Assembly (NCBI RefSeq): GCF_020404845.1
Contig: NZ_JAIOJZ010000030.1
Span: 1-64,000 of the forward strand
Source: Streptomyces hyderabadensis
Lineage (GTDB): Bacteria; Actinomycetota; Actinomycetes; Streptomycetales; Streptomycetaceae
Direction: 5' to 3'
DNA length: 64,000 bases
In this document: piece by piece, positions 1 through 64,000 of the stretch
Layout of the letters: the number at the start of each line of letters is the position of its first letter
Numbering within the stretch: position 1 is the stretch's first letter
The notes under the pieces: generated by a model
What the model was told of the DNA's origin: nothing
Seen by the model: the letters and a program-made list of their open reading frames with translations, nothing else
The model's database searches: none
Position numbers and translations under genes: made by a program

Positions 1-1
1 G

Positions 2-568
2 GCCCGCACGTTCTCGGCGCCGCCCGCCAGGTGCAGCAGCCACACGCTGGTCGACCGCTTCGTGCGCGCTCTTCAACATGACGTACTGCGCTATGTGGCG
101 TACCTGGCCGACGACGCCCAGGCCGCCGACGACCTCGCCCAGGACACGTTCCTGCGGGCGCTGACCGCGCTGCACCGGTTCGAGGGCCGTTCCTCGGCCC
201 GTGTGTGGCTGCTGTCGATCGCCCGCCGGGCGGTCGCCGACAGCCTCAGAGGGGTCGCCCGCCGGCCGAGGACGGAGAGCACCGGCGACTGGCAGGACGC
301 GGTCGAGCGTGCCCAGCCGGCCGGACTGCCGGGCTTCGACGACGGAGTCGCCCTGATGCACCTGGTCGACACCCTGCCCCGGGACCGGCGTGAGGCCTTC
401 CTGCTGACGCAGGTGTACGGCCTGCCGTACGCGGATGCCGCGGAGGTGGCCCGGTGCCCGGTCGGCACCATCCGGTCACGCGTCGCGCGAGCGCGGTCGA
501 GCCTGGCGGAGACGCTGGCGGCCGAAGAGCCCGACACCGGGCGGCGGTTCGTACCGGCCGTGGCCTGA
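2..568 (+). CDS. ECF (sigma-70 family) RNA polymerase sigma factor, 5' end outside window
   Basis: The protein directs RNA polymerase to a specific promoter set. The region-2 helix motif (DDLAQDTFLRALTALHRFEG) is followed by a linker and a region-4 helix-turn-helix (LPRDRREAFLLTQVYGL, then AEVARCPVGTIRSRVARAR), which binds the -35 element. The frame is open to the left edge of the window. A GTG at 62 would be a possible start, but conserved-looking sequence (VDRF before VRALQHDVLRYV) lies upstream of it, so the true start is probably outside the window. No anti-sigma gene follows. The gene ends at a strong hairpin shared with the convergent MFS gene. Confidence 0.85.
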   Translation, partial: ARTFSAPPARCSSHTLVDRFVRALQHDVLRYVAYLADDAQAADDLAQDTFLRALTALHRFEGRSSARVWLLSIARRAVADSLRGVARRPRTESTGDWQDAVERAQPAGLPGFDDGVALMHLVDTLPRDRREAFLLTQVYGLPYADAAEVARCPVGTIRSRVARARSSLAETLAAEEPDTGRRFVPAVA

Positions 569-579
569 GGAGCCGTCAT

Positions 580-621
580 GGTCCGTGCCCGCGCGGCTGT
601 CAGGGCGCGCGGGCACGGACC
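580..621. terminator. Bidirectional intrinsic terminator hairpin
   Basis: Perfect 16-bp inverted repeat (GGTCCGTGCCCGCGCG at 580-595, its complement at 606-621) with a 10-nt loop. It sits 12 bp after the sigma factor stop and between two convergent genes. There is no U-tract, as is common in Streptomyces. Confidence 0.8.
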
Positions 622-681
622 GGGCCTCGGGCGGCGCCACCACTTCGCCCCGGCAATCCCCCCAGGGGGTGCCGGTTCAGG

Positions 682-1974
682 TCAACGGCACCCCGGGGAC
701 ACGGCGGCCGCGTCCCGGTGGGTGTCGCCGCCGTTGGCAGGGGCTCGCCCGCCGGGGTCGGCCACCTGCGGCGGGCCGGCGGATCGCGGTGAGCGATTCG
801 TCAGCAGCAGCCCGATCAGGGCAGCGCCGGAGAGCGCGAGGACGGCCCACATGTACAGACGTGCGGTGGGCACGAGCCCTCCGCCGTGGACGACCAGGAC
901 CCCGGCGACGACCGAGGGCACTCCCATGCCGAGGTAGCTCACGACGTACAGGACGGACATCAGACCGGCCCGTTCGTGGGGCGCCGCACGGGAGACGACG
1001 GTGCGCAGGCCGCCCTGGAACCCGGCGCCGAAACCGACACCGGCGACGACCGTGCTGCCGAAGAACAGCGGCGCCGACTCCGCTGCGACCGCGGCCAGCG
1101 CGGCGACCGTGGCCACCATGAGCACGGCGATGCCGAGCACCATCACCCTGGGCGGTGGGGTGCGGCCCAGAACGGCGGCCGACACGGTGGCCGTCACCGT
1201 CAGCAGGAAGAGCCCGAGTCCGGCCACCACCGCCGAGTCGGAACCGGACAACTGCCGGGCGAGCGCGGGACCGAGGGAACCGTAGAAACCGGCGAGCGCC
1301 CACGTGGCGAAGAGGATCGGTGCCGCCGCCAGCACCGTGCCCCACAGGCCGGACGGCACGGCCATCCTGGGGACCAGGGCGGCACGCACGCCCGGTGTGC
1401 GGCGGACGGTTTCCGGCATCCGGAGCACGGCCGCGCCCTGGACGGCGAAGACACCGATGAGCAGCAGGTACACCAGGTGCGTGGGGGCCGGCGCGTACTG
1501 CACCAGCACCCCGGACACCAGCGCACCGCTGCCCGTGCCGATGCCCGGTGCGGCCGCGTTGGTGACGGCGCCGCGATGCCGGTCGACGTCGAGCATCGCC
1601 GCGCCGAGCGCACCGACGGCACTCCCGGTGGAGACGCCCTGGAGCACCCGCCCGAGCAGCAGCGTGTCCACGCCCTGCGCGGTGGCGAGCACGGCCAGCG
1701 CGAGGGCCTGCAGGGCGAGCGCGGCCAGCAGCACGGGCCGTCGTCCGACGTGATCGGACACCCGCCCGAACACGAGCAGGGACACGAGGACGGCGATCGC
1801 GTAGACACCGAAGACGACGGTGGTGGTGATCGGTGAGAAGTGCCAGGCGTCCGCATACATCGCGTACAGGGGCGTGGGCGCACTGGAGGCGGCCAGCAGG
1901 GACACGACGATCGAGCCCAGCAGGAACAGGCCACCGGGGCCGGCGCGCCGGATGGGAGCAGCGGGTCCGTTCAT
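682..1974 (-). CDS. MFS transporter (12-TM drug/solute exporter type)
   Basis: A major facilitator superfamily permease of about 430 residues acting in the cytoplasmic membrane. It has alternating hydrophobic segments from residue 15 onward and the MFS signature loop between TM2 and TM3 (FGRVSDHVGRRPVLL). The ATG at 1974 is chosen because translation then begins just before the first membrane segment; an upstream in-frame start at 2046 would add 24 polar residues of no clear role. The substrate cannot be told. The C-terminal tail after the last helix is Pro/Gly/Ala-rich and probably cytoplasmic. The gene is convergent with the sigma factor. Confidence 0.85.
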   Translation of the reverse strand: MNGPAAPIRRAGPGGLFLLGSIVVSLLAASSAPTPLYAMYADAWHFSPITTTVVFGVYAIAVLVSLLVFGRVSDHVGRRPVLLAALALQALALAVLATAQGVDTLLLGRVLQGVSTGSAVGALGAAMLDVDRHRGAVTNAAAPGIGTGSGALVSGVLVQYAPAPTHLVYLLLIGVFAVQGAAVLRMPETVRRTPGVRAALVPRMAVPSGLWGTVLAAAPILFATWALAGFYGSLGPALARQLSGSDSAVVAGLGLFLLTVTATVSAAVLGRTPPPRVMVLGIAVLMVATVAALAAVAAESAPLFFGSTVVAGVGFGAGFQGGLRTVVSRAAPHERAGLMSVLYVVSYLGMGVPSVVAGVLVVHGGGLVPTARLYMWAVLALSGAALIGLLLTNRSPRSAGPPQVADPGGRAPANGGDTHRDAAAVSPGCR

Positions 1975-2098
1975 GGCACAAGGGTTTCCGGACGGCCCGG
2001 CCACCACGAGTGGCAGAAGTGACCCCTTTCGTGAGAATACTGCCACGGCTGCTCACCGGGTCGCCGTCCCGGCGCCGGCCCCTTCGGAGCGGAGTCGT

Positions 2099-2635
2099 TC
2101 AGCCGTCGGAAACGCGTGCGTCGAGATGGACCAGCCCGGCCACCCCGAACTGGAGCGTGACGGGGAGCGTGCGCTGCCCACCGGTGCCGCGCGCCCGGGG
2201 CAGCTCCACGCTCGGTCCCCCGGCCTCACCGAAGGTGACGGTGCTGCCGGGTTGCAGCAGAATGCCCGCGGTGGTGAGAGCACCGGCACCCTTGGTGCCC
2301 TCGGCGCCGACCAGGACGCCCCGGCCGCCCGCCGACGTGCCGACCATGCCGAGGTGTTCGGGCACCGTGCTGTCGTTCCGCACCGTCATGCTCAGCGTGC
2401 CGCCGGTCGGGCCGAGGTGCGCGACCGCGTCGGTCACGGACAGGTCGATCCCGGCGATGCGTATCTCCACACGGCCCGGGGCGGAGGTGACTCCGGGGGT
2501 CTGCCCGGCGGACACGGTGGCCCCGGAGGGCCGGTCGTCCTCCCCTGTGCCGGTGCAGCCGGCGGTGAGGAGAGCGAGTGCCGCGGACGGGGACATGGCC
2601 AGTACGGCTCGGGCGGTGTGCGTCGTGCCTCTCAT
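2099..2635 (-). CDS. Lipoprotein with PCu(A)C-like (DUF461) domain
   Basis: A predicted surface lipoprotein of 178 residues. The N-terminus (MRGTTHTARAV) is followed by a hydrophobic stretch and a lipobox LTAGC that would be cleaved before the Cys. The mature part resembles PCu(A)C periplasmic copper chaperones (NDSTVPEHLGMVG, then GILLQPGSTVTFGEAGGPSVEL). The classic H-x10-M-x21-H-x-M copper motif is not clearly complete, so metal binding is not established. An alternative ATG lies three codons upstream at 2644. The upstream flank is unusual: within about 60 bp it runs into an oppositely oriented ABC ATPase fragment, so the native promoter may have been replaced. Confidence 0.65.
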   Translation of the reverse strand: MRGTTHTARAVLAMSPSAALALLTAGCTGTGEDDRPSGATVSAGQTPGVTSAPGRVEIRIAGIDLSVTDAVAHLGPTGGTLSMTVRNDSTVPEHLGMVGTSAGGRGVLVGAEGTKGAGALTTAGILLQPGSTVTFGEAGGPSVELPRARGTGGQRTLPVTLQFGVAGLVHLDARVSDG

Positions 2636-2697
2636 GTCCCGCATCCTGTCAAGGGCGTTCGCGGCGAAGACCGGCACCCCCGCGACTCGCGGCGATC

Positions 2698-3277
2698 GGC
2701 GCTGCCCCAGGAGCGGGGCGGTGACTTCGAACTGACGGTGCGCGAGGTGGTGGCGATGGGACGCACCCCCTACAAGCGGGCCTTCGCCGGAGAGGACGTG
2801 AAGGACCGGCGGATCGTCGCGGACGCGCTGGAGCGGGTGGGCATGGGGCGGTATGGCGGGCGGAGGTTCTCGGCCCTGTCGGGCGGGGAGCGGCAGCGGG
2901 TGCTGCTGGCCCGCACGCTGGCCCAGGACCCGGACGTGCTCGTCCTGGACGAGCCCACCAACCACCTAGACGTCCGCCACCAAGTGGAACTGCTGGCCCT
3001 GCTGCGGGCCCAGCACCGCACGACACTCGTGTCGCTGCACGACCTCAACGCGGCCGCCTCCGTCTGCGACCGGCTCCACGTCCTGCACACCGGCGAGGTC
3101 GTCGCTTCCGGCAGCCCGTTCGAAGTCCTCACCCCGGAACTCCTCGCCGATGTCTTCGGGGTACGCGCCGCAGTCGTCCCGCACCCCTTGACCGGCGACC
3201 CGCTGATCGCGTTCGACCACACCGGCACGATGCCTCGGAGGCCACGAGAGCAGCGGCATCGTGGCAGAAATCCCTAG
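2698..3277 (+). pseudogene. 5'-truncated siderophore/heme-type ABC transporter ATPase
   Basis: The open frame encodes the C-terminal two thirds of a FecE/HmuV-like ATPase. It contains the Q-loop region (ALPQERGGDFELTVREVVAMGR), the ABC signature LSGGERQRVLLARTL, Walker B with D-loop (VLVLDEPTNHLD) and the H-loop (TLVSLHDLN). The Walker A P-loop and the first 80-90 residues are absent: upstream of about 2698 the frame runs antisense through the lipoprotein gene and has no resemblance to an ATPase. No permease or binding-protein gene is beside it. It is most simply a deletion relic of an iron-uptake operon. The breakpoint is approximate. Confidence 0.75.
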
Positions 3278-3296
3278 GTGCACTAGTATGCTGCCA
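3262..3296 (+). promoter_or_regulatory. Inverted repeat in the promoter of the GlxA-type regulator
   Basis: TGGCAG (3262-3267) is mirrored by CTGCCA (3291-3296) across 23 bp of relatively A/T-rich sequence that includes CTAG twice and a possible -10 (TAGTAT). The right arm touches the start codon. It could be an autoregulatory site; the evidence is only the symmetry. Confidence 0.3.
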
Positions 3297-4261
3297 TGAC
3301 GGTTCACCGAGTAGGGGTACTGGCCCTGGAAGGGATGGCCCCGCTCGACCTGGCCATCCCCTTGCAGATCTTCGCGCCGCGCGAGGAGACCCCGTATCGG
3401 CTCTCCGTCTTCGGACCTGTCAGTCCTGTCCCGACCACCAGCGGTTTCGTGCTCGCCGTCTCCGGCGGCCTGGAGGACCTGGACTCGGTCGACACCTTGA
3501 TCGTGCCGGGTCTCGGGCAGGAATTCCTGCCGCAGGCAAAGCTGCCGCAGGAGGTGCTCGACGCGCTCGCCAGGGCGCGAGACCGTGGCCGACGCGTGGT
3601 GTCCATCTGCACCGGGGCGTTCACACTGGCCGCGGCCGGCCTGCTCGACGGCCTCCATGCCACCACTCACTGGCAATACATCGACGAGCTCGAACGCCTT
3701 TACCCCGCCGTGCACGTGGACCGCGACGTGCTCTACGTGGACGAGGGCGACATCCTCACCTCCGCCGGCGTGTGCTGCGGCATCGACCTGTGCCTGCACA
3801 TCGTCCGCCGCGACCTGGGAGCCGTGGTGGCCAACCAGATCGCCCGGAGCATCGTCGCCGCACCCCATCGCGAAGGCGGGCAGGCCCAGTACGTACCGGC
3901 ACCCGTCGCGCACGTCGGCGACACGTCACTGGCCGACACCCGCTCGTGGGCACTGGAGCGGCTGGGCGAGACGCTCACCGTCACACAACTGGCCCGCCAC
4001 GCCGGCATGTCGGAACGCTCCTTCATGCGCCGGTTCACGGAGGAGACGGGCACCACGCCACTGCAGTGGCTGGTGGGCGCCCGGCTCGGCCTGGCACGCG
4101 AACTCCTGGAGACCACGGACCACTCCGTCGACCGGGTGGCACGTGACTCCGGCCTGGGCTCGGCCGCCAACCTGCGTCTGCACTTCCGTCGCGCACTGGA
4201 CACCACACCGACCGCCTACCGCCAGGCCTTCAGCCGGCACGTCGCACACGCGGACAGCTGA
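3296..4261 (+). CDS. GlxA-family transcriptional regulator (DJ-1/PfpI domain plus AraC HTH)
   Basis: This 321-residue regulator has two parts. Residues 1-190 form a DJ-1/PfpI amidotransferase-like domain (VGVLALEGMAPLDLAIPLQIF, VDTLIVPGLG, the nucleophile-elbow region SICTGAFTLAAAGLL), which probably senses a ligand. Residues 215-315 are an AraC-type double helix-turn-helix (LTVTQLARHAGMSERSFMRRF, then VDRVARDSGLGSAANLRLHFRR). The ATG at 3296 gives the usual family start. Its target is not obvious, since both neighbours point away or are broken. Confidence 0.88.
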   Translation: MTVHRVGVLALEGMAPLDLAIPLQIFAPREETPYRLSVFGPVSPVPTTSGFVLAVSGGLEDLDSVDTLIVPGLGQEFLPQAKLPQEVLDALARARDRGRRVVSICTGAFTLAAAGLLDGLHATTHWQYIDELERLYPAVHVDRDVLYVDEGDILTSAGVCCGIDLCLHIVRRDLGAVVANQIARSIVAAPHREGGQAQYVPAPVAHVGDTSLADTRSWALERLGETLTVTQLARHAGMSERSFMRRFTEETGTTPLQWLVGARLGLARELLETTDHSVDRVARDSGLGSAANLRLHFRRALDTTPTAYRQAFSRHVAHADS

Positions 4262-4290
4262 CGCGAGGAGACTCCCACGGTATTGCCGAC

Positions 4291-5277
4291 CTAACGACCC
4301 TGCCTCGCGAGCGTGTCCAGGGCGTCCGCGACCGGGGTGGGGTCCAGGGGGCCGACGTGTGACGCGTCAGGGAAGTCGTGCACGCGGAAGGTGTTGCCAG
4401 GTGTGGACGCGTCGGCTTCCGCGATCATGCGGTCCTGGAGCGCGGTGGCGATCGTACGGTCCTTGCCGAAACGGAGGTACGTGCGGGGGATGCGTCCCCA
4501 GGTGCCGGCCCGGCCGACCGCCCGGCCCGCGTAGGCGGCGACGGGCTCGTCGGTCTGCATGCCGGCCAGGGTCCGGCGGAAGTCGGCGTCGGGGTAGTCC
4601 GCGCAGATCATCTCCTTCAGGAGGGCCAGCTCACCGCTGACACCCGTACGGAAGTTGAGCCGCAACACCCCGAGCCGGTCCGGGTCACCCACCGTCAGCT
4701 CCACCGGGCTGACGGCGTTCGCGTTCTCGGGTGCCGCCGTGCAGGCGTCCGCCGTGGGCAGCACGCGGCTGGGACAGAAGGCCGCCATGTAGCAGATGTG
4801 GTGCAGCAGGTGCGGGACGGCGTCGGCGACACGGCTGACCGACACGCCACCCAGGCTGTGCCCGACCAGCACCACCGGGCCGTTGCGTGCGGCGCGCCGC
4901 ACGATTCCCGTGACGCGCGCCTCGTAGTCGTCCAGCCCCAGGCCCTTCAGCGGGGACGGCTCGACCGCCATCGCCGCGAGGTCCTGCCGCTGGTACGACT
5001 CCGCCACGAAGGCCTCCGCGCCGTGCCGCGGCTGGTCCACCATGACGACGCGGTGGCCGCGCAGCACCAGTTCCCGCGCGATCGGCATCCAGAACGCGCC
5101 GGCGCTGTGGGTGCCGTGCACCAGCACGTAAGTCACGGGCCCGCGACGCGAGGCCGCGGAGGCCGCCGAGGTTCCGGGCCCGGTGGCCAGCGCCATGCCC
5201 CCCACTGCGAGTCCCAGCCCACGCAGCGCCGTCCGCCGGGTGGCACCTTCTTGTTTTTCGTTCGTGTCATTCCTCAT
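4291..5277 (-). CDS. Tat-exported alpha/beta hydrolase (esterase type)
   Basis: A secreted serine hydrolase of 328 residues. A twin-arginine signal (TRRTALRGLGLAVGG, residues 12-26) and an Ala-rich h/c region end near ASAAS. The mature protein starts with the fold's first strand and oxyanion region (YVLVHGTHSAGAFW), carries the nucleophile elbow GHSLGG and ends with the catalytic His in DASHVGPL. The general layout is that of plant salicylate-esterase-like or MhpC-like hydrolases; the substrate is unknown. The ATG at 5277 is chosen because it places the RR motif correctly; an open extension upstream to 5484 has no signal-like character. Confidence 0.82.
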   Translation of the reverse strand: MRNDTNEKQEGATRRTALRGLGLAVGGMALATGPGTSAASAASRRGPVTYVLVHGTHSAGAFWMPIARELVLRGHRVVMVDQPRHGAEAFVAESYQRQDLAAMAVEPSPLKGLGLDDYEARVTGIVRRAARNGPVVLVGHSLGGVSVSRVADAVPHLLHHICYMAAFCPSRVLPTADACTAAPENANAVSPVELTVGDPDRLGVLRLNFRTGVSGELALLKEMICADYPDADFRRTLAGMQTDEPVAAYAGRAVGRAGTWGRIPRTYLRFGKDRTIATALQDRMIAEADASTPGNTFRVHDFPDASHVGPLDPTPVADALDTLARQGR

Positions 5278-5496
5278 GAACACAACGCTATGAACGGCCC
5301 GTTCGGCCCACCAGCGGTCCAGCACCCCGGCGGGGGTGGACCCAGAACCACCCTGCCTGGGGCGGTTGGCTCCTGATGACCACCGGACATCGGGCCTGGA
5401 CCGGTCTCGACGAGGACGGTCTGGGCGGCGGGACCGCAATGCGAGGGCGGGCATGCCCTGTTCTGGGCTCGACGCGACTGACATCCGGCCTTCTGC

Positions 5497-6426
5497 TCAG
5501 TGGCCCGCCCAGTCCGGCACCCACGCGTCGTGCGGGGCTGGCGGGGTCGTGGTGCGCAGATGGTCGCGCAGGGCGGTCAGTACCGGGTGCTGGTCGCCGG
5601 TGCGGAACAGCAGCACGTGCGGGTAGACCGGAGTCGGGTCGTGCAGCGGGATGCGCCGCAGGTCGTGGTTTCGGGGCCACACGTACCGGTCCCCGCTTCC
5701 GACGAGGGTGGCCAGCGAGGCCGAGTCGGCCAGTGTGTCCATCAGGGCCTCGTCACCGAAGTGGGGGCCGAGCGCGTCGATGCTCAGGCCGAACGTCTCC
5801 GAGAGCGCCTGGTAGAAGGCGGCCCACTCCGTGCCCGGCCTGATCCCGGGGATCCAGATACGGTGGCCGACGAGTTCCGCGGGGCTGACCCTGGGCGCGT
5901 CGGCCAGCGGGTGGCCCGGGCCGACCAGGATGTCCAGGGGCGTGTCCAGGAGCCGTTCGGCGCTGAGCCCGGCCGGGACCTGGCCGGCGGGCACGGCGCG
6001 GAAGGATGCGTCGACGGTCCCGTCGAGCACTGCCTGGGTGGCCTGGGCTGCGTTCTCCGTGTCCAGGGTGACCACGTCCAGGTCCGTCCCGGGACGGGAT
6101 CGGTAGAACCGGTGGACGGCCTGGGCCGGGGAGATGCGCCGGTTGAGGACGTCGACCCGCAAGGGACGGCTGCCGGGGCGCACAGCCCGCTCGGCCTGCT
6201 CGACGGCGGCCAGGACCTGCTTGGCGTGCGGCAGGAAGACCTGCCCGTCCAGGCTCGGCCGGGAGCCCCGGGAGGTCCGCACCAACAGCGCGACCCCGAC
6301 ATGCCTCTCCAAGGCCGCGATCCGCTTGGAGACCGCCTGCTGACTGATCCCCAGCTCGTCGGCCGCAGCCTGGAACTGACCGGTTTCCGCGACGGCCACG
6401 AACGTCCGCAGTGCCTCGACATCCAC
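5497..6426 (-). CDS. LysR-family transcriptional regulator
   Basis: A 309-residue LysR regulator. Residues 1-60 form the winged HTH ([39 protein letters not shown]), and the rest is a periplasmic-binding-like effector domain ([24 protein letters not shown]). It is divergent from the acetyltransferase gene at 6516, the usual arrangement for a LysR protein and its target. A perfect palindrome begins 16 bp upstream of its start codon. Confidence 0.88.
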
Positions 6427-6441
6427 ACTTCCACCCTACTT

Positions 6442-6460
6442 CCACAACCCTCGGTTGTGG
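6442..6460. promoter_or_regulatory. LysR-type operator between divergent genes
   Basis: CCACAACC-CTC-GGTTGTGG is a perfect 8-bp inverted repeat with a 3-bp spacer. It lies in the 89-bp gap between the LysR gene and the acetyltransferase. Its size and position fit the recognition site of the adjacent LysR protein. Confidence 0.6.
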
Positions 6461-6515
6461 CTGGTGCGGTGCCCGTTGTTTGATCGACAGTTCCGCACGG
6501 TGGTGGGATCAGCAC

Positions 6516-7067
6516 ATGTCTACCCGCACAGAAGAGATCATGTATGTCCGGACTCCTGAATTCACGCGTCACGCGAGGCGGATCGCGGAGGTAACCGATG
6601 CGACGTCGCGACTGAACGTTCTTCCTTTCAGTGACAGCGCGGGCCGCGCGGAACTCCTTTCCGTTGTGTTCGGCGGCCCGCTGCCGGAATCGGTGACGAT
6701 CTACCCGCCGTTCTTCACCGAGTACGGGCTGAACACGACGTTCGGGGAGAACGTCTTCGTCAACCAGGGATGCACCTTCATGGACAAGGGAGGCATCCGA
6801 ATCGGCAACGGAGTCATGATCGCCCCGAAGGTCAGCCTCGTCACCGGCGGCCATCCACTGCGCCTGGCCGAGCGCCGCGAGTACCTCTCCTTCGCCCCGA
6901 TCGTCATCGAGGACGACGTCTGGATCGGGACGGCTGCCGTGATCACGCAAGGGGTGACCATCGGGGCCGGTGCGGTGGTCGCCGCCGGGGCGGTGGTCAC
7001 CCGTGACGTTCCCGCCGGCACGGTGGTCGCGGGAGTGCCTGCCAGGGTGATCAAGGAGACCGGCTGA
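6516..7067 (+). CDS. Sugar O-acetyltransferase (hexapeptide-repeat, maltose/nodulation acetyltransferase type)
   Basis: A left-handed beta-helix acetyltransferase of 183 residues that would move acetyl from acetyl-CoA to a sugar hydroxyl. The N-terminal helical region is followed by the family core ([33 protein letters not shown], in two parts), the catalytic His in TGGHPL and the hexapeptide turns ([35 protein letters not shown]). The ATG at 6516 is followed by a second in-frame ATG at 6540. The gene is divergent from a LysR regulator that probably controls it. Confidence 0.85.
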
Positions 7068-7080
7068 GGTCTGCCGCGGG

Positions 7081-7539
7081 TCAGGCGTAGTGGCGGTACA
7101 CGGCCTGGGCCACGCAGGCGGGCTTCTCACTGCCCTCGACCTCCACGGTGAAGGTCAGCGCCATCTGCACCCCGTTGCCCTTGACCGCGTCGACCGAGTC
7201 GACCGTGCCGTGCAGGCGGATCTTCGCGCCGACCGGCACGGGACTCGGGAAGCGCACCTTCTCCAGGCCGTAGTTGACACTCATGGAGATGCCGGAGATC
7301 TCCAGCAGGTCGCCGAACAGCGGGATGATCAGGGACAGGGTGAGGTAGCCGTGGGCGATGGGGCCCCCGAAGGGACCCTGCTGGGCCTTTACGGGATCGG
7401 TGTGGATCCACTGGTGGTCGTCGGTGGCGTCGGCGAAGGTGTTCACACGCTCCTGCGTGATCTCCAGCCAGTCGGTACGGCCGAGGTCGCGGCCGGCGAG
7501 GGAGACGAGGCCTTCGAGGCCCTGGGCGGTGGTGGTCAC
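7081..7539 (-). CDS. MaoC-family (R)-specific enoyl-CoA hydratase/dehydratase
   Basis: A 152-residue single hot-dog-fold hydratase acting on acyl-CoA thioesters. The hydratase-2 signature is present (FADATDDHQWIHTDP with the catalytic Asp/His, followed by GGPIAHGYLTLSL). The GTG start at 7539 overlaps the stop of the ligase gene by 4 bp, so the two are translationally coupled as the last two genes of a leftward four-gene operon. In that context it probably hydrates an enoyl-CoA made downstream of the ligase. Confidence 0.85.
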   Translation of the reverse strand: MTTTAQGLEGLVSLAGRDLGRTDWLEITQERVNTFADATDDHQWIHTDPVKAQQGPFGGPIAHGYLTLSLIIPLFGDLLEISGISMSVNYGLEKVRFPSPVPVGAKIRLHGTVDSVDAVKGNGVQMALTFTVEVEGSEKPACVAQAVYRHYA

Positions 7540-9104
7540 GGGGTGCTGCCTTTCCACGGGGTCGGGGTGGTGGGATCGGGGGAGGGCGCCGGGTGGGCCG
7601 TGCGCACGGCCGACTTGATGATCTTGCCGGAGGCCGTCCGCGGCAGGTCCCCGGCGAAGGCGACGGTCTTGGGGATCTTGTACTTGGCCAGCCGGTCCCG
7701 CAGGTGCGCCAGGATCTCGGGGCCGTCGGCGCGGCGGCCGGCCTCCAGGACGACGACGGCGTGGCCGACCTCGCCCCAGACCTCGTCCGGCACGCCGACG
7801 ACCGCGCACTCGCGCACCGCCGGGTGACTCAGCAGGGCGTCCTCCACTTCGGCCGGGTACACGTTCTCCCCGCCGGAGACGAACATGTCCTTGACCCGGT
7901 CGACGATGTAGGCGTAGCCCTCCTCGTCCGTGCGGGCGACGTCGCCGGTGCGCAGCCATCCGTCGTCGGTGAAGGCGCCCCTGGTGTCCTCGGGGCGGCC
8001 CCAGTAGCCGGACATCACGTTGGGTCCCTGGACGAGGACCTCGCCGCGCTGCCCGGGGCCCGCGGGGCTGCCGTCGGCGAGGACGACCCGGGTGTCGGTG
8101 AAGAAGTGCGGGACGCCCGCGGACCCCGCCTTGGCCGCGCTCTGCTCCCGGTCCAGGAAGAGCACGCCGGGGGAGGCCTCGGTCATGCCGTACCCCTGGC
8201 TGAAGGCCAGGCCGCGGGCGAGGTACCGCTCGATGGTGCGTGCCGGGACCGGTGCGCCTCCGCAGTTCACGGAGCGCAGACTGGACAGGTCGGTCGTCTC
8301 CCAGCGCGGATGGGCGGCCATCGCGTCGTACATCGTGGGCACGCCGAACATGTACGTCACCCGCCGGCGCTCGACGACGTCCAGCACGGTCCCCGGATCG
8401 AAGGCTTCAAGCAGCACGACCCGGCCCCCCTTGAGCAGGGTCGGCAGGCAGGTCATGTTGAGCCCGGCGGTGTGGAACAGCGGGGCGACGACCAGGGTGA
8501 CCTCGTCGACGGTCAGGTCGGTGTCGACGAGGACGTTGACGCTGTTCCAGGTGATGTTGGCGTGCGAGAGCACCGCGCCCTTGGGACGGCCCGTCGTTCC
8601 GGAGGTGTACATGATGAGGCACGGATCGTCCGGGGCGACCGGCTCGTCCAGCGGACCGGTGTCGCTGCCCGCGAGCAGCTCCTCGTAGCCCAGGGCCCCG
8701 CCGTCCGGCGTGCCGAGGGTGACGCGGTGCCGGACCCCGCCGTCCGCGGTGGCAGCGGCGGCCGTCTTCGCCTGCTCGGCGCCGTGCACCAGCACCGTAC
8801 TGCCGGAGTCACCGAGGTTGTACGTCAACTCCCGGGCCGCGAGGCGGGTGTTGAGCGGGACGAACACGGCCCCGAGGGCGCCGGCGGCGAACAGGGTCTC
8901 CAGGAAGGCGGGGTGGTTGGGACCCAGGTGCGCGACTCGGTCGCCGCGGGCGACGCCGAGGGCACGCAGTCCGTGCGCCAGACGCAGGACCCGTTCGTGC
9001 AGCAGGCGGTAGGTGATCTCGGTGTTCCCGTGGACCAGGGCCGTGCGCCCGGGGGTTTTGCGTGCCCGGCGGGCCGGCCAGGAGCCGATGCCTTGGTTCA
9101 ACAC
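7536..9104 (-). CDS. AMP-dependent acyl-CoA synthetase/ligase (FadD-like)
   Basis: A 522-residue adenylate-forming enzyme that activates a carboxylic acid to its CoA thioester. It shows the P-loop-like A3 motif (YTSGTTGRPKG, about residues 166-176), the A5 region (GYGMTEASPG), the A7/A8 hinge (GWLRTGDVARTDEEGYAYIVDRVKD, in two parts) and the C-terminal catalytic Lys (LPRTASGKIIK). A GTG start preceded by GGGAGG at 5-nt spacing supports 9104. It follows the amidohydrolase by 11 bp. A short decayed relative of this gene lies at 26970-27085. Confidence 0.9.
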   Translation of the reverse strand: MLNQGIGSWPARRARKTPGRTALVHGNTEITYRLLHERVLRLAHGLRALGVARGDRVAHLGPNHPAFLETLFAAGALGAVFVPLNTRLAARELTYNLGDSGSTVLVHGAEQAKTAAAATADGGVRHRVTLGTPDGGALGYEELLAGSDTGPLDEPVAPDDPCLIMYTSGTTGRPKGAVLSHANITWNSVNVLVDTDLTVDEVTLVVAPLFHTAGLNMTCLPTLLKGGRVVLLEAFDPGTVLDVVERRRVTYMFGVPTMYDAMAAHPRWETTDLSSLRSVNCGGAPVPARTIERYLARGLAFSQGYGMTEASPGVLFLDREQSAAKAGSAGVPHFFTDTRVVLADGSPAGPGQRGEVLVQGPNVMSGYWGRPEDTRGAFTDDGWLRTGDVARTDEEGYAYIVDRVKDMFVSGGENVYPAEVEDALLSHPAVRECAVVGVPDEVWGEVGHAVVVLEAGRRADGPEILAHLRDRLAKYKIPKTVAFAGDLPRTASGKIIKSAVRTAHPAPSPDPTTPTPWKGSTP

Positions 9105-9115
9105 GCAGTCCTCCC

Positions 9116-10003
9116 TCAGTTTTTGGTCAGGCCGAGCAGCCGGGCGGCGTTGTCCTTGAGGATCCTGGGCCGCACCTCGGGCTTGATGTCGAGCTTCTCG
9201 AAGTCGGCGAGCCAGCGGTCCGGGGTGATGACCGGGTAGTCGGAGCCGAAGAGCACCTTGTCCTTGAGCAGCGTGTTGGCGTACCGCACCAGCTGCGGCG
9301 GGAAGTACTTCGGGGACCAGCCCGACAGGTCGATGTACACATAGGGCTTGTGCGTGGCGACGGCCAGGGCCTCGTCCTGCCAGGGGAAGGACGGGTGAGC
9401 CAGGATGATCCGCAGTTCGGGGAAGTCCACGGCCACGTCGTCGACGAGCATGGGGTTGGAGTACTTCAGCCGGATGCCGCCGCCTCCGGGCACTCCGGCG
9501 CCGATCCCGGTCTGCCCGGTGTGGAAGAGCGCGGGCACACCGAGTTCCTCGATCGCCTCGTAGAGCGGGTAGGCCATCCGGTCGTCGGGGGAGAACGCCT
9601 GGATGCTGGGGTGGAACTTGAAGCCGCGCACCCCGTGCTCCTCGACCAGGCGGCGTGCCTCCCGCACCCCCGCACGGCCCTTGTGCGGGTCGACACTGGC
9701 GAACGGGACGAGTACGTCGGCGTGGGCGGCGCAGCTCTCGGCGACCTCCTCGTTGGCGATGCGCGGATGGCCGGTGGCGTGTTCGGCGTCCACGGTGAAC
9801 ACCACGGCGGCCATGTGCCGTTCCCGGTAGTACGCGGCCATCTCGTCGATGGTCGGCTGCCGGTGGCCGTGCGCCTTGAAGTACTCCTCGGAGGTCCCGA
9901 AGAGCTCCGGGCTCAGCGCGCCGTGTCCGGTACGGGAGATCTCCGCGTGGGTGTGGACGTCGATGGCGGTGAGGCTGTCGACATCGATGACCGGGTCGCT
10001 CAC
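9116..10003 (-). CDS. Amidohydrolase-2 family metal-dependent hydrolase/decarboxylase
   Basis: A TIM-barrel protein of 295 residues in the family that includes ACMSD and gamma-resorcylate decarboxylases. The metal-ligand motif IDVHTHAE lies near the N-terminus, with later strand motifs GFKFHPSIQAF, FHTGQTG, LAHPSFPW and FGSDYPV carrying the remaining His/Asp ligands. The GTG start at 10003 lies 1 bp after the SDR stop and has GGAGG 6 nt upstream. With a ligase and hydratase it suggests breakdown of an aromatic or dicarboxylic acid; whether it decarboxylates or hydrolyses cannot be read from the sequence. Confidence 0.82.
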   Translation of the reverse strand: MSDPVIDVDSLTAIDVHTHAEISRTGHGALSPELFGTSEEYFKAHGHRQPTIDEMAAYYRERHMAAVVFTVDAEHATGHPRIANEEVAESCAAHADVLVPFASVDPHKGRAGVREARRLVEEHGVRGFKFHPSIQAFSPDDRMAYPLYEAIEELGVPALFHTGQTGIGAGVPGGGGIRLKYSNPMLVDDVAVDFPELRIILAHPSFPWQDEALAVATHKPYVYIDLSGWSPKYFPPQLVRYANTLLKDKVLFGSDYPVITPDRWLADFEKLDIKPEVRPRILKDNAARLLGLTKN

Positions 10004-10004
10004 G

Positions 10005-10916
10005 TCAGGCCTCCGGCGCCTTGGGAGCCGGAATGCCGTACGTCTCGGGGTCGGCGCCGACCCCGGCGTGCCAGTGCTCGCCGATCGCGTCGGCGCTCCA
10101 GCCGCCGTCGGTGAGGGCGACCGCCTTCTCCTTGGGGTGGGCCCACAGGGCCAGCCGGTCGCCGCCGATGCCGATGGCCTGCCCGGTGACGTCCTTGGCG
10201 GCTTCCGAGGCGAGGAAGGTGATCAGGCCGGCCACGTCCTCGACGGTGCCGAGTCCCTCGTCCTTGCGCAGCCAGTCCGGCAGGGGTGCGCCGGTGCGCT
10301 CGGCCTCCTCGATGGCCGGGGCGAAGGCCGGGACGGTCTTGGTCATCTCGGTGGCGGCGACGGGGACGACCGCGTTGACGGTGATGCCCGCGCGGGCCAG
10401 CTCCAGCGCCCAGGTCCGGGCCATCGCCACGATGCCGGCCTTGGCGGCGGCGTAGTTGGTCTGGCCGAAGTTGCCGCGCTGGCCGGCGGGGGAGGAGATC
10501 AGGACCAGCCGTCCGCCCTCGCCCTGCTCGCGCATCCGCACCGCCGCGGCCCGGGCGCAGGTGAAGGTGCCGCGCAGGTGGACCTTGATCACGGAGTCGA
10601 AGTCGTCGTCCGTCATCTTCCACAGCACCCGGTCGCGGAGGATCCCGGCGTTGGTGACGAGGACGTCCAGCCGGCCGAACGTGCGCACCGCCGTGTCGGT
10701 GATCCGTTCGGCGGCCTCGCTGTCGCCCACGGCGGCCACGACTCCGGTGGCCCTGCCGCCGGCCGCGGTGATGGCGCCGACCGCCTCGTCGACCACGTCG
10801 GCGTCGACGTCGTTGACCACGACGGCGGCGCCCGCGGCGGCCAGGGCCCGGGCGTACGCGAGTCCCAGTCCGCGGCCGCTTCCGGTGACGACGGCGACCT
10901 TGCCCTGCAGCTCCAT
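10005..10916 (-). CDS. Short-chain dehydrogenase/reductase (FabG/MFE-2 type)
   Basis: A 303-residue NAD(P)-dependent oxidoreductase and the first gene of the leftward operon. It has the Rossmann motif VTGSGRGLGLAYA near the N-terminus, the NAG motif (VTNAGI), the catalytic Ser in VLISSPAGQ and the YxxxK pair in NYAAAKAG. An extension of about 60 residues after the SDR core is unusual for FabG and more like the dehydrogenase part of multifunctional beta-oxidation enzymes. The ATG at 10916 is closest to the Rossmann start. Expression is probably controlled by the divergent MarR gene through the palindromes at 10992 and 11033. Confidence 0.87.
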   Translation of the reverse strand: MELQGKVAVVTGSGRGLGLAYARALAAAGAAVVVNDVDADVVDEAVGAITAAGGRATGVVAAVGDSEAAERITDTAVRTFGRLDVLVTNAGILRDRVLWKMTDDDFDSVIKVHLRGTFTCARAAAVRMREQGEGGRLVLISSPAGQRGNFGQTNYAAAKAGIVAMARTWALELARAGITVNAVVPVAATEMTKTVPAFAPAIEEAERTGAPLPDWLRKDEGLGTVEDVAGLITFLASEAAKDVTGQAIGIGGDRLALWAHPKEKAVALTDGGWSADAIGEHWHAGVGADPETYGIPAPKAPEA

Positions 10917-10991
10917 GACTGTGCCTCTTCCTGCTGGCGGTGAGGTGGTGAGGGGCGGTGCGGCCGACCGGGCCGTCACCCAGACTTGATC

Positions 10992-11006
10992 GACAGGAAT
11001 CCTGTC
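10992..11006. promoter_or_regulatory. MarR-type operator, copy 1
   Basis: GACAGGA-A-TCCTGTC is a perfect 7-bp inverted repeat with a single central base, in the 187-bp gap between the SDR operon and the MarR gene. A near-identical copy lies 41 bp away, about four helical turns. Confidence 0.75.
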
Positions 11007-11032
11007 GGTTGCTGGGTCCAGTGTTCTCATTC

Positions 11033-11047
11033 AACAGGAATCCTGTC
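11033..11047. promoter_or_regulatory. MarR-type operator, copy 2
   Basis: AACAGGAATCCTGTC differs from copy 1 only in its first base, leaving 6-bp perfect arms. It is the copy nearer the MarR start codon. The pair would let one dimeric regulator control both divergent promoters. Confidence 0.75.
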
Positions 11048-11103
11048 AATGGCTTAGGCTGGTCCCTCGTGAGGCCCGGATCGGCAGTCAGTGGAGGCAC
11101 GGG

Positions 11104-11568
11104 ATGAAGCGAGCGCCGGAGCGGTCCGTGGAGGGTGCCGGATCCGCGGCCGAAGCGGGGCCGTCGCTGCTCTACCTGCTCAAGCGGACCGAACTCGTGG
11201 TCCGCGCCCGCCTGGAGGAGTTGCTCAAGCCCGCGGGCGTCACCGCGCTGCAGTACACGGCGCTGACCGTGCTGGAGCGGCACGACGGCATCTCCGCCGC
11301 GCAGTTGGCCCGCGACTCGTTCGTCACGGCGCAGTCGATGGCGGACATGGTGCGCGCGCTGGAGAGCCGGGGCCTGGTGCGACGCGAGCCGAACCCGTCG
11401 AACCGGCGGGAGAAGGTGATCCGGCTCGCGGAAGCGGGACGGCGGCTGCTCGCCGACTACGCCGAGCCGGCCCGGCTGCTGGAGCGGCGGATGGTGGCGG
11501 ACCTCGGTCCCGCCGACGTCGAGCGGTTCCGTGAGGTCCTGAAGAGCGCCCACCGCGCACTGTCCTGA
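11104..11568 (+). CDS. MarR-family transcriptional regulator
   Basis: A 154-residue winged-helix regulator. The core runs from LLYLLKRTELVVRARLEELL through the recognition region (ISAAQLARDSFVTAQSMADMVRALESRGLVRR, in two parts) and the wing (NRREKVIRLAEAGRRLL). It is divergent from the SDR/amidohydrolase/ligase/MaoC operon, and two palindromes lie between them. It is therefore the likely repressor of that operon, released by an acid or CoA-ester ligand as in other aromatic-degradation MarR proteins. Confidence 0.88.
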   Translation: MKRAPERSVEGAGSAAEAGPSLLYLLKRTELVVRARLEELLKPAGVTALQYTALTVLERHDGISAAQLARDSFVTAQSMADMVRALESRGLVRREPNPSNRREKVIRLAEAGRRLLADYAEPARLLERRMVADLGPADVERFREVLKSAHRALS

Positions 11569-11626
11569 CCGCGTGGCGGGTGGCGGGTGACGGACGGCCG
11601 GTCTGTGCGGCGCGCGGCCGCCCGGG

Positions 11627-12634
11627 TCACGACCTCGAGCGCGTCACCTCGTCCAGCCGCCGTGCCGCCGTCGCCTGCTCGAACGGGGTGTCCCCGTGCG
11701 CCCTGCGGTCGCCCAGCGAGGCGTACAGGTCGGCCACGGCCGCGGAGTCGTGATGGGAGGCCAGTTCGGCCAGTTCGGGTGAGACCGTGCCGAGGATCTG
11801 CCGGAACCGCAGCTCGGCCAGCGGACCCAGGCGGTCGTAGATCTCGAGGAAGACCTGCTGGGCGCGCGGCCGGTCCCAGTCGGGCGGCAGCAGCTCGGCC
11901 GGCAGGTCCGGGTCGGTCTCGGGGAACCGCCGCCAGGCCACCCTCAGTTCGGTGCGGGTGCGCAGCGCCTCGGCCGGGCTGATCAGGCCCGCCGCGAGGC
12001 TCTTCAGCACGGGCTCGTAGCGTTCGGTGAAGGCGCGGTACTCCTGGCTCAGCGACGTCAGGTCGAACGCCGAGACCGGGTCGCCCCGGCGGGTGCCGCC
12101 GGGCACCGCGACGCAGCGCAGCACGGTCGCGGTCTCGATGCCGAGTTCCTGCAGCAGGGCCTGAGCCGGTGCGCCGAGGTCGTGCGGCGACACCCACACG
12201 CCGTCGTAGAGCGCCGCGAACCGCAGCAGCCGCAGCCGGGAGCGCAGGGCCGTGCGCAGGCCCCGGGCCTGCTCGGGGACGGAGAACGCGACGACCGTCC
12301 ACTGTCCGTCCCACTCGGGCGCGGTCGTGCCGAAGGTCAGCATCCGGTGCGTGCGTTCGACGATCACCTCGGAGGTGCGCGCCGGGATCCCGTACGCCGT
12401 GGTGCGTCCGCTGCGGGAGGTGTCCAGGAGCCCGCGGGCCACCAGCCGACGCATCGCGGCTCTGGCGCCGTCGGACGTCACGTCGAAGTCGGCCAGCAGT
12501 CTCACCAGGGCTGTGGCGGGGATGTGTTCGTCGCGCCAGTACCAGAAGTCGCCCAGCAGGGAGGTCAGCAGAAGCTGCGGCTCCGCCCCGTTCTGAGCCC
12601 GGGGCAGCTCGGTCTTCGGCAGGTCCTTCCCCAT
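11627..12634 (-). CDS. PaaX-family transcriptional regulator
   Basis: A 335-residue PaaX-type repressor. An N-terminal winged helix (LLTSLLGDFWYWRDEHIPATALVRLLADFDVTSDGARAAMRRLV, in parts) is followed by the family's central domain (DGQWTVVAFSVPEQARGLRTALRSRLRLLRF) and a C-terminal PaaX domain. Known PaaX proteins respond to phenylacetyl-CoA. The ATG at 12634 is preferred over one 12 codons upstream. It faces the long rightward operon across a 137-bp gap with a 9-bp inverted repeat, so that operon is its probable target. Confidence 0.88.
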   Translation of the reverse strand: MGKDLPKTELPRAQNGAEPQLLLTSLLGDFWYWRDEHIPATALVRLLADFDVTSDGARAAMRRLVARGLLDTSRSGRTTAYGIPARTSEVIVERTHRMLTFGTTAPEWDGQWTVVAFSVPEQARGLRTALRSRLRLLRFAALYDGVWVSPHDLGAPAQALLQELGIETATVLRCVAVPGGTRRGDPVSAFDLTSLSQEYRAFTERYEPVLKSLAAGLISPAEALRTRTELRVAWRRFPETDPDLPAELLPPDWDRPRAQQVFLEIYDRLGPLAELRFRQILGTVSPELAELASHHDSAAVADLYASLGDRRAHGDTPFEQATAARRLDEVTRSRS

Positions 12635-12677
12635 GGCACCCCAGTTCCCTCGGTGGCCGTCGCGTCGCATCGAAGTA

Positions 12678-12713
12678 TCGCACGAGTCTTGTCATAGGCG
12701 ACACCTCGTGCGA
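12678..12713. promoter_or_regulatory. Inverted repeat between PaaX and the ABC/CoA operon
   Basis: TCGCACGAG (12678-12686) is mirrored exactly by CTCGTGCGA (12705-12713) across 18 bp. It lies between divergent start codons and is the best candidate operator for the PaaX protein. Confidence 0.55.
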
Positions 12714-12771
12714 CGCTCGGCATCGATACCGACAATGATGCGGATCCTCTCCCATGCAAGGGAACACCTTC

Positions 12772-13695
12772 ATGCGCAACTTTCGAGGCCACCGTCGGTG
12801 GCGAACATGTTGGACCCTCACGACCGCACTCGTCTCCGTCACGGCCCTCGCCGGCTGCGCCGCCGACGAGGAGCAAGGCGTCTCCAAGCCCTCCATCCCC
12901 GAGGCGACCGCCCTCCACGACGCCCTGCCGCAGTCGGTCAAGGACGCCGGCGTCCTGCGGTTCGCGGGTGACTCGCACCCGCCCTTCCGCTCGGTCGGCG
13001 CCGACGGCTCCGTGACGGGCATCGACCAGGACCTGCAGGAAGCGCTCGGGCAGGTACTCGGAGTACGCACCGAGATCAAGATCGTGAACAACCTCCCCGC
13101 CGCGCTCCAGGGCATGCTCAGCGGGCGCTACAACGGCTTCAACGGGCCCGTGCAGGCCACCGCCGAACGCGAGCGCCAGTTCGACACCATCACCTGGATG
13201 ACCAGCCGCACGTCCTACGTCGTGCCCAAGGCGGGCAAGACCCGGATCGCCTCCGCCGCCGACCTGTGCGGCAAGCAGGTCGCCGTGGTGAAGTCGAGCA
13301 TCGTCGAGAGCCAGCTGGCCAAACTGTCCGCGTACTGCACCGACCAGGGCAAGCAGCCCACCCGGTCGATCGGACTCGACGACACCAACGCCACCCTCCT
13401 CGCCGCGCAGTCCGGCCGCGCCGACGCCGCGGGGATGACCCAGGCCGCCGCCATCGACGTCACCGACTCCCAGTCGGACAAGTACGACTACGTCACCCAG
13501 ACCGAGGAGCAGGGCGCCACCACCGATCACCTCGCCCTCCTCGTGCCCAAGGAGAGCAAGCTCGGCCCGGTGCTCCAGAAGGCCTTCCAGAAGCTCGTCG
13601 ACAACGGTGAGTACCGACGCGTCATGGAGCACTGGGGACTGAAGGACGTGATGGTCGACAAGCCCGTCCTCAACATCGCCGGCAAAGAGGGCTGA
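12772..13695 (+). CDS. ABC transporter substrate-binding lipoprotein (polar amino acid family)
   Basis: A family-3 solute-binding protein of about 307 residues, anchored outside the membrane. An Arg-rich n-region and hydrophobic segment end in the lipobox LAGC. The mature domain has the type-II binding-protein pattern (GVLRFAGDSHPPFRSVGADGSVTGIDQDL, in two parts; VAVVKSSIVESQLAKL; MEHWGL at the end). An AAGGGA ribosome site about 8 nt upstream favours ATG 12772 over ATG 12754. It opens an operon of overlapping genes and should deliver its ligand to the permease that follows 3 bp downstream. Confidence 0.88.
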   Translation: MRNFRGHRRWRTCWTLTTALVSVTALAGCAADEEQGVSKPSIPEATALHDALPQSVKDAGVLRFAGDSHPPFRSVGADGSVTGIDQDLQEALGQVLGVRTEIKIVNNLPAALQGMLSGRYNGFNGPVQATAERERQFDTITWMTSRTSYVVPKAGKTRIASAADLCGKQVAVVKSSIVESQLAKLSAYCTDQGKQPTRSIGLDDTNATLLAAQSGRADAAGMTQAAAIDVTDSQSDKYDYVTQTEEQGATTDHLALLVPKESKLGPVLQKAFQKLVDNGEYRRVMEHWGLKDVMVDKPVLNIAGKEG

Positions 13696-13698
13696 ACC

Positions 13699-14625
13699 GT
13701 GGCCGCACCCATCCCACTGACGGAGCGCAAGCACTCCACCGACCCGAAGACCGACGACGTCGCCCTGTCCAAACGGCGCGTGCGGCCCTGGCGGGTGCTG
13801 GCCGGCGCGGTACTCGCGCTCGTCGCCGTGCTGCTCGTCCACTTCCTGGTGACCAACCCGCGCCTGGAATGGGACGTCGTCGCGGAGTACCTGTTCGAGC
13901 CCTCGGTGCTCTCCGGACTCGGCACCACGGTGTGGCTCGCCGTCGCGGCCACCGTCATCGGTGCCGTCGTCGGCGCGATCCTCGCCGCGGCGCAGATGTC
14001 CCCCTTCCCGCCGGTCCGCTGGGCGGCCACGCTCTACATCGGCGTGTTCCGCGGCATCCCGCCCCTGGTGCAGCTCATCTTCTGGTTCAACCTCGCCTAC
14101 CTCCTGCCGCGCATCTCCCTCGGCATCCCCTTCGGCCCGGAGTTCGCCTCCTGGGACGCCAACGAGGTGATCACGCCGGTCACGGCCGCCGTCATCGGAC
14201 TGTCGCTGGTCGAGTCCGCCTACATGGCGGAGATCATCCGTGGGGGACTGCTGGGCGTGGAGCAGGGACAGCGTGACGCGGCCCGCGCCATGGGCTTCAC
14301 CCCGGGCCAGACCTTCTTCCGGGTCGTGCTCCCGCAGGCGATGCGCGTCATCATCCCGCCCGGCGGCAGCCAGTTCATCAGTGTGCTCAAGGGGACCGCG
14401 CTGGTCTCGGTGATCGCCATGGCCGACCTGCTGCACTCGGTCCAGGTCGTCTACAACCGCACCTACGAGATCGTCCCCATGCTCATCGTGGCCTGTCTCT
14501 GGTACCTCGCCGTGGTCACCCTGTTCACCGTCGGACAGCGCTGGCTGGAACGGCACTTCTCCCGGGGCCACACCAGCGGCCCCGCACGACGCCCCAAGAA
14601 GACCACGGACGGAGCCTCCGCATGA
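13699..14625 (+). CDS. Amino-acid-type ABC transporter permease
   Basis: A HisM/GlnP-type inner-membrane permease of 308 residues. One membrane segment lies near residues 33-55, with the permease core after it. The EAA loop that contacts the ATPase is clear ([25 protein letters not shown], in two parts). Only one permease gene is present, so the protein probably works as a homodimer. The GTG start lies 3 bp after the binding-protein stop, and the stop overlaps the ATPase start as ATGA. Confidence 0.9.
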
Positions 14626-15422
14626 CCACTGCACCCGCCCTGCGCGTGCGGGGCGTACGCAAGAACTTCGGCGACCACGCCGCCCTCGACGGGGTCGACC
14701 TCGACGTCGCCGACGGAGAGGTCGTCACGATCATCGGGCCCTCCGGCTCCGGCAAGTCCACCCTCATCCGGTGCGTGCACCAGCTGGAGACCATCGACTC
14801 CGGTGCGATCTACCTGGACGGCGAACTGCTCGGCCACGAACGGCACCGCGGCACCCTGCGTCCGCTCAGTGCCCGCCGGGTCGCCGCCCAGCGCGGCCGG
14901 ATGAGCATGGTCTTCCAGCAGTTCCACCTCATCCCGCACTTCACCGTGCTCCGCAACATCACCGAGGCCCCGGTGCGCGTCCACGGCAGGCCCCGTGAGG
15001 AGGCCGAGGCCGAGGCCCGCGACCTGCTCGCACGCGTCGGCCTCGCCGACCGCGCCGCCCACTACCCGCGCCAGCTCTCCGGAGGCCAGCAGCAGCGGGT
15101 GGCGATCGCACGGGCCGTCGCGGCCCGGCCCCGCGTCATGCTCTTCGACGAACCCACCAGTGCCCTCGACCCCGAACTCGTCGACGAGGTACTCGCCGTC
15201 ATGCGCAACCTCGCCACCGAGGGCATGACGATGGTCGTGGTGACCCACGAGATCGCCTTCGCCCGCGAGGTCGCCGACCGCTGCGTCTTCATGGAGGCGG
15301 GCCGCATCGTCGAGAGCGGAACACCCGACGAGATGCTCACCAACCCCCGCACCGCGCGCCTGCGTTCGTTCCTCGCCCGGCACCGCGACACCCACACCAC
15401 CCCCCAGGAGCCCGTCTCGTGA
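14622..15422 (+). CDS. Amino-acid-type ABC transporter ATP-binding protein (GlnQ-like)
   Basis: A 266-residue ABC ATPase that powers the permease. It has Walker A (GPSGSGKST), the Q-loop ([17 protein letters not shown]), the signature [15 protein letters not shown], Walker B ([16 protein letters not shown]) and the H-loop ([11 protein letters not shown]). All catalytic motifs are intact. It overlaps its neighbours by 4 bp at both ends, so it is translationally coupled to the permease and to the CapA-like gene. Confidence 0.93.
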
Positions 15423-16561
15423 TCACCGTCGCCTCGGTCGGAGACCTCATCCTCGACGAGCCCGACCCCGCCTCGTTCCTGGCGCCCTCGGCACCCCTGC
15501 TGAGCGCCGCGGACGTCACCGTCGGGCACGTCGAGGTCCCGCACTCGACCACCACCGTCCAGCAGAGCACCGACGTACCCGCACCCCCGGCCGATCCCGC
15601 CGCCCTTACCGCGCTCGCCGAGGCCGGCTTCGACATCGTCACACTCGCCGGAAACCACATCTACGACGCGGGCGACACCGGCGTCACCGACACCGTCGCG
15701 CACGCCCGGCGGGCCGGCCTGGCCACGGTCGGTGCCGGAACGAACCTGGACGAGGCCCGCACCCCGGCCGTGGTCGAGCGCGGCGGGCTGCGCATCGGCG
15801 TCCTGTCCTACAACTGCGTCGGCCCGCGCGAGTCCTGGGCCACCTCCCGCAAGGCGGGCTGCGCCTACGTCCACGTCCTCACCCACTACGAACTCGACCA
15901 CGCCAGCCCGGGCGGCCCGCCGAAGACCTACACCTTCGCCGACCCGGACAGCATCACCAGCCTCCAGACCGACGTGGCGGCCCTGCGCGAGCGCGCCGAC
16001 GTCGTCCTCGTCGGCCTCCACAAGGGCGTCGGCCACACCCCCGCCGCCGTCGCCATGTACGAGTCGCCGGTGGCCCGCGCCGCCATCGACGCCGGTGCCG
16101 ACGCCGTCTTCGGCCACCACGCCCACATCATGCGCGGCATCGAGACCTACCGGGGCCGCCCGATCTTCCACGGCCTCGGCAACTTCGTCACCGTGACCCG
16201 CGCGCTGACCCCGGACGCGAGCAGCCGCTCCAGCGCCGAGCTGACCGCATGGGCCCGCCGCCGCAAGGAGCTGTACGGCTTCGTCCCCGACCCCGGCATG
16301 CCCGCCTACCCCTTCCACCCGGAGAGCCGCAACACCGCGATCGCCGTCTGCCGCTTCGACGGCGAAGGCCTCGTCGAAGCGGGCTTCGAGCCCTGCTGGA
16401 TCGACGACGCGGGACGCCCGGTGCCCTGCGGCGACACCGACGAGGGCCGACGGGTCACCGGCTACATCGAGCACATCACCCGCACCGCGGGCCTGAACGG
16501 CCGGTTCGTCCGCGAGGACGGCCGCGTACGGATCGACCTGCACACCGAGAGGGCATCATGA
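15419..16561 (+). CDS. CapA-family protein (metallophosphatase-like)
   Basis: A 380-residue CapA/PgsA-type protein with a calcineurin-like fold. It keeps the family's metal-site motifs ([71 protein letters not shown] in parts). CapA is best known from poly-gamma-glutamate synthesis, but no PgsB/PgsC homologue is here and the protein lacks a signal peptide or membrane segment. Inside an import and CoA-activation operon it more likely acts as a soluble hydrolase on a pathway intermediate. The GTG start and the stop both overlap neighbouring genes by 4 bp. Confidence 0.85.
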
Positions 16562-17796
16562 GCGACCAGCCACTGGCCGGACGGACCGTCATCGACCTGA
16601 CCACCGCGCTGGCCGGCCCCTACGCCACCCTGCTCCTCGCCGGACTCGGCGCCACCGTCATCAAGGTCGAGAACCCGGCCACCGGCGGCGACTCCTCCCG
16701 CAACAACGCCCCCTACGTCGGCGGCGACGGCCTCTCCGTGACCCGGCGCGGCCCCGACGACATGTCGGTCTCGATGCTCGCCCGCGGCCGCAACAAGCTC
16801 AGCGTCACCCTCAACCTCAAGGACGAGCGCTCCCGGCGGGTCTTCGCGGACCTCGTGCGCGACGCCGACATCCTCGTGGAGAACTACAGCCCCGGCGTCA
16901 CCGGCCGCCTCGGCATCGACTACGCCACCGTCCACGAGCTCAACCCGCGGCTCGTCTACACGTCCATCACCGGCTTCGGCAGCCAGGGCGGACCCGGCTC
17001 CGGCAAGGCGATGGACTCCATCATCCAGGCACTGTCCGGCGTCATGCTCACCGCGGGCGAGCCGGACGAGGGACCGGTACGCTTCGGACTTCCCGTCGGC
17101 GACATGCTCGCGCCGCTGTTCGCGGTGATAGGCACCCTGTCCGCACTCATGCAGGCCGACCAGAGCGGCGAGGGACAGCACGTCGACGTCTCCATGCTCG
17201 GCGCGCTCACCTCCCTGGTGGCGTGCGAGCCCTTCGACGCCTTCGCCGCGGTCGGCATGCCGCAGCGCACCGGCGCCATGGTGCCCCGCCTCGCCCCCTT
17301 CGGCATCCTGCCCACCGCCGACGGCCACATCGCGCTGTCCGCACCCACCGACGCCTTCGCCCACGGCGTACTGCGCGCCGTCGGCCGCCCCGACCTGATC
17401 GACGACGCCCGCTTCCACAGCCGCGACCAGCGGGTCCGCCACGCCGACGAGATCCACGCCCTGATCCGGGAGTGGAGCAGCACCCGCCCCACCGCCGAGG
17501 CGCTCGACGCGTTCACCGAGCACGGCGTGCCGGCCGCCGAGGTGCGCGACCCCAGGGACGCCGTACACGACCCGCTCGTGCTGCAGCGCGAGGAGGTCGT
17601 CCCCGTCACCCACCCGACGCACGGCCCCGTCGAGGGCCTGGCCACCACCGGCGTGCCCATCCGCTTCTCCGCCGCCCGCGCGGGCTTCGACCGGCCCGCC
17701 CCGGCGCTCGGCGAGCACAACGACGCGGTGTACCGCGAGAAGCTCGGCTACAGCCCCGAAGAACTCGCCGAGCTGGCCGCCGAGTCGGTGATCTGA
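16558..17796 (+). CDS. CaiB/BaiF family (type III) CoA-transferase
   Basis: A 412-residue class III CoA-transferase that would move CoA between carboxylic acids. The N-terminal family motif is LAGRTVIDLTTALAGPYATLLLAGLGATVIKVENP (in parts), followed by NKLSVTLNLKDERSRRVFADLV, the catalytic Asp region (GLPVGDMLAPLFAVIGTL) and the C-terminal EHGVPAAEVRD. It precedes two 2-hydroxyacyl-CoA dehydratase-like subunits. The same trio (FldA/FldB/FldC or HadA/B/C) makes and dehydrates 2-hydroxyacyl-CoA esters in anaerobes, which supports a shared pathway here. Confidence 0.9.
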   Translation: MSDQPLAGRTVIDLTTALAGPYATLLLAGLGATVIKVENPATGGDSSRNNAPYVGGDGLSVTRRGPDDMSVSMLARGRNKLSVTLNLKDERSRRVFADLVRDADILVENYSPGVTGRLGIDYATVHELNPRLVYTSITGFGSQGGPGSGKAMDSIIQALSGVMLTAGEPDEGPVRFGLPVGDMLAPLFAVIGTLSALMQADQSGEGQHVDVSMLGALTSLVACEPFDAFAAVGMPQRTGAMVPRLAPFGILPTADGHIALSAPTDAFAHGVLRAVGRPDLIDDARFHSRDQRVRHADEIHALIREWSSTRPTAEALDAFTEHGVPAAEVRDPRDAVHDPLVLQREEVVPVTHPTHGPVEGLATTGVPIRFSAARAGFDRPAPALGEHNDAVYREKLGYSPEELAELAAESVI

Positions 17797-17855
17797 TCCC
17801 GCCGCACCCCTCTCGCCGCTTCGCCGCACACCCGTACCACCTGGAGGAATCCCCC

Positions 17856-19007
17856 ATGTCCGCTGCCCTCGCGCGGCTCACCTCCCACGGCACCGACCGC
17901 CGCGCGGCCGCCGACGCGTTCCGAACACGCCACCACGGCGGGGTGATCGGCTACGTCGGCGCCGACGTCCCCGTCGAGTACCTCACCGCGGCCGGCCTGC
18001 TGCCCCTGCGCCTGTCCGGCGACCCGGGCACGCCGAGCACGGACGGCGACCGCTACCTCGGCACCGGCCTGGACCCGGCGGCCCGATCCGTCCTCACCCG
18101 GCTGCTCGCAGGCGACTTCGGCCCGCTGGACGGCATCGTCGTCTCACGCGACAGCGAGGCCTCCCTGCGGCTGTTCTACGCACTGCGCGAACTGCGCCGG
18201 GTGGACCCCGCCCTGGCCCTGCCGCCGGTGCACCTGGTCGACGTACTGCACCTGCCGCACCGCACGACCACCCGCTACGTGCGCGCCAAGCTCGGCCAGT
18301 TGCGCGCCACCGTGGAGACCTGGGCCGGCCGTTCGATCGACGACCGGGCACTCGCCGACGCCATCGGCGCCCACGACCGGCTCCGGGAACTGCTCACCCG
18401 CATCTCCGCCCTGCGCCGGTCGCAGCCGGCCCGCCTCACCGGAACCCAGACGCTCACCGTCGTGGCCGCGACCACCGCACTGCCCGTCGAGCGTGCCACC
18501 GCGCTGCTCGAAGAACTGCTCACCGAGGCGGACCACCTGCCCGAACACGAAGGACTCAGAGTGTTCCTCACCGGAAGCCCGCACGACACGGGCCACGTCT
18601 ACACCGCCCTGGAGGACAGCGGCCTGCTCGTCGTCGGTGAGGACCACGACTGGGGCGACCTGCTCTCCCTGCGCCGGACCGCGGCCCCCACCGAGGCCGC
18701 CCTCGCCGAGCGCTATCAGTACAACGGGCCCTCCGCACCCCGGGCCTCGATCCGCGCCCGCGCCGCACACACCCGGCGTGCGGCGCGGGAGTGCGGTGCG
18801 CAGGCACTGGTGAGCTACGCCCGGGTGCACGACGACGCCCCGGGCTGGGACTACCCGGCCCAGCGGGAGGCGACCGGACTGCCGTCCGTGCTGCTGAGCC
18901 GGCAGCCGTACGGCGCGCTCGGCGACGAGGCGGCCGAAGCACTGGCGGGACTGGTGCGGACGACGCAGCCGACCGGGCCGCGTGCCCGCGCGGAGGCGGC
19001 CCGATGA
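17856..19007 (+). CDS. 2-hydroxyacyl-CoA dehydratase/benzoyl-CoA reductase-like subunit lacking Fe-S cysteines
   Basis: A 383-residue protein with the HgdA/HgdB-type layout: the N-terminal family motif VPVEYLTAAGLLPLRLSGD, a central helical region and a final Rossmann-like part. Characterised family members hold a [4Fe-4S] cluster with three Cys. At the positions I would align there is LDPAARS (usually a Cys-Pro pair), VVSRDSEAS (usually Cys-Asp) and ARVHDDAPGWDYP (usually Phe-Cys-Asp). The only Cys in the protein (ARECGAQ) is elsewhere. An AGGAGG-like site precedes ATG 17856. The stop overlaps the next gene by 4 bp. Family membership is fairly secure; dehydratase chemistry is doubtful. Confidence 0.75.
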   Translation: MSAALARLTSHGTDRRAAADAFRTRHHGGVIGYVGADVPVEYLTAAGLLPLRLSGDPGTPSTDGDRYLGTGLDPAARSVLTRLLAGDFGPLDGIVVSRDSEASLRLFYALRELRRVDPALALPPVHLVDVLHLPHRTTTRYVRAKLGQLRATVETWAGRSIDDRALADAIGAHDRLRELLTRISALRRSQPARLTGTQTLTVVAATTALPVERATALLEELLTEADHLPEHEGLRVFLTGSPHDTGHVYTALEDSGLLVVGEDHDWGDLLSLRRTAAPTEAALAERYQYNGPSAPRASIRARAAHTRRAARECGAQALVSYARVHDDAPGWDYPAQREATGLPSVLLSRQPYGALGDEAAEALAGLVRTTQPTGPRARAEAAR

Positions 19008-20257
19008 GCGCCGCCCGGCTGGCCTCCGCGTCGGCGGCGACCGCCCACCAGCGGCAGTGGTTCGCCGACCTGAGGGAGGAAGCGGCGGACGGCGGGCCCC
19101 TCGCGCTGGTCAACGCCGACGCCCCGCAGGAGATCTTCCGCGCCATGGGCATCCCGTACGTCGTCAACCAGTGGTGGTCCTCGATCGTCACGGCCAAACG
19201 ACGTGCCCAGGACTACCTCGGACTGCTGCGCGAGCGCGGCTACCCCGACGACAGCGAGCAGTACAGCTCCATCCCCCTGGCCTCGGCCTTCGACCCCGAC
19301 CCGGCGAACGCGCCCTGGGGCGGCCTGCCCCGGCCCACCATCGTCCTCGCGGAGACCACGGGCGACGCCTCCCGGAAGATCTTCGACATCTGGGACACCC
19401 AGCCCGGCGTCTCCTTCTACCCCCTGGAGAGCGCCGCCGAGAACGACGTCCCCGCGCGCTGGTGGGAACTGATGCCGCGCGACTGGGAACGGGCCGTCGG
19501 GAGCGACCGCCTGGACCTGATGACCGGCGAACTCGAAGGCCTGATCAGGTTCCTGGAGCAGACCACCGGCCGGGTGTTCTCCGAGACCCGCTTCGCCGAG
19601 GTCATGGCCCTCGTCAACGAGCAGCAGGAGTGGAACCGCCGCACCCGCGACCTGATCGCCAGGGCACGCCCCTGCCCGCTGCCGGTCAACGACAGCATCC
19701 CCAGCGTGATGATCCCGCAGTGGCACCGCGGCACCCCCTGGGCCCGGGACGCCGCCCGCGCCTTCCACGACGAGGTCGCCGAGCGCGTGTCCACCGGCAC
19801 GTCCGTCTGCCCGCAGGAACGGGCCAGGCTCATGTGGATCGGCCGCGGGCTCTGGTTCGACCTCGACTTCTACCGGCGCTTCGAGGAGAGCCACGGCGCG
19901 GTGTTCGTCTGGTCCATGTACCTCGCGATCGCCGCCGACGGCTACCTGCGCTACGGCGGCGACCCGCTGCGCGCCCTCGCCGCCCGCTTCGCCGCCTTCT
20001 CCGACCAGCTCTACACCCCGCCGTGGTCGGCCGAGTGGTACGTGAAGGAGGCCCGCCACCACGGCGTCGACGGCGTGGTGCACCTGGTCTCCGAGGACGC
20101 CCGGGGCAGCTACTTCACCACCCGTGCCCTGGAGGCGGCCGGCATCCCGGTGCTCGAACTGCACGCCGACAACGTGGACGCCCGCAGCGCCGACGGCGAC
20201 GCCCTCACCCGCACCGTCGGCGACTGGCTCGACCGGCACGTCCTCGCCGGTGACTGA
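19004..20257 (+). CDS. Second 2-hydroxyacyl-CoA dehydratase-like subunit, also lacking cluster cysteines
   Basis: A 417-residue partner of the preceding subunit. It carries the family opening (ALVNADAPQEIFRAMGIPYVVNQWW, in parts) and closing (VDGVVHLVSEDARGS, AAGIPVLELHADNVDAR) motifs. Where cluster-binding Cys residues would be expected there is SEQYSSIPL, ETTGDASRKIF and SEDARGS. Its two Cys residues (RPCPLP, TSVCPQE) are in unrelated positions. No ATP-dependent activator ([4Fe-4S] archerase) gene is in the window. The pair may bind CoA esters and do redox-independent chemistry. The MFS gene overlaps its end by 8 bp. Confidence 0.72.
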   Translation: MSAARLASASAATAHQRQWFADLREEAADGGPLALVNADAPQEIFRAMGIPYVVNQWWSSIVTAKRRAQDYLGLLRERGYPDDSEQYSSIPLASAFDPDPANAPWGGLPRPTIVLAETTGDASRKIFDIWDTQPGVSFYPLESAAENDVPARWWELMPRDWERAVGSDRLDLMTGELEGLIRFLEQTTGRVFSETRFAEVMALVNEQQEWNRRTRDLIARARPCPLPVNDSIPSVMIPQWHRGTPWARDAARAFHDEVAERVSTGTSVCPQERARLMWIGRGLWFDLDFYRRFEESHGAVFVWSMYLAIAADGYLRYGGDPLRALAARFAAFSDQLYTPPWSAEWYVKEARHHGVDGVVHLVSEDARGSYFTTRALEAAGIPVLELHADNVDARSADGDALTRTVGDWLDRHVLAGD

Positions 20258-21722
20258 CCCGGCGCCCGCCTTGCGGACGGTGCTCTCCGGGGCGCTGGCC
20301 GCCCTGTTCGCCGGCTCGCTCACCAACACGATCGTCGGCATCGCGCTGCCGACCATCGCCGGGGAACTGGGCGGCCAGGACCAGGTGCCGTGGGTGGCGA
20401 GCGCCGCGCTGCTCACCATGACCGTGGCGACGCCGCTGTGGGGCAAGGCCGCCGACCGCAAGGGGCCCAGGCCCTTGCTCATCGCCGCGCTGGGCGTCTT
20501 CGTGGCCGGCTCGCTGGTGGCCGGCTGCGCCCTGTCGATGAGTGCGCTCATCGCCGGACGCGCACTGCAGGGCGCCGGCGCGGGCGGCGTCCTCGCGCTC
20601 ACCAACGCCCTGGTCGCGGGGCTCGTCCCGCCGCGCCAACGCGGCCTCTACACCGGCTGGTTCGGTGTGGCCTTCGGCACCGCATCCGTCGCCGGGCCCC
20701 TCGTCGGCGGGCTCCTCGTCGGTCTGCCTGGCCTCGGCTGGCGCTGGTGCTTCCTCGGCGTCGTCCCCGTCGCGCTGGCCGCCGCCCTGCTCGTCCGGCT
20801 CGCACCGCACCGCACCCCCGAGGCTCCGCGCGGCGGCGTCGACGTCCTCGGCGGCACCCTGCTCACCGCCTGCGCGTCCGGGCTCGTCCTGCTGCTCTCC
20901 GCCGGCGGCCGGGCGTGGCCGTGGCCGTCCTGGCCCACGGCCGCGCTCGGCGCCGGCGTGCTCGTGCTGGCGGTGGCCTGCGTGCGCCGCGAACGCCGCG
21001 CCGCGGACCCGATCCTGCCGCCCCGGCTCTTCGCCCGGCCCGGCCTCGCCGTGGCCTGCGCGACGAGCTTCCTGGTCGGCGCGGTCATGTTCGGCGGCGT
21101 CATCTACCTGCCCCAGTACCTCCAGGTGGTGCGGGGCCACGGCGCGACCGAGGCCGGGCTGCTCATGCTGCCCCAGGTCGGCACCATGATCGCGGCCTCC
21201 ACGCTCTCCGGATTCCTGATCAACAGGACCGGCCGCTGGAAGGTGTTCCCCGTCGTGGGCTGCGCCCTGGTGACAGCCGGCGCCGTCCTCCTGTCACCGA
21301 TCGCGCCGGACACCTCCCCGTGGTGGCTCGCCGCGGCCATGGCGGTCCTCGGCGTGGGAACCGGGCTGACCCAGCAGGTGCTGGTGCTGGTCGCGCAGAC
21401 CTCCGTCGGCACCGGCGACGTCGGGGTGGCGGGCGCGGCGGCCACCTTCAGCCGCACGCTCGGCGGAGCGGTCGGCGTGGCCGCCTTCGGCGCGATGATC
21501 TCGGCGCGGCTGCGCTCCGGGACGCCGCCCGGCCAGGAACCGGGCAGCCTGCTCGGGACCCCGGAGCGGGTGGCCGAACTGCCCGCCGAGGTCGCCGACT
21601 CCGTACGGGCCGCCTACACCGCCGGACTCGCGTCCGTGTTCCTCGTGGCCGTACCACTCGCAGTGGCCGCCCTCGCCGCCGTACTCCTGCTCCGCGAGAC
21701 CCCGCTCGACACACGCGGGTAG
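20250..21722 (+). CDS. MFS transporter, DHA2/EmrB-QacA type (14 TM)
   Basis: A 490-residue drug:H+ antiporter-like protein. It shows the motif-A loop (LWGKAADRKGPRPLL), motif C-like Gly-rich helices (FGTASVAGPLVGGLLVG) and enough hydrophobic segments for 14 membrane spans. The GTG at 20250 overlaps the dehydratase-like gene by 8 bp, making it the last gene of the operon. It may export a product or toxic intermediate, or take up the substrate. A strong terminator follows 15 bp after the stop. Confidence 0.87.
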   Translation: MTDPAPALRTVLSGALAALFAGSLTNTIVGIALPTIAGELGGQDQVPWVASAALLTMTVATPLWGKAADRKGPRPLLIAALGVFVAGSLVAGCALSMSALIAGRALQGAGAGGVLALTNALVAGLVPPRQRGLYTGWFGVAFGTASVAGPLVGGLLVGLPGLGWRWCFLGVVPVALAAALLVRLAPHRTPEAPRGGVDVLGGTLLTACASGLVLLLSAGGRAWPWPSWPTAALGAGVLVLAVACVRRERRAADPILPPRLFARPGLAVACATSFLVGAVMFGGVIYLPQYLQVVRGHGATEAGLLMLPQVGTMIAASTLSGFLINRTGRWKVFPVVGCALVTAGAVLLSPIAPDTSPWWLAAAMAVLGVGTGLTQQVLVLVAQTSVGTGDVGVAGAAATFSRTLGGAVGVAAFGAMISARLRSGTPPGQEPGSLLGTPERVAELPAEVADSVRAAYTAGLASVFLVAVPLAVAALAAVLLLRETPLDTRG

Positions 21723-21737
21723 TTCGCCGCAGTCGCA

Positions 21738-21771
21738 AGGGCCCCGCCGGACGCTCGTCCGGCGGGGCCCT
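21738..21771. terminator. Intrinsic terminator after the CoA operon
   Basis: AGGGCCCCGCCGGAC (21738-21752) pairs perfectly with its complement at 21757-21771 across a 4-nt loop. It lies between convergent genes and can serve both. Confidence 0.85.
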
Positions 21772-21789
21772 GCGCACTTGGTCGGCCGG

Positions 21790-23205
21790 TCAGCCGAGGT
21801 AGGGGCGGTTGAACACGGGCGGGTGGTAGTGCACGTAGCGCCCGGGTGCCTCCCCGGCCCGGCCGGCCGACCGGTTCAGGCCCTCCGGGGTGGCCGAGCC
21901 GGACCAGTGCCCGGTCGTCAGCCGCTCCGTCATCGCCGTGATCGCCGCGACCTGCTCGCCGGGCGTGAAGCCGCAGTGCCCGACCGACCGCACGTAACTC
22001 TGCCGCAGCAGCGCCGCCTTCCCGGCCCTACGCGCCGCCTCCCCGTACGACTGCTGCTGGGCGACGGTGGAGATCTGGTCGCCGATCGGATTGACCGTGA
22101 GCACCGGGATCTCCAGGTCACCGTCGAAGACGATGCCCTTCTCCAGGTACGCCACCGCCGCCGGGTCGGCCCGGATCCTCGGCGCCCGGGCCAGGACCCC
22201 GAGGTCGGCGCGGACGTCCAGGCCCGCACGGGAGTACATCTCCCGGACCGTCCGCCGCTGTTCAGGGCTCGCCGACGCGAACTGACGAGCGTAGTCGACG
22301 CCTGTGTTCCACGAGGGGTTGCCGCCCGCCAGGGTCTCGATGGACCGCCGACTGCTCATCGCCTGGCCGATGTACGGCTGCGCGCCGCCGGCCAGGGCCA
22401 GGTACATGCCCTCCTGCACGGCGTCCGCGTCGCCGGGACCGGGCATCGGCGTCGGCGCGCCGTCGGCGTCCAGGCCCCAGCCCGGCAACTGCCCGATCGC
22501 CGCGGCCAGTGCGATCCGGGCCCGGCCCGCAGGGGTCTGCTGGGCGGAGGCCAGCGCCGACCTCCAGCGCGCGGTGGCCTGTTCGGTGTCGGCGGGAATT
22601 CCCGTGACCGGGAGCGTGCTGTCGGGGAAGAGCAGGTTCTTCAGCGTGAAGACGGTGTCCAGCTTCTGGTTCCACTGCCCCACGGCGCCGCCGAGACCGC
22701 CGCAGAAGGGCACGGCGGCGTCGAAGACGTCAGGGTGGACCTGCGCGGCACCCGCCGACACGAAACCGCCCATCGAGCGCCCGGAGGCGACGGCCCACCG
22801 GGGACGGCCGACGCTCTCCTCGAACCGCCCGAGCGCCGAAGCCTGGTTGTCGATGGCCTCGGCGATGCGCCAGCCCGTGACGTCGCGGGTGGTGCCGCCC
22901 ACGGCATAACCCCGCCCGGTGAGTTCCGCGGTGAGCGGCTCCCCGGCGGGGCGGCTCACGAAGTCGAGGTCGACGATCACCACGCCGTTCCAGCGGTCGG
23001 GGACCACGAACCGGTACGGAGTGCCGTCGGCCAACTGCCCACCCGTACAGGTCACGTCGGCGGGACTCCCCACGGGACACGGCGCGCCGCCGCGCGGCCC
23101 GGCCTCCGCCGTCGGGGCGGCGAGCGCGGCCACGCCGACAGCCGCCAGGCACACGGCGACAGCGTCGCGCAGCCTTCTCGTTCCCATGGTCCTCCTCGTC
23201 GTCAT
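21790..23205 (-). CDS. Secreted alpha/beta hydrolase (serine esterase/peptidase-like)
   Basis: An exported hydrolase of about 471 residues. A basic n-region (RRLRD), a hydrophobic core and an AxA-type site (PTAEAG) form a Sec signal. The mature protein has the nucleophile elbow ASGRSMGGFVSAG and a late His (VGHCGFTPGEQ) in the position of the catalytic base. Six Cys residues (for example GAPCPVG, DVTCTG, VPFCGG) suggest disulfides outside the cell. The start is ambiguous: ATG 23205 has GAGGA at 5 nt and ATG 23187 has a site at only 3 nt. It lies 23 bp after another secreted hydrolase and is probably cotranscribed. Confidence 0.7.
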   Translation of the reverse strand: MTTRRTMGTRRLRDAVAVCLAAVGVAALAAPTAEAGPRGGAPCPVGSPADVTCTGGQLADGTPYRFVVPDRWNGVVIVDLDFVSRPAGEPLTAELTGRGYAVGGTTRDVTGWRIAEAIDNQASALGRFEESVGRPRWAVASGRSMGGFVSAGAAQVHPDVFDAAVPFCGGLGGAVGQWNQKLDTVFTLKNLLFPDSTLPVTGIPADTEQATARWRSALASAQQTPAGRARIALAAAIGQLPGWGLDADGAPTPMPGPGDADAVQEGMYLALAGGAQPYIGQAMSSRRSIETLAGGNPSWNTGVDYARQFASASPEQRRTVREMYSRAGLDVRADLGVLARAPRIRADPAAVAYLEKGIVFDGDLEIPVLTVNPIGDQISTVAQQQSYGEAARRAGKAALLRQSYVRSVGHCGFTPGEQVAAITAMTERLTTGHWSGSATPEGLNRSAGRAGEAPGRYVHYHPPVFNRPYLG

Positions 23206-23228
23206 GGTCGTCCTCGTCGTCACGGCGC

Positions 23229-25013
23229 TCACCGCGCGATCGGCAGGGTGACGGACGATGCGTGCGCGGGCTCGCGGTGCACGGTGTACACGGGGGCCGG
23301 GCTCAGCTCGGTGCGGTCGCTCTCGCGCACATCGGCCCCGGTGACGGTCACCCGCAGCCGGTGCCCGGCGGGCACCACCGAGGACAGCGGCAGCATGTCG
23401 AAGTCGACGCGTTCCGCGCGGCCCTCGGGCATGGGTTCGGCGTCGCCCGCGTTGCCGCGGTGCCAGGGCGTGCCAAGCACGTCGTAGGGCGCGCGCTGCG
23501 TGCTGCGCAGTGCCAGGCGGATCCGACCGTCGGTGAGGATGCGCACGGTGCCGTCCGGGGCGACGTCGGAGAGGTAGGCGAAGACATTGCCGTCGGGTGC
23601 GGTGGAGGACAGGTGCAGCGAGACCTCGGGGTGGCCGGTGAGTTCGACGTCGTCCCGCAGGGGAGCCGTGGTGTAGGTCAGCCCCTTCTCGTCCTGCGGG
23701 CAGGTCTGGGCGAGCCCGACCGGCTCGGGGCAGCTCACCGAGTAGTCGATCCGGTAGGTGTCACCGGCGCCGTGGCCGCGTGGCCGTGAGCGGTCCAGCG
23801 TGCCGTCGTTGACCGAGCCGACGGTGCCGCTGCTGCCGCCGTCCAGGTAGTAGCGGGTCTGGCGGGCACGCGGGTTCGGCGGCCACTGCCGGGCGTCCCG
23901 CCACTGTCCCGTGCCGTCGGACGAGCCGGTGTAGTAGTGCACCGGCGGCTCCTGCATGATGCCGTTGTCGACGCCCTTGAGCCAGTAGTCGAAGAACCGG
24001 TGCCGCTCGGCGACGATGTCGAAGCCCTCGCTGCCGCAGTGCGGCCACGGGCCGACGAGGACCTTGTGCGGGTTCGACAAGGTCGCCGCGCTGACCAGAC
24101 TCTCCTTGCGGAAGTCGTCGTCCCAGCCGTCGAAGCTGTAGACGGGGACGCCGGAGCGCTCGATCGCGTCCTTGTAGGTGGCGACGCTGTACTCGTGCCA
24201 GGGCCGAGTACCCACCGATGCGACCTCGCTGTCCCGGTAGGGGGCCGCCTGCCACATGTCCTTCAGCGAAGTGTTCGCCTGGTGTTCCGCCACCGCCTGA
24301 CGCAGCAGCGAGCCGTCGCCGTCCGCGTCGACCGGCAGGTTGCGCAGGTCCTCTTCACGCGTGCGGTTGGGACCGGCCCCCCAGTTGGCCCTGATCCCGC
24401 CCCGCTGGAAGGCGTCGTACTTGTGGAAGGAGTAGTTGCCAGCGAAGACGGCCTCGAGATGGGGAGCCCCCACGGTCGCCGCCTGCATCGCCGCGTCGCC
24501 CGTGTTGGAACAGCCGAACACACCGACGTGGCCGTCGCTCCAGGACTGAGCGGCCAGCCACTCGGTGACGTCGTAGGCGTCGGACGCCTCCGTGCGGGAG
24601 TGATAGCCCGTCATGGTGCCGAAGGAGGCGCCGTTGCCCCGGCGGTCGACGAACGCCACCGTGTAGCCGTATCTGGTGAGTTCGGCCATGCCGCTGGTGA
24701 CCCCGCGCAGGCTGACCGTGCCGTCCTCGGCGCGTGAGGCCCTGCTGAGCTGGTGCTCCCACACGACGGGGAAGGGACGCTCGACCGCCTTGCCGTCCAC
24801 GGCGGGACGGTAGAGGTCGACGGCGAGTCGGGTGCCGTCCCGTGTGGGCAGGTACTGCGAGGTGCGCACCCACTCGTCGTAGAGCACGGGGGTGTACCCC
24901 GCGTACTCACCGGGGCGGGAGACTCGTTCGTGTGTGCCGGCCACGGCCGGCGCTCCGGCAGCGGTGGTGACCAGGAGAGCCGTGAGTACGGGCGTCAACC
25001 GTTTCAGTCTCAT
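23229..25013 (-). CDS. Secreted CocE/NonD-family hydrolase (X-Pro dipeptidyl-peptidase S15 type)
   Basis: An exported 594-residue serine hydrolase. The signal peptide (MRLKRLTPVLTALLVTTAAG) is followed by the S15 domain: RDGTRLAVDLYRP, the oxyanion region YTVAFVDRRGNGAS, and a nucleophile region GVFGCSNTGDAAM in which the usual GxSYxG is written GCSNTG. Next come the HCGSEG region and the C-terminal jelly-roll of CocE proteins (FDMLPLSSVVPAGHRLRVTVTG). Cocaine-esterase and X-Pro peptidase relatives share this layout; the substrate is unknown. ATG 25013 begins the signal peptide directly. Confidence 0.85.
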   Translation of the reverse strand: MRLKRLTPVLTALLVTTAAGAPAVAGTHERVSRPGEYAGYTPVLYDEWVRTSQYLPTRDGTRLAVDLYRPAVDGKAVERPFPVVWEHQLSRASRAEDGTVSLRGVTSGMAELTRYGYTVAFVDRRGNGASFGTMTGYHSRTEASDAYDVTEWLAAQSWSDGHVGVFGCSNTGDAAMQAATVGAPHLEAVFAGNYSFHKYDAFQRGGIRANWGAGPNRTREEDLRNLPVDADGDGSLLRQAVAEHQANTSLKDMWQAAPYRDSEVASVGTRPWHEYSVATYKDAIERSGVPVYSFDGWDDDFRKESLVSAATLSNPHKVLVGPWPHCGSEGFDIVAERHRFFDYWLKGVDNGIMQEPPVHYYTGSSDGTGQWRDARQWPPNPRARQTRYYLDGGSSGTVGSVNDGTLDRSRPRGHGAGDTYRIDYSVSCPEPVGLAQTCPQDEKGLTYTTAPLRDDVELTGHPEVSLHLSSTAPDGNVFAYLSDVAPDGTVRILTDGRIRLALRSTQRAPYDVLGTPWHRGNAGDAEPMPEGRAERVDFDMLPLSSVVPAGHRLRVTVTGADVRESDRTELSPAPVYTVHREPAHASSVTLPIAR

Positions 25014-25284
25014 TGTCTGCCTTCTCCGTCCAGGCTTCTGAGAACCGGTGTGGGCCTCAGGCATGCCACGCCTGAACACAATGGTCTTGGATCGCATCGA
25101 GCGTCAATGATTGTGTCGCCTACTTCTTGTGGCGAGGGTTCGGAGAGCAGAGTGTGTCGTCGCCGACTCGCGCCGCAACAGGCGCAGTTGCGGGCAATTC
25201 ATCCACCATGCAGTCAGCTCTTCATCCCACCGAACTTCGCTATGTCGCGCAGTAGGCCGATGCGGTGGTCGCCCGACCCGGTCC

Positions 25285-25872
25285 TCACAGTTGTCGCTGA
25301 GGGCGAAGGCCGTCCAGGAAGATGTCCAGGAGTCGATCGGCTGTGACCGCGTGGCCGGACTGGTGGGCGACGGTGAAGATGCCGATCAGGGCGGCTGCGA
25401 CCTCTTCGGCGGTGACGTCGGGCCGGAGGTCTCCGGCAGTGCGGCCTGCGTCGAGAATCGTCGATATCGCACTCAGCAGCGCGTCCCTGGTCCGGGCGTG
25501 GCCGACCGCACCCGACTCGATCAGGGCGGGCAGGGTGTCGAGCATGCCGTTCTTCGTCGCGACCCAGTGTCCGAAGAGGTCCATCCAGCGCCGCATCGCA
25601 ACGGCCGGGGCTTCGCCGGCGAGCAAGTCGTGGGCGCCCTTCGTGAGGCGGACGACCTGGTCGCGGTAGACGGCCTCCACGAGGGACTCGCGTGTCGGGA
25701 AGTGGCGGTAGAGCGTCCCGATGCCCACACCGGCCTCGCGGGCGATGGCGCGCAGGGACGTCTCGGCGCCGGGTGACGCGAGCACGCGGGTCGCGACCTC
25801 CAGCAGTTGATCGCGGTTGCGGGCGGCGTCGGCCCGCGTCGCCCGCGGCTTCGAACTGGTCAAACGGATCAC
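25285..25872 (-). CDS. TetR-family transcriptional regulator
   Basis: A 195-residue TetR repressor. The N-terminal HTH (AARNRDQLLEVATRVLA, then TSLRAIAREAGVGIGTLYRHFPTRESLVEAVYRD in parts) is canonical, and the rest is a helical ligand domain. It is divergent from the quinone-reductase-like gene at 25953 with an 80-bp gap that holds a nested palindrome. That makes the reductase its likely target. Confidence 0.9.
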   Translation of the reverse strand: MIRLTSSKPRATRADAARNRDQLLEVATRVLASPGAETSLRAIAREAGVGIGTLYRHFPTRESLVEAVYRDQVVRLTKGAHDLLAGEAPAVAMRRWMDLFGHWVATKNGMLDTLPALIESGAVGHARTRDALLSAISTILDAGRTAGDLRPDVTAEEVAAALIGIFTVAHQSGHAVTADRLLDIFLDGLRPQRQL

Positions 25873-25915
25873 GCTCCGGTTATGGTGGATTTTCTAACCG
25901 GAGCATAGTCCGTTT
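25862..25915. promoter_or_regulatory. Nested TetR operator between divergent genes
   Basis: The inner arms GCTCCGGTTA (25873-25882) and TAACCGGAGC (25895-25904) are perfect complements. Outer arms AAACGGA (25862-25868) and TCCGTTT (25909-25915) share the same centre (25888.5). The site overlaps the first codons of the TetR gene and the presumed promoter of the reductase. Confidence 0.75.
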
Positions 25916-25952
25916 CGGATGACGGCCACGACCGCGAGGAAGCGAGCACGAC

Positions 25953-26909
25953 ATGCAGCAATACGACGACGCAGGCCGTAACGGCGCGAGCAGGGCCGTT
26001 CTGCTCGACTCGTTCGGCGGCCCGGAGGTCCTGTCCCTCAAGGACGTGCCTGAACCTCAGGCGGGCGACGGCCAGATCCGCATCCGCGTGTCAGCAGCCG
26101 GGCTGAACCCCATGGACTGGTTCATGACCTCCGACGCCGAGACCGCGGCACGGTTCGGCCTGAGCCTGCCCTGCGGATTCGGGACCGACTACGCCGGAGC
26201 CGTGGACCAGGTCGGTGCAGGCGTGAGCGGCTACGCGGTCGGGGACCGCGTGTTCGGGGCGGCCCTGTCCAGGGCGGTCGCCGACCACGTCGTCCTCGAC
26301 GCGGACGGGAACATCGCCAGCGGCATCGCCCACCACACCCCGGACGGCGTCGACGACCGCACCGCCGCCACGCTTGCGATCGCGGGCAGCACCGCGTCCG
26401 CCGCACTCGACGTCCTCGCCCTGGGGCCGGGTGACACGGTCCTGGTCGGCGGCGCGGGCGGTGGAGTCGGCGTGTTCGCGGTCCAGCTGGCACGGATCGC
26501 AGGCGCGCGCGTCATCGGGACGGGCTCGCCGTCGTCAGCGGAGTACCTGCGAAGCCTCGGCGCCGAACCGGTGGTGTACGGAGAGGGACTGGCCGACAGG
26601 GTTCGCGCCCTCGGTGCGGGCACCGTCACCGCGGCCCTGGACCTGCACGGGACCGACACGGTGCACGTCGCGCGTGATCTGGGAGTCCCGGACGACCGCA
26701 TCTGCACCATCGCGGGCCAGGTCGACGGCGTTCCTGCCGCCAACGGCGCCAACGCCGCGCCCGCCGCCCTTGCGGACATCGCGCGCCTTGTCGCGGCAGA
26801 CCGCCTGCGTGTCCCCCTGGCGGCGACCTACCCCGTCGAGAACATCCGCACTGCTGTCGAGCTGCAGGCGACCCGGCATGTCCGCGGGAAGATCGTCATC
26901 GACCTGTAG
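25953..26909 (+). CDS. NADP-dependent zinc-free alcohol dehydrogenase/quinone oxidoreductase (MDR family)
   Basis: A 318-residue medium-chain reductase. The GroES-like part (VLSLKDVPEPQAGDGQIRIRV in parts, GLNPMDW, GTDYAGAVDQVGAGV) is followed by a Rossmann domain with VLVGGAGGGVGVFAVQLARIAGARVIGTGS (in parts). Zinc ligands are absent, as in quinone reductases that handle electrophilic quinones or enones. It is divergent from a TetR gene with a shared operator, an arrangement common for electrophile-inducible detoxification. Confidence 0.87.
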   Translation: MQQYDDAGRNGASRAVLLDSFGGPEVLSLKDVPEPQAGDGQIRIRVSAAGLNPMDWFMTSDAETAARFGLSLPCGFGTDYAGAVDQVGAGVSGYAVGDRVFGAALSRAVADHVVLDADGNIASGIAHHTPDGVDDRTAATLAIAGSTASAALDVLALGPGDTVLVGGAGGGVGVFAVQLARIAGARVIGTGSPSSAEYLRSLGAEPVVYGEGLADRVRALGAGTVTAALDLHGTDTVHVARDLGVPDDRICTIAGQVDGVPAANGANAAPAALADIARLVAADRLRVPLAATYPVENIRTAVELQATRHVRGKIVIDL

Positions 26910-26969
26910 TCCGATCACCACGGGACGGAGGCGATCTGAGGCAAGTGCAGGTCCCCTGATGGCCGCCAG

Positions 26970-27085
26970 ACGGCCCCCGTAGCCGGATATCACGTTGGGT
27001 CGCCTGGGCGAAGACCACGCCGCGCTGCCCGGAGCCTGCGGGGGACTGCCGTCGGAGAGGGCGACGGCGACCAGGTGCGGGTCGT
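26970..27085 (-). pseudogene. Remnant of an acyl-CoA synthetase gene
   Basis: Read leftward, this stretch matches the middle of the ligase gene at about 8003-8099 base for base over long runs (for example TATCACGTTGGGT here and ACATCACGTTGGGT there; GCCGCGCTGCCCGG in both). It gives NVISGYGG for NVMSGYWG. Nothing else of a ligase surrounds it. It lies between the reductase and an SDR gene and indicates that a second ligase gene once stood here. Confidence 0.65.
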
Positions 27086-27111
27086 GTGTCTGGCCGCAGG
27101 TGGGGGCGGGG

Positions 27112-28038
27112 TCAGGTTCGCGGGGTCGGGAAGGTGACTCCGGTCAGCCGTTCGCTCTGGCGCCACAGCCGGGCGCCCAGGTCGGGACTGTCGGCTCCGG
27201 CGGGCAGAGCGGCAGGCTTGGGGGTGCCGGAGGTCTGGTCGCGCCCGGCGGGGCCGAGGAAGCCGCCGTTGGCGGCCGCCGGGTGGGTGGCGGCGTACAG
27301 GGAGGGCCAGGCGGCACCGTCGGCGGAACCCATCAGGGTGCGCGCGGCCAGGGCGACGAACAGGCGGCCCATCAGCCCGGCGGAGGTGTGGCGCTGCAGG
27401 TTGGTGACGGCCGAGCCCGGATGAACGGCCAGGGCGCGGTGCGCGCTGCCGTCGAGACGGCGGGCGAGTTCCCGGGTGAAGACGATGTTGGCGCGCTTGG
27501 ACTTCGCATACGCGCTCATCGGACGGTACCCCTGCTCGCTCATCAGGTCGGTGAGGGCGCCCGTGCGCCAAGTGGCGGCGATGGCGCTGACCGTGACGAT
27601 CCGCGCGTCCGCGGAGCGCATCAGGGCGGGCATCAGGTGGGCGGTCAGGGCGAAGTGGCCGAGGTGGTTGGTGCCGACGGTGAGTTCGAGGCCGTCGCGG
27701 GTGGTGCGGCGTTCGGGGACCGCCATGACGCCGGCGTTGTTGACGAGTAGGTCGATCGTCTCCGTGGCGGCGAGCGGGGCAGCCGCGGCGCGGATCGCGG
27801 CCAGGTCGCCGAGGTCGAGCTCCACTGTCTCCAGCCGTGCGGTGGGTACGGCCGCGCGCAGGCGGGCGGCGGCTTCCTCCAGGGAATCCGGGCGGCGCCC
27901 GGCGAGCAGGACGCGGGCGCTGTGCTGGGCCAGTATCCGTGCGGTGCGGAAACCGATGCCGCTGTTGGCGCCGGTGATCAGTGCGGTCCGGCAGTCGAGG
28001 GACGGGATGTCGGCGGGGGACCAGTGTCGGGCGGTCAT
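27112..28038 (-). CDS. Short-chain dehydrogenase/reductase (retinol-dehydrogenase-like)
   Basis: A 308-residue extended-tail SDR. It has the Rossmann motif ALITGANSGIGFRTARIL, the acidic-residue strand LDLGDLAAI, LVNNAGVMAVP, the catalytic Ser in VTVSAIAAT and the YxxxK motif in SAYAKSKRAN. AGGAG at 6-nt spacing selects ATG 28038 over a GTG one codon upstream. It is divergent from a TetR gene and flanked by two identical-core palindromes, so it is the probable target. The substrate is unknown. Confidence 0.87.
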   Translation of the reverse strand: MTARHWSPADIPSLDCRTALITGANSGIGFRTARILAQHSARVLLAGRRPDSLEEAAARLRAAVPTARLETVELDLGDLAAIRAAAAPLAATETIDLLVNNAGVMAVPERRTTRDGLELTVGTNHLGHFALTAHLMPALMRSADARIVTVSAIAATWRTGALTDLMSEQGYRPMSAYAKSKRANIVFTRELARRLDGSAHRALAVHPGSAVTNLQRHTSAGLMGRLFVALAARTLMGSADGAAWPSLYAATHPAAANGGFLGPAGRDQTSGTPKPAALPAGADSPDLGARLWRQSERLTGVTFPTPRT

Positions 28039-28049
28039 CACACACTCCT

Positions 28050-28065
28050 AAATGAATGTTCATTT
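28050..28065. promoter_or_regulatory. TetR operator, copy proximal to the SDR gene
   Basis: AAATGAA-TG-TTCATTT is a perfect 7-bp inverted repeat 12 bp upstream of the SDR start codon. The second copy is at 28102. Confidence 0.75.
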
Positions 28066-28101
28066 ATTTCTCTCAGCTTGCGCGGGTGGCCCCGACTTGT
28101 C

Positions 28102-28117
28102 AAATGAACGTTCATTA
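28102..28117. promoter_or_regulatory. TetR operator, copy proximal to the TetR gene
   Basis: AAATGAACGTTCATTA has 6-bp perfect arms (AATGAA/TTCATT) and lies 14 bp before the TetR start. The two copies are 52 bp apart centre to centre, about five helical turns. They are A/T-rich in very G/C-rich surroundings. Confidence 0.75.
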
Positions 28118-28131
28118 GCGAAGCTGCTGGC

Positions 28132-28695
28132 ATGGCAACGCGTGACCCGGACCGCAAACGGCAGCAACTGATGGACGCGGCCCTGGCCGAGTTCGCCGAG
28201 TACGGCGTGGCCGGCGCCCGGGTGGACCGCCTCGCCAAACGCGCCGGCATCAGCCCCGGACTGGTGTACTCGTTCTTCGACGGCAAGGACGGCCTGTTCG
28301 AGGCCGTCTACGAAGCAATCGTCGAGCAGACCGTGAACGCCGTGCCCATCGACGCCGACGATCTGCCCGGGTACGCCGCCCGCCTGCACGACGCCGCGGC
28401 ACAGCACCCGCAAGTGATGCGGTTCCTCGCCTGGTACGCACTCGAGCGCGCCGACCGGCCGGTCCCCGAGGTCGTCGCACGTTCCATGGACGAAAAGACC
28501 GCCGCCATCGAGGCGGCACAACAGCGCGGCACCGTCACATCCGACAAGCCGGCCGGTGAGATCCTGGCCCTGGTGCTGTCGCTGGCGAACATGTGGCAGC
28601 ACCACACTGAGGGCGTCAGTCGCCTGGTGACCGACACACAGCGGCGCACCGTCATCACCGACGCCGTGAGCCGCCTGGTCGCCCCCGGTGGTTGA
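28132..28695 (+). CDS. TetR-family transcriptional regulator
   Basis: A 187-residue TetR repressor. The HTH is RKRQQLMDAALAEFAEYG, then ARVDRLAKRAGISPGLVYSFFDGKDGLFEAVYEA (in parts). The ligand domain resembles the group that includes Streptomyces regulators of SDR genes. It is divergent from the SDR at 27112, with an operator near each start. Confidence 0.88.
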   Translation: MATRDPDRKRQQLMDAALAEFAEYGVAGARVDRLAKRAGISPGLVYSFFDGKDGLFEAVYEAIVEQTVNAVPIDADDLPGYAARLHDAAAQHPQVMRFLAWYALERADRPVPEVVARSMDEKTAAIEAAQQRGTVTSDKPAGEILALVLSLANMWQHHTEGVSRLVTDTQRRTVITDAVSRLVAPGG

Positions 28696-28878
28696 CCGCA
28701 CCACGTCCGTCGCGCGGGGCGGAGCCGCGGGCGCGCGAGTTCCCCGCTCAGGTCCGCACCGGGGCTCCGGGCGAGGTGCGGCTGCCCGGGGACGGGCGGA
28801 TCACGGAGTCAGGCCAGGCGCCCCGTGATGGTGGGACGGCCGTCGCCGAGCGGCGGCCGACGGGTCTGCCAGATACAC

Positions 28879-30120
28879 CTAGCGCTTGTCGACGGCGAGT
28901 TCGCCGTTCAGGATCACCATGCTGAGATCGCGCAGGTTTCCGATGTCCGCGGTGGGATCGGCGTTCAGTACGAGCAGGTCGGCGCGCTTGCCTCGGGCCA
29001 CCGTGCCGAGGTCGGGGCGGGCGCACTGCCGCGATGCCCCGCTGGTGCCTGCGGCCAGTACCTGGGTGGGCGTCATCCCGGCCGCGACCATGAGCTCGGC
29101 CTCTTCCAGAGTGTTGGCTCCGAACAGACCCCGGCCGCTGAAGGTGTCGCTGCCCAGCGCGATGTGCACCCCGGCCTGGGCGACCTTCTGGAGATTGCCA
29201 CGCGCGTCCGGGTGGGCATCGTCGATCCAGAGCGTGGGTGTGTAGGTGATGCCGTGTGCGAGCATCAGCTCGATGAGCGAGCGGTCGGTGAGGGGCTCGA
29301 CGGTGACACCGTGCTCCAGGCCGTCCGCCCCGGCCTCGATTGCCTCGCGTGCCGCGGCTTGCTGAGTGGTGTGGACGGTGACCCGAAGGCCCCGCTCGTG
29401 CGCGGTCTCGATACCTGCCCGAAGCAGTGCGAGGGGGAGCCGTTCCAACTCGACGCCATCAGGGAAGGCGGGATTCTGCCAAAGGTATGCCGGCCCGCCG
29501 GAGTGTGCGCACGCGCCCTCCGACAGGAGCTTGATCGCGTCCACCCTGTGGTCGGCGAGGTGGTGCACCAGGTCGCGGATCTCCTGCACGCTCTCGACCT
29601 CTCCCGTGAAGCGCTCGCGCGCCCAGGGGTTGTCGCCGAAGACGGTTGCGGCGGGGTGTCCGTCACGTCCGGTGATGCCGCAACCGGTTGCCAGCAGCCG
29701 CGGGCCACGCAGCGTTCCCTCGGCGATTCTGGCCCGGGTGTCCAGGATCCCGCCCGTCGGATCGCCCACCGACTTGATGGTGGTGACCCCGTGGTCGAGG
29801 AACAGCCCGAGCCGCCCCGGGAGCTCGTTCTCCTCGAAGGCCCGCATCGAGTCCGGATCGGAGACCGCGCGTACGTCGTAGAAGTGGACATGAGTGTCGA
29901 TCAGTCCCGGCATGACCCATCCACCGGCCGCATCGATCTCCTGTCCGCCCCTGAGCGGTTCGGCCGATACGGAAGCGATCTCCGCGCCGTCGACGGCGAC
30001 GTCATACAGACCGGTGAGCGCCTGGTGGCCGTCGAAGACATGGGCGCGACGGATGACGAGGTCGTAGGTCGCAGGGCCGCGAGCCTCGGCGCTCGCGATC
30101 GCTTCGGCGTTCTGGTGCAT
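28879..30120 (-). CDS. Amidohydrolase-1 family metal-dependent hydrolase (imidazolonepropionase/Xaa-Pro dipeptidase-like)
   Basis: A 413-residue cytosolic metallohydrolase. The first metal-binding motif is GLIDTHVHFYD, and a Lys in a DAIKLL segment is the candidate bridging residue. Later His ligands are in LRVTVHTTQQAA and LEHGVTVEP, with the catalytic Asp in HIALGSDTFSG. The composite barrel begins with a strand-rich segment (VIRRAHVFDGHQALTG). ATG 30120 has GGAG 8 nt upstream; an earlier in-frame ATG at 30138 has no ribosome site. A copy of the Rrf2-type site lies about 115 bp upstream, so expression is probably redox or nitrosative responsive. Confidence 0.82.
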   Translation of the reverse strand: MHQNAEAIASAEARGPATYDLVIRRAHVFDGHQALTGLYDVAVDGAEIASVSAEPLRGGQEIDAAGGWVMPGLIDTHVHFYDVRAVSDPDSMRAFEENELPGRLGLFLDHGVTTIKSVGDPTGGILDTRARIAEGTLRGPRLLATGCGITGRDGHPAATVFGDNPWARERFTGEVESVQEIRDLVHHLADHRVDAIKLLSEGACAHSGGPAYLWQNPAFPDGVELERLPLALLRAGIETAHERGLRVTVHTTQQAAAREAIEAGADGLEHGVTVEPLTDRSLIELMLAHGITYTPTLWIDDAHPDARGNLQKVAQAGVHIALGSDTFSGRGLFGANTLEEAELMVAAGMTPTQVLAAGTSGASRQCARPDLGTVARGKRADLLVLNADPTADIGNLRDLSMVILNGELAVDKR

Positions 30121-30232
30121 CGCTCTCACTCCTGGCATGCGAGTAGGTGTTCAGGTCCGGGTGTACGCGGACGGATGGTGCGGCCGTCGCCATCGGCAGC
30201 CGGAGGCCCCGGAGCGGCCACACCTCGCCCTA

Positions 30233-30257
30233 ACTGCAACTAAGATGGTTACAGTTA
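30233..30257. promoter_or_regulatory. Rrf2-type operator, copy near the amidohydrolase
   Basis: The core CTGCAACTAAG, then TGGT, then ACAGTTA recurs in inverted orientation upstream of the Rrf2 gene (30768-30791), 22 of 24 bases matching. Around it CCCTAACTG (30228-30236) pairs with CAGTTAGGG (30252-30260). Confidence 0.65.
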
Positions 30258-30300
30258 GGGTGTGAGCCATGACACGAGGCGTGCGTACGTCAGTGTCGAA

Positions 30301-30744
30301 TCAGCAGTCCTGCGCTTCGTTGTCGCGGGCCAGTATCTGCTGCAGCAGGGCGGCGATCGTCGTCCGGCCGAGCTGCTCCTCCAGGGCCCGCTCCGCGCTC
30401 TGGAACTCGGTTTCGAGCAGGTTGCCGATGTTGCGGCCGATCACACATGCCCCACTGGGCGGATGGGGGTGCCTCGAGAAGATCCGCCCTTCCTCCACGA
30501 CGGCGTACGCGTCATAGAGCGTGATGTCCCGCGGGCTGCGGGCAAGGGACCAGCCGCCACCCCGCCCCTCGGTGGATCGCACCAGGTGAGCGTCTCGCAA
30601 GCGGCCGAGGATGCGCCGCACGAGAACTGGATTGCTTTCGAGGCTGTCCGCGATCTCCGCGGAGGTCAGCGAGCCTCCACGCCGGTGCGCCAGCATCGCA
30701 AGCGCGTGAATCGCGACCGCGCTCCTGCTGCTGAGCCCAGCCAT
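30301..30744 (-). CDS. Rrf2-family transcriptional regulator
   Basis: A 147-residue winged-helix regulator of the Rrf2/IscR/NsrR family. It has SSRSAVAIHALAMLAHRRGG, the recognition helix LTSAEIADSLESNPVLVRRILGRL (in parts) and the wing VRSTEGRGGGWSLARSP. Cluster-binding members have three Cys in the loop after the wing. Here that loop has one (PSGACVIGRN), plus a final-residue Cys (NEAQDC), so a cluster is unlikely and a thiol switch or small-molecule sensor is more plausible. A site matching the one before the amidohydrolase lies 24 bp upstream. Confidence 0.85.
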   Translation of the reverse strand: MAGLSSRSAVAIHALAMLAHRRGGSLTSAEIADSLESNPVLVRRILGRLRDAHLVRSTEGRGGGWSLARSPRDITLYDAYAVVEEGRIFSRHPHPPSGACVIGRNIGNLLETEFQSAERALEEQLGRTTIAALLQQILARDNEAQDC

Positions 30745-30767
30745 CTCCGCCCCTTGTCGCCGCCGGT

Positions 30768-30791
30768 TAACTGTCACCAACTTAGTTGCAG
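30768..30791. promoter_or_regulatory. Rrf2-type operator, copy at the Rrf2 promoter
   Basis: TAACTGTCACCAACTTAGTT then GCAG is the reverse complement of the 30234-30257 site with two mismatches. It lies immediately upstream of the Rrf2 start, suggesting autoregulation. Confidence 0.65.
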
Positions 30792-30883
30792 ATAATTCGA
30801 CGGTCAACCGAGCTGTCCGGGCGGGCGCCGGACCTGAGCAGCCGGGGGAGACGGGACGGGGCGTCATCAGCGACTCCCCGGTG

Positions 30884-30943
30884 GGCGGCGCGTCGGTACG
30901 CAGGTGCGGAGGTGGCGGCGCGTCGGTACGGAGGTGCGGAGGC
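30884..30943. repeat. Two tandem copies of a 30-bp G/C-rich repeat
   Basis: The unit begins GGCGGCGCGTCGGTACG and continues with AGGTGCGGAGG. It occurs at 30884-30913 and 30914-30943 with two or three differences. It lies in the gap between the Rrf2 gene and the epimerase gene, where no gene is supported. Confidence 0.7.
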
Positions 30944-31026
30944 GTGGCGGTGCGGGCGAGCGGAGAGCACACCCGCACCAGTCGCCCTCGACGAATGGGA
31001 GTCCGGTCCCGTGGAACCGGTGCGCG

Positions 31027-31908
31027 TCAGGGCTGAATGGTTTCCAGGTCCTGGAGGAGGCTGGGGTGGGTCGGCTGCCATCCGAGGGCATCGCGGGTGT
31101 GGGCGCTGGTCGCCGGCTGGTCCATGGCGAAGATCGGGCCGAACGGGCCGAACTGCTCCTGGGGAACCTCCTCGACCGGCAGGCCCAGGCGTCGGCCGAC
31201 GACTGCGGCGATGTCCCGCACCGCGTCGCCCTCGTCGGCGACGGCGTGCCAGGCCGTCCCGGCCGGTGCGGACTCGAGGGCCAGCCGGAACAGGACGGCT
31301 GCGTCGAGCGCGTGCACGGCCGGCCAGCGCTGGGTGCCGTCGCCCGGATAGCCGGCCACCCCGGTGCGGCGTGCCTGATCGGTCAGCAGGCCGGCGAATC
31401 CGCCCTGGCCCTGGTTGTGGACCGTGCGCGGCATGCGGACCGCCGTGCTGCGCACACCGCGCGAGGCGAGGTCGAGCAGCGCGTTGACGGAGCGGCCCCG
31501 GCCGCCCACCGGCCCGTCGGTCGGCAGCGGATCGGCTTCGGTGGAGGCGCGTCCCGGCACCCAGGGCGTGCCGGAGACCGTGACGATCGGGCGGTCGCTT
31601 CCGATGAGTTCCTGCCCCAGCGTGGCGAGAGCGGCGCTCTCCTCGGCGATGGCCTGCGCGAGGGCGTCCGGGCTCCCGTAGTCGCGCCCGAACGCCAGAC
31701 TGATCACGCCGTCGCACTGCCCCGCGCCGGACCGCAGGACGTCGAGGTCTGCCAGGTCTCCTCGGAGCACCTTGGCGCCGACGCGCTCCAGGGTCTGCGC
31801 GGAGCGGTCCGAGCGCGCCAGTGCGAGAACGGTGTGGCCGTTACCGAGGAGTTCGGCGACGACGGCGGAGCCGATGGTCCCAGTACCGCCGGTGACGAAG
31901 ACATGCAT
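31027..31908 (-). CDS. NAD(P)-dependent epimerase/dehydratase-family (extended SDR) protein
   Basis: A 293-residue atypical SDR. The N-terminal dinucleotide motif is VFVTGGTGTIGSAVVAELL, followed by ALARSDRS and the acidic GDLADLDVL. The usual YxxxK is not evident; the corresponding segment reads TVSGTPWVPG, as in NmrA-like or atypical SDRs. ATG 31908 starts right at the Rossmann strand. It is divergent from a TetR gene across two long palindromes, so it is probably a TetR-repressed stress oxidoreductase. Confidence 0.82.
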   Translation of the reverse strand: MHVFVTGGTGTIGSAVVAELLGNGHTVLALARSDRSAQTLERVGAKVLRGDLADLDVLRSGAGQCDGVISLAFGRDYGSPDALAQAIAEESAALATLGQELIGSDRPIVTVSGTPWVPGRASTEADPLPTDGPVGGRGRSVNALLDLASRGVRSTAVRMPRTVHNQGQGGFAGLLTDQARRTGVAGYPGDGTQRWPAVHALDAAVLFRLALESAPAGTAWHAVADEGDAVRDIAAVVGRRLGLPVEEVPQEQFGPFGPIFAMDQPATSAHTRDALGWQPTHPSLLQDLETIQP

Positions 31909-31922
31909 GAGCTCTCCCTGAA

Positions 31923-31948
31923 AGTGATGGGACACTTGTCCCATCACT
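31923..31948. promoter_or_regulatory. TetR operator, copy 1 (26-bp perfect palindrome)
   Basis: AGTGATGGGACA-CT-TGTCCCATCACT has 12-bp perfect arms. It lies 15 bp upstream of the epimerase start codon. Confidence 0.85.
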
Positions 31949-31959
31949 GACTGTACACC

Positions 31960-31985
31960 GGTGATGGGACAAGTGTCCCATCACC
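31960..31985. promoter_or_regulatory. TetR operator, copy 2 (26-bp perfect palindrome)
   Basis: GGTGATGGGACA-AG-TGTCCCATCACC has 12-bp perfect arms and shares the 11-bp core with copy 1. It lies 13 bp before the TetR start, and the copies are centred 37 bp apart. Confidence 0.85.
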
Positions 31986-31997
31986 TATCCTGGTCGC

Positions 31998-32576
31998 ATG
32001 GCTAGATGGCAACCGGGGGCGACCCAGCGACTCGTCGTTGCGGCCGTCGACCTGTTCACCGAGCAGGGGTACGACGCCACCACGGTGGCGCAGATCGCCG
32101 AGCGCGCCGGCGTCACCAAGAGCACCTTCTTCCGGCACTTCTCCGACAAGCGTGAGCTACTGGTCGCCGGCCAGGAGACGCTCAGCAGGCTGCTCGCCGA
32201 CGGCATCACCGAGGCACCCGCGAGCGCCAGCCCGCTCCAGGCGGTGGCAGCCGGTCTCGAACGCGCGTCGAGCGCCATGGGACCGGCGAACCGCGAACTC
32301 GGACCTCGCCTCAAGGCAGCCGTGGCGGCCAGCACCGAACTGCAAGAGCGCGACGCACTCAAGAGCGTCGGTCTGGCGGCCGCCATGACGGCCGCGCTCA
32401 TCGCCCGCGGTGTCCCCGAACCGACCGCGCACCTGGCGGGCGAGCTGGGAGTGCTCGCGTTCAAGCGGGGATACGCCCAGTGGTCCGAAAGCGATCGCGA
32501 TGACGCAGAAGGGCTCGCGCCACACGCACTGGCGGCCCTGGAGGACCTGCGTGCGGCAACTGCATCGCTGGGCTGA
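31998..32576 (+). CDS. TetR-family transcriptional regulator
   Basis: A 192-residue TetR repressor with HTH QRLVVAAVDLFTEQGYDATT, then VAQIAERAGVTKSTFFRHFSDKRELLVAG (in parts). The ATG at 31998 puts the HTH at the usual distance from the N-terminus. Two 26-bp palindromes lie in the 89-bp divergent promoter region, so autoregulation and repression of the epimerase gene are likely. Confidence 0.9.
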   Translation: MARWQPGATQRLVVAAVDLFTEQGYDATTVAQIAERAGVTKSTFFRHFSDKRELLVAGQETLSRLLADGITEAPASASPLQAVAAGLERASSAMGPANRELGPRLKAAVAASTELQERDALKSVGLAAAMTAALIARGVPEPTAHLAGELGVLAFKRGYAQWSESDRDDAEGLAPHALAALEDLRAATASLG

Positions 32577-32842
32577 TCCGCGCAGCTCAGCTGTCGGCGC
32601 CAGGCGCACTGCGGCGCCCGTCGACCGATGGCCGCCTCGCCGTCTCACGGCGAACCGGCCTGCGCCGGTGTGGGCCGTGGACGGGACCGGCTCACACCGC
32701 CGCCTCAACGGCTTGCCATGTCGGCCGGGATGACGAACCCGTACATCCGTTTGATCGCAGCCGCGACCGCGGACAGGTTCTGCGCGCGGAGGTCCGGCGC
32801 GGCAGCGTTTGTCCACGTAGTGAGGCGAAGCCCAGGGGCTTG

Positions 32843-32877
32843 ATAGTTAACGTAGCAACAGTTAGCGTGTTAACTAT
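32843..32877. promoter_or_regulatory. Inverted repeat at the MarR start codon
   Basis: ATAGTTAAC (32843-32851) pairs exactly with GTTAACTAT (32869-32877). The right arm overlaps the ATG at 32876 and includes a -10-like TAACTAT, so binding would block transcription and possibly a near-leaderless start. Confidence 0.6.
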
Positions 32878-33316
32878 GAACGGATCGAGCAGAGAGAGCA
32901 CGCTGGAGCTGATGCGGTGGGTCGTGTGGGGGCAGCGGCGCGTCGCGGAAGACTGGATACGGGAACGCGGCCTCACGCACGAGCAGAGTGCCGTGCTGGC
33001 ATACCTCTCGAAGAACCCGGACGCCATTCAGCGTGACGTCGCGCGGGCCATGCGCACCAGTGCGCCGAGCGTCTCGCGGCTCCTGGCCGGACTCGAGCGG
33101 CGCGGACTCGTGGAGCGTCAGGCGCAGGAGAGTGACACGCGTAGCCGCCGGGTGCGTGTCACTGAGGCGGGCTCCGAGCTGATCCAAGGATTCGAAGAGG
33201 CCATGGACCGCATCGAGGAGTCGATCCTCGCGCCGCTCGGCGCCGAGGGGCAGGCGCGGCTCCATGAATTGCTCGAACAGCTCGTGTCCCGGATCGAGCC
33301 ACCCAGCTCTCCCTGA
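32876..33316 (+). CDS. MarR-family transcriptional regulator
   Basis: A 146-residue winged-helix protein. The recognition region is IQRDVARAMRTSAPSVSRLLAGLERRGLVER (in parts) and the wing DTRSRRVRVTEAGSELI. A TTG-initiated extension upstream is possible, but ATG 32876 is the first good start. It is followed 66 bp later by a TetX-like monooxygenase on the same strand, and a palindrome overlaps its own start, so it probably represses the pair. Confidence 0.85.
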   Translation: MNGSSRESTLELMRWVVWGQRRVAEDWIRERGLTHEQSAVLAYLSKNPDAIQRDVARAMRTSAPSVSRLLAGLERRGLVERQAQESDTRSRRVRVTEAGSELIQGFEEAMDRIEESILAPLGAEGQARLHELLEQLVSRIEPPSSP

Positions 33317-33382
33317 CCCGGCCTGCTGCTCCGCACAGCGGCCGGGAGCCTCGCGGGCAAGACCTCAGTAAGGAATACAGGT

Positions 33383-34468
33383 ATGACCCAGATCACGATC
33401 ATCGGTGCCGGTCTTGCGGGACTGACACTGGCACGAACCCTGGCGGTTCATGGAATCCCGTCCACGGTGTACGAAGCGGAGGCGTCTGCTCAGGCCCGGG
33501 GCCAGGGCGGCATGCTCGACATCCACGACTACAACGGTCAGCACGGGATCCGTGCTGCCGGCCTGATGGACGGCTTCCGGTCCCTCGTCCTCGAAGGCCG
33601 CCAGGCGTCCCGTGACGTGGCACCTGACGGCACCATTCTGGCGGACCGGCCCGATGACCCCGCCGGAGGCCGCCCCGAGGTGCAACGTGGCGAACTTCGG
33701 CAGTTGCTGCTGGAATCCCTGCCTCCCGGCACGGTTGTCTGGGGTCACAGGACTCGGAGCGTCCGGACCCTCGCTGACGGTCGTCACGAAGTGACCTTTG
33801 CCAACGGATCGACGATCGGCACCGACATCCTCGTCGGTGCCGACGGCGCCTGGTCGAAGGTCCGGCCGCTGCTGTCCGATGCCACGCCCGCCTATGCCGG
33901 ACGCTCGATGATCGAGACGTACCTGTATGAGAGCGACACCCGGCACCCTGCCACCCTGGCGCTGGTCGGCGGCGGATCGATGACCGCCTACGACGAAACC
34001 ACCCGTATCGGTCTCGGCGTGCAGCGCGAGCGCGCGGACACCCTGCACTCCTACGCCATGTTCGACCAGCCGCTCGACTGGTTCCACGGCATCGACTTCA
34101 ATGACGGCCCTGCGGCCGCCCGTATGGTCGCGGCGATGTTCGAAGGGTGGGCGCCGGAGCTTGTCGCCCTGGTGGCGGACAGCGACATCCCTCCGATCTT
34201 CCGTCCCTTGTACGGGCTACCGACCGGACACCGCTGGGAACATGTACCCGGAGTCACCCTCATCGGAGACGCCGCCCACCTGGCACCGCCGGACGGCGAA
34301 GGAGCGAACTGGGCACTCTTCGACGCAGGCCAGCTCGGCAACGCCATCGCCCAACAGCCCAAGAACGTCGATGCGGCCATCCGCGCCTACGAAGCCGCGC
34401 TCTTCCCACGGAACATCGACACGGCGACCGCCGCCGCGGCCTACTACCCCGAATTCAAACCGCACTGA
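33383..34468 (+). CDS. TetX-like FAD-dependent monooxygenase
   Basis: A 361-residue class A flavoprotein monooxygenase. The FAD motif is ITIIGAGLAGLTLARTLAVHG (in parts), followed by the TetX-like substrate-side segment GGMLDIHDYNGQHGIRAAGL, the DG motif (LVGADGAWSKVRPLL) and the second FAD motif (GVTLIGDAAHLAPPDGEGAN). The GGxLDxH segment and overall length are closest to tetracycline-inactivating TetX enzymes and their uncharacterised actinobacterial relatives. The substrate cannot be inferred, but a hydroxylating detoxification role next to a MarR gene is reasonable. Confidence 0.8.
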   Translation: MTQITIIGAGLAGLTLARTLAVHGIPSTVYEAEASAQARGQGGMLDIHDYNGQHGIRAAGLMDGFRSLVLEGRQASRDVAPDGTILADRPDDPAGGRPEVQRGELRQLLLESLPPGTVVWGHRTRSVRTLADGRHEVTFANGSTIGTDILVGADGAWSKVRPLLSDATPAYAGRSMIETYLYESDTRHPATLALVGGGSMTAYDETTRIGLGVQRERADTLHSYAMFDQPLDWFHGIDFNDGPAAARMVAAMFEGWAPELVALVADSDIPPIFRPLYGLPTGHRWEHVPGVTLIGDAAHLAPPDGEGANWALFDAGQLGNAIAQQPKNVDAAIRAYEAALFPRNIDTATAAAAYYPEFKPH

Positions 34469-34504
34469 CCCACAGCAACTGGACAGCCTGAAATCCACCG
34501 CAGG

Positions 34505-34820
34505 CGTCGGACGTGGCGGTACGTGATCAGGCAGACGGCGAGACCAAGGACGCCTCGCTGATGCCGTCGCGTCGTTCCCAGCGGACGCGCAGGCGGCGGC
34601 ACGTGTCGTGGTCGCAGCCGCGGTCGACGGGGTGCCCTGGCCCTCGACGATGACGTGGTGCTTGCTGCCCGGCCGTACTCAATCGACTGGGCTCGGCCCG
34701 CTTTTGGTCCCCGCCGGACGGCCCGCACGTGCGAGGAGTGATCACCGCCCGCTCCCAGTCCAGCCGGTTCTTCGACGGCAGCTCGTTCAGCAGCAGCTGG
34801 TGGTGCTGACCACAGTTCAC
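34505..34820 (-). mobile_element. Decayed IS5-family transposase remnant
   Basis: Read leftward, transposase segments appear in order but in three different frames: LLLNELPSKNRLDWERAVI, then SHVRAVRRGPKAG, then SKHHVIVEGQGTP, then RRLRVRWERRDGISEA and LAVCLITYRHV from the extreme C-terminus. The central catalytic part between KHHVIVEG and RRLRVRWERR is deleted. No terminal repeats were found. It sits between the monooxygenase and alkylsulfatase genes. Confidence 0.75.
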
Positions 34821-34841
34821 CCGACACGGGGTGGCCGTGCT

Positions 34842-36734
34842 TCAGGGGGTGACGATGGGAAAGTCGGGGTCGCCGGGGTCGAGGATCGATGCGAGGCGGT
34901 TCAGGACGGAAGCGTCCCCTTCCACCTGTACGCCTGCGTCATCCAGGTTCTGCGCGTCGAGGCCGGAGGCGATCAGAGAGGACAGGGCTTCGACGGTGGT
35001 GGTGAGGGTGACGTCGGCGGCCGTGTGCTGGGGCGCGGCGGTGTAGCTGAGCACGCCGTTGGTCAGGCGGAGCCGGTAGCAGTCGCTTGTGCCGCTGAGG
35101 CGGACATCGATGGCGGCCTTCAGGTCCCACGCTTTGGGTCCGTCGATCTGAATGGCCAGGGCGTCGAACAGCATGGTCGGCGTGAGGTGGGCAACGATGT
35201 CCGGGGCCGCGGTGACGGTGGGGGTGCCGAACTGTCCCTCGCGCAGTTCGGTGGTGCCGGAGAGGTAGAAGTTGCGCCAAGTCCCGTTCTCCGCGCCGTA
35301 GCCGAGCTGCTCGAAGGTGTCCGCGAGCAGGTCGTGTGCCGCCGTGTGGCCGGGCTCGGCGAAGACGACGTGACTGAGTACCTCGGCCGCCCACCGGTAG
35401 TCGCCCGCTTCGAACGCCTCGCGTCCCTTCTCCACCACGGCGTCGGCGCCGCCCATGCACGCGACGTAGCGCCGGCCGGCCTCGACTGGCGGATGCTGCC
35501 ACAGATGTGCCGGGTTGCCGTCGAACCAGCCCATGTAACGCTGGTAGAGGGCTTTGAGGTTGTGGCTGACCGATCCGTAGTAGCCGCGGGCGTGCCAGGC
35601 GTTCTCCAGGGCGGGCGGCAGTGTCAGGTACTCGGCGATCTCGGTTCCGGTCCAGCCCTTGTTGATCAGACGCAGCGACTGATCGTGAAGGTAGCCGTAC
35701 AGGTCTCGCTGCAGTTCCAGGAACGCGATGACGCGTTCGTGGCCCCAGGTCGGCCAGTGGTGCGAGGCGAACACCACGTCGGTGGTCCCGCCGAACAGAT
35801 CGATCGACTCGGTCAGCGCGTGGGACCAGGCATGCGGGTCCCGGACGACCGCACCGCGCAGTGTCAGCAGATTGTGCAGCGTGTGCGTGGCGTCCTCTGC
35901 GGCGCACAGCGCCCGGAAGTCGGGGAAGTGGACGAGGAGCTCCGCCGGTGCCTCGGTGTTCGGTGCCATCTGGAAGACCATGCGGATGCCGTCGACGACC
36001 TCTTCCTGCCCCGTCCCGGTGACGGTTACGGTCGGTGGGATCAGCGTGACCGTGCCGGTGGAGGTGGTCTGCCCGAGACCGGCACCGACGGCCCCGCGCG
36101 GACCGCGGGCGAGCGCGGCTCCGTACATGTATGCGGCGCGCCGGCCCATCGCGGTGCCCGCATACACGTTCTCGGCCACCGCATGCTCGGTGAAGCCCTC
36201 CGGAGCGATGACTGGCACCCGCCCGGCGTCGACGTCCTGCTGGGTGGTGACGCCCTTGACGCCGCCGAAGTGGTCGACGTGCGAGTGCGTGTACAGGACA
36301 CCCGTCACCGGACGATCGCCGCGGTACTCACGGTAGAGGGCCAGGGCCGCAGCGGCCGTCTCCGTGGAGATCAGGGGATCGATGACCAGCACACCGCCGG
36401 TGCCCTCGACGAAGGTGACGTTCGACAGGTCCAGGCCTCGCACCTGGTAGATGCCCTCGACCACCTCGAACAGCCCTTGCTCGGCGACAAGCTTGGACTG
36501 ACGCCACAGGCTCGGGTTGACCGTGTCGGGGGCGTCGCCCTCGAGGAAGGCAAAGGTGCCGGAGTCCCACACGGTGCCGCCGTCCTCGCCCGTGACGGTG
36601 CCGGGTACACGTCGGGCGATCAAGCCGCGCGTTGCGTCCTCGAGATCCTGTGCGTCCGAGAACGGGAGACGGTCACGTAGTTCTGCCTGCTGCCGGGCGA
36701 TGAACGGCTGGGCGCTCTTCGACGTCGAGGTCAT
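34842..36734 (-). CDS. Alkyl sulfatase (SdsA1/BDS1 type metallo-beta-lactamase fold)
   Basis: A 630-residue type III sulfatase that would hydrolyse primary alkyl sulfates. The N-terminal MBL domain has the zinc motif YTHSHVDHFGG, and later ligands are in the ASHHWPTWG segment. The middle is an alkylsulfatase dimerisation domain (YLTLPPALENAWHARGYYGSV in parts, LFVWF-like WFDGNPAHLW, AADVLLADTFEQLGY-like HDLLADTFEQLGY). The end is an SCP2-like domain (MLFDALAIQIDGPKAW). No signal peptide is seen, unlike secreted SdsA1. ATG 36734 is preferred to a GTG two codons upstream; neither has a clear ribosome site. Confidence 0.88.
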   Translation of the reverse strand: MTSTSKSAQPFIARQQAELRDRLPFSDAQDLEDATRGLIARRVPGTVTGEDGGTVWDSGTFAFLEGDAPDTVNPSLWRQSKLVAEQGLFEVVEGIYQVRGLDLSNVTFVEGTGGVLVIDPLISTETAAAALALYREYRGDRPVTGVLYTHSHVDHFGGVKGVTTQQDVDAGRVPVIAPEGFTEHAVAENVYAGTAMGRRAAYMYGAALARGPRGAVGAGLGQTTSTGTVTLIPPTVTVTGTGQEEVVDGIRMVFQMAPNTEAPAELLVHFPDFRALCAAEDATHTLHNLLTLRGAVVRDPHAWSHALTESIDLFGGTTDVVFASHHWPTWGHERVIAFLELQRDLYGYLHDQSLRLINKGWTGTEIAEYLTLPPALENAWHARGYYGSVSHNLKALYQRYMGWFDGNPAHLWQHPPVEAGRRYVACMGGADAVVEKGREAFEAGDYRWAAEVLSHVVFAEPGHTAAHDLLADTFEQLGYGAENGTWRNFYLSGTTELREGQFGTPTVTAAPDIVAHLTPTMLFDALAIQIDGPKAWDLKAAIDVRLSGTSDCYRLRLTNGVLSYTAAPQHTAADVTLTTTVEALSSLIASGLDAQNLDDAGVQVEGDASVLNRLASILDPGDPDFPIVTP

Positions 36735-37133
36735 AGCCACACATTCACACCATTTCTCTTCAAACGCTGACCCCGACTCGCCCGCACCACTCGACCTCAG
36801 GTACTCCTCACACGTTCCGCTGTGTCTTCGGGCCGGGGCGGTCGGCCTGATGCCCGGCCGGTCCCTTCCTGCATCGACGGCATCGTTTCCCCCTTCACGC
36901 TCACTGTCTCGTGCCCCGCACGCCGCGGCTCGCTGCCCGGGCGCCCCGAGCCAGTTCCTCTTCGCAGGCGCCCCATGGGGTGCTGAGCCCGCTCGGGCCC
37001 GGGGCTCACGGGAGGAGGAACTGGTGTGTCATCGGTTGTCGGCAGCAGTGCCGGATGCGGACTTCACATGTGCGGAGCGGTCGTTGGCCCGGTCAGCGGC
37101 AGGAGACCGTGTTCAAGGGGGCTCGCTGAATTT
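36735..37133. other. Intergenic stretch with no supported gene
   Basis: Short frames exist on both strands but none shows a recognisable motif, ribosome site or convincing codon bias. It presumably holds the alkylsulfatase promoter near 36740-36800. Confidence 0.5.
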
Positions 37134-37496
37134 TCAGGAGAAGACGACGGAACGGAGGAGCAGGCGGTCGCCCGCGCTCTTCCCGGGCGGCAGGACGTAG
37201 TGCGGGCCTTCGCAGTCGGCGTCGAGGAAGACAGTAGCGGTGGCGTCCGTGTAGTTCTGGGGTGCCCGTGAGGCGGCCCCGGGACGGGCTTGCGGCGTCG
37301 GGAGGTCGATGCACTCGCCGCTGTCGGGGTGGTTGAGGAAGCCGACGGCCTCGTAGCCCTCGTCGGTGGTGTAGGTGTAGCGGAACTGGCCGGTCGCGGC
37401 CGATGCGGGGCCCGGCAGGGCCACGAGCAGAGCCAGTGCGCCGGCGGCGGCGCCGAAGGCCGCGGTGGCGGAGCGAAGGAACATCTGAGCAGTCAC
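37134..37496 (-). CDS. Small secreted protein of unknown function
   Basis: An exported protein of about 120 residues. A signal peptide (FLRSATAAFGAAAGALALLV, then ALPGPASA) precedes a short mature part with two Cys (GECIDLP, DADCEGPHYVLPPG) that could form one disulfide. The pattern of two Cys with YTYTTDEGYEAVGFLNHP resembles small Streptomyces exported proteins of unknown role. Two starts are possible: GTG 37496 and ATG 37484. Confidence 0.65.
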   Translation of the reverse strand: MTAQMFLRSATAAFGAAAGALALLVALPGPASAATGQFRYTYTTDEGYEAVGFLNHPDSGECIDLPTPQARPGAASRAPQNYTDATATVFLDADCEGPHYVLPPGKSAGDRLLLRSVVFS

Positions 37497-37752
37497 CTCT
37501 CGTGAATGATGGCCTGGTCAGGAGCAGCGATGCCCTGCCCTCCCAGCCCTACGCGTGTCGTCCTCCTATCGGGTTTGGTGAATCGATTCCGTTCACCCGT
37601 TCGGCCCACGCCGGCGACGTGCAAATGGTGCGCGTGGAGAGTGCAGTCAGCGCTTGTGTGACCCATCAACCAGCGGAAGGTCCTTCAGCCCGCGCTGCAC
37701 GTCGGTCTGCACGACCACCACCATCACCGTGCACCGCCGACCACAGCAGTGA

Positions 37753-37958
37753 ACGGAATTCCGTCAGGAGCTGCTACCGGACGGGCGCTACGACGAGGCC
37801 CGGGGAACCGGCGCAGCGCGTACACCGGCCGGTACACGGTGACCGGCAACCACCTGGACTACGTCGACGACACCGGCTTCACCGCCACCGGAGTCCTGCG
37901 GGACGGCGTGCTCCACCACGAACACCTCGTGCTGTACCGCGAGCTGGGGCCCGCATGA
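37753..37958 (+). pseudogene. Frameshifted remnant of an Atu4866-domain protein
   Basis: The conserved family segment ELLPDGRYDEARG is read in one frame and continues one base out of register as GNRRSAYTGRYTVTGNHLDY, then VDDTGFTATGVLRDGVLHH. A single missing base in CGGGGAAC near 37803 explains the break. A stop codon lies four codons before the first segment, so the N-terminus is also missing. Confidence 0.65.
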
Positions 37959-38003
37959 GCGGAACCGGTGCCGTGCACTCGGGCGGCCACAGGGCCTCGG
38001 GGG

Positions 38004-38447
38004 TCAGCCGGTCGGCGTCACCAGCTCCGCGTTGGCCCGCTCGGTGACCAGGGCAAGGACGCGCCCGGCGGCGGCCAGGTCGTCGGCCGGTATCCCGCCC
38101 CAGATGCGGGCGGTGTAGGGGACGGTCTCCGCGCCGACGGCGGCCAACAGTTCGTGCCCCGCGTCCGTGGCGCAAAGGTGCGGGCCGTCGGCGACGAGCA
38201 GCCGCGCGGCCAGTAGCTCGTCGATGGTGGCGCGTATACCGGTCGTGTCGCTCTTGAGGGAGCTCCGGACCTGGGCGACGAGATCGTCCGGCGTCTGCGG
38301 GGCGTCGGCGGTGACGGCGGCACGCAGGGCGACCTGCTGCTGGAACGTCACGCCATGCCGGGCCAGGACCTGCTCCAGGACGCCGCGGGCGGCGTAGTGG
38401 GCCAGGGCGAGGGCGCGAGAGTCGGCAGCGGGTGCGGTGGTGGTCAT
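38004..38447 (-). CDS. MarR-like winged-helix protein
   Basis: A 147-residue protein with the MarR layout but weak motifs: HYAARGVLEQVLARHGVTFQQQVALRAAV, then DDLVAQVRSSLKSDTTGIRATIDELLAARLLVADGP (in parts) as the winged helix. It overlaps the upstream MarR gene by 4 bp, so the two are coupled. It may be a regulator or a partner of the first protein. Confidence 0.7.
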   Translation of the reverse strand: MTTTAPAADSRALALAHYAARGVLEQVLARHGVTFQQQVALRAAVTADAPQTPDDLVAQVRSSLKSDTTGIRATIDELLAARLLVADGPHLCATDAGHELLAAVGAETVPYTARIWGGIPADDLAAAGRVLALVTERANAELVTPTG

Positions 38448-38938
38448 GGTGTGGTCCTCCGAGTGCGCTCGTGGTGCGGCGGGGATGGGGCGAGGGGCAC
38501 GTCGAGCAAGGCCGTCAGTTCGTCGGTGAACGCGCCCGTCCGAGGGGCGTCGAGGCCGCCGAGTGGCTCCAGCAGCTGCTCGAGGAGTTCCCGGACGACC
38601 ACGATGGCCTGCCGCGTGACGGTCTGCCCCTCCTCGGTGAGAGAGAGCTGGACCGCGCGCGGGTCGCGTGGGTCGCGGGTGCGCTCGATCAGTCCGGCCG
38701 AGTCCAGGGCTCGGGCGAGCTTCGAGACGTACAGCGCCTCCAGACCGGTGTGGTCGGCGAGCCGACGCTGACTGGGCCGCTCTCCGCCACGCTGCATTCC
38801 GTGCAGCGACGCGACCAGTACGTACTGCGCGTGGGTGAGTCCCAGCGGAGCCACCGCGCGGTCGACCGCGACGCGCCACTTGTTGGCGAGCCGCCACACC
38901 AGGTAACCGGGCGTGGGGCCCGTCGAACCTTTGCTCAT
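38444..38938 (-). CDS. MarR-family transcriptional regulator
   Basis: A 164-residue MarR protein: LVWRLANKWRVAVDRAVAPLGLTHAQYVLVASL, the recognition region SQRRLADHTGLEALYVSKLARALDSAGLIER (in parts) and the wing DPRDPRAVQLSLTEEG. It is the first gene of a two-gene leftward unit. A 12-bp direct repeat in its promoter starts 14 bp upstream. Confidence 0.86.
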   Translation of the reverse strand: MSKGSTGPTPGYLVWRLANKWRVAVDRAVAPLGLTHAQYVLVASLHGMQRGGERPSQRRLADHTGLEALYVSKLARALDSAGLIERTRDPRDPRAVQLSLTEEGQTVTRQAIVVVRELLEQLLEPLGGLDAPRTGAFTDELTALLDVPLAPSPPHHERTRRTTP

Positions 38939-38951
38939 GACAAATACAGTA

Positions 38952-38978
38952 CATGGCTACTATCGCCATGGCTACTAT
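38952..38978. promoter_or_regulatory. Direct repeat in the MarR promoter
   Basis: CATGGCTACTAT occurs at 38952-38963 and 38967-38978, 15 bp apart, in an A/T-rich island directly upstream of the MarR start. It may be a regulator site overlapping the promoter. Confidence 0.5.
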
Positions 38979-39424
38979 ATGGCTCCAGCTGGACACCACA
39001 CCGATGACCACTGACCAGCAGTACCCGCCGCCCGCGTCCAAATCTCCAGCGACCGGCGTGCAGTTGAAGCACACCGCCGTGTACGCGAAGGGACGATCCG
39101 ATCCAGTCGCAGCACTACGCCGCCCCGTCCCGGACGAGCGGTCCGACGCCGTCATCTCCCGTCTGGAGATGCTCGACGTCACCTACTACGCCGACCTACG
39201 TCGACGACCCGGACCGGCACAACACGGAGGTCATGACCCGGCCCTACGCCCGCCCTCAGGGCCCGAGCAGCTCGGCGAAGACAGTCCCATGCGATCGGCG
39301 GTGGCGGGGGCAAGCGCCCAAGGGCGCCGCCGTCGCGGCAGCGGGCAGTGTGGTGGGGAGGGGCCTCAGGCCCGGCTTCCTCACGGCCGATGCACAGGCG
39401 AGTCCCCGAGCACCGAGAAGTGGT
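38979..39424. other. Stretch without a supported gene
   Basis: Open frames run through it on both strands but lack recognisable motifs. A short segment near 39190-39240 (DDPDRHNTEV) faintly recalls the end of a glyoxalase/VOC protein. The sequence just upstream of 39425 belongs to the same open frame as the carotenoid oxygenase fragment. Confidence 0.4.
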
Positions 39425-40118
39425 GTGACCGGGGCGATCCCGTTCCTGGAGGGCGCCTTCGCACCGGTCACCGGGGAGCTGACCACCTTCGGCCTTGACG
39501 TCGTCGGGCGCATCCCGCACGACCTGGACGGCCGTTACCTGCGGAACGCGCTCGGCGTCGAGGACGTCCGCGCACACCACTGGGTGCTCGGTGACGGAAT
39601 GGTGCACGGCGTCCGGCTGCGCGGCGGGCGCGCGGAGTGGCACCGCAACCGCTGGGTGCGGTCTTCGCAGGTGACGGCGAAGCTGGGTGAGACCCACCCG
39701 GGCCGGGTGCCGCCGGACGACTTCGCGTGCAACACGCACGTGATCCCGTACAAGGGCCGCATCCTGGCGATGCAGGAAGGCGGGCCGCTGCCGTACGAAC
39801 TGGACGGCGAACTCGGCACCGTGGGCCCGTACGACTTCCGCTCCACACTCAAGGGCGCCCTTGCCGCGCACACCAAGTACGACGCGGCGGCCGACGAACT
39901 GCACGCGATCGCGTACTACCCCACCTGGGACCACGTGCGTCACATCGTGGTCGATCGAACCGGCAGGGCAAGGCCGGCCAGGCGGATCCCCGTCGCGGAC
40001 GCGCCGATGATGCACGACTTCGCGCTCACCGAGAAGTGGGCACTCATCACCACGATGACCCGGCGGCTCACCCGCAAAAGCCCGCACCAACTGGACCAAA
40101 ACGGTCGGGCCAGCAGGT
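39425..40118 (+). pseudogene. 3'-truncated carotenoid oxygenase (RPE65/CCD family)
   Basis: The frame encodes the first half of a carotenoid cleavage dioxygenase: PVTGELTTFGLDVVGRIPHDLDGRYLRNA (in parts), HHWVLGDGMVHGVRLRGGRAEW, NTHVIPYKGRILAMQEGG and the ligand-type segment APMMHDFALTEKWALI. Two candidate iron-binding His lie within this half. After about 40118 the homology stops and the frame continues without family features, so more than 200 residues including the remaining His ligands are missing. Confidence 0.75.
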
Positions 40119-40158
40119 TAGCCGCTGGTCGTCCACGCCAAAATCAAGGGATACCTCC

Positions 40159-41025
40159 TCATCGGCCGGCCAGCCCAAGCTGGATGGATGCCGCGTCGAC
40201 CGTCTGCGCCAGCAGGACTGCGATGGTCATGGGGCCGACCCCGCCGGGGACCGGCGTGATCAAGCGGGCACGAGTGCGGGCAGTGTCGAAGTCGACGTCG
40301 CCCACGTTGCCGGGGTTGTATCCGGCATCGATCACGACGGCCCCCGGCTTGATGTCTTCGCCTCGAACAAGCCGAGGCCGTCCCACGGCCGCCACAACAA
40401 CGTCCGCTTCCTGCACGATCGCGGCCAGATCGGTCGTACGGGAATGGCAGTAGGTGACAGTGGCGTCCCGGGCGAGCAAGAGCATTCCGACGGGCTTGCC
40501 GAGGATCGCACTGCGACCCACGACAACGGCGCGCTGACCTGCAAGATCGACCTCATACTCGTCCAAGAGCCGCATGATCCCGCCCGGGGTGCACGACGCG
40601 AATCCAGGCAGTCCGAAGCTCATCGCCCCGAAGGAGCGCATCGTGACCCCGTCGACGTCCTTCTCCGGCGCGATGGCCTCGAATGCCGCCCGCTCATCGA
40701 TGTGAGGGCCTACGGGGTGCTGAAGCAGGATGCCGTGCACTCCGGCGTCCTGCGAGAGGGACTGGAGGGTCTCCACCAGCTCAGCGGTTGTAGTGGTGGC
40801 CGGCAGGCTGACATGTCGGGACTCGATGCCCGCCTTCGCGCAACGGGCCCGCTTCATCCGGACATACGTCACCGAAGCCGGGTCCTCACCTACCAGCACC
40901 GTTGCGAGGCAGGGCGTCACGCCGACACGTCGCGCAAGTTCTGCCGCCTTGCTCGACGTCTCCTCAACGATGCGTCGGGCAAGGCCAACGCCGTCCATGA
41001 GCCGGGCTGTCTGTGTCTGGGACAT
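40159..41025 (-). CDS. folD: Bifunctional methylenetetrahydrofolate dehydrogenase/cyclohydrolase FolD (second-copy type)
   Basis: A 288-residue cytosolic enzyme that interconverts 5,10-methylene-, methenyl- and 10-formyl-THF. Motifs are complete: the catalytic Tyr/Lys region (SVTYVRMKRARCAKAGI), HGILLQHPVGPHID, CTPGGIMRLL, the NADP motif VVVGRSAILGKPVGMLLL and the closing PVPGGVGPMTIAVLL. The ATG at 41025 is preceded on the mRNA by a ZTP riboswitch. Streptomyces normally have a housekeeping folD elsewhere, so this is probably a stress-inducible paralogue used when 10-formyl-THF runs short. It stands alone with no purH or glyA beside it. Confidence 0.92.
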   Translation of the reverse strand: MSQTQTARLMDGVGLARRIVEETSSKAAELARRVGVTPCLATVLVGEDPASVTYVRMKRARCAKAGIESRHVSLPATTTTAELVETLQSLSQDAGVHGILLQHPVGPHIDERAAFEAIAPEKDVDGVTMRSFGAMSFGLPGFASCTPGGIMRLLDEYEVDLAGQRAVVVGRSAILGKPVGMLLLARDATVTYCHSRTTDLAAIVQEADVVVAAVGRPRLVRGEDIKPGAVVIDAGYNPGNVGDVDFDTARTRARLITPVPGGVGPMTIAVLLAQTVDAASIQLGLAGR

Positions 41026-41049
41026 GGTCGCCTCCAGGCGTTGCTGACC

Positions 41050-41136
41050 ACTCGCCCAGGCGCACGGCATCGACCGATTCGTCAGACCGCTCCCCGGTGG
41101 TGCTCCACCTCAGCGCCAGTCACGGCCCACGCACCA
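41050..41136 (-). promoter_or_regulatory. ZTP (pfl-motif) riboswitch upstream of folD
   Basis: Read leftward, the leader has the pfl-motif landmarks in order: GGGCCGTGACTGGCG, a small hairpin (GGTGGAGCACCACC), GGGGAGCGG, a variable linker, and the conserved 3' element GCCGTGCGCCTGGGC. Known ZTP riboswitches turn on folate and purine genes when the alarmone ZTP/ZMP accumulates. It ends about 25 nt before the folD start, so it could act on translation or on a small terminator. A TAGAGT box just upstream could be its -10. Confidence 0.85.
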
Positions 41137-41186
41137 CTCTAGTGGCACTCTTCCGCTGATCAGGAGCGGGAAGTGGAAACACCCAC

Positions 41187-42338
41187 TCAGGGCAGTTGGT
41201 CGTAAACGGCTTGCACGTAGGCGGCGCTGCGGTCGGAGCCGAGGAGGCCCGGTCCCATCTTGTTCATGACGTAGGAGATGGTCATGCGCCGGTCGAGATC
41301 CGCGATGATCATCGAACCGCCCCAACCACCCCAGAACGCGACCCTGCCGTCGGGAACCCAGGGCAGAGTGGCCTTCTTCGGCAATGCGAAGCCGATACCC
41401 CAGCGCACCGGCAGGCCGTTGACGAGGTCGACGCCGTCGGACTGCACGTCGAAGACGAAGTCGATCGTCTTCTCACCGAGCAGCCGGACGCCGTCGACCT
41501 CGCCGCCGCGGGCAAGCGCGGACAGGATGCGCGCGGCGGAACGGGCGTTGCCATGGCCGTTCGCCGCGCCGATGTCCGCGGCCCGCCACGCCGGGGTGTT
41601 CGCGATTTCCGGCGCCACCGCAGGGCCGGTCAAGGTCTTGTGGGCGGGAGAGTCCGTCCCGGCCGCTGCCCCCGTCGCCGCTGGGACGGAGGGCCACGGG
41701 GGCGGCGGCACTATGTCCGCGACCCGTGTCCAGTCTGCCCTGGCCGCGCCAATCTGGAAGTCCGCTCCCAGCGGGCGGGCGATCTCCTCGGCGACGAACT
41801 GCCGCAGGGACCGGCCGGTGATCCTGTGCACGAGTTCCCCGATGAGGTGCCCGTAGTTCATCACGTGATAGCCGGAGGCAGTGCCCGGCTTCCACCACGG
41901 AGCCTGCGCGGCCATCCTGGCCGCGGCCCCGCGCGCGTCGTACAGGTCCTCCACGGTCGCCGGCTGCTCGAGCCCTGAGACACCTGAGGTGTGAGAGAGC
42001 AGATGACGGACTTCTACCTCCCGCTTGCCGGCCGCGGCGAACTCGGGCCAGTACCGGGCCACCGGCGCGTACACGTCGAGTTCGCCACGGTCCACCAGCA
42101 TGAGCGCGGCAAGGCTGGTGACGGTCTTCGTGATCGACCATACGTTGGTGAGGGTGTTCTCCTCCCAGGCGGTGGTGCGGGCGGCATCACGGTGGCCGCC
42201 CCACAGGTCCACCACACGCTCACCGTCGATGTCCACGACCAGCGAGGCGCCGATCTCCTCACCTGATGCGATGTTCTGCCGCAGTGACTCCCGTAGTCCG
42301 GCGAAACGGGGCTCGGAGGTGCCGTGGAGTGTGGTCAT
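41187..42338 (-). CDS. Serine hydrolase of the beta-lactamase/EstB family
   Basis: A 383-residue class C beta-lactamase-like esterase. The SxxK motif is in NVWSITKTVTSLAAL, the YxN motif in HVMNYGHLIGE, and a WGG-type motif (FWGGWGGSM) stands in the KTG position. There is no signal peptide, so it is cytosolic and more likely an esterase or transesterase than a lactam hydrolase. ATG 42338 begins MTTLHGTSEPRFAGL, typical of this group. No partner gene is evident. Confidence 0.85.
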   Translation of the reverse strand: MTTLHGTSEPRFAGLRESLRQNIASGEEIGASLVVDIDGERVVDLWGGHRDAARTTAWEENTLTNVWSITKTVTSLAALMLVDRGELDVYAPVARYWPEFAAAGKREVEVRHLLSHTSGVSGLEQPATVEDLYDARGAAARMAAQAPWWKPGTASGYHVMNYGHLIGELVHRITGRSLRQFVAEEIARPLGADFQIGAARADWTRVADIVPPPPWPSVPAATGAAAGTDSPAHKTLTGPAVAPEIANTPAWRAADIGAANGHGNARSAARILSALARGGEVDGVRLLGEKTIDFVFDVQSDGVDLVNGLPVRWGIGFALPKKATLPWVPDGRVAFWGGWGGSMIIADLDRRMTISYVMNKMGPGLLGSDRSAAYVQAVYDQLP

Positions 42339-42580
42339 GATGCGCTGTCCTTGGTCGACGGTGTCGGGTGGTCGGCCCCTCTGTGCCCCGTGGGCGAGAC
42401 GGATGCCCTGTGCGGGGTACGCCGCCGAGGCGACTCCGGTGGGTGTGGCCGACGCCGTCAGTCTCCGAGGCTGACACCGGTGTGAAGGTCAAGCGCTGCA
42501 GGTCCCGGCACTTTCCGGCGCTGTCGTGCGCCGTGCCGCACGGTGATCGTCTGTGAGGCGCGGCGCGCTCCAGGCGTGCT

Positions 42581-42982
42581 CTACGCGCTCTGCGCGCTCT
42601 GCACCTGTTCCTGCTGCCCGTTGGTCTCGCGCAGAGCAGTGAGGTAGTCGGCGATCGCGTCCCGGTTGCGGGTCAGGCAGTCGATGCGTGCCGTGAGCCG
42701 GGCCTGTTCGGCTTCCAGGAGCGCGACCATCTCGGCTGTCAGACCGGAGAAGCGGATGCCGCTGTGCGGGGTGGGAATGCACGGCAGGATCTGCTTGATG
42801 AGGCGGGTCGGCAGACCGGCCGTCAGGAGGTCCCGAATCTGGGCGATCCGTCCCAGAACGCTTTCGTCGTACTCCCGGTAGCCGTTCTCGGAACGGCCGG
42901 GCACGATCAGCCCCTGTTGTTCGTAGTACCGCAGCAGGCGCGGGGTGGTTCCCGAGCGCTGAGCCGCCTCTCCGATGCGCAT
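42581..42982 (-). CDS. MerR-family transcriptional regulator
   Basis: A 133-residue MerR protein: HTH MRIGEAAQRSGTTPRLLRYY, wing EQQGLIVPGRSENGYREYDE, then a long dimerisation helix with Leu and Glu spacing. Only one Cys is present (LPCIPTPHSG), so it is not a metal-binding MerR. ATG 42982 is the family start. It is divergent from the esterase at 43243 and may control it. Confidence 0.88.
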   Translation of the reverse strand: MRIGEAAQRSGTTPRLLRYYEQQGLIVPGRSENGYREYDESVLGRIAQIRDLLTAGLPTRLIKQILPCIPTPHSGIRFSGLTAEMVALLEAEQARLTARIDCLTRNRDAIADYLTALRETNGQQEQVQSAQSA

Positions 42983-43242
42983 GTGTTCGATTCTAGGCCG
43001 GATGGACGTCTTGGCCGGGCAGGCAGGTTTTCGCTGGTTCGGCCACGGCTGCTCAGGCGGGTCCAGGTGGCGCCCGGCCAGGCTGTGACCTGCGCAATTT
43101 GACCTTGCCATCAGTGTCAGGGACGGAGACTGACTGCGTTGGCGAGGTCCCCGTCCGGCGGCGAACCCCACCCGCGGTGCTGTGCCGTGAGACCACACCG
43201 GGGCCGCGCGATCAGTGACCGATCAGTGACATCACGAAAGAC

Positions 43243-44181
43243 ATGAGCACCATGAACTTGACACCAAAGGCCGCGGCACTGCTGGAACGCTGGGTGCAGG
43301 CAGCCAGTGACATCGGTCCCGCGCTCGCCGGGGAAGGCGACCTCACCTGGACGGAAGTGCGGGACAGCTACGGCAAGCAGCTCGCCGCCGCCCTTCCCGC
43401 GCCGCACGGCGTGAGCTTCGAGAGGGTCGAGCTCGATGGCGTGCCGACCATGCTGGTGGTGCCGGACGAGGTGACCGATGACCGGGCACTTTTCTACATC
43501 CACGGGGGAGGCTACGTACATGGCGCGGTCGAGGCATATGTCGGGCTGGCCGGCCACTACGCCAAGCGCCTGGGCGCACGGGTCTACGTTTCTGACTACC
43601 GACAGGCCCCGGAACACCCGTTCCCGACCCCCATCGACGACGTGTTCACCGCCTACCGGGCACTCCTTGCGGCCGGAACCGCCCCCGGGAAGATCGCGGT
43701 CTCGGGTGACTCCGCCGGGGGCGCGATGGTGATCACCATCATGCGCAAGGCACGCGACGCGGGCCTGCCGCTGCCCGTGGCCGGCGTGGCCATCTCGCCC
43801 TGGGCCGACCTGACGCACTCCGGCCCCTCGGTGCGCAGCCGCGCCGGCATCGACCCGCTGTGCACCGGTGAGTTCCTGGACGACCTCGCTCGTGCCTTCC
43901 TGGGCGACGCGCTGGCAACCGATCCAGACGCCTCCCCCGTCTTCGCCGAGGTGCGTGGTCTGGCCCCGACTCTGATCCAGATGGGCGAGAACGAAGTGAT
44001 GCTCAGCGGCGCCATCACGCTCGCCGGACGGCTCGCCGAACAACGCGTCCGCACCACCCTTGAGGTCTGGCCCCGCATGTTCCATGTCTGGCACATGCTG
44101 GCCGGGCACATGGCCGAGTCCGACGAGGCCCTCGACAACGCGGTCTCCTTCATCACCCGGGAGTACGAGCGAGCACGTTGA
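43243..44181 (+). CDS. Alpha/beta hydrolase of the hormone-sensitive lipase family
   Basis: A 312-residue esterase. It has the oxyanion motif YIHGGGYVHG, the nucleophile elbow SGDSAGGAMV, the acid residue region in IQMGENEVML and the catalytic His in MFHVWHML. It is cytosolic, with no signal peptide. ATG 43243 is chosen; ATG 43252 is a close alternative. It is divergent from a MerR gene. Confidence 0.88.
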   Translation: MSTMNLTPKAAALLERWVQAASDIGPALAGEGDLTWTEVRDSYGKQLAAALPAPHGVSFERVELDGVPTMLVVPDEVTDDRALFYIHGGGYVHGAVEAYVGLAGHYAKRLGARVYVSDYRQAPEHPFPTPIDDVFTAYRALLAAGTAPGKIAVSGDSAGGAMVITIMRKARDAGLPLPVAGVAISPWADLTHSGPSVRSRAGIDPLCTGEFLDDLARAFLGDALATDPDASPVFAEVRGLAPTLIQMGENEVMLSGAITLAGRLAEQRVRTTLEVWPRMFHVWHMLAGHMAESDEALDNAVSFITREYERAR

Positions 44182-44775
44182 GCCTGCAGCACCCCACCAC
44201 GCGTCCCGGTCCTGAGCCTGCCCGGCACGTGGGGTGATCTTCATCCGCCACGGGGTTGCCAGCGGGCCGACCACGGCAAACCGACACGGTGACCTGCACG
44301 GACACAGGGACGTTTCGGCGGGCCTCCCAACAGTCGGCACGCCCCTTGGCACAACAGATTGGCGCACCTTTACGGCAACCCTTCGTGCTGGTCGACTGAG
44401 GCATGCGGGTCACGCCGTTCGGACGGGGACTAGCACGAATCCGGTGTTCACCACTCGCTTGGGCTGCGGTCGCGCCGTCTGCAGGTCCCAGCCTGGACCG
44501 CGTCCAGGATCGCGGTCCAGGAGGCGGCACCTGGCTCCAACAGGGCGACAAAGGAGTACGGCCACGCCTCCCTCTGGGCAGCAGCAGGCAGCAGACTCAC
44601 CCTCACGGCCTTCGTCTTGGTCACGTGCACCTCGGTCGGAGTACATGATCAGACGAAGGCCGTTTCTGCATCCGGTGATTGTCGGGCTTACGATCAAGTT
44701 CGACGGCCGTTCGAGGCCCACACGGGGGCTTTCCCGGCGATCGCCTGCCCGACAGCACCAGCCGACCGGCGCCCC
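44182..44775. other. 594-bp stretch without a supported gene
   Basis: A leftward frame at 44410-44721 and a rightward frame at 44234-44779 are open, but neither has a ribosome site or a recognisable motif and they overlap antisense. The region abuts the broken IS630 element and is probably decayed DNA. Confidence 0.45.
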
Positions 44776-45622
44776 CTAGTCTTCTGAGTCAGGAATGCTG
44801 TTCAGACAGTTGGCGAGGCGTTCGAGGATCTCGTCCGCGGTCTTGGTCCAAACGCAGGGCTTGGGGTCGGTGTTCCATGAGGCGATCCAGGCACGGATGT
44901 CCTTCTCCAGTGCCTGGACGCTCTTGGGGACCCCGCGTCGTATCTGCTTGTTCGTCAGCTCCGCGAACCAGCGTTCCACCAGGTTGAGCCAGGACGATCC
45001 GGGTGGGGTGAAGTGCAGGTGGAAGCGGGAGTGGGCGACCAGCCAGGCCTTGCTCGCCGGGGTCTTGTGGGTGGCGTAGTTGTCCAGCACCAGGTGCACG
45101 TCCAGGTCCGCCGGGATCTCTTGGTCGAGTTTGATCAGAAATTTCTTGAACTCCTCGGCCCGGTGCCGGTGGTGCAGGGAGCCGATCACCTTGCCGGTGG
45201 CCATCTTGAGTGCGGCGAACAGCGTAGTGGTGCCCGACCGTACGTAGTCGTGGGTGGGGCGCTGCGGGATGCCAGGCATCATCGGCAGCACCTGCTGGGA
45301 GCGGTCAAAAGCCTGGATTTGTGACTTCTCGTCGACGCAGAACACCAGAGCGCGTTCGGGGGGCCAGATACAGGCCGACGACGTCGTGGACCCTGTCGAT
45401 GAAGTACGGGTCTGTGGACAGCTTGAACGTCTCGGTGCGGTGCGGTTGCAGGCCGAAGGCCCGCCAGATCCGTGACACAGTCGACTGCGACAGGCCCGTC
45501 TCATTGGCCATGGCCCGTGTCGACCAGTGCGTGGCGTTCTTCGGGGTCGACTCCAGCGTCCGCTTCACCACCGCGGCGACCTGCTCGTCGGCCACTGTCC
45601 TCGGGCCGCCCGTGTGCGGCAT
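44776..45622 (-). mobile_element. IS630-family transposase, 5'-truncated and frameshifted
   Basis: The transposase reads DEQVAAVVKRTLESTPKNAT, THWSTRAMANETGLSQSTVSRI and FKLSTDPYFIDRVHDVVGLYLAP in one frame. It then shifts at a run of six G (45358-45363) to continue as ERALVFCVDEKSQIQAFDRS. The DDE residues are all present: VDEKS, VLDNYATHKT and SSWLNLVERWFAELT. About 90 N-terminal residues, including the first HTH, are missing. No terminal repeats were identified. The poly-G break could be programmed, but with the missing N-terminus the copy is almost surely dead. Confidence 0.82.
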
Positions 45623-45857
45623 GTCGCCCAGGCCTGGACGGGCCCGACCACAAACCCGACCGTGGGCCCGATCACGGGTTCACGGCAGGATGTACGGGGT
45701 GTTCACGAGAGCGCCTGGCCAGGCACGCCTCGACGCCTTGAAGGTCTCTTCCCGCAGACCGAGTGATCGTTCCCCGCCGAATCCCCATCGTCCGTTGCGA
45801 GTTGGGATATGCGCTGACCGCTTGATCACTGGGCTGTCTTGCGAACAGACTGCGCCA

Positions 45858-46391
45858 GTGATTTCCGACCTGCCTGCCTTCCGCTACCACCCTGATCCGC
45901 TCGCCAGCGGATCCATCCGTGAAAGCGCCGAGAGCTGTGCCTGCTGCAACCGCGCCACAGGGTGGATCTACACCGCGTCCTTCTGCACCGTCCAGGAGGT
46001 CGGCGGGCGCTTCTGACCCTGGTGCATCGCAGACGGCAGCGCGGCCGAGCGGTTCGCCGGCGAGTTCATCGACTCTTGCGGACTCGACGGCGTCAGCGAG
46101 GAGACTCTGCGCGAGGTCACCCGCCGCACCCCCGGCTTCCATGCCTGGCAGGACCCGCATTGGTTCGTCCACTGCCACGAGGCAGCCGCGTTCATCGGCG
46201 AGGTCGGCTACAGCGAACTGGTAGCCCACCCGGACGCTCTCGATCAACTCCGACACGACCTGCGCCTCGGTGGCTGGCATGACGCAGCCCAAGTCGAGCA
46301 GTTCCTCACCCACCTCGGCGGAGGCGCCACCGCGATGCTCTTCCGCTGCACCACGTGCTGCGCCCATCTCGCCTACGCCGACGCCTCATAA
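45858..46391 (+). pseudogene. CbrC-family (UPF0167) protein with an in-frame TGA
   Basis: The frame from GTG 45858 to TAA 46391 (178 codons) gives a full-length CbrC-type protein: DLPAFRYHPDPLASGSIRES, CACCNRATGWIYTASFCTVQEV, PWCIADGSAAERFAGEFID and FHAWQDPHWFVHC. It is interrupted by one TGA at codon 53 (46014-46016). At that point the family has the first Cys of a CPWC motif, so TGC has apparently become TGA. Codon quality after the TGA remains good over 125 codons. CbrC relatives are linked to colicin tolerance and occur among immunity genes. Confidence 0.75.
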
Positions 46392-46411
46392 CGGCGCCCT
46401 TGCGTCAGGGG

Positions 46412-47224
46412 TCAGTCCCACCAGAAGTCCCAGCTGTTCATGCCGACGAGGCGTTCCGCATAGGCAGCGAGGGTGTAGGGGTGGGAGCCCTGTCAGATGC
46501 TGTCCGGGCAGAAGGCAAAGTGTTCGGCAGCGACCCGGAGGGCGCCCTGCGTGTTCGTCGGGGGTGCTGCGACGCTGAGGTGGAGGGTGTCGAAGCCGAC
46601 GGCTACGACGCGCACGCCGAAGCGGCGCTCCCAGTCGCGCACGACGGCGGAGAACTTGGCCGTGTCGTTGTCGTAGTTGACCGGCCCGCCCCAGCCGGTG
46701 GCCGCCAGCGCGTCCGCGCCGCCGGCAGCGGCGACGAGCCCGAGACGGGCCTGGGGGTGCTGGTCGGCGAAGACCTCTGCGTACGCCACGGCCATCTCAC
46801 CGGCATCCGTCACGAGGTCATCGCTGACGAGCGGACCCGGCCAGGCCTGTCCGAACGGCGCGGTGACAGCAAGCCGTTCGTGCGGCGGCAGCAAGTCGTC
46901 GTCCTCATTGGTCTCCGCGTACGTGCTCCACCACTGCGCCAGGAGTTCGGCCGGGTTGTGCGCGTGGGGGGCGGTCATGCGTTCAGGGAACAATTCGCCG
47001 GACCCCCAGGGCCGGAATTCGGCGTCGCCTGGGTCGTGGGCGTCAAGAAGCAGTGGCCACAGTCCTGAGGTGTTGTGCTCGGCGAGCAGCCGCGCCCACA
47101 GTTCGGCAGAAGCCGGGGAGTCGCTCAGCCACAGGGGCTGCACCGCCCCGTCTCCTTCATCGGATGTGATCAACCGGCCCGCAGGGAGCGGGACAGCGAG
47201 AGAGGCCAGCAGTTCAGGGGTCAC
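46412..47224 (-). pseudogene. DUF4253 protein with an in-frame TGA near the end
   Basis: The frame gives a DUF4253 protein (WPLLLDAHDPGDAEFRPWG, AATGWGGPVNYDNDTAKFSA, LRVAAEHFAFCPDSI), then TGA at 46493-46495. It continues in the same frame as QGSHPYTLAAYAERLVGM and NSWDFWWD to the stop at 46412. The family has Trp after the Asp-x-Ile segment, so TGG has become TGA. The shortened 243-residue product may still fold, losing only the final 26 residues. No partner is certain; it lies among other immunity-like genes. Confidence 0.75.
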
Positions 47225-47269
47225 GAGCGGAGGCTAGTTCGAGGCGCTGACAATAAGGATGATGGTGCC

Positions 47270-47755
47270 GTGACGAGCGTGACTGATAACCATGTGAAGG
47301 TCCACTTCCGGATGGACGTGGACGAGGACGGCTGGCCGCCGGCGAGCGTGGAAAGCCTGTGGGCGATCGATCTCGGTGACGGAACAGTCCGCTTGGACAA
47401 CACCCCATGGTTCGTCCGCGGAGTCGCCAGCGACGACATCATCCGCGTGGAGCTCGACGAGGGCGGCGTCCGTTGGGCCGCAGAGACCGTTCAGGCGTCG
47501 CAGAACTGCACCATCCGGCTGATCGTTCTCAAGGACGGTGGCTCTGGCGCGGCCCGGCAGAGCGTGCTGGACGTCTTTCACCGCCTCGGTGCGACCGGCG
47601 AGGGCATCGAGCAGTTCCGGATGGTCGCATTGGACGTGCCGCCGGATGCCGATCTTCAACAGCTTCGCAGGCTCTTGGAGCATGGTGCGGCCAAGGGGTG
47701 GTGGCACTGGGAAGAGGGATGCGTCACCGATGCCTGGAGGTCCACGGCCGCGTGA
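47270..47755 (+). CDS. DUF4265 domain protein
   Basis: A 161-residue acidic soluble protein with the DUF4265 pattern: VKVHFRMDVDEDGWPPASVE, SLWAIDLGDGTVRLDNTPWF, VRGVASDDIIRVE and a C-terminal ferredoxin-like half. The GTG start at 47270 has AAGGA 10 nt upstream. No function is known; DUF4265 genes often occur beside other small acidic, immunity-like genes as here. Confidence 0.75.
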   Translation: MTSVTDNHVKVHFRMDVDEDGWPPASVESLWAIDLGDGTVRLDNTPWFVRGVASDDIIRVELDEGGVRWAAETVQASQNCTIRLIVLKDGGSGAARQSVLDVFHRLGATGEGIEQFRMVALDVPPDADLQQLRRLLEHGAAKGWWHWEEGCVTDAWRSTAA

Positions 47756-47799
47756 CAGACACCCGCGCCACACGTTCGTTGCCTCCCGGGCTGGTTTTC

Positions 47800-48681
47800 T
47801 CAACGGCGGCTGGAGTCGGCCCATTCGCGGCTGTTCCACATGACGGGCATGGCCCCCACCGGCTCGAACCGGATGCCGGGGTCGTTGCTGTGGACTAGTG
47901 CGAAGAAGCGTCGCTGGACTACCGCCGCTCGGCGGGCCTGGTCCGCAATGATGTCCAGCACGATCTGGGCCGCTCTGGGGGATGCGGCGGCGAAGCGGTC
48001 GTAGTCGGTGAGTGACAGTACGAGTCCGATTCCCTCGGCGGTCTCCTCGTGGGACCCGAAGCAGGCGACGTCTCCGAGGCAGTCGTTGAGGGCGTCCAGG
48101 TTGTGCCCGTAGTAGTCGGGGAACTGCAGGGCTGCGGCAACGGCTTGGTGCATGTCACGTTCCGTCGCCCATGCATGCGCTTCGAGATGGACGACGCGGA
48201 ATCCGCGGTTCTCAAGTCCCAGGACAGCCTCTGCGAGGAGTCGGCGTCGCCAGAAGAGGGTCACGAACGTGTTGCTCATGTACTCGATGCTGGGGAGCCG
48301 ATCCCACGTGCCATGCGAGGCCGGCTTCCTGGTGATGTCGCGCCGGAAGTGGTCCAGAAGCCGGAAGAACTCATCGACTGGCGTGGAGTCGGCTGGCGTG
48401 TGCCGCTCGATCTCGGCGGCCCAGGTCAGAGAGCTTGACGTTCCGTAATGCTCGTGGAGCCAGTTGATGAAGTCTTCCTCGGGCCAGAAGGCGAAGGGCT
48501 CGTGGGCGGAGTGAACGGCGAGCGCCACACGGTAGCCGGTGAGGATGGACTGCAAGTGCTGGAGCGACCCACCCGGCAGCCACATCCCGGGGCGCAAACG
48601 GATCTGCTCCAGGAAGTCGTACACGTCAGAGCACTCCTGCCAGTGCTTGACGACGCTGTCGGGGCTGTTGTCGGTCGGCAT
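47800..48681 (-). CDS. Barstar-like (barnase-inhibitor family) protein with N-terminal extension
   Basis: A 293-residue protein in two parts. Residues 1-150 hold an unassigned domain found with immunity proteins (DFLEQIRLRPGMWLPGGSLQ, LHEHYGTSSSLTWAAEI). Residues 155-240 look like barstar (GFRVVHLEAHAWATERDMHQ, AAALQFPDYYGHNLDALNDC, LGDV). Barstar-fold proteins bind and block secreted RNases. No barnase-like gene is adjacent, so it may be an orphan immunity gene against neighbours' toxins. ATG 48681 fits. Confidence 0.72.
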   Translation of the reverse strand: MPTDNSPDSVVKHWQECSDVYDFLEQIRLRPGMWLPGGSLQHLQSILTGYRVALAVHSAHEPFAFWPEEDFINWLHEHYGTSSSLTWAAEIERHTPADSTPVDEFFRLLDHFRRDITRKPASHGTWDRLPSIEYMSNTFVTLFWRRRLLAEAVLGLENRGFRVVHLEAHAWATERDMHQAVAAALQFPDYYGHNLDALNDCLGDVACFGSHEETAEGIGLVLSLTDYDRFAAASPRAAQIVLDIIADQARRAAVVQRRFFALVHSNDPGIRFEPVGAMPVMWNSREWADSSRR

Positions 48682-48819
48682 GCGGGCAGCCTACGGGGGC
48701 GTTCACTGTGCTGTGCGACCGGGCGACTCCCGGCAACTGGGGCCATGGAGCAGAGAAGTTGCGGCCCGTCCCGGTCCCGGATCCTCGCTCGGCCATGAGG
48801 GCTGTGGCTCATGCCCGCC

Positions 48820-49110
48820 TCATGCGACGAGCCTGGTGGCGAAGGCCGCTATCAGGGTGTCCGCCCTCAGCAGCAGCTCAGGGCTGGAAGCTCCCGCCAC
48901 GTGGACAGAAACCTCATTGCCACCCACGGCCTGCGCAAGGTGCACCTTGAGGTGATGGTTCGATCCGAGGAGTGGATAGCTGTACCAGCGATCCCGGTGC
49001 TCATCATCGGTGGCCTCAAGAGCGATTTCGACCGCCTGCCAGTCGGTGCCATCGAAGTCGTAGCCGGCGTAACTTGCCAAGAGAGCCAAGAAGGGCAGGA
49101 CGTTCTCGTT
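48820..49110 (-). pseudogene. 5'-truncated unknown gene fused to transposase debris
   Basis: The 3' part of an unrecognised acidic protein (FLALLASYAGYDFDGTDWQA, VEIALEATDDEHRDRWYSYP) is read in the same frame as transposase sequence upstream of it (VFIALPAQADADDELEGWV). The junction is near 49110. Its own start is lost. Composition and neighbours suggest another immunity-like gene. Confidence 0.55.
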
Positions 49111-49400
49111 CCAGACCCACCCCTCCAGCTCGTCGTCGGCGTCGGCCTGTGCCGGAAGCGCGATGAACACCCGCTCTCAGGTGCCGTCGGCGGACCATGT
49201 CCGCAGCCGGTTGTAGACGCCCCGCCAGTTGCCGTACTTCTCCGGCAGCTGCACCCACTGCGCCCCTGTCGAAACTTCCAGGCGATGGCGTCGATCCCTC
49301 CTCGGTGGTCCCGTCACTGGCCACCCCGCTTCGGTTTCCGGTCCGGAAGTAACGGCTCGATCCGCGCCCACTGCGCGTCAGCCAACGGCACACCTGGACC
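49111..49400 (-). mobile_element. IS5-family transposase N-terminal remnant
   Basis: Leftward, the sequence gives PLADAQWARIEPLLPD-like text, then STGAQWVQLPEKYGNWRGVY and NRLRTWSADGT, then in another frame VFIALPAQADADDEL. This is the N-terminal third of a common Streptomyces IS5 transposase with at least one frameshift. The rest of the element is gone. Confidence 0.72.
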
Positions 49401-49480
49401 AACGAGCAGTCGATCCGGAAGGAGCGGCTACACGCCGCGGATGCCATCGGTTTCGCCGGCGGCTGTCCACCAGGAGATCA

Positions 49481-49717
49481 CTAGGGTCGCCATCGCTCCC
49501 GGCTCTGACGGCGGGGGGCGAGACCGAAGTGGTCCTCCAGGTCGTGCCGCAGGAACTCGCCGATCTCTGTCTGGTCGGCGTCACCCCGGAGCCGCTGGAG
49601 GAGAGGGACGAGCATGCAATCGTATTCGTCCTGTACTTCGTCAGGGACGCCGATGGGAGCCCACTCATTGAGCAGATGCCGCAGGCTGCTCTCGATGGCG
49701 TCGGTTCCAGGTCGCAT
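49481..49717 (-). CDS. Small acidic protein of unknown function
   Basis: A 78-residue protein (MRPGTDAIESSLRHLLNEWA, PIGVPDEVQDEYDCMLVPLL, LRHDLEDHFGL). CAGGAG directly upstream of ATG 49717 supports the start. Small proteins with this DPIGV/DEYDC layout occur beside toxin-immunity genes in Gram-positive bacteria, but I cannot name a family with confidence. Confidence 0.6.
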   Translation of the reverse strand: MRPGTDAIESSLRHLLNEWAPIGVPDEVQDEYDCMLVPLLQRLRGDADQTEIGEFLRHDLEDHFGLAPRRQSRERWRP

Positions 49718-49782
49718 CGCTCCTGGGTGCTTTCCGGAGCCGCCCTCCTCGCCCACCCGTACCTTGATCCAAACGAAACCGC

Positions 49783-50229
49783 TCAGGAGTGTCGGCTCAC
49801 GATTGAGTTGGCGTATGAAGCCAGGTCGTGGGCCAAAACCTGCAGGCGCCGTCTCCTGAGCTTGTCCAGAAGGGGGAGGGTGCGCCGGTATGTTGCTGAC
49901 CAGGTGATGTCGGTGCGGCCGTGGGGTGCTGGGGCCAGGTCCACAGACCCCCGATGAGAAGTGAACAATCCGGCGGCATGGTCGTAGCTGAACCGCTGGT
50001 CGGGAACCATCTCGACGATGCGCTCGCGGCAGCACACCCGTCCGAGACGAGAACGGATGGTGCGGAGATCACCTACCCGTGCCGGTCTCTCGACCCCCGT
50101 CGGCAACTCCCACTCGACCTGGTAGTACGAGGTCCACGACGGCCAGGATTCTGCGTCCAGGAGCGCGGCGTAGACGAGAGCAGCAGGCGCCGATGAGCGC
50201 GAGGTAGCAGTAACAGCGAGGTACGGCAC
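49783..50229 (-). CDS. SRPBCC (START/polyketide-cyclase-like) family protein
   Basis: A 148-residue helix-grip protein: AVTATSRSSAPAALVYAALL, DAESWPSWTSYYQVEWELP, RTIRSRLGRVCCRERIVEMV and DLAPAPHGRTDITWSATYRR. Such proteins bind hydrophobic small molecules. It lies 65 bp upstream of the small acidic gene on the same strand and may be cotranscribed with it. Confidence 0.8.
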   Translation of the reverse strand: MPYLAVTATSRSSAPAALVYAALLDAESWPSWTSYYQVEWELPTGVERPARVGDLRTIRSRLGRVCCRERIVEMVPDQRFSYDHAAGLFTSHRGSVDLAPAPHGRTDITWSATYRRTLPLLDKLRRRRLQVLAHDLASYANSIVSRHS

Positions 50230-50321
50230 ACAACAAGGCTAGACCGTGCCTCACGGTGATCGTGTTACGAGCTGTGGGGATCGAAGAGCGGTCCTTGATC
50301 ACCAGAATGTAGGTTTTGGCC

Positions 50322-50492
50322 ATGGCTGGTGACTGGCGGGTGCACCGGATCGGGGCTGCACTGAAGGGCGAGAACCCGACTGTGCTGCGACGTCTGACGT
50401 CGGGGTTCGCGGTGATCGGGTATGGCGTGGCTGATGGTGTGCTTATTGATCTTGATAGTGGCCTGCTGTTGTTCAGTTGTACTGGGTGGTAG
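50322..50492 (+). pseudogene. 5' fragment of a HIT-like/diadenosine-hydrolase-type gene
   Basis: The 56-codon frame begins MAGDWRVHRIGAALKGENPT and VLRRLTSGFAVIG, which matches the start of a common Streptomyces protein of the HIT group. After FAVIG (about 50420) it diverges into unrelated residues and stops. The breakpoint is the outer limit of the tniQ-side accessory DNA and may mark the insertion point of that element. Confidence 0.6.
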
Positions 50493-50688
50493 TTCTGGTC
50501 AGTCGGTGGGGTTTACGCGGAACCGAGTGTCCGGTGTCGGGGGATACGTGCGTTGAGCTGGGTGTTTGGTGTTGTGCAGGGTGCTGTGCGGGGTGGCGGT
50601 TTTTGCTCAGTGCGGTTGGCGCGTCTATAGGTGCGGTGCGGGTGTTGGCTGGCTGTGTGTGCTGGGGCGTTGTGGGGTGTGGGTTGGT

Positions 50689-51594
50689 TCAGCGGGTGGT
50701 GAGGCGTTGCCAGAGCAGGTCGTGGTCGGCGGGTGCGAGGCGGGGTAGTTGGAGGCGGTCGGCGAGGTGGTGGAGGAAGGCGGTCTGCTGCGCGCGTGTC
50801 AGGGGGTGCGAGGGCAGGCGGTCGAGGGCCGCGGCGAGGGTGAGGGTTTCGGGGTAGGTGATCAGGTTCCGGCAGGCCAGGGCGGGGGAGGCGGCCTCGC
50901 GGGTGAGGTGGGGGTTGGTGGTGGTGAGCTGGTGCAGGCGGGTGTGCCAGCGGGTGTGGAGGTGCTGGTGGTGGTCGTACCAGCGGGTGGTGATTGTCGT
51001 TGCCCAGCTCAGGGAGGCCGCCGTGAGGCGACGGCGGGCGGCGAGGCGGGTTCGGGTGAGTTCGGGCAGGGAGCGGATGTTGAGGGGGGCGCGGTGTCGG
51101 GGGTCGCTGGAGGCTTGCTGGTGACGGGTGCAGATCATGGCCCGGGGTAGGTCGGGCGGCGGGTGGATCCATGCGGGGGCGGCGTGGTGGGGCGGGCGGC
51201 GCAGGGTACAGGCGGTGCAGGCCGGCAGGGGCTGGACCGCGGGGGTGAGGGGCTGCCAGCGGGCGGTGGCGGTGGGCGCGGTGGCGATGGTGGCGGGCGG
51301 GGGCCGGCGGGCCAGTGCGCGGTTGAGGTGGGTGGGCGGGATGCGGGTGAAGGCGGCCAGGCGGCGGGCGGCTTCGCAGCTGTAGTGGAGTTCGGTGGTG
51401 TGCGGGGCGGCGGGGGTGCCGGTGGTGGTGATGTGCAGGCCGTCCAGGAGATGGGCGGGGGAGAGGTGGTAGGCGGCGGCGAGGCGGGTGAGGTAGGAGG
51501 CTGCCGTTTCGCGGGGCAGTGGTCGCACGCGCAGCGCGCCGGGCGGGCTGGGCCACATCGCGGCGGGGCGTACCGCGGGCGTGGGGGCGGTCAC
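50689..51594 (-). CDS. tniQ: TniQ-family transposition protein
   Basis: A 301-residue TniQ/TnsD-like protein. The N-terminal TniQ domain has LRVRPLPRETAASYLTRLAA, AYHLSPAHLLDGL; zinc-type Cys pairs occur in CTACTLRR with a following CTRH. TniQ proteins help choose target sites for Tn5053- and Tn7-like elements. The GTG start at 51594 overlaps the tniB stop by 4 bp. The C-terminal half is rich in His, Thr and Leu. Confidence 0.8.
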   Translation of the reverse strand: MTAPTPAVRPAAMWPSPPGALRVRPLPRETAASYLTRLAAAYHLSPAHLLDGLHITTTGTPAAPHTTELHYSCEAARRLAAFTRIPPTHLNRALARRPPPATIATAPTATARWQPLTPAVQPLPACTACTLRRPPHHAAPAWIHPPPDLPRAMICTRHQQASSDPRHRAPLNIRSLPELTRTRLAARRRLTAASLSWATTITTRWYDHHQHLHTRWHTRLHQLTTTNPHLTREAASPALACRNLITYPETLTLAAALDRLPSHPLTRAQQTAFLHHLADRLQLPRLAPADHDLLWQRLTTR

Positions 51595-52625
51595 CGGCCG
51601 GGTCGGGTGCGGCGGGCGGGGGTCCGGGGCCGGTAGTGCTCTTCGGCGAGGTGGTCCAGTGCGATGGTGTCCAGCAGGGTCTTGGTGATGCGTTCGGTGC
51701 CGTCGCAGATGGCTTCGATGGCGGCCTGGCGGATCAGGCGTGAGAGGCTGCCGATGCGTCCGGCGGTCCGTTCGTGCAGGTAGGGCGCCAGCCTGGGCAG
51801 GCTGCCGGGGCGGTGTGCGGTGAGGTCGAGGGCGGCTTCGAGGGTGGTGATCAGCTCGCGGAACGGCTCGCGGTGGCCGGCGCGGGCGGGCAGCGCTCCG
51901 CAGTCGATCAGTGAGGCGCGTCCGGCTAGCTGTGCGCCGCGTACTCCGCTGAAAACGGAGCTGGCGGTGACGTCGATGCCTGCGTAGACGAAGGTGGCGC
52001 CGATACGTTCGGTGAGGTCCTTGAGCCAGTCGGCGGCCTCCGCGCCGCTGGAGGAGCGCGGGTTGAGCCGGTGGATCTCGTCGATCAGCACGAGTTTGAT
52101 GCCGGCCGTGGTGTAGGTGTGGCAGACGGCGGTGGTGATCTGCGCGGTGGTCATGCGCGCGGTGACGGGGATGCCGAGGTAGCGGGCGAATTCGGCGGCC
52201 AGGGTCTTGGCGGTGGCGCCGGGCGGTACCAGCACGTAGGCGACGGGCACGTTGGTGTCGCCCGGGTGGGCGCGGCGGGTGTGGGCGAGGTGGCAGGTGC
52301 GGCCGACCTGGAGCAGCGCGGTGGTCTTGCCGGTGGTGGCCGGGCCGGTGACGATCAGCGACGGCCGGGCGGTGGCCTGCTGGTGGCGGCCGAGGATCAT
52401 CAGGGTGCGGACCTGGCGTGCCAGGGATTCGATGGCCGGGGTGCGCACGGTGACGAACTGCGAGTGGTAGGCCAGGCGTTCCTCCCGCGTACGGGGTGCC
52501 TGGCCCGGCTGCGGCGGCGTGGGGGGTGCGGTAGCGGCGAACCGGGCGAAGCCGTCGAACGTCGTCACCGTGTCCGCGGCCGCCGTCTCGTCGTCCGGGG
52601 GCGAGGGGCGGGCAGGGCTCACCAC
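51591..52625 (-). CDS. tniB: TniB/TnsC-like AAA ATPase
   Basis: A 344-residue transposition ATPase. It has Walker A (VTGPATTGKTTALLQVG), Walker B (IKLVLIDEIHRLN), a sensor-type segment (ATFVYAGIDVTASSVF) and a C-terminal lid (AGRIGSLSRLIRQAAIEAI). In Tn5053/Tn7-like elements it links the target selector to the Mu-type transposase. It overlaps tniQ and the upstream transposase remnant, giving the order tniA-tniB-tniQ. Catalytic motifs are intact. Confidence 0.87.
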   Translation of the reverse strand: MVSPARPSPPDDETAAADTVTTFDGFARFAATAPPTPPQPGQAPRTREERLAYHSQFVTVRTPAIESLARQVRTLMILGRHQQATARPSLIVTGPATTGKTTALLQVGRTCHLAHTRRAHPGDTNVPVAYVLVPPGATAKTLAAEFARYLGIPVTARMTTAQITTAVCHTYTTAGIKLVLIDEIHRLNPRSSSGAEAADWLKDLTERIGATFVYAGIDVTASSVFSGVRGAQLAGRASLIDCGALPARAGHREPFRELITTLEAALDLTAHRPGSLPRLAPYLHERTAGRIGSLSRLIRQAAIEAICDGTERITKTLLDTIALDHLAEEHYRPRTPARRTRPGR

Positions 52626-52870
52626 AGTTCGGCCTCCTGGCCGGCGTCGTACAGCGCCAGCGCGCCGCTTCCCGCCCGCGTGAGTGCGCCGGACTCATCG
52701 GCGCCGGCGTCGTCCCGGTCTTCGGCGGGGGACCGGGCGTCCAGCGCAACCAGGCTGTCCTCCGCCTCCGTTGCGGCCTGGGCCGCAGCACGGTGCGGTG
52801 CTGCCGGTTCGCCGCCTGCTGCCTGGGAGGCTGCCTTCCCGGCGCCGTGGCAGGCGCGGCTGGCGGCACC
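52619..52870 (-). pseudogene. C-terminal remnant of TniA (Mu-type) transposase
   Basis: The frame ends ALTRAGSGALALYDAGQEAE then LW, resembling the tail of Mu/TniA transposases that interacts with TniB, and its stop overlaps the tniB start as expected for tniA. Upstream of about 52870 no DDE catalytic core is found, so the transposase is missing. Confidence 0.5.
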
Positions 52871-53206
52871 GGTGTGGGGGGCCGCCGGATGCCCCCGGAG
52901 GGCTACCGCCGTGCGATCGAGGCGCACCGCCAGGCCGCCCGGCCGTCTCTGGCCGACCCCGCTATCGCTGAGGCGGCGGAGCGGCAGACCGCCGCGATGC
53001 GGGCACTCAGCCGTCGGGCGTTCCCCGAACCCGACGTCGTCGCGGACGATGCGCCGGCCCCGATGGACCAGGCTCGCGCCCAGCGCCGCCGCCAGGCCGC
53101 GGCGACCGAGGCCGCCGCGCTGCGCCGGGCTCGAGAAGAGCGTGCGGCGTGGGAAGCCGGGACGCCAGCCATCGGCCCGCCGGCTGCTTTGCGAACCACG
53201 GCCTGA
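52870..53206 (+). pseudogene. Second transposase-tail-like fragment on the opposite strand
   Basis: Rightward, PEGYRRAIEAHRQAARPSLA, DPAIAEAAERQTAAMRALSR, RAFPEPDVV and a charged Arg/Ala tail to the stop at 53206 resemble the end of another Mu-type transposase. It abuts the leftward fragment head to head, and neither has a catalytic domain. The assignment rests on pattern only. Confidence 0.4.
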
Positions 53207-53319
53207 GCCGAAACGCGGTAGATCAGCACTCCCCTGTTCCAGGTGGTTGTCCCGGCGTAGCGTGACGGGTACACGCCTGGTACACCGTGCGTCGCGGTGC
53301 GTACCGAGAAGGGGGAGTC

Positions 53320-54309
53320 GTGCAGGCAGGGACCGTGCTGGACGGCCGCTACCAGCTGATCGAGGCGATCGGTGCGGGCGGGTTCGGGCAGGTCTGGAAG
53401 GCGCACGACCCCAAGGTCGACCGACTGGTGGCCGTCAAGGTCCTCACCGGCGACGGCAGCGCGGACAGCAGCCAGCAGTCGGCCCGCTTTGCCCGCGAAG
53501 CCGCGGTCGCCGGAAGCCTGTCCCATCCGCACATCGTCACCGTCCACGACTTCGGCTCCGCAATGCACGACGGACGGTTGCACGCCTACCTGGTGATGGA
53601 GCTGCTTCGCGGCAAGCCTCTCAGCGCCGTGTTGAAGGACGGCCGACTGCCTCTGCCTGATGCCGTTCGGACGGCCGTCTGCATCGCCGACGCCCTGGGC
53701 ACCGCACACGGCGCAGGCCTGACCCACCGGGACATCAAGCCGTCCAACATCATCGTCCGCCCCAACGGCCAGGCGACGGTGGTCGACTTTGGCATCACCA
53801 AGAGCAGCGACGAACGGCACGACATCACCACCAGCGGCGTCCTGATCGGCACCCCGGCCTACATGGCACCCGAGTGCTTCACCGGCACGTTCGACCACCG
53901 CTCCGACCTGTACTCGCTCGGGTGCGTGCTCTACGAGATGCTCACCGGGCACCAGCCCTTCACCGGAAACTCCTGGCACCTGATCAACCAGCACCTCAAC
54001 GAACAGCCGGCTCCTCTGCTCAAGGTGCGGCCTGCCATCCCGCCCGAACTGGCAACGCTCGTCAAACGGCTCCTGGCCAAGAATCCCGACGACCGCCCGT
54101 CCGACGCTTTCGAGGTCATTCTGACTCTCCGCAAAATCGACCGGCGGTACTACGACGAGGACTCGCCCAGCCATGGGCCGGACCGATACGTCCGATCTGC
54201 TGTGAGCCCTCAGATCGCAGCCCTTCGGTGCAGTCGAAGGGCTTGGTCGTGTCCGCAAAGTCAGGCCAGCCAGATTCGTAGGCAAGCGATGGTGACCAGG
54301 GCTTCGTAG
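53320..54309 (+). CDS. Ser/Thr protein kinase (Hanks type), 3' end replaced by IS sequence
   Basis: A eukaryotic-type kinase of about 308 native residues. It has the Gly-rich loop (IGAGGFGQVWKAHD), VAIK-like Lys (LVAVKVL), HRDIKPSN catalytic loop, DFGI metal motif and APE-like MAPE. All catalytic residues are present. The GTG at 53320 follows GGGGGAG. From 54245 the frame runs into an IS5 element and stops at 54309, so the last 22 residues are foreign. No transmembrane segment or PASTA repeat follows the kinase domain. A DnaJ-like fragment lies beyond the IS. Confidence 0.87.
   Translation: MQAGTVLDGRYQLIEAIGAGGFGQVWKAHDPKVDRLVAVKVLTGDGSADSSQQSARFAREAAVAGSLSHPHIVTVHDFGSAMHDGRLHAYLVMELLRGKPLSAVLKDGRLPLPDAVRTAVCIADALGTAHGAGLTHRDIKPSNIIVRPNGQATVVDFGITKSSDERHDITTSGVLIGTPAYMAPECFTGTFDHRSDLYSLGCVLYEMLTGHQPFTGNSWHLINQHLNEQPAPLLKVRPAIPPELATLVKRLLAKNPDDRPSDAFEVILTLRKIDRRYYDEDSPSHGPDRYVRSAVSPQIAALRCSRRAWSCPQSQASQIRRQAMVTRAS
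54219..54243. terminator. Hairpin immediately left of the IS5 element
   Basis: AGCCCTTCG (54219-54227) pairs with CGAAGGGCT (54235-54243) across a 7-nt loop, followed by T and then the IS end. It may be a terminator the element inserted beside, or part of the kinase coding region. Confidence 0.5.
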
Positions 54310-54806
54310 TGGCGGGCGCGTTTGTCGTAGCGGGTGGCCAGGGCCTTGTTGTGCTTGAGCTTGTTGAAGCAGCGCTCGACGACGTTACGGCGTCGGTAGG
54401 CGGCCCGGTCGAGCCGACAGAGGCTTTCCCGCCGGCGGATGCGGCCGTTGATCTGGTCGATCCGCTCGGGGATGGCCGCCTTGATGCCGCGTCTGCGCAG
54501 GTAGGAGCGGATCTTCGTGGACGAGTAGCCCTTGTCGGCGACGACCCGTTCGGGCCGGGTCCTGGGCCGGCCGGGTCCGCACCGCTCGATGCGGATGCGG
54601 GCCAGGACCTGCTCGAACTGAGTGCAGTCGTTGACGTTTCCGGCGGTGATCGTGAAGGCGAGCGGCCGGCCCTGCCCGTCGCAGGCGAGATGGATCTTTG
54701 TGGTCAGCCCGCCGCGGGACCGGCCGATCGCCTCGCCCGGCCGGAGCCCCCTTTTCGGGCCCCGGCCGCGTGCTGGTGGGCTCGCACGGTCGTGGAGTCG
54801 ACACAC
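54261..54806 (-). CDS. IS5-family transposase, second frame (catalytic C-terminal part)
   Basis: It carries the second Asp (ERVVADKGYSSTKIRSYLRR) and the Glu with the C-terminal helix (RRRNVVERCFNKLKHNKALA, TRYDKRARHYEALVTIACL). The conserved GEAIGRSRGGLTTKIHLACD segment joins the first frame through an AAAAG slippery site, the usual programmed -1 frameshift of this IS group. The stop lies within the left inverted repeat. Confidence 0.82.
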   Translation of the reverse strand: MCRLHDRASPPARGRGPKRGLRPGEAIGRSRGGLTTKIHLACDGQGRPLAFTITAGNVNDCTQFEQVLARIRIERCGPGRPRTRPERVVADKGYSSTKIRSYLRRRGIKAAIPERIDQINGRIRRRESLCRLDRAAYRRRNVVERCFNKLKHNKALATRYDKRARHYEALVTIACLRIWLA

Positions 54807-55090
54807 GTGACGGTCCAGTCAACCGAGCCGACGGCATCGCAGCGCTGCTGGACGTGGGCCAGGAGCCGGTCCCAGGTCCCGTCGGCCGACCAGCGGCGGA
54901 TGCGCTCGTAGACCGTCTTCCACGGCCCGTACCGCTCGGGAAGATCCCGCCATGCCGCCCCCGTGGACAGCTTCCACAGGATCCCGTTGACCACCTGACG
55001 GTGATCGCGCACCGGACGGCCCATCCGCGGCGGAGCCAGGAACGGCTCGATCACTGCCCACGACTCATCGGTCAGCTCATGACGACGCAC
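54704..55090 (-). CDS. IS5-family transposase, first frame (N-terminal part)
   Basis: From GTG 55090 the frame encodes the DUF4096-type N-terminus (ELTDESWAVIEPFLAPPRMG, RPVRDHRQVVNGILWKLSTG, AAWRDLPERYGPWKTVYERI) and the first catalytic Asp (CVDSTTVRAHQHAAGARK). It must pass into the second frame to make a full transposase: at CGAAAAGG (54752-54755 is the T-run on the + strand) a -1 slip joins GARK to RG of the second frame. Confidence 0.8.
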   Translation of the reverse strand: MRRHELTDESWAVIEPFLAPPRMGRPVRDHRQVVNGILWKLSTGAAWRDLPERYGPWKTVYERIRRWSADGTWDRLLAHVQQRCDAVGSVDWTVTCVDSTTVRAHQHAAGARKGGSGRARRSAGPAAG

Positions 55091-55133
55091 CACGAACAAC
55101 CCAACGAGCCCACCACTTTGCGGACACGACCTT

Positions 55134-55370
55134 CGCCTCACCGCCCTGAACCCCTGCCTTGAGTGCGCCTCCCCGCCTGGTGCGCAAGGCACGCGGGACT
55201 GCGATTCGTGCCACGGAACTGGCGAGGTCCTCAGAGAGACAACACACTGGATTCGCTTTCCACCAGGCGTCCGCGCCGGACAAGGGCTGCGGCTCAGGGG
55301 ACTGGGCTGGCCGCGAAGGAATGGGGGCGAGGCGGGGGACCTCTTCGTCGTTGTCCGGATCGAGGGATGA
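55134..55370 (+). pseudogene. DnaJ-type zinc-finger/C-terminal domain fragment
   Basis: The frame reads NPCLECASPPGAQGTRDCDS, CHGTGEVLRETTHWIRFPPG, VRAGQGLRLRGLGW and GDLFVVVRIEG to TGA 55370. The Cys pattern CLEC...CDSCHGTG and the PPGV..GQ.LRL.G and GDL motifs are those of DnaJ cysteine-rich and substrate-binding domains. It has no start and begins at the IS5 border. Removing the IS with one CTT copy does not join it in frame to the kinase. Confidence 0.7.
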
Positions 55371-55520
55371 CGCCCAACCGACCTGGCATCGAGCCGCGGG
55401 GCCTCGGTCGCATGGGACGGCATGAGGGCCAGCGAGCGGGCGCGTTCGGCTGAATCCCGCCTGGAGCATGGGAAGTTCGCACCCTGCCGCCCGCGCGGAC
55501 GGGTGGCTACGCTGCCGGGT

Positions 55521-55682
55521 ATGCCGAAGCATCGTCAGTGGCCCGGCCCGAAGTGGCAGTCCTACGTTGCCGCGCCGGAGCTCCCGTCGTACGACCGGCC
55601 GCCGGCCTCAGACATCACCGTCGTGCGTCGCGACGGCACTCAGGAGACTCGGCCGGCCCTGGCTGGCGAACCTCACTGGTGA
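55521..55682 (+). CDS. Small hypothetical protein
   Basis: A 53-residue Pro- and Trp-rich protein (MPKHRQWPGPKWQSYVAAPE, LPSYDRPPASDITVVRRDGT). A -10-like TACGCT ends 7 nt before the ATG, which suggests a leaderless mRNA. It precedes the CoiA-like gene by 33 bp. No family is recognised. Confidence 0.5.
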   Translation: MPKHRQWPGPKWQSYVAAPELPSYDRPPASDITVVRRDGTQETRPALAGEPHW

Positions 55683-55715
55683 AAATCTGAGGTGGGGCAG
55701 CAAGAGGGGGAGCGC

Positions 55716-57542
55716 GTGGCTACAGACAGACGGCGAATCCAGACAGCGGTGCTGGGCGGTCCGGACTCGGACGAGCCGCTCATGCTGCCAATGGAGGCCA
55801 TCGAGTTGGATGCCTTCCGACGGCATTACGAGGGACACACCTTCTGGTGCGGCACGCTGCTCGGAGGATGCGGCGGGCAGCTGACCACGAAGCTCTACAC
55901 CGACAAAGTCTGCCATTTCGCGCACTACGCGGATCCGGACGGTCTGCCGCAGGCCTGCGGCCGCCATGCCCGCGGCGTGAACAGCGCCGATCACCTGTAC
56001 GTGAAATCGGCGGCCGCAGCTTGGCTCGACGACAGCGGCGAGGACGCTCACTTCGACTACGCCCGTCCCGAAGGCGCGCCACTCGGCTCCGTCGTCGACG
56101 TCCACTGGTCGCGTGGCGCCCTGCGCGTACACCTGGACCACGCAGTGCCTCCGGCATGGGACACCGGCCTCGAGCCCGTGCTCGCCCAGACTGTTCCCGT
56201 CGAGCGCGACATCCTGATCCGCCGCTGGTACGTGCACCGGATCCGGCTCGACAGCGACGGCACCGCGCGGCGGGTTCGTATCGGCACCGAGGCCTTCGCC
56301 CGGGACACCGAATGGTTCACGCTGGACGACTGCTACATGACCGAGCGCGGCCTGACGACCCCGGCTGTGGAACACATCATCCGCTCCCGTACCGCCACCC
56401 CGCCATCACGCTGGCCTGCGACGAAGCCCAAGAAGCAACCGGACGCCGACACTCGCGCACAGGTGCTGCTGCGCCAGCTGGCCAACGCACGCAAAGTCGA
56501 CGCCGTCGTCGTCGTGACCCGGGTTTGCAACGACATAGCCGACCTGAGCGGCGTGAGCGCGGTAAGGCGAGCCGAACTCGACGACGCCGTACGGGAGGCG
56601 CACCTGTGGCTTCAGGGACAAGCCGACGTCCGGCGCGAGCTGTTCCAGCGTCTGGACCAGGCCGTGGCCGAAGCACACGTCACGGAGGCCCGCGAACTGC
56701 TGACCCGCGTCAACGCGACTCAAGCGCACGAGCGCACCGACGACGAGAACCGCATCGCTGGTGTCGCCGCCTCCTTCATCGCCGCTCGCACCCGGGCACG
56801 GGAAGCGGCAGAGGCACAACGCGAGAAGCGACAGACGCCGGACTGGGTCGCGCGAGTCGCTGCGGACACGGTACGCCGCGTTCTTTATGACCTTCGATAT
56901 CGCAATCGGCGCCACATGTCGAAGGCGACGCTGCACAGGCACGCGCAGAACCTTGCCGAGAACGCCGCCAAGGCAGGCAAGCACCTCTCCGCGTCCCACC
57001 GCCACGAAGTCGAAGGATGGGTGCGACGCTCCGAAAACGCCCGCAAGGGTGTCGTCCCCGCGGCTCAGGCGCACCCCACCGACCAGAGCACGACACCGGT
57101 GAAACCGGACACCGCCCCGAGCGGTGCTGCGAACAAACCTGCGGCGCATACGGTCCCGGTGTGGGTGTGGAAAGACCACTATGGAGTTCTGCGAGCCGCC
57201 GACCACCAGACCCGTCCCGAAGCCACCGTCCGGCACGTCCCGCTTCCCAGAGACGCCGGCCCGCTGCAACGCCTCTACGGCAACCTCACCCGCATGATCA
57301 CCGAGCGGCAGAACGCCAGCGGCCCCGTGCACGCCAACCGGAGCACACTGACGGTGCGCCTCTGGGAGACACCCGACGGGCACCTGACCGCAAGCCTCAC
57401 CCGGCGTAAGGGCGCCACCATCGCGTCCTTGACTCTGCCCGCCGAACTGGAGCCGCTGCGCGAGTTGCACGCCAAGGTCGCCGCCCAGATGGAAGCCTGC
57501 GGGATTCCCCGCCAGCCGTGGACGAAGCACAACAAGCGATGA
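55716..57542 (+). CDS. Large protein with CoiA-like N-terminal region
   Basis: A 608-residue protein. The N-terminus resembles CoiA: a Cys/His cluster (FWCGTLLGGCGGQLTTKLYT, DKVCHFAHYADPDG, ACGRHARGVNSADHLYVKSA) that ends in the family's S-x-x-H-x-x-x-K segment. CoiA proteins act on incoming or damaged DNA. The middle third is helical and rich in Ala, Arg and Glu, with heptad-like stretches; the C-terminal third (VWKDHYGVLRAADHQTRPEA) is unassigned. GTG 55716 has GGGGGAG 3 nt upstream and is preferred to the GTG at 55692. A hairpin follows the stop. Confidence 0.6.
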   Translation: MATDRRRIQTAVLGGPDSDEPLMLPMEAIELDAFRRHYEGHTFWCGTLLGGCGGQLTTKLYTDKVCHFAHYADPDGLPQACGRHARGVNSADHLYVKSAAAAWLDDSGEDAHFDYARPEGAPLGSVVDVHWSRGALRVHLDHAVPPAWDTGLEPVLAQTVPVERDILIRRWYVHRIRLDSDGTARRVRIGTEAFARDTEWFTLDDCYMTERGLTTPAVEHIIRSRTATPPSRWPATKPKKQPDADTRAQVLLRQLANARKVDAVVVVTRVCNDIADLSGVSAVRRAELDDAVREAHLWLQGQADVRRELFQRLDQAVAEAHVTEARELLTRVNATQAHERTDDENRIAGVAASFIAARTRAREAAEAQREKRQTPDWVARVAADTVRRVLYDLRYRNRRHMSKATLHRHAQNLAENAAKAGKHLSASHRHEVEGWVRRSENARKGVVPAAQAHPTDQSTTPVKPDTAPSGAANKPAAHTVPVWVWKDHYGVLRAADHQTRPEATVRHVPLPRDAGPLQRLYGNLTRMITERQNASGPVHANRSTLTVRLWETPDGHLTASLTRRKGATIASLTLPAELEPLRELHAKVAAQMEACGIPRQPWTKHNKR

Positions 57543-57548
57543 AAGCGG

Positions 57549-57572
57549 CCCCGCCGCCCGTTGGTGGCGGGG
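57549..57572. terminator. Hairpin between convergent CoiA-like and SLATT-like genes
   Basis: CCCCGCC (57549-57555) pairs with GGCGGGG (57566-57572) across 10 nt, directly after the stop at 57542. Confidence 0.6.
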
Positions 57573-57623
57573 TGGCACGACCACCTCGAGAGCGCGGCCG
57601 CTGACGCGAGTGGCTGTGCGGCC

Positions 57624-58484
57624 TCAGGCGGCTGGTGGCTGGCCAGACGGGGCGGCCTGGTCGGCAGGCTGGTCCAGCTGCTGCTGGCGGCGCCGCTGCT
57701 CGTTTCGGTGTTCTTCGACCCGCTGGGTGAACAGCTTCAGGGCCTGCTGCTCCTGGTCCGCGCCGAAGTCGCTGTAGGGGCCGACACCAAGGGTGAAGGC
57801 ATTGGCCTCCTCTTCGATGGCGTCAGCGGTCTGGAGCAGGAAGTAGCTGCGCTCGCGGTACTTGTAATAGCCGGTGAAAGCGGCTGCCACTGTGACAGTG
57901 AAACCGATGGACACGATCGTGATGTTCTGCCACGTGTACTGGTTACGCGTGTCCAGAGCCGCGACGACCGTCGTAGACGCGGAACCAATCATGATGAGGT
58001 TCTGCAGCGTGTTGTGGACGCGCCGGTACTTGCGGCTATCGGTCCGGTGCTGCTCGATGACGCCGGCGACGTCCTCCCGGTAGAGGCTACGCCGTTCCTT
58101 CACGGTCGGGTGGTAGAGCGCGCTCAAGAACCGCAGAGAGTCACGGTTGGTCTCCAAAGCCTCCTCGAGCTCGCCAAGGGTGACGCTCCCCTGTCCCCTC
58201 CCTGCCATGAAAGCTGCTGACCCGGACAGCAGCAGCAGCGCGCCACAGACGATATCGACGCGGACGAACTCAGAAGGGGAGCCCCAGAACAGCGCCGTCC
58301 AGAGCGCACCAGTCAGGAAGGCAGCGGCTGCGATGAGCAGCATCACGAACTGGTGGAACCTTCTGCGTCTGCGGCGGGTCACGCCCCGTTCCATGTTCCT
58401 CACGATCTGCCGGAGATTGCGCAGTGTGGTCCGTTCGTTGTCGGCGGTCTCCTGCTTGTTCGGCGCTGAGCACCTCTTCTGCAT
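57624..58484 (-). CDS. SLATT/DUF4231-like membrane protein
   Basis: A 286-residue membrane protein with two hairpins of transmembrane helices: about residues 43-66 and 75-94, then 158-176 and 187-207. A soluble helical region lies between them (LEEALETNRDSLRFLSALYH, SLYREDVAGVIEQHRTDSRK). The segment after the second pair (YKYRERSYFLLQTADAIEEE) matches the SLATT/DUF4231 pattern of pore-like effectors found with nucleotide-signal or nuclease sensors. No SMODS or SLOG gene is beside it. The tail is Gln- and Arg-rich. Confidence 0.6.
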   Translation of the reverse strand: MQKRCSAPNKQETADNERTTLRNLRQIVRNMERGVTRRRRRRFHQFVMLLIAAAAFLTGALWTALFWGSPSEFVRVDIVCGALLLLSGSAAFMAGRGQGSVTLGELEEALETNRDSLRFLSALYHPTVKERRSLYREDVAGVIEQHRTDSRKYRRVHNTLQNLIMIGSASTTVVAALDTRNQYTWQNITIVSIGFTVTVAAAFTGYYKYRERSYFLLQTADAIEEEANAFTLGVGPYSDFGADQEQQALKLFTQRVEEHRNEQRRRQQQLDQPADQAAPSGQPPAA

Positions 58485-58554
58485 CGCTCATACGGCGGGG
58501 TGCGTCGTCATCGAGACTGCGGGGCACGGATTGTCCTTCCTCTCATGCTCCCGC

Positions 58555-59127
58555 TCAGCGGGCGAACGCTTCGGTCAGGCTGATGCGGTAGCCGTCCTCT
58601 TCCATCAGCACGACGGTGACGCCGAACGGGTCGGGGTGGTCCAGCTCGATCGGAGTGAAGGAGAAGTTCACTGCGGCCTGGATGGGCGGCACGAGTTCGC
58701 CGCCGGGCTGCGGCTCGGGGGCTGGCCTCCAGTCCGGGGCAACCGATGCCCAGCCCTGGGAGCTGCGGGACAGGAGCTGCTCGCTGTAGGGGAACTGGTG
58801 CAGGACGTGCCCGGTCGGGGTGGCGAGCACCATGTTGAGGCACGGTGCCAGGCCGACGATCGGCAGCTCGCAGGCGGTGGCGACGTCGTGTGTCTCCCAG
58901 ACGAGGACGACTTCGTCCGCGCCGGCCGCCGCGGCGATGTTCGCGAGTCCGGCGATCCCGGCGAGCGCGTCCTGGCCGACCTTGAGCGGGCGGACCCAGA
59001 TCAGCCCGACCAGCCCGCCGCGCACCAGCGGCATCATGAGCGGGCGTGGTACGACCCCCTCGCTCAGTGAGGCGGTGTACGTCTCCTTCGCGACGCCAAC
59101 CAGACCGTTCCACATCCGCGTGTCCAT
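58555..59127 (-). CDS. Hypothetical soluble protein
   Basis: A 190-residue protein (MDTRMWNGLVGVAKETYTAS, VGLIWVRPLKVGQDALAGIA, GADEVVLVWETHDVATACEL). It has an alpha/beta look with no signal or membrane segment and no family I recognise. ATG 59127 with upstream GGGGG is preferred over a start 16 codons earlier. It lies 70 bp upstream of the SLATT-like gene on the same strand and may be its partner. Confidence 0.55.
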   Translation of the reverse strand: MDTRMWNGLVGVAKETYTASLSEGVVPRPLMMPLVRGGLVGLIWVRPLKVGQDALAGIAGLANIAAAAGADEVVLVWETHDVATACELPIVGLAPCLNMVLATPTGHVLHQFPYSEQLLSRSSQGWASVAPDWRPAPEPQPGGELVPPIQAAVNFSFTPIELDHPDPFGVTVVLMEEDGYRISLTEAFAR

Positions 59128-59372
59128 GGAGGCCCCCGTATCTCGACTGTTCGTGATCACGGGCGACCCTGCCACGTGGAGTGATGCGGTGTCAGGGCGA
59201 TGATCGGCCAGCCCTTTCGAGCAGTGGGTGCTGGGCCGATGAAAGGGAAGCGCCTCCAGGCAGTGCTATGTGGCGTGAATCACAGTAGGTGTCGGCAAAA
59301 TGAGTGCCGGGTCGGCTCTCTCCCGTCGCAGGTAGGTGAACAGACTTACCCAAGCGACAAAGGAGGCCCGAG

Positions 59373-60905
59373 ATGTCTGCGGCTTCAACGCCGGACTCGG
59401 CACCCGAGGACGCCTCTCAGCGGCCTGCTGCACTGCCGCCCGAGGCAACAGGAGGGCCGCTCGCCCCTTCAGCTGAGGGGTGCGGCTCGCCCGAAAACAA
59501 GGCGCTCGGAGAGCTGGGCGACGCCGGACCCGCGGAGCCGCTGAACAAGTCCGACCTGACCATGGACGGGCTCGAGCTGGACCAGGGCACCTTCCCATTG
59601 CTCGACGACGCCGCCCTGCACTCCGGCGGCCTGGCTGACGTCGTGGACACGGCCGCCTTCTGGTCCGGCGTCAGCGCCTCCGTCCAACCGCTGATCGGTC
59701 CCAGCACGATGCTCAGCGAGCTCACCGAGCGGAGGAACTTCGGCCTCGCCTCGGTCTTCGCCGGAATCGAGATGGCAGTTCCCCGGCTGCCCAACATCGG
59801 AGAGATGGTGGGCCAGTCGCTGCTGGACGGACTGGGGGCCCGCAATGCCGCGCTGTCGGCGCTGTCCAGCGTCCGGCCCCAGATTCTCTCGATGTCCGAG
59901 AACCTGAACTCCGTACTGCCCTCGGTCGTGAACACGCTGGGACTGCTGGACGGACTCAACCCCGCCAGGGCGGTCTTGTCCGTTGTCGAGCCGCAGGTCA
60001 GCAGTCTGGCGAGCCTGCTGGGATCGGCCGCTCGCCTGTCATCGATGGCTGACGCCTTCCAGCCGCTGGTCGGTCTTGGTGAACTCGCTCGTCAGCCGCA
60101 CTTCGCCCTGGCCCCGGTGTTCGAAGGTCTCCCCGCTCTGGTGCCCCCGCTGCCCAGTCTGGCGAAGATGGCAGAAATGCTCGCACCATCTTTCGCCATC
60201 CAGGCGGGAGTGCCGCGGATGATGCGGGAGGCCCTGCGCACTCTGCCGTCGATGGCGGACCTCATCGGTGGCCATATGGCCGACCTCTTCGCCGGAGTCC
60301 GGTCTGTCGCCGACTGGGTGAAGCAGCTCAGGCCGTCCGTTCTTGCCGAGGCCCGCTACGCCTTCGACGCGTATATGAAGGGCGACACGGTGCCGATGAA
60401 GGACTTCCTGCGCCGCTGCCTGCGTCTGTGGCCGGTGCTGGAGGATCACTGTCAGGCTCTGGCTGTGGCGATGGTCGAGCGTGCGTGGGAGCAGGAGGCC
60501 GATCTCACCGACGATCAGTCGGTGCGCAAGGTCCTGGGCCGGTACGCACGCCAGGGCTGCGACTTGGAACGCGATCACCAGATCTGCGGAGTCTCCATCG
60601 GTTACATCCCGGAGGGCTGGGAGCAGCCGGACACCGTGCCCCGGGGGCCGGAGGACCTGGTGATCCCCCGCCTCGTTCCTTGGTCCCAGCAGTTCGAGAC
60701 CGCTCCGGTGCGCTACGTGACAGGCAAGCTGAATGAGCAGGAACAGACCCTGGTCCGTGCCTGGTCGGAGAACCACCCCATGACGTGGCCAAAGGCATCG
60801 GACCTGGTGCAGCAGGATGAGGCTCAAGGAGAGCGGGCCCGACGCAAACTGCACCGGCTCGGCATGGAGTGGCGCAGGCGCGAGAACCTCCAGGAGCTGT
60901 CGTGA
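59373..60905 (+). CDS. Large protein of unknown function
   Basis: A 510-residue protein. Residues 1-55 are Pro/Ala-rich and probably disordered. Residues 60-290 hold loosely repeated hydrophobic helices with the pattern of Leu, Pro and Ser (LGLLDGLNPARAVLSVVEPQ, LARQPHFALAPVFEGLPALV), too short to call membrane spans with confidence. The C-terminal 200 residues are charged (FLRRCLRLWPVLEDHCQALA, LVRAWSENHPMTWPKASDLV) with a possible final HTH-like helix. AAAGGAGG 6 nt before the ATG is a near-perfect ribosome site. The stop overlaps the next gene. Confidence 0.65.
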   Translation: MSAASTPDSAPEDASQRPAALPPEATGGPLAPSAEGCGSPENKALGELGDAGPAEPLNKSDLTMDGLELDQGTFPLLDDAALHSGGLADVVDTAAFWSGVSASVQPLIGPSTMLSELTERRNFGLASVFAGIEMAVPRLPNIGEMVGQSLLDGLGARNAALSALSSVRPQILSMSENLNSVLPSVVNTLGLLDGLNPARAVLSVVEPQVSSLASLLGSAARLSSMADAFQPLVGLGELARQPHFALAPVFEGLPALVPPLPSLAKMAEMLAPSFAIQAGVPRMMREALRTLPSMADLIGGHMADLFAGVRSVADWVKQLRPSVLAEARYAFDAYMKGDTVPMKDFLRRCLRLWPVLEDHCQALAVAMVERAWEQEADLTDDQSVRKVLGRYARQGCDLERDHQICGVSIGYIPEGWEQPDTVPRGPEDLVIPRLVPWSQQFETAPVRYVTGKLNEQEQTLVRAWSENHPMTWPKASDLVQQDEAQGERARRKLHRLGMEWRRRENLQELS

Positions 60906-61099
60906 GTACGCCGTCAGACCGGGCGCAGGAGCCGCTGATGACGGTGCGAGCCGCGGTCATCGTGATTTTGGGCACGCAGATCGCCGTGGCCGCCGGCGTG
61001 CTGACCGTGCTGGCAGGGAACACATGGGCTGTCGCGGTACTGGCTGCCGGGGGCGCTTTCGCTGGCACGGTCGCCTTCGCCCGGTCCGTGATCGGCTGA
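60902..61099 (+). CDS. Small membrane protein coupled to the 510-residue protein
   Basis: A 65-residue protein starting at the GTG of GTGA and so overlapping the upstream stop by 4 bp. It has two hydrophobic segments (AAVIVILGTQIAVAAGVLTV and WAVAVLAAGGAFAGTVAFAR), making a helical hairpin. The tight coupling suggests it works with the upstream protein, perhaps as its membrane anchor. A terminator follows. Confidence 0.65.
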   Translation: MSTPSDRAQEPLMTVRAAVIVILGTQIAVAAGVLTVLAGNTWAVAVLAAGGAFAGTVAFARSVIG

Positions 61100-61101
61100 A
61101 C

Positions 61102-61130
61102 CGGCCCGGGCGAACAGTGCGCCCGGGCCG
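61102..61130. terminator. Intrinsic terminator after the two-gene unit
   Basis: CGGCCCGGGCG (61102-61112) pairs perfectly with CGCCCGGGCCG (61120-61130) across a 7-nt loop, 2 bp after the stop. Confidence 0.8.
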
Positions 61131-61177
61131 ACGCCGTGCCCGCGACACTAGGCGACAGACCCCCTACGGTTCGCACC

Positions 61178-61336
61178 ATGACAAAAGTGATCCTGATGTA
61201 CGGCCCGGCGCACGGGCGGACTCTCACCACTGAAGCAGGAGAAGGAGAGGTGCTACGTGAGGCCGGTTGGAGCTACCAGCTGACCGACGACCTTGACGAT
61301 CATGGAAGACGCATCGCCAAGGCGTACATGGACTGA
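61178..61336 (+). CDS. Small hypothetical protein
   Basis: A 52-residue acidic protein (MTKVILMYGPAHGRTLTTEA, GWSYQLTDDLDDHGRRIAKA). TACGGT 7-8 nt before the ATG could be a -10 of a leaderless mRNA. It lies between two terminators, so it is transcribed alone. No family is recognised. Confidence 0.5.
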   Translation: MTKVILMYGPAHGRTLTTEAGEGEVLREAGWSYQLTDDLDDHGRRIAKAYMD

Positions 61337-61350
61337 TAGATCAGCCGTGT

Positions 61351-61383
61351 CGGGGCAGTGCCTTCCTCGATAGCACTGCCCCG
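61351..61383. terminator. Intrinsic terminator upstream of the toxin-antitoxin pair
   Basis: CGGGGCAGTGC (61351-61361) pairs perfectly with GCACTGCCCCG (61373-61383) across 11 nt. Confidence 0.75.
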
Positions 61384-61387
61384 GCGG

Positions 61388-61404
61388 TTCTACCGGCGGT
61401 AGAA
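61388..61404. promoter_or_regulatory. Operator of the toxin-antitoxin pair
   Basis: TTCTACCG-G-CGGTAGAA is a perfect 8-bp inverted repeat starting 25 bp before the antitoxin ATG. It fits autoregulation by the RHH antitoxin. Confidence 0.7.
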
Positions 61405-61412
61405 TCCTTGGT

Positions 61413-61667
61413 ATGAGCAAGCCGACGAGCATCAAGACCAGCGAGGAAGTGCGCAACCGGCTGCGCATTCTCGCCGAGGAGCGCGGCACCACTATCACCG
61501 AGCTGCTGGAGGAGCTGGCCACGCGCGAGCTCACGGAAGCCGAGCGGGAGCAGCGTGCTGTTGAGGCCGCCCGCGAGCTCGGCATTGAGTACACCGAGCA
61601 GGTTCAGCAGGTGGGCCAGGAGGCCTGGGCGAAGATCCGCGCCCACCAGGGCGGCGCCGCCGCATGA
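61413..61667 (+). CDS. Ribbon-helix-helix antitoxin
   Basis: An 84-residue RHH protein: the beta-strand/helix start SKPTSIKTSEEVRNRLRILA, then EERGTTITELLEELATREL, and an acidic helical tail that would cover the toxin. It overlaps the next gene by 4 bp (ATGA). A palindrome lies directly upstream. Confidence 0.82.
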   Translation: MSKPTSIKTSEEVRNRLRILAEERGTTITELLEELATRELTEAEREQRAVEAARELGIEYTEQVQQVGQEAWAKIRAHQGGAAA

Positions 61668-62038
61668 ACCTGACGGCCGTCCTGGACCACACGGCTCTGG
61701 CCGCCCTGTACCGCGCGGACTCCTTCTTCACGGGCCTCTACATCGAGGCCTCTCGCGGCACCGGCCGTGTCATCATTCCCTCCCTCTCCGTGCTCGCTGC
61801 CGAGCGGCAGGTTGCGGGGGCAGGCAAGCATGCGGCATCCCTGCGGTTTGCGGAGAACGTTCCGTTCACCGCAGCGCACGCAGTGGATGCTATGGACTGG
61901 AGAAACGTGGACTGGCCGGTGGCTCACGCTGCTGCGATCGCCTGGCACGCGGCGAAGGCGGGAGAGTCACTGACGGTCCTGTCGCTGGAACCTGAGTTGT
62001 ACGCGGGTACCGGCATCACTCCGCTGAACCCCACTTGA
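61664..62038 (+). CDS. PIN-like toxin-type protein
   Basis: A 124-residue protein with the layout of actinobacterial PIN-like partners of RHH antitoxins: the first strand with Asp (LTAVLDHTALAALYRADSFF), the central PSLSVLAAERQVAG, then DWRNVDWPVAHAAAIAWHAA and the final TVLSLEPELYAG. Canonical PIN has four acidic residues in a nuclease site; here only some are evident, so RNase activity is uncertain. It is coupled to the antitoxin. Confidence 0.65.
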   Translation: MNLTAVLDHTALAALYRADSFFTGLYIEASRGTGRVIIPSLSVLAAERQVAGAGKHAASLRFAENVPFTAAHAVDAMDWRNVDWPVAHAAAIAWHAAKAGESLTVLSLEPELYAGTGITPLNPT

Positions 62039-62058
62039 CCTGCACCGTCTTGGACGAA

Positions 62059-62088
62059 GGGGGCTCTTTCCCACTGGAAACAGCCCCC
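62059..62088. terminator. Terminator between convergent toxin and TPR genes
   Basis: GGGGGCT (62059-62065) pairs with AGCCCCC (62082-62088) across 16 nt, between convergent genes. Confidence 0.55.
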
Positions 62089-62096
62089 GCCCTTGT

Positions 62097-63064
62097 TCAG
62101 CGCCGGGCGTGCAGGTGCGCCTGGCGGGCGACGACCAGGTCACGCCAGCGGCTGCGGGTGTCCTGTTCACTGTCGAGCCACCGGACTCCGGACGTTTCAT
62201 CGACAGGCAGGTCGGCCATGAACTGGGCGATGTCGACGAAGTAAGCGTGATCGTTGTCGGACGTCTGTTCTCGTAGCCGGGCGATGGTGGCATGCAGTGC
62301 GGTGTGGTCGTCAAGGACGGCCTGGTGAAAGGCGCAGGCCAGCTCGATCGCGGATGTCAGCGAGGTGAGGCCCGCGATGTCGAGTTCGGTGCGCAGCGTG
62401 GCGATTTGGTCGTCAACGCTGTCGCTGCCGGCGTCGCGGATGAGTTCGGCCCGGCGGACGTTGATGGTGGTGGCATGCAGGTTGAGGCCGGTCAGGAGCT
62501 GGTGGGCGAGGTCGATTTCCGCGGTGGCCTGGTCGGGGGCGTAGAGCGCGATGGCGAATGCGCGCAGGGCTTGGTTGTGGGCGGCCTCGCCGGCCTTGCC
62601 GTGCTGTTCGGCTTCGGTGCGTCCGGCGAGGTAGGCCGCGGCGGCACGCTCGGGTTGGCCTTGGAGCCAGTACAGGTCGCCCAGCACGCGTTGGTGGCGG
62701 CCTTCCCAGCCGAGGTTCTGGGCGGCTGTGAGGGCGGCGGGGAAATCGCCAGCCAGGCGTGCGACGTGGGCAGGCCGCGGCGGGCGGCCGGGGAGAGGCG
62801 GCGGCCCTGGTCGGCAACCTGCTGGTAGTCGTGGCGTGCTTGGGCGGCTCGGCCGGTGTCGCGCAGGGCCTTGGCCCGGTAGTAGAGAGCCATCTCCTGT
62901 AGGTCGGCGGGCAGCTGGTTGGCGTCGAGGACGGCGGTGAGCCGGCTGACGGTGCGAGCGCGGTGTTCGTGCTGGCGGCGGGTGAGGGCGCTGAGGAGTT
63001 CCACGAGGGCGTCGGCGGGCGTGCCGGGCGCTGGGGCGCCCGGGGCGGGTGGGGTAATCGGCTC
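62097..63064 (-). pseudogene. Frameshifted, 5'-truncated TPR regulator-like gene
   Basis: Two frames join into one tetratricopeptide-type protein: LLSALTRRQHEHRARTVSRL, LQEMALYYRAKALRDTGRAA and QARHDYQQVADQG in one, then ALTAAQNLGWEGRHQRVLGD, LYWLQGQPERAAAAYLAGRT in the next. A missing base near 62770 (GGCCTGCCCAC) breaks the frame. Upstream, a stop precedes the first residues and no start codon follows it, so an N-terminal domain (often HTH) is lost. Confidence 0.68.
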
Positions 63065-63170
63065 CCAGACTGAATCGCCGACGTAGGTGCGAGGTCAGAG
63101 GCTCGCTGTACAGAAGGCCCGTTGCAGGCGGGATCGGATGCCGCGACGTGCGTAGTTCCCTTCCGCAGGA

Positions 63171-63701
63171 TCACCAGTCGTCTTCTACGTCCAGCGGGGA
63201 CGGGTCTCTCTCCCAGGCCAGATCGAGGACGTACCGTTCGGTGTGCGGGGTGTGCCGCCAGTCGTCCGCCAGGCGGGCTTCCGGCCCGGATGCGGCCAGA
63301 TCGCGCAGTGTCGTTTCGTGATAGCTGCCCATGGCCTGGCGGCCGGTCCACCAGGCGGTTCCCCGGTACACCCCTGGGCGGGGCAAGGTCATGTCCCCGG
63401 CGGGACCGTAGCTGAGCTGGTTGACGACCAGCGCTCCGGTTTCGGACTCGAGGGTGATGGCGACGTGGCCTTCGGCGTCGCCCGGAGCAGGGGGCGGTGC
63501 GTCCCAGATGCGGATGTCGACCTGGGCGGGGATGTCGGCCTGAAGGCTGTAGAGGTACAGGTGGTAGCCGTTGCCGGCCACCACCTGTCGGCGTGCGGCG
63601 TCCATGGCGGCTGCGTCGTCGAGGTAGGCGTCGGCGTCATACACCTCGATGAAGCGACGACCTGGAACGGCGTTGACGCTGTACTTGGACAGGAGCCCCA
63701 T
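63171..63701 (-). CDS. Candidate immunity protein for the adjacent nuclease
   Basis: A 176-residue acidic soluble protein (GLLSKYSVNAVPGRRFIEVY, YHLYLYSLQADIPAQVDIRI, LADDWRHTPHTERYVLDLAW). AAAGG 7 nt before ATG 63701 selects this start over GTG 63716. It begins 16 bp after the stop of a NucA/NucB-type nuclease, the usual place for an immunity gene. No named family is recognised. Confidence 0.65.
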   Translation of the reverse strand: MGLLSKYSVNAVPGRRFIEVYDADAYLDDAAAMDAARRQVVAGNGYHLYLYSLQADIPAQVDIRIWDAPPPAPGDAEGHVAITLESETGALVVNQLSYGPAGDMTLPRPGVYRGTAWWTGRQAMGSYHETTLRDLAASGPEARLADDWRHTPHTERYVLDLAWERDPSPLDVEDDW

Positions 63702-63716
63702 GAACGGGCCTTTCAC

Positions 63717-64000
63717 TCAGCGGGTGATCTTCACGTAGAACGGGTCGCCGTCCAGCATCCGGTTGAGGGTATACATCGTGTTGAGCCGACGTCCTCCTTC
63801 CTCATTGTCGGTTCCCTCGATCAGGCGGACGGAGTACCGGTCGTCGCCCTTGTTGGACCCTTCCTTGGTTGAGGCGAAGGGGTACTCGTCGCACTGCAGG
63901 GACGTCCCGCTGTAGTCGCCCCAGGCGTTGTTGCAGGTCGCGATGGACTTGCTGCGGTTCTTCTGCTGCTCGTCCGCGTCGATGAGCCGGTGCAGCGGCT
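63717..64000 (-). CDS. NucA/NucB-type deoxyribonuclease domain protein, C-terminal part (5' end outside window)
   Basis: The visible 94 residues end a protein that runs off the right edge. They contain the NucA/NucB-type active-site segment QCDEYPFASTKEG and the flanking DADEQQKNRSKSIATCNNAW and NTMYTLNRMLDGDPFYVKIT. In Bacillus the family makes secreted DNases; in Streptomyces and polymorphic toxins it is a C-terminal toxin domain. The N-terminal delivery part cannot be seen. Confidence 0.75.
   Translation of the reverse strand, partial: PLHRLIDADEQQKNRSKSIATCNNAWGDYSGTSLQCDEYPFASTKEGSNKGDDRYSVRLIEGTDNEEGGRRLNTMYTLNRMLDGDPFYVKITR

Follow-up and report, generated by a model that had tools for sequence, protein, structure and literature searches.

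A 2-hydroxyacyl-CoA dehydratase-like gene pair without cluster cysteines in Streptomyces hyderabadensis and its linkage to p-hydroxycinnamate catabolism genes

In the gene sets of phenyllactate dehydratase (FldABC) and (R)-2-hydroxyisocaproyl-CoA dehydratase (HadABC), a CoA-transferase, HadA in the latter, is followed by two dehydratase subunits. The related enzymes BzdNO and MbdNO are cluster-bearing and reduce an aromatic ring in an anaerobic pathway. To our knowledge, every 2-hydroxyacyl-CoA dehydratase and class I benzoyl-CoA reductase that has been studied relies on oxygen-sensitive clusters. The sections of PMC11574389 used here describe the same dependence and, for HadBC, three cysteines per cluster together with an activase. 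In the Cou pathway of Rhodococcus jostii RHA1, couN is divergent from couR, and the corresponding sections of PMC4737184 do not mention a dehydratase-like pair.

The window, that is, the whole stretch of 64,000 nucleotides of DNA analysed from the soil actinomycete S. hyderabadensis, carries two adjacent homologous genes at 17856-20257 that belong to the same family (HGD-D), as the original prediction had proposed. The first (17856-19007, forward strand) encodes a HadC/BzdN-like protein of 383 aa, here called beta, and the second (19004-20257, forward strand) a HadB/BzdO-like protein of 417 aa, here called alpha; the TGA of beta is overlapped by the ATG of alpha. Both open reading frames match PF06050 above its cut-off of 28.4 bits (beta 133 bits, alpha 151 bits), and in a whole-genome search of S. 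hyderabadensis they form the only PF06050 pair. Membership is also borne out by the predicted fold of each single chain. The AF2 model of beta (pLDDT 94.8) reaches a TMq of 0.85 against BzdN (8s02_B) and of 0.85-0.87 against HadC, and that of alpha (pLDDT 91.4) a TMq of 0.84 against HadB (3o3m_A), so that the fold is shared with HadBC (3o3m, 3o3n; TMq 0.84 for alpha, 0.87 for beta). The nearest solved chains by sequence are, weakly, the benzoyl-CoA reductase subunits BzdNO/MbdNO (8s02, 9g87, 9gai; E 9e-13 and 2e-11), which are also top fold matches.

Unlike HadBC and the cluster-bearing BzdNO/MbdNO, the window pair lacks the cluster cysteines. Their columns were set by profile alignment of alpha and beta to the solved HadBC chains; we take the six aligned HadBC cysteines to be the cluster ligands, which is consistent with their invariance in canonical pairs. 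None of the six positions, three per subunit, holds a cysteine in the window pair, and the motifs found in their place are those quoted in the original prediction. In beta, the columns of cysteines 1, 2 and 3 are occupied by D73 (GLDPAARS; 18072-18074), S100 (SRDSEAS; 18153-18155) and D326 (VHDDAP; 18831-18833). In alpha, they are occupied by E85 (SEQYSS; 19256-19258), G120 or D121 (TTGDAS; 19361-19366) and A366 (SEDARGS; 20099-20101), all codons lying on the forward strand. The second alpha column is uncertain by one residue, the cysteine falling on G120 when aligned to HadB but on D121 when aligned to canonical actinomycete pairs. A cluster retained through shifted cysteines was rejected, since the only three cysteines of the pair (beta 313, alpha 224 and alpha 269) lie away from the ligand columns, none at or beside one. 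Seven beta and nine alpha columns carry cysteine in every canonical row or in every row except one, and the window has none at any of them. Family membership and cluster loss of the pair are thus well supported.

Relatives were collected with two peptide patterns taken from the cluster-free subfamily, and the best 80 of 330 (L014-L093) were analysed; they are therefore close kin by design, and some of their flanks end at contig ends. The beta set of 81 sequences consists of the window, L007, L008, L010 and 77 of L014-L093 (a 175 aa fragment, L064, was dropped, L068 and L077 gave no beta match, and L011-L013 were excluded as further copies of L063, L083 and L090). Among 84 alphas, 82 have no cysteine at any of the three sites, the exceptions being two sphingomonads with cysteines at two positions; cysteine occurs at column 1 in 2/84 and at column 3 in 0/84, and D121 is present in all 84. 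Of the betas, 78/81 have Asp at column 1 and 81/81 at column 3, but column 2 holds Cys in 69/81 and Ser in 9, including the window, whose Ser100 departs from the Asp-Cys-Asp pattern. The claim that the ligand cysteines are absent therefore stands for the window pair and fails for the beta family as a whole.

In a tree, 16 cluster-free alphas form one clade (support 100/100) and 16 betas another (100/99), which agrees with the clade anticipated by the original prediction; the canonical rows were few (ten members of pairs, drawn from six sources, plus two single-chain members, with no benzoyl-CoA reductase), and the tree, rooted at its midpoint, has one long branch and does not unite its four canonical alphas in one group. 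Against nine relatives, beta has dN/dS values of 0.22-0.39 and alpha values of 0.13-0.22, so beta evolves faster. At least 97% conservation is seen at 99 alpha columns (n = 84), and Trp, Glu, Asp, Arg and His account for many of these. The near-identical state of 84 alphas and 81 betas, together with low dN/dS, indicates that the pair is a product neither of chance nor of decay. Judged from these alignments, the cysteine losses are old, and the conservation favours an enzyme. Loss of the former ligands and the faster change of beta could be read as signs of a non-functional relic retained through linkage, but dN/dS lies far under 1 for both subunits in all nine comparisons each, and open frames also occur in Chloroflexota and Pseudomonadota among the 330 relatives detected (best 80 analysed). 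A decayed pair was ruled out on these grounds, and the relic reading is hardly credible.

The absence of an activator ATPase from the window extends to the rest of the S. hyderabadensis genome, where a TIGR00241 search found none, and an activator encoded elsewhere was rejected on this result. In 33 of 36 other pair-bearing genomes surveyed (from the 80), no activase above cut-off was present. In the remaining three, the activase adjoins an extra pair with all six cysteines; carrying both kinds of pair, these genomes permit a clean comparison of cluster and cluster-free forms. Extra pairs in activase-free genomes (Nocardia, Actinomadura, Actinoallomurus) are also cluster-free. At the locus level, an activase homologue occurs in 0/80 loci versus 25/30 of the short loci L094-L123, which encode canonical single-chain members. 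Local absence alone proves little, since the canonical pairs L126 and L128 have no activase within their 7 kb either.

Asp ligands of [4Fe-4S] clusters exist, and two of the three beta sites are Asp in nearly all relatives, with Cys100 as the third in most. The pair might thus still hold a metal cluster and possibly serve as an electron carrier. This is very unlikely, given the almost complete lack of cysteines at the alpha sites, the general lack of an activase and the fact that the window beta is without Cys100 as well.

Neighbouring genes were counted over the 80 loci in tblastn maps (E 1e-8, 35% coverage), and the counts include distant homologues, with some SDR, ATPase, MFS and PaaX matches near 30%. 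As had been noted, the pair follows a gene for a CaiB family III CoA-transferase (16558-17796, forward strand; PF02515, 372 bits), beta starting at 17856 and alpha coming next. The order of a CoA-transferase and two dehydratase-like subunits is that of FldABC and HadABC. In contrast to those gene sets, this locus has no FldI/HadI-type activator and has in addition CapA, a transporter and esterases; the hosts of the cluster-free pair are known aerobes. CaiB lies near the pair in 79/80 loci, and Asp153, which we take to be its catalytic residue, is present in 79/80 rows, the remaining row being gapped there. Such constancy of CaiB, combined with the loss of the family's ligands, would also suit a non-catalytic complex that binds or senses CoA esters or helps the CoA-transferase. 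We regard this as unlikely, as the 99 conserved alpha columns are rich in Trp and in charged residues and His, and PaaX-like and MarR regulators already at the locus speak against a sensing role.

Upstream of CaiB lie genes for an ABC substrate-binding protein (12754-13695; SBP_bac_3 family match), an ABC permease (13699-14625), an ABC ATPase (14622-15422; the types of the latter two open reading frames were assigned by eye) and a CapA/PGA_cap protein (15419-16561; PF09587), all on the forward strand. CapA is found in 69/80 loci. Nine of the 11 genomes with CapA-less loci were checked, and seven of these had no CapA above 60% identity genome-wide. Relatives of the window's substrate-binding protein and permease are present in 56/80 loci, other ABC types occurring elsewhere, and relatives of the ATPase, many of them distant, in 76/80. 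The expectation that the pair always travels with CaiB, CapA and the ABC set therefore held almost without exception for CaiB and mostly for CapA; a fixed unit was rejected because the transporter varies and CapA is missing from 11 loci. An MFS transporter gene follows the pair (20280-21722, forward strand; PF07690; relatives in 21/80 loci, a few near 30%). Divergent from the operon is a gene for a PaaX-like regulator (11630-12634, reverse strand) with PaaX domains, a model score of 131 bits below the cut-off of 265, and relatives in 64/80 loci.

Two hydrolases with N-termini that look signal-like by eye are encoded downstream on the reverse strand. One, AHsec (21793-23034), has relatives in 34/80 loci and no Pfam match at 1e-3; a 40% relative in locus L079 narrowly passed Peptidase_S9 and narrowly missed the tannase-like DUF6351. 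The other belongs to the CocE/NonD family (23232-24944; TIGR00976, 287 bits; 16/80 loci), members of which are present in sphingomonad operons too. A tannase/feruloyl esterase gene lies near the Novosphingobium ES2-1 operon.

On the other side, the window region 7084-11568 contains all the parts of a Cou-type cassette, named by analogy: a MaoC-like hydratase (7084-7539; PF01575), an acyl-CoA ligase (7539-9104; PF00501), a CouO-like amidohydrolase-superfamily protein (9119-10003; PF04909) and an SDR that is CouN-like by position (10008-10916; PF13561/PF00106), all on the reverse strand, and a CouR-like MarR regulator (11104-11568, forward strand). Among 39 PDB matches of the MarR protein, Rv2887 is first, and HcaR and CouR (3fm5, 5cyv, 6c28) rank 3 and 5-7. 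The likeness to RHA1 is one of gene content, and the divergent orientation of the SDR and MarR genes repeats that of couN and couR in the sections of PMC4737184 drawn upon.

Genes for p-hydroxycinnamoyl-CoA catabolism (Cou-type or Ech) lie beside the pair in 28/80 loci as well as in the window, and the other 52 have none within reach of these searches. In 25/80 loci, two or more of five Cou-type genes are present with an identity of no less than 45%, in several arrangements. Ech homologues were found in L025, L026, L030, L033 and Croceicoccus; four of these five were scanned, and all four gave 440-453 bits (equivalog cut-off 276 bits). A CouO homologue is encoded in 77 of the 80 pair genomes, themselves chosen by likeness to the window: 21 within the locus, and among the others 12/12 and 44/47. 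The exceptions at 1e-90 are Virgisporangium aliadipatigenens, a Georgenia MAG and a Chloroflexi MAG. In an even sample of 394 genomes of the class, CouO is present in 6/6 with the pair versus 60/388 without it (Fisher 1.8e-5, or 1.1e-4 without the window's own genome, relatedness being ignored in both). This gene linkage and co-occurrence of the pair with p-hydroxycinnamate catabolism genes is new here. The conserved gene set appears to help degrade plant phenolic esters.

We propose, at somewhat less than an even chance, that the pair acts as a CoA-ester lyase or dehydratase by a non-radical route and serves the catabolism of plant hydroxycinnamate esters. It would have evolved from a 2-hydroxyacyl-CoA dehydratase ancestor into a heterodimeric enzyme, losing the two [4Fe-4S] clusters as well as the ATP-driven activator, its chemistry probably being polar acid-base catalysis. 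The former cluster pockets, lined by carboxylates, would perhaps hold a divalent metal or a Cys/Asp pair. The beta Asp pair is not intact in sphingomonads, where Pro replaces D73, or in Rhizobium, where Glu does, which makes a strict metal site doubtful. Extracellular esterases would cleave the plant ester, and an ABC or TRAP system would take up the acid part. CapA may then act on the acid, a role that in Rhizobium would fall to an enolase-superfamily protein; CaiB would form the CoA thioester, and the pair would eliminate or isomerise it. The aromatic part would enter the Cou or Ech p-hydroxycinnamoyl-CoA pathway. If true, a dehydratase scaffold that kept its pairing and its CoA-transferase would use other chemistry on CoA esters, with plant hydroxycinnamate esters as a testable substrate class. 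Among the literature matches listed, in which subscription papers were largely outside the scope, no title or abstract describes a cluster-free branch.

An aliphatic polyacid is at least as well indicated as an aromatic substrate, given the nearest solved relative of CaiB, succinate-HMG CoA-transferase, which by its name acts on dicarboxylates, and the MmgE/PrpD genes near relatives of the pair. The pair might accordingly act on the CoA ester of an aliphatic hydroxy-di- or tricarboxylate, for instance the non-aromatic half of a hydroxycinnamate ester when this is of the malate, tartrate or isocitrate type, and the aromatic half would be handled by the Cou/Ech genes alone. Elimination would be easy if the hydroxyl lay beta to the thioester. 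CaiB is closest to succinate-glutarate, mesaconate and succinate-HMG CoA-transferases, sphingomonad loci have a DctP-type TRAP transporter, and 3-isopropylmalate dehydratase genes adjoin a distant CapA homologue. This division of labour is possible but doubtful: PaaX-like regulators suggest, by analogy, an aryl-CoA effector, and the solved chains nearest to alpha and beta are, if weakly, benzoyl-CoA reductase subunits.

A more specific form of the proposed CoA-ester enzyme, and quite an unlikely one, would be an oxygen-tolerant p-hydroxyphenyllactyl-CoA dehydratase or similar, an aerobic counterpart of FldABC. Rosmarinic acid or another such ester would yield a hydroxyaryl-lactate for CaiB to charge, and the pair would remove its alpha-hydroxyl without a ketyl radical, aided by the para-phenol and the carboxylates that replaced the ligands. 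The product, p-hydroxycinnamoyl-CoA, would feed the neighbouring Cou or Ech pathway. The rosmarinic acid literature held no bacterial enzymes for this compound among the matches listed.

The operon's CapA has an MslH-like metallo-fold and aligns with MslH, the lasso-peptide tryptophan epimerase described in the sections of PMC10406935 used here. A reading of CapA as a proven epimerase was rejected, its 103.1 bits falling short of the MslH equivalog cut-off of 700 bits. CapA E39, N79-H80, D83, H201 and H236 correspond to MslH Glu44, Asn87-His88, Asp91, His259 and His295 (numbering by eye). Most of the putative metal and His/Asp dyad positions are present and conserved in 69-71 of 71 CapA rows, counted among rows above 55% identity, but MslH His261 has no counterpart at the same place.

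The beta (17856-19007, 383 aa, HadC/BzdN-like) and alpha (19004-20257, 417 aa, HadB/BzdO-like) subunits are the sole PF06050 proteins of their own genome. They are encoded in an operon (12754-21722) with the gene order SBP, permease, ATPase, CapA, CaiB (a CoA-transferase), beta, alpha, MFS, whose genes overlap or lie close together, the largest gap being the 59 bases 5' of beta. Among NCBIfam models, beta comes closest to the double-cubane protein, BzdN, BcrC and HadC, whereas alpha comes closest to BzdO and HadB; every match falls far under its equivalog cut-off. AlphaFold2, supplied with sequences of the window and of related loci, gave confident models (mean pLDDT 94.8 for beta, 91.4 for alpha); in the PDB, the beta model matches BzdN and HadC best and the alpha model MbdO and HadB, with TMq 0.80-0.87.

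The ligand columns of the [4Fe-4S] clusters were set by profile alignments to HadC and HadB and by alignments with canonical, cysteine-bearing pairs, which agree; the column of alpha motif 2 is uncertain by one residue. As originally noted, the window pair has cysteine at 0/6 of these columns. The 81 betas compared carry Asp (78), Pro (2) or Glu (1) at motif 1, Cys (69), Ser (9), Asp (2) or Thr (1) at motif 2, and invariably Asp at motif 3. In the 84 alphas, motif 1 is Glu (69), Cys (2) or another residue (13), motif 2 is Gly (81), Cys (2) or Ala (1) with D121 present in all, and motif 3 is never Cys. The idea of a cluster-free branch thus holds for alpha, all three cysteines being gone in 82/84, but not entirely for beta, where one cysteine survives in most members. 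The window beta has lost this one too. Its position 100 (18153-18155) is Ser, and Cys stands there in a close Streptomyces relative and in 69/81 family members; the Ser is probably a recent change. The two cysteine-bearing alphas belong to the sphingomonads L007 and L008, with Cys at 2/3 motifs and Asn at motif 3. Their betas (L007:11943-12824, L008:11973-12857) are shortened, lacking much of the middle part, are annotated as hypothetical, and were missed by the PF06050 search, which gave one match per plasmid.

The window pair and its homologues do form one clade per subunit, the tree joining 16 alphas, and likewise 16 betas, in one supported group each. Both groups share an outer order, with Rhizobium and the sphingomonads outermost, then Chloroflexota, then actinomycetes; their inner forks are discordant or weak. 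Both genes are constrained, since dN/dS against nine relatives falls between 0.13 and 0.22 in alpha and between 0.22 and 0.39 in beta, and 99 alpha columns are at least 97% identical (84 sequences). The alpha gene occurs in 4/100 genomes of relatives and 6/394 genomes of the class, its own genome being counted in both. This scattered occurrence is as expected for an accessory catabolic trait.

The collection yielded 330 relatives, of which the best 80 loci were read. The absence of an activator ATPase (activase), also noted for the window, was borne out: no homologue lies in any of these 80 loci. Genomes were searched for 36 of them; those of Prauserella flavalba, Amycolatopsis acididurans and Rhodococcus jostii have a TIGR00241 match above the cut-off, and two more give short 24-bit matches. 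In these three species the activase adjoins extra PF06050 pairs, two in R. jostii and one in each of the others, and all four keep 6/6 cysteines. In activase-less genomes (Nocardia, Actinomadura, Actinoallomurus), extra pairs are cluster-free and closest to the window pair. An activase homologue is found in 25/30 short loci of canonical single-chain members (L094-L123) and beside the canonical pairs of L009, L124, L125 and L127, which supplied queries; L126 and L128, also canonical, have none within about 7 kb. The canonical 2-hydroxyacyl-CoA dehydratase-like pairs with activase in P. flavalba, A. acididurans and R. jostii (L132-L135, two of them in R. jostii) thus belong to actinomycetes known as aerobes.

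The expected constant company of CaiB, CapA and an ABC transporter proved true for CaiB (79/80) but not for CapA (69/80) or the SBP and permease (56/80 each). Further partners in these best 80 loci are beta (78), a PaaX-like gene (64), the hydrolase AHsec (21793-23034, minus strand; 34), MFS (21) and the CocE/NonD hydrolase (23232-24944, minus strand; 16). The transporter varies, with other ABC types elsewhere and TRAP in sphingomonads. A P450-like family occurs in 20 of the loci compared, with and without CapA; Pfam confirms two copies in L072, and two are annotated in sphingomonads. The CapA-less loci L075, L079, L045, L049 and L032 differ in the ABC transporter that adjoins the pair and also have P450-like genes there, between one and three of them as judged by eye and by clustering. 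In Rhizobium SSA_523 (L010:3909-17698), an enolase-superfamily MR/MLE gene, two MmgE/PrpD and two CaiB genes surround the pair, and a search of this plasmid found no CapA above 31% identity. Other CapA homologues (L129, L130, L131, L141) are found in catabolic gene sets that include genes for MmgE/PrpD, 3-isopropylmalate dehydratase or tricarboxylate transport. MR/MLE enzymes act on carbons adjoining a carboxylate. MslH, a CapA relative, epimerises such a carbon (PMC10406935). From these analogies, chemistry at the carbon alpha to an acid's carboxylate may fairly be inferred.

At 7084-11568 lie MaoC, CoA ligase, amidohydrolase, SDR and divergent MarR genes, which is also the make-up of the cou genes of Rhodococcus jostii RHA1. 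In the Cou pathway, CouL forms the CoA thioester and CouO, an amidohydrolase-superfamily protein, acts last; couR is transcribed divergently from couN (PMC4737184); the window likewise has a CoA ligase, an amidohydrolase-superfamily gene and a divergent MarR. HcaR and CouR are among the PDB matches of this MarR, but this evidence is weak because Rv2887 ranks first and MarR proteins resemble one another. At least two of five Cou-type genes occur at 45% identity or more in 25 of the 80 loci, on varying sides and strands; in the Microbispora/Nonomuraea kin they lie 3' of alpha on the same strand. An Ech homologue is present in L025, L026, L033 and L030, the last already among the 25, which brings the loci with Cou-type or Ech genes to 28/80 (best 80 of 330). 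Three of these four homologues and that of Croceicoccus were scanned, and all pass the p-hydroxycinnamoyl-CoA hydratase/lyase cut-off. In three genomes (G497, already counted for Ech as that of L025, G513 and G525), 10-15 kb separate a CouO homologue from the pair, which places it just beyond the locus ends.

Altogether, 77/80 pair-bearing genomes have a CouO homologue (21 in the locus; otherwise 12/12 and 44/47). Alpha (6 hits) and CouO (66 hits) were both sought in one and the same set of 394 class genomes: the CouO homologue occurs in 6/6 genomes with alpha versus 60/388 without (Fisher 1.8e-5, kinship ignored), or in 5/5 with the own genome left out (1.1e-4, kinship again ignored). In two of these five, G617 and G578, it lies about 1 kb from alpha.

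The low acidity of the beta proton is the reason why the dehydratase family needs radical chemistry for its usual task (PMC11574389). Having lost its clusters, the pair has to act on a substrate with an acidic proton or a helped leaving group, or else catalyse another reaction. Carboxylates occupy the former beta ligand positions (D73, D326) and lie at or near those of alpha (E85 in most members, D121, D365), an arrangement that would fit either a bound metal ion or acid-base catalysis by a pair of residues. A cluster-free, non-radical CoA-ester enzyme in the catabolism of plant hydroxycinnamate esters is our tentative prediction, to which we give slightly less than an even chance. Candidate substrates would be either half of such esters, hydroxyaryl-lactates or hydroxy-polyacids. 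The former would give p-hydroxycinnamoyl-CoA directly, though we think the aryl-lactate case improbable; the CaiB relatives and MmgE/PrpD neighbours suggest a hydroxy-polyacid.

The CouO-like protein of the window (9119-10003) is 89-90% identical to those of the Microbispora/Nonomuraea kin (L054, L056, L060-L062, L067), and alpha about 70%. These identities hint that the cassette with the CouO-like gene may have been transferred separately from the pair.
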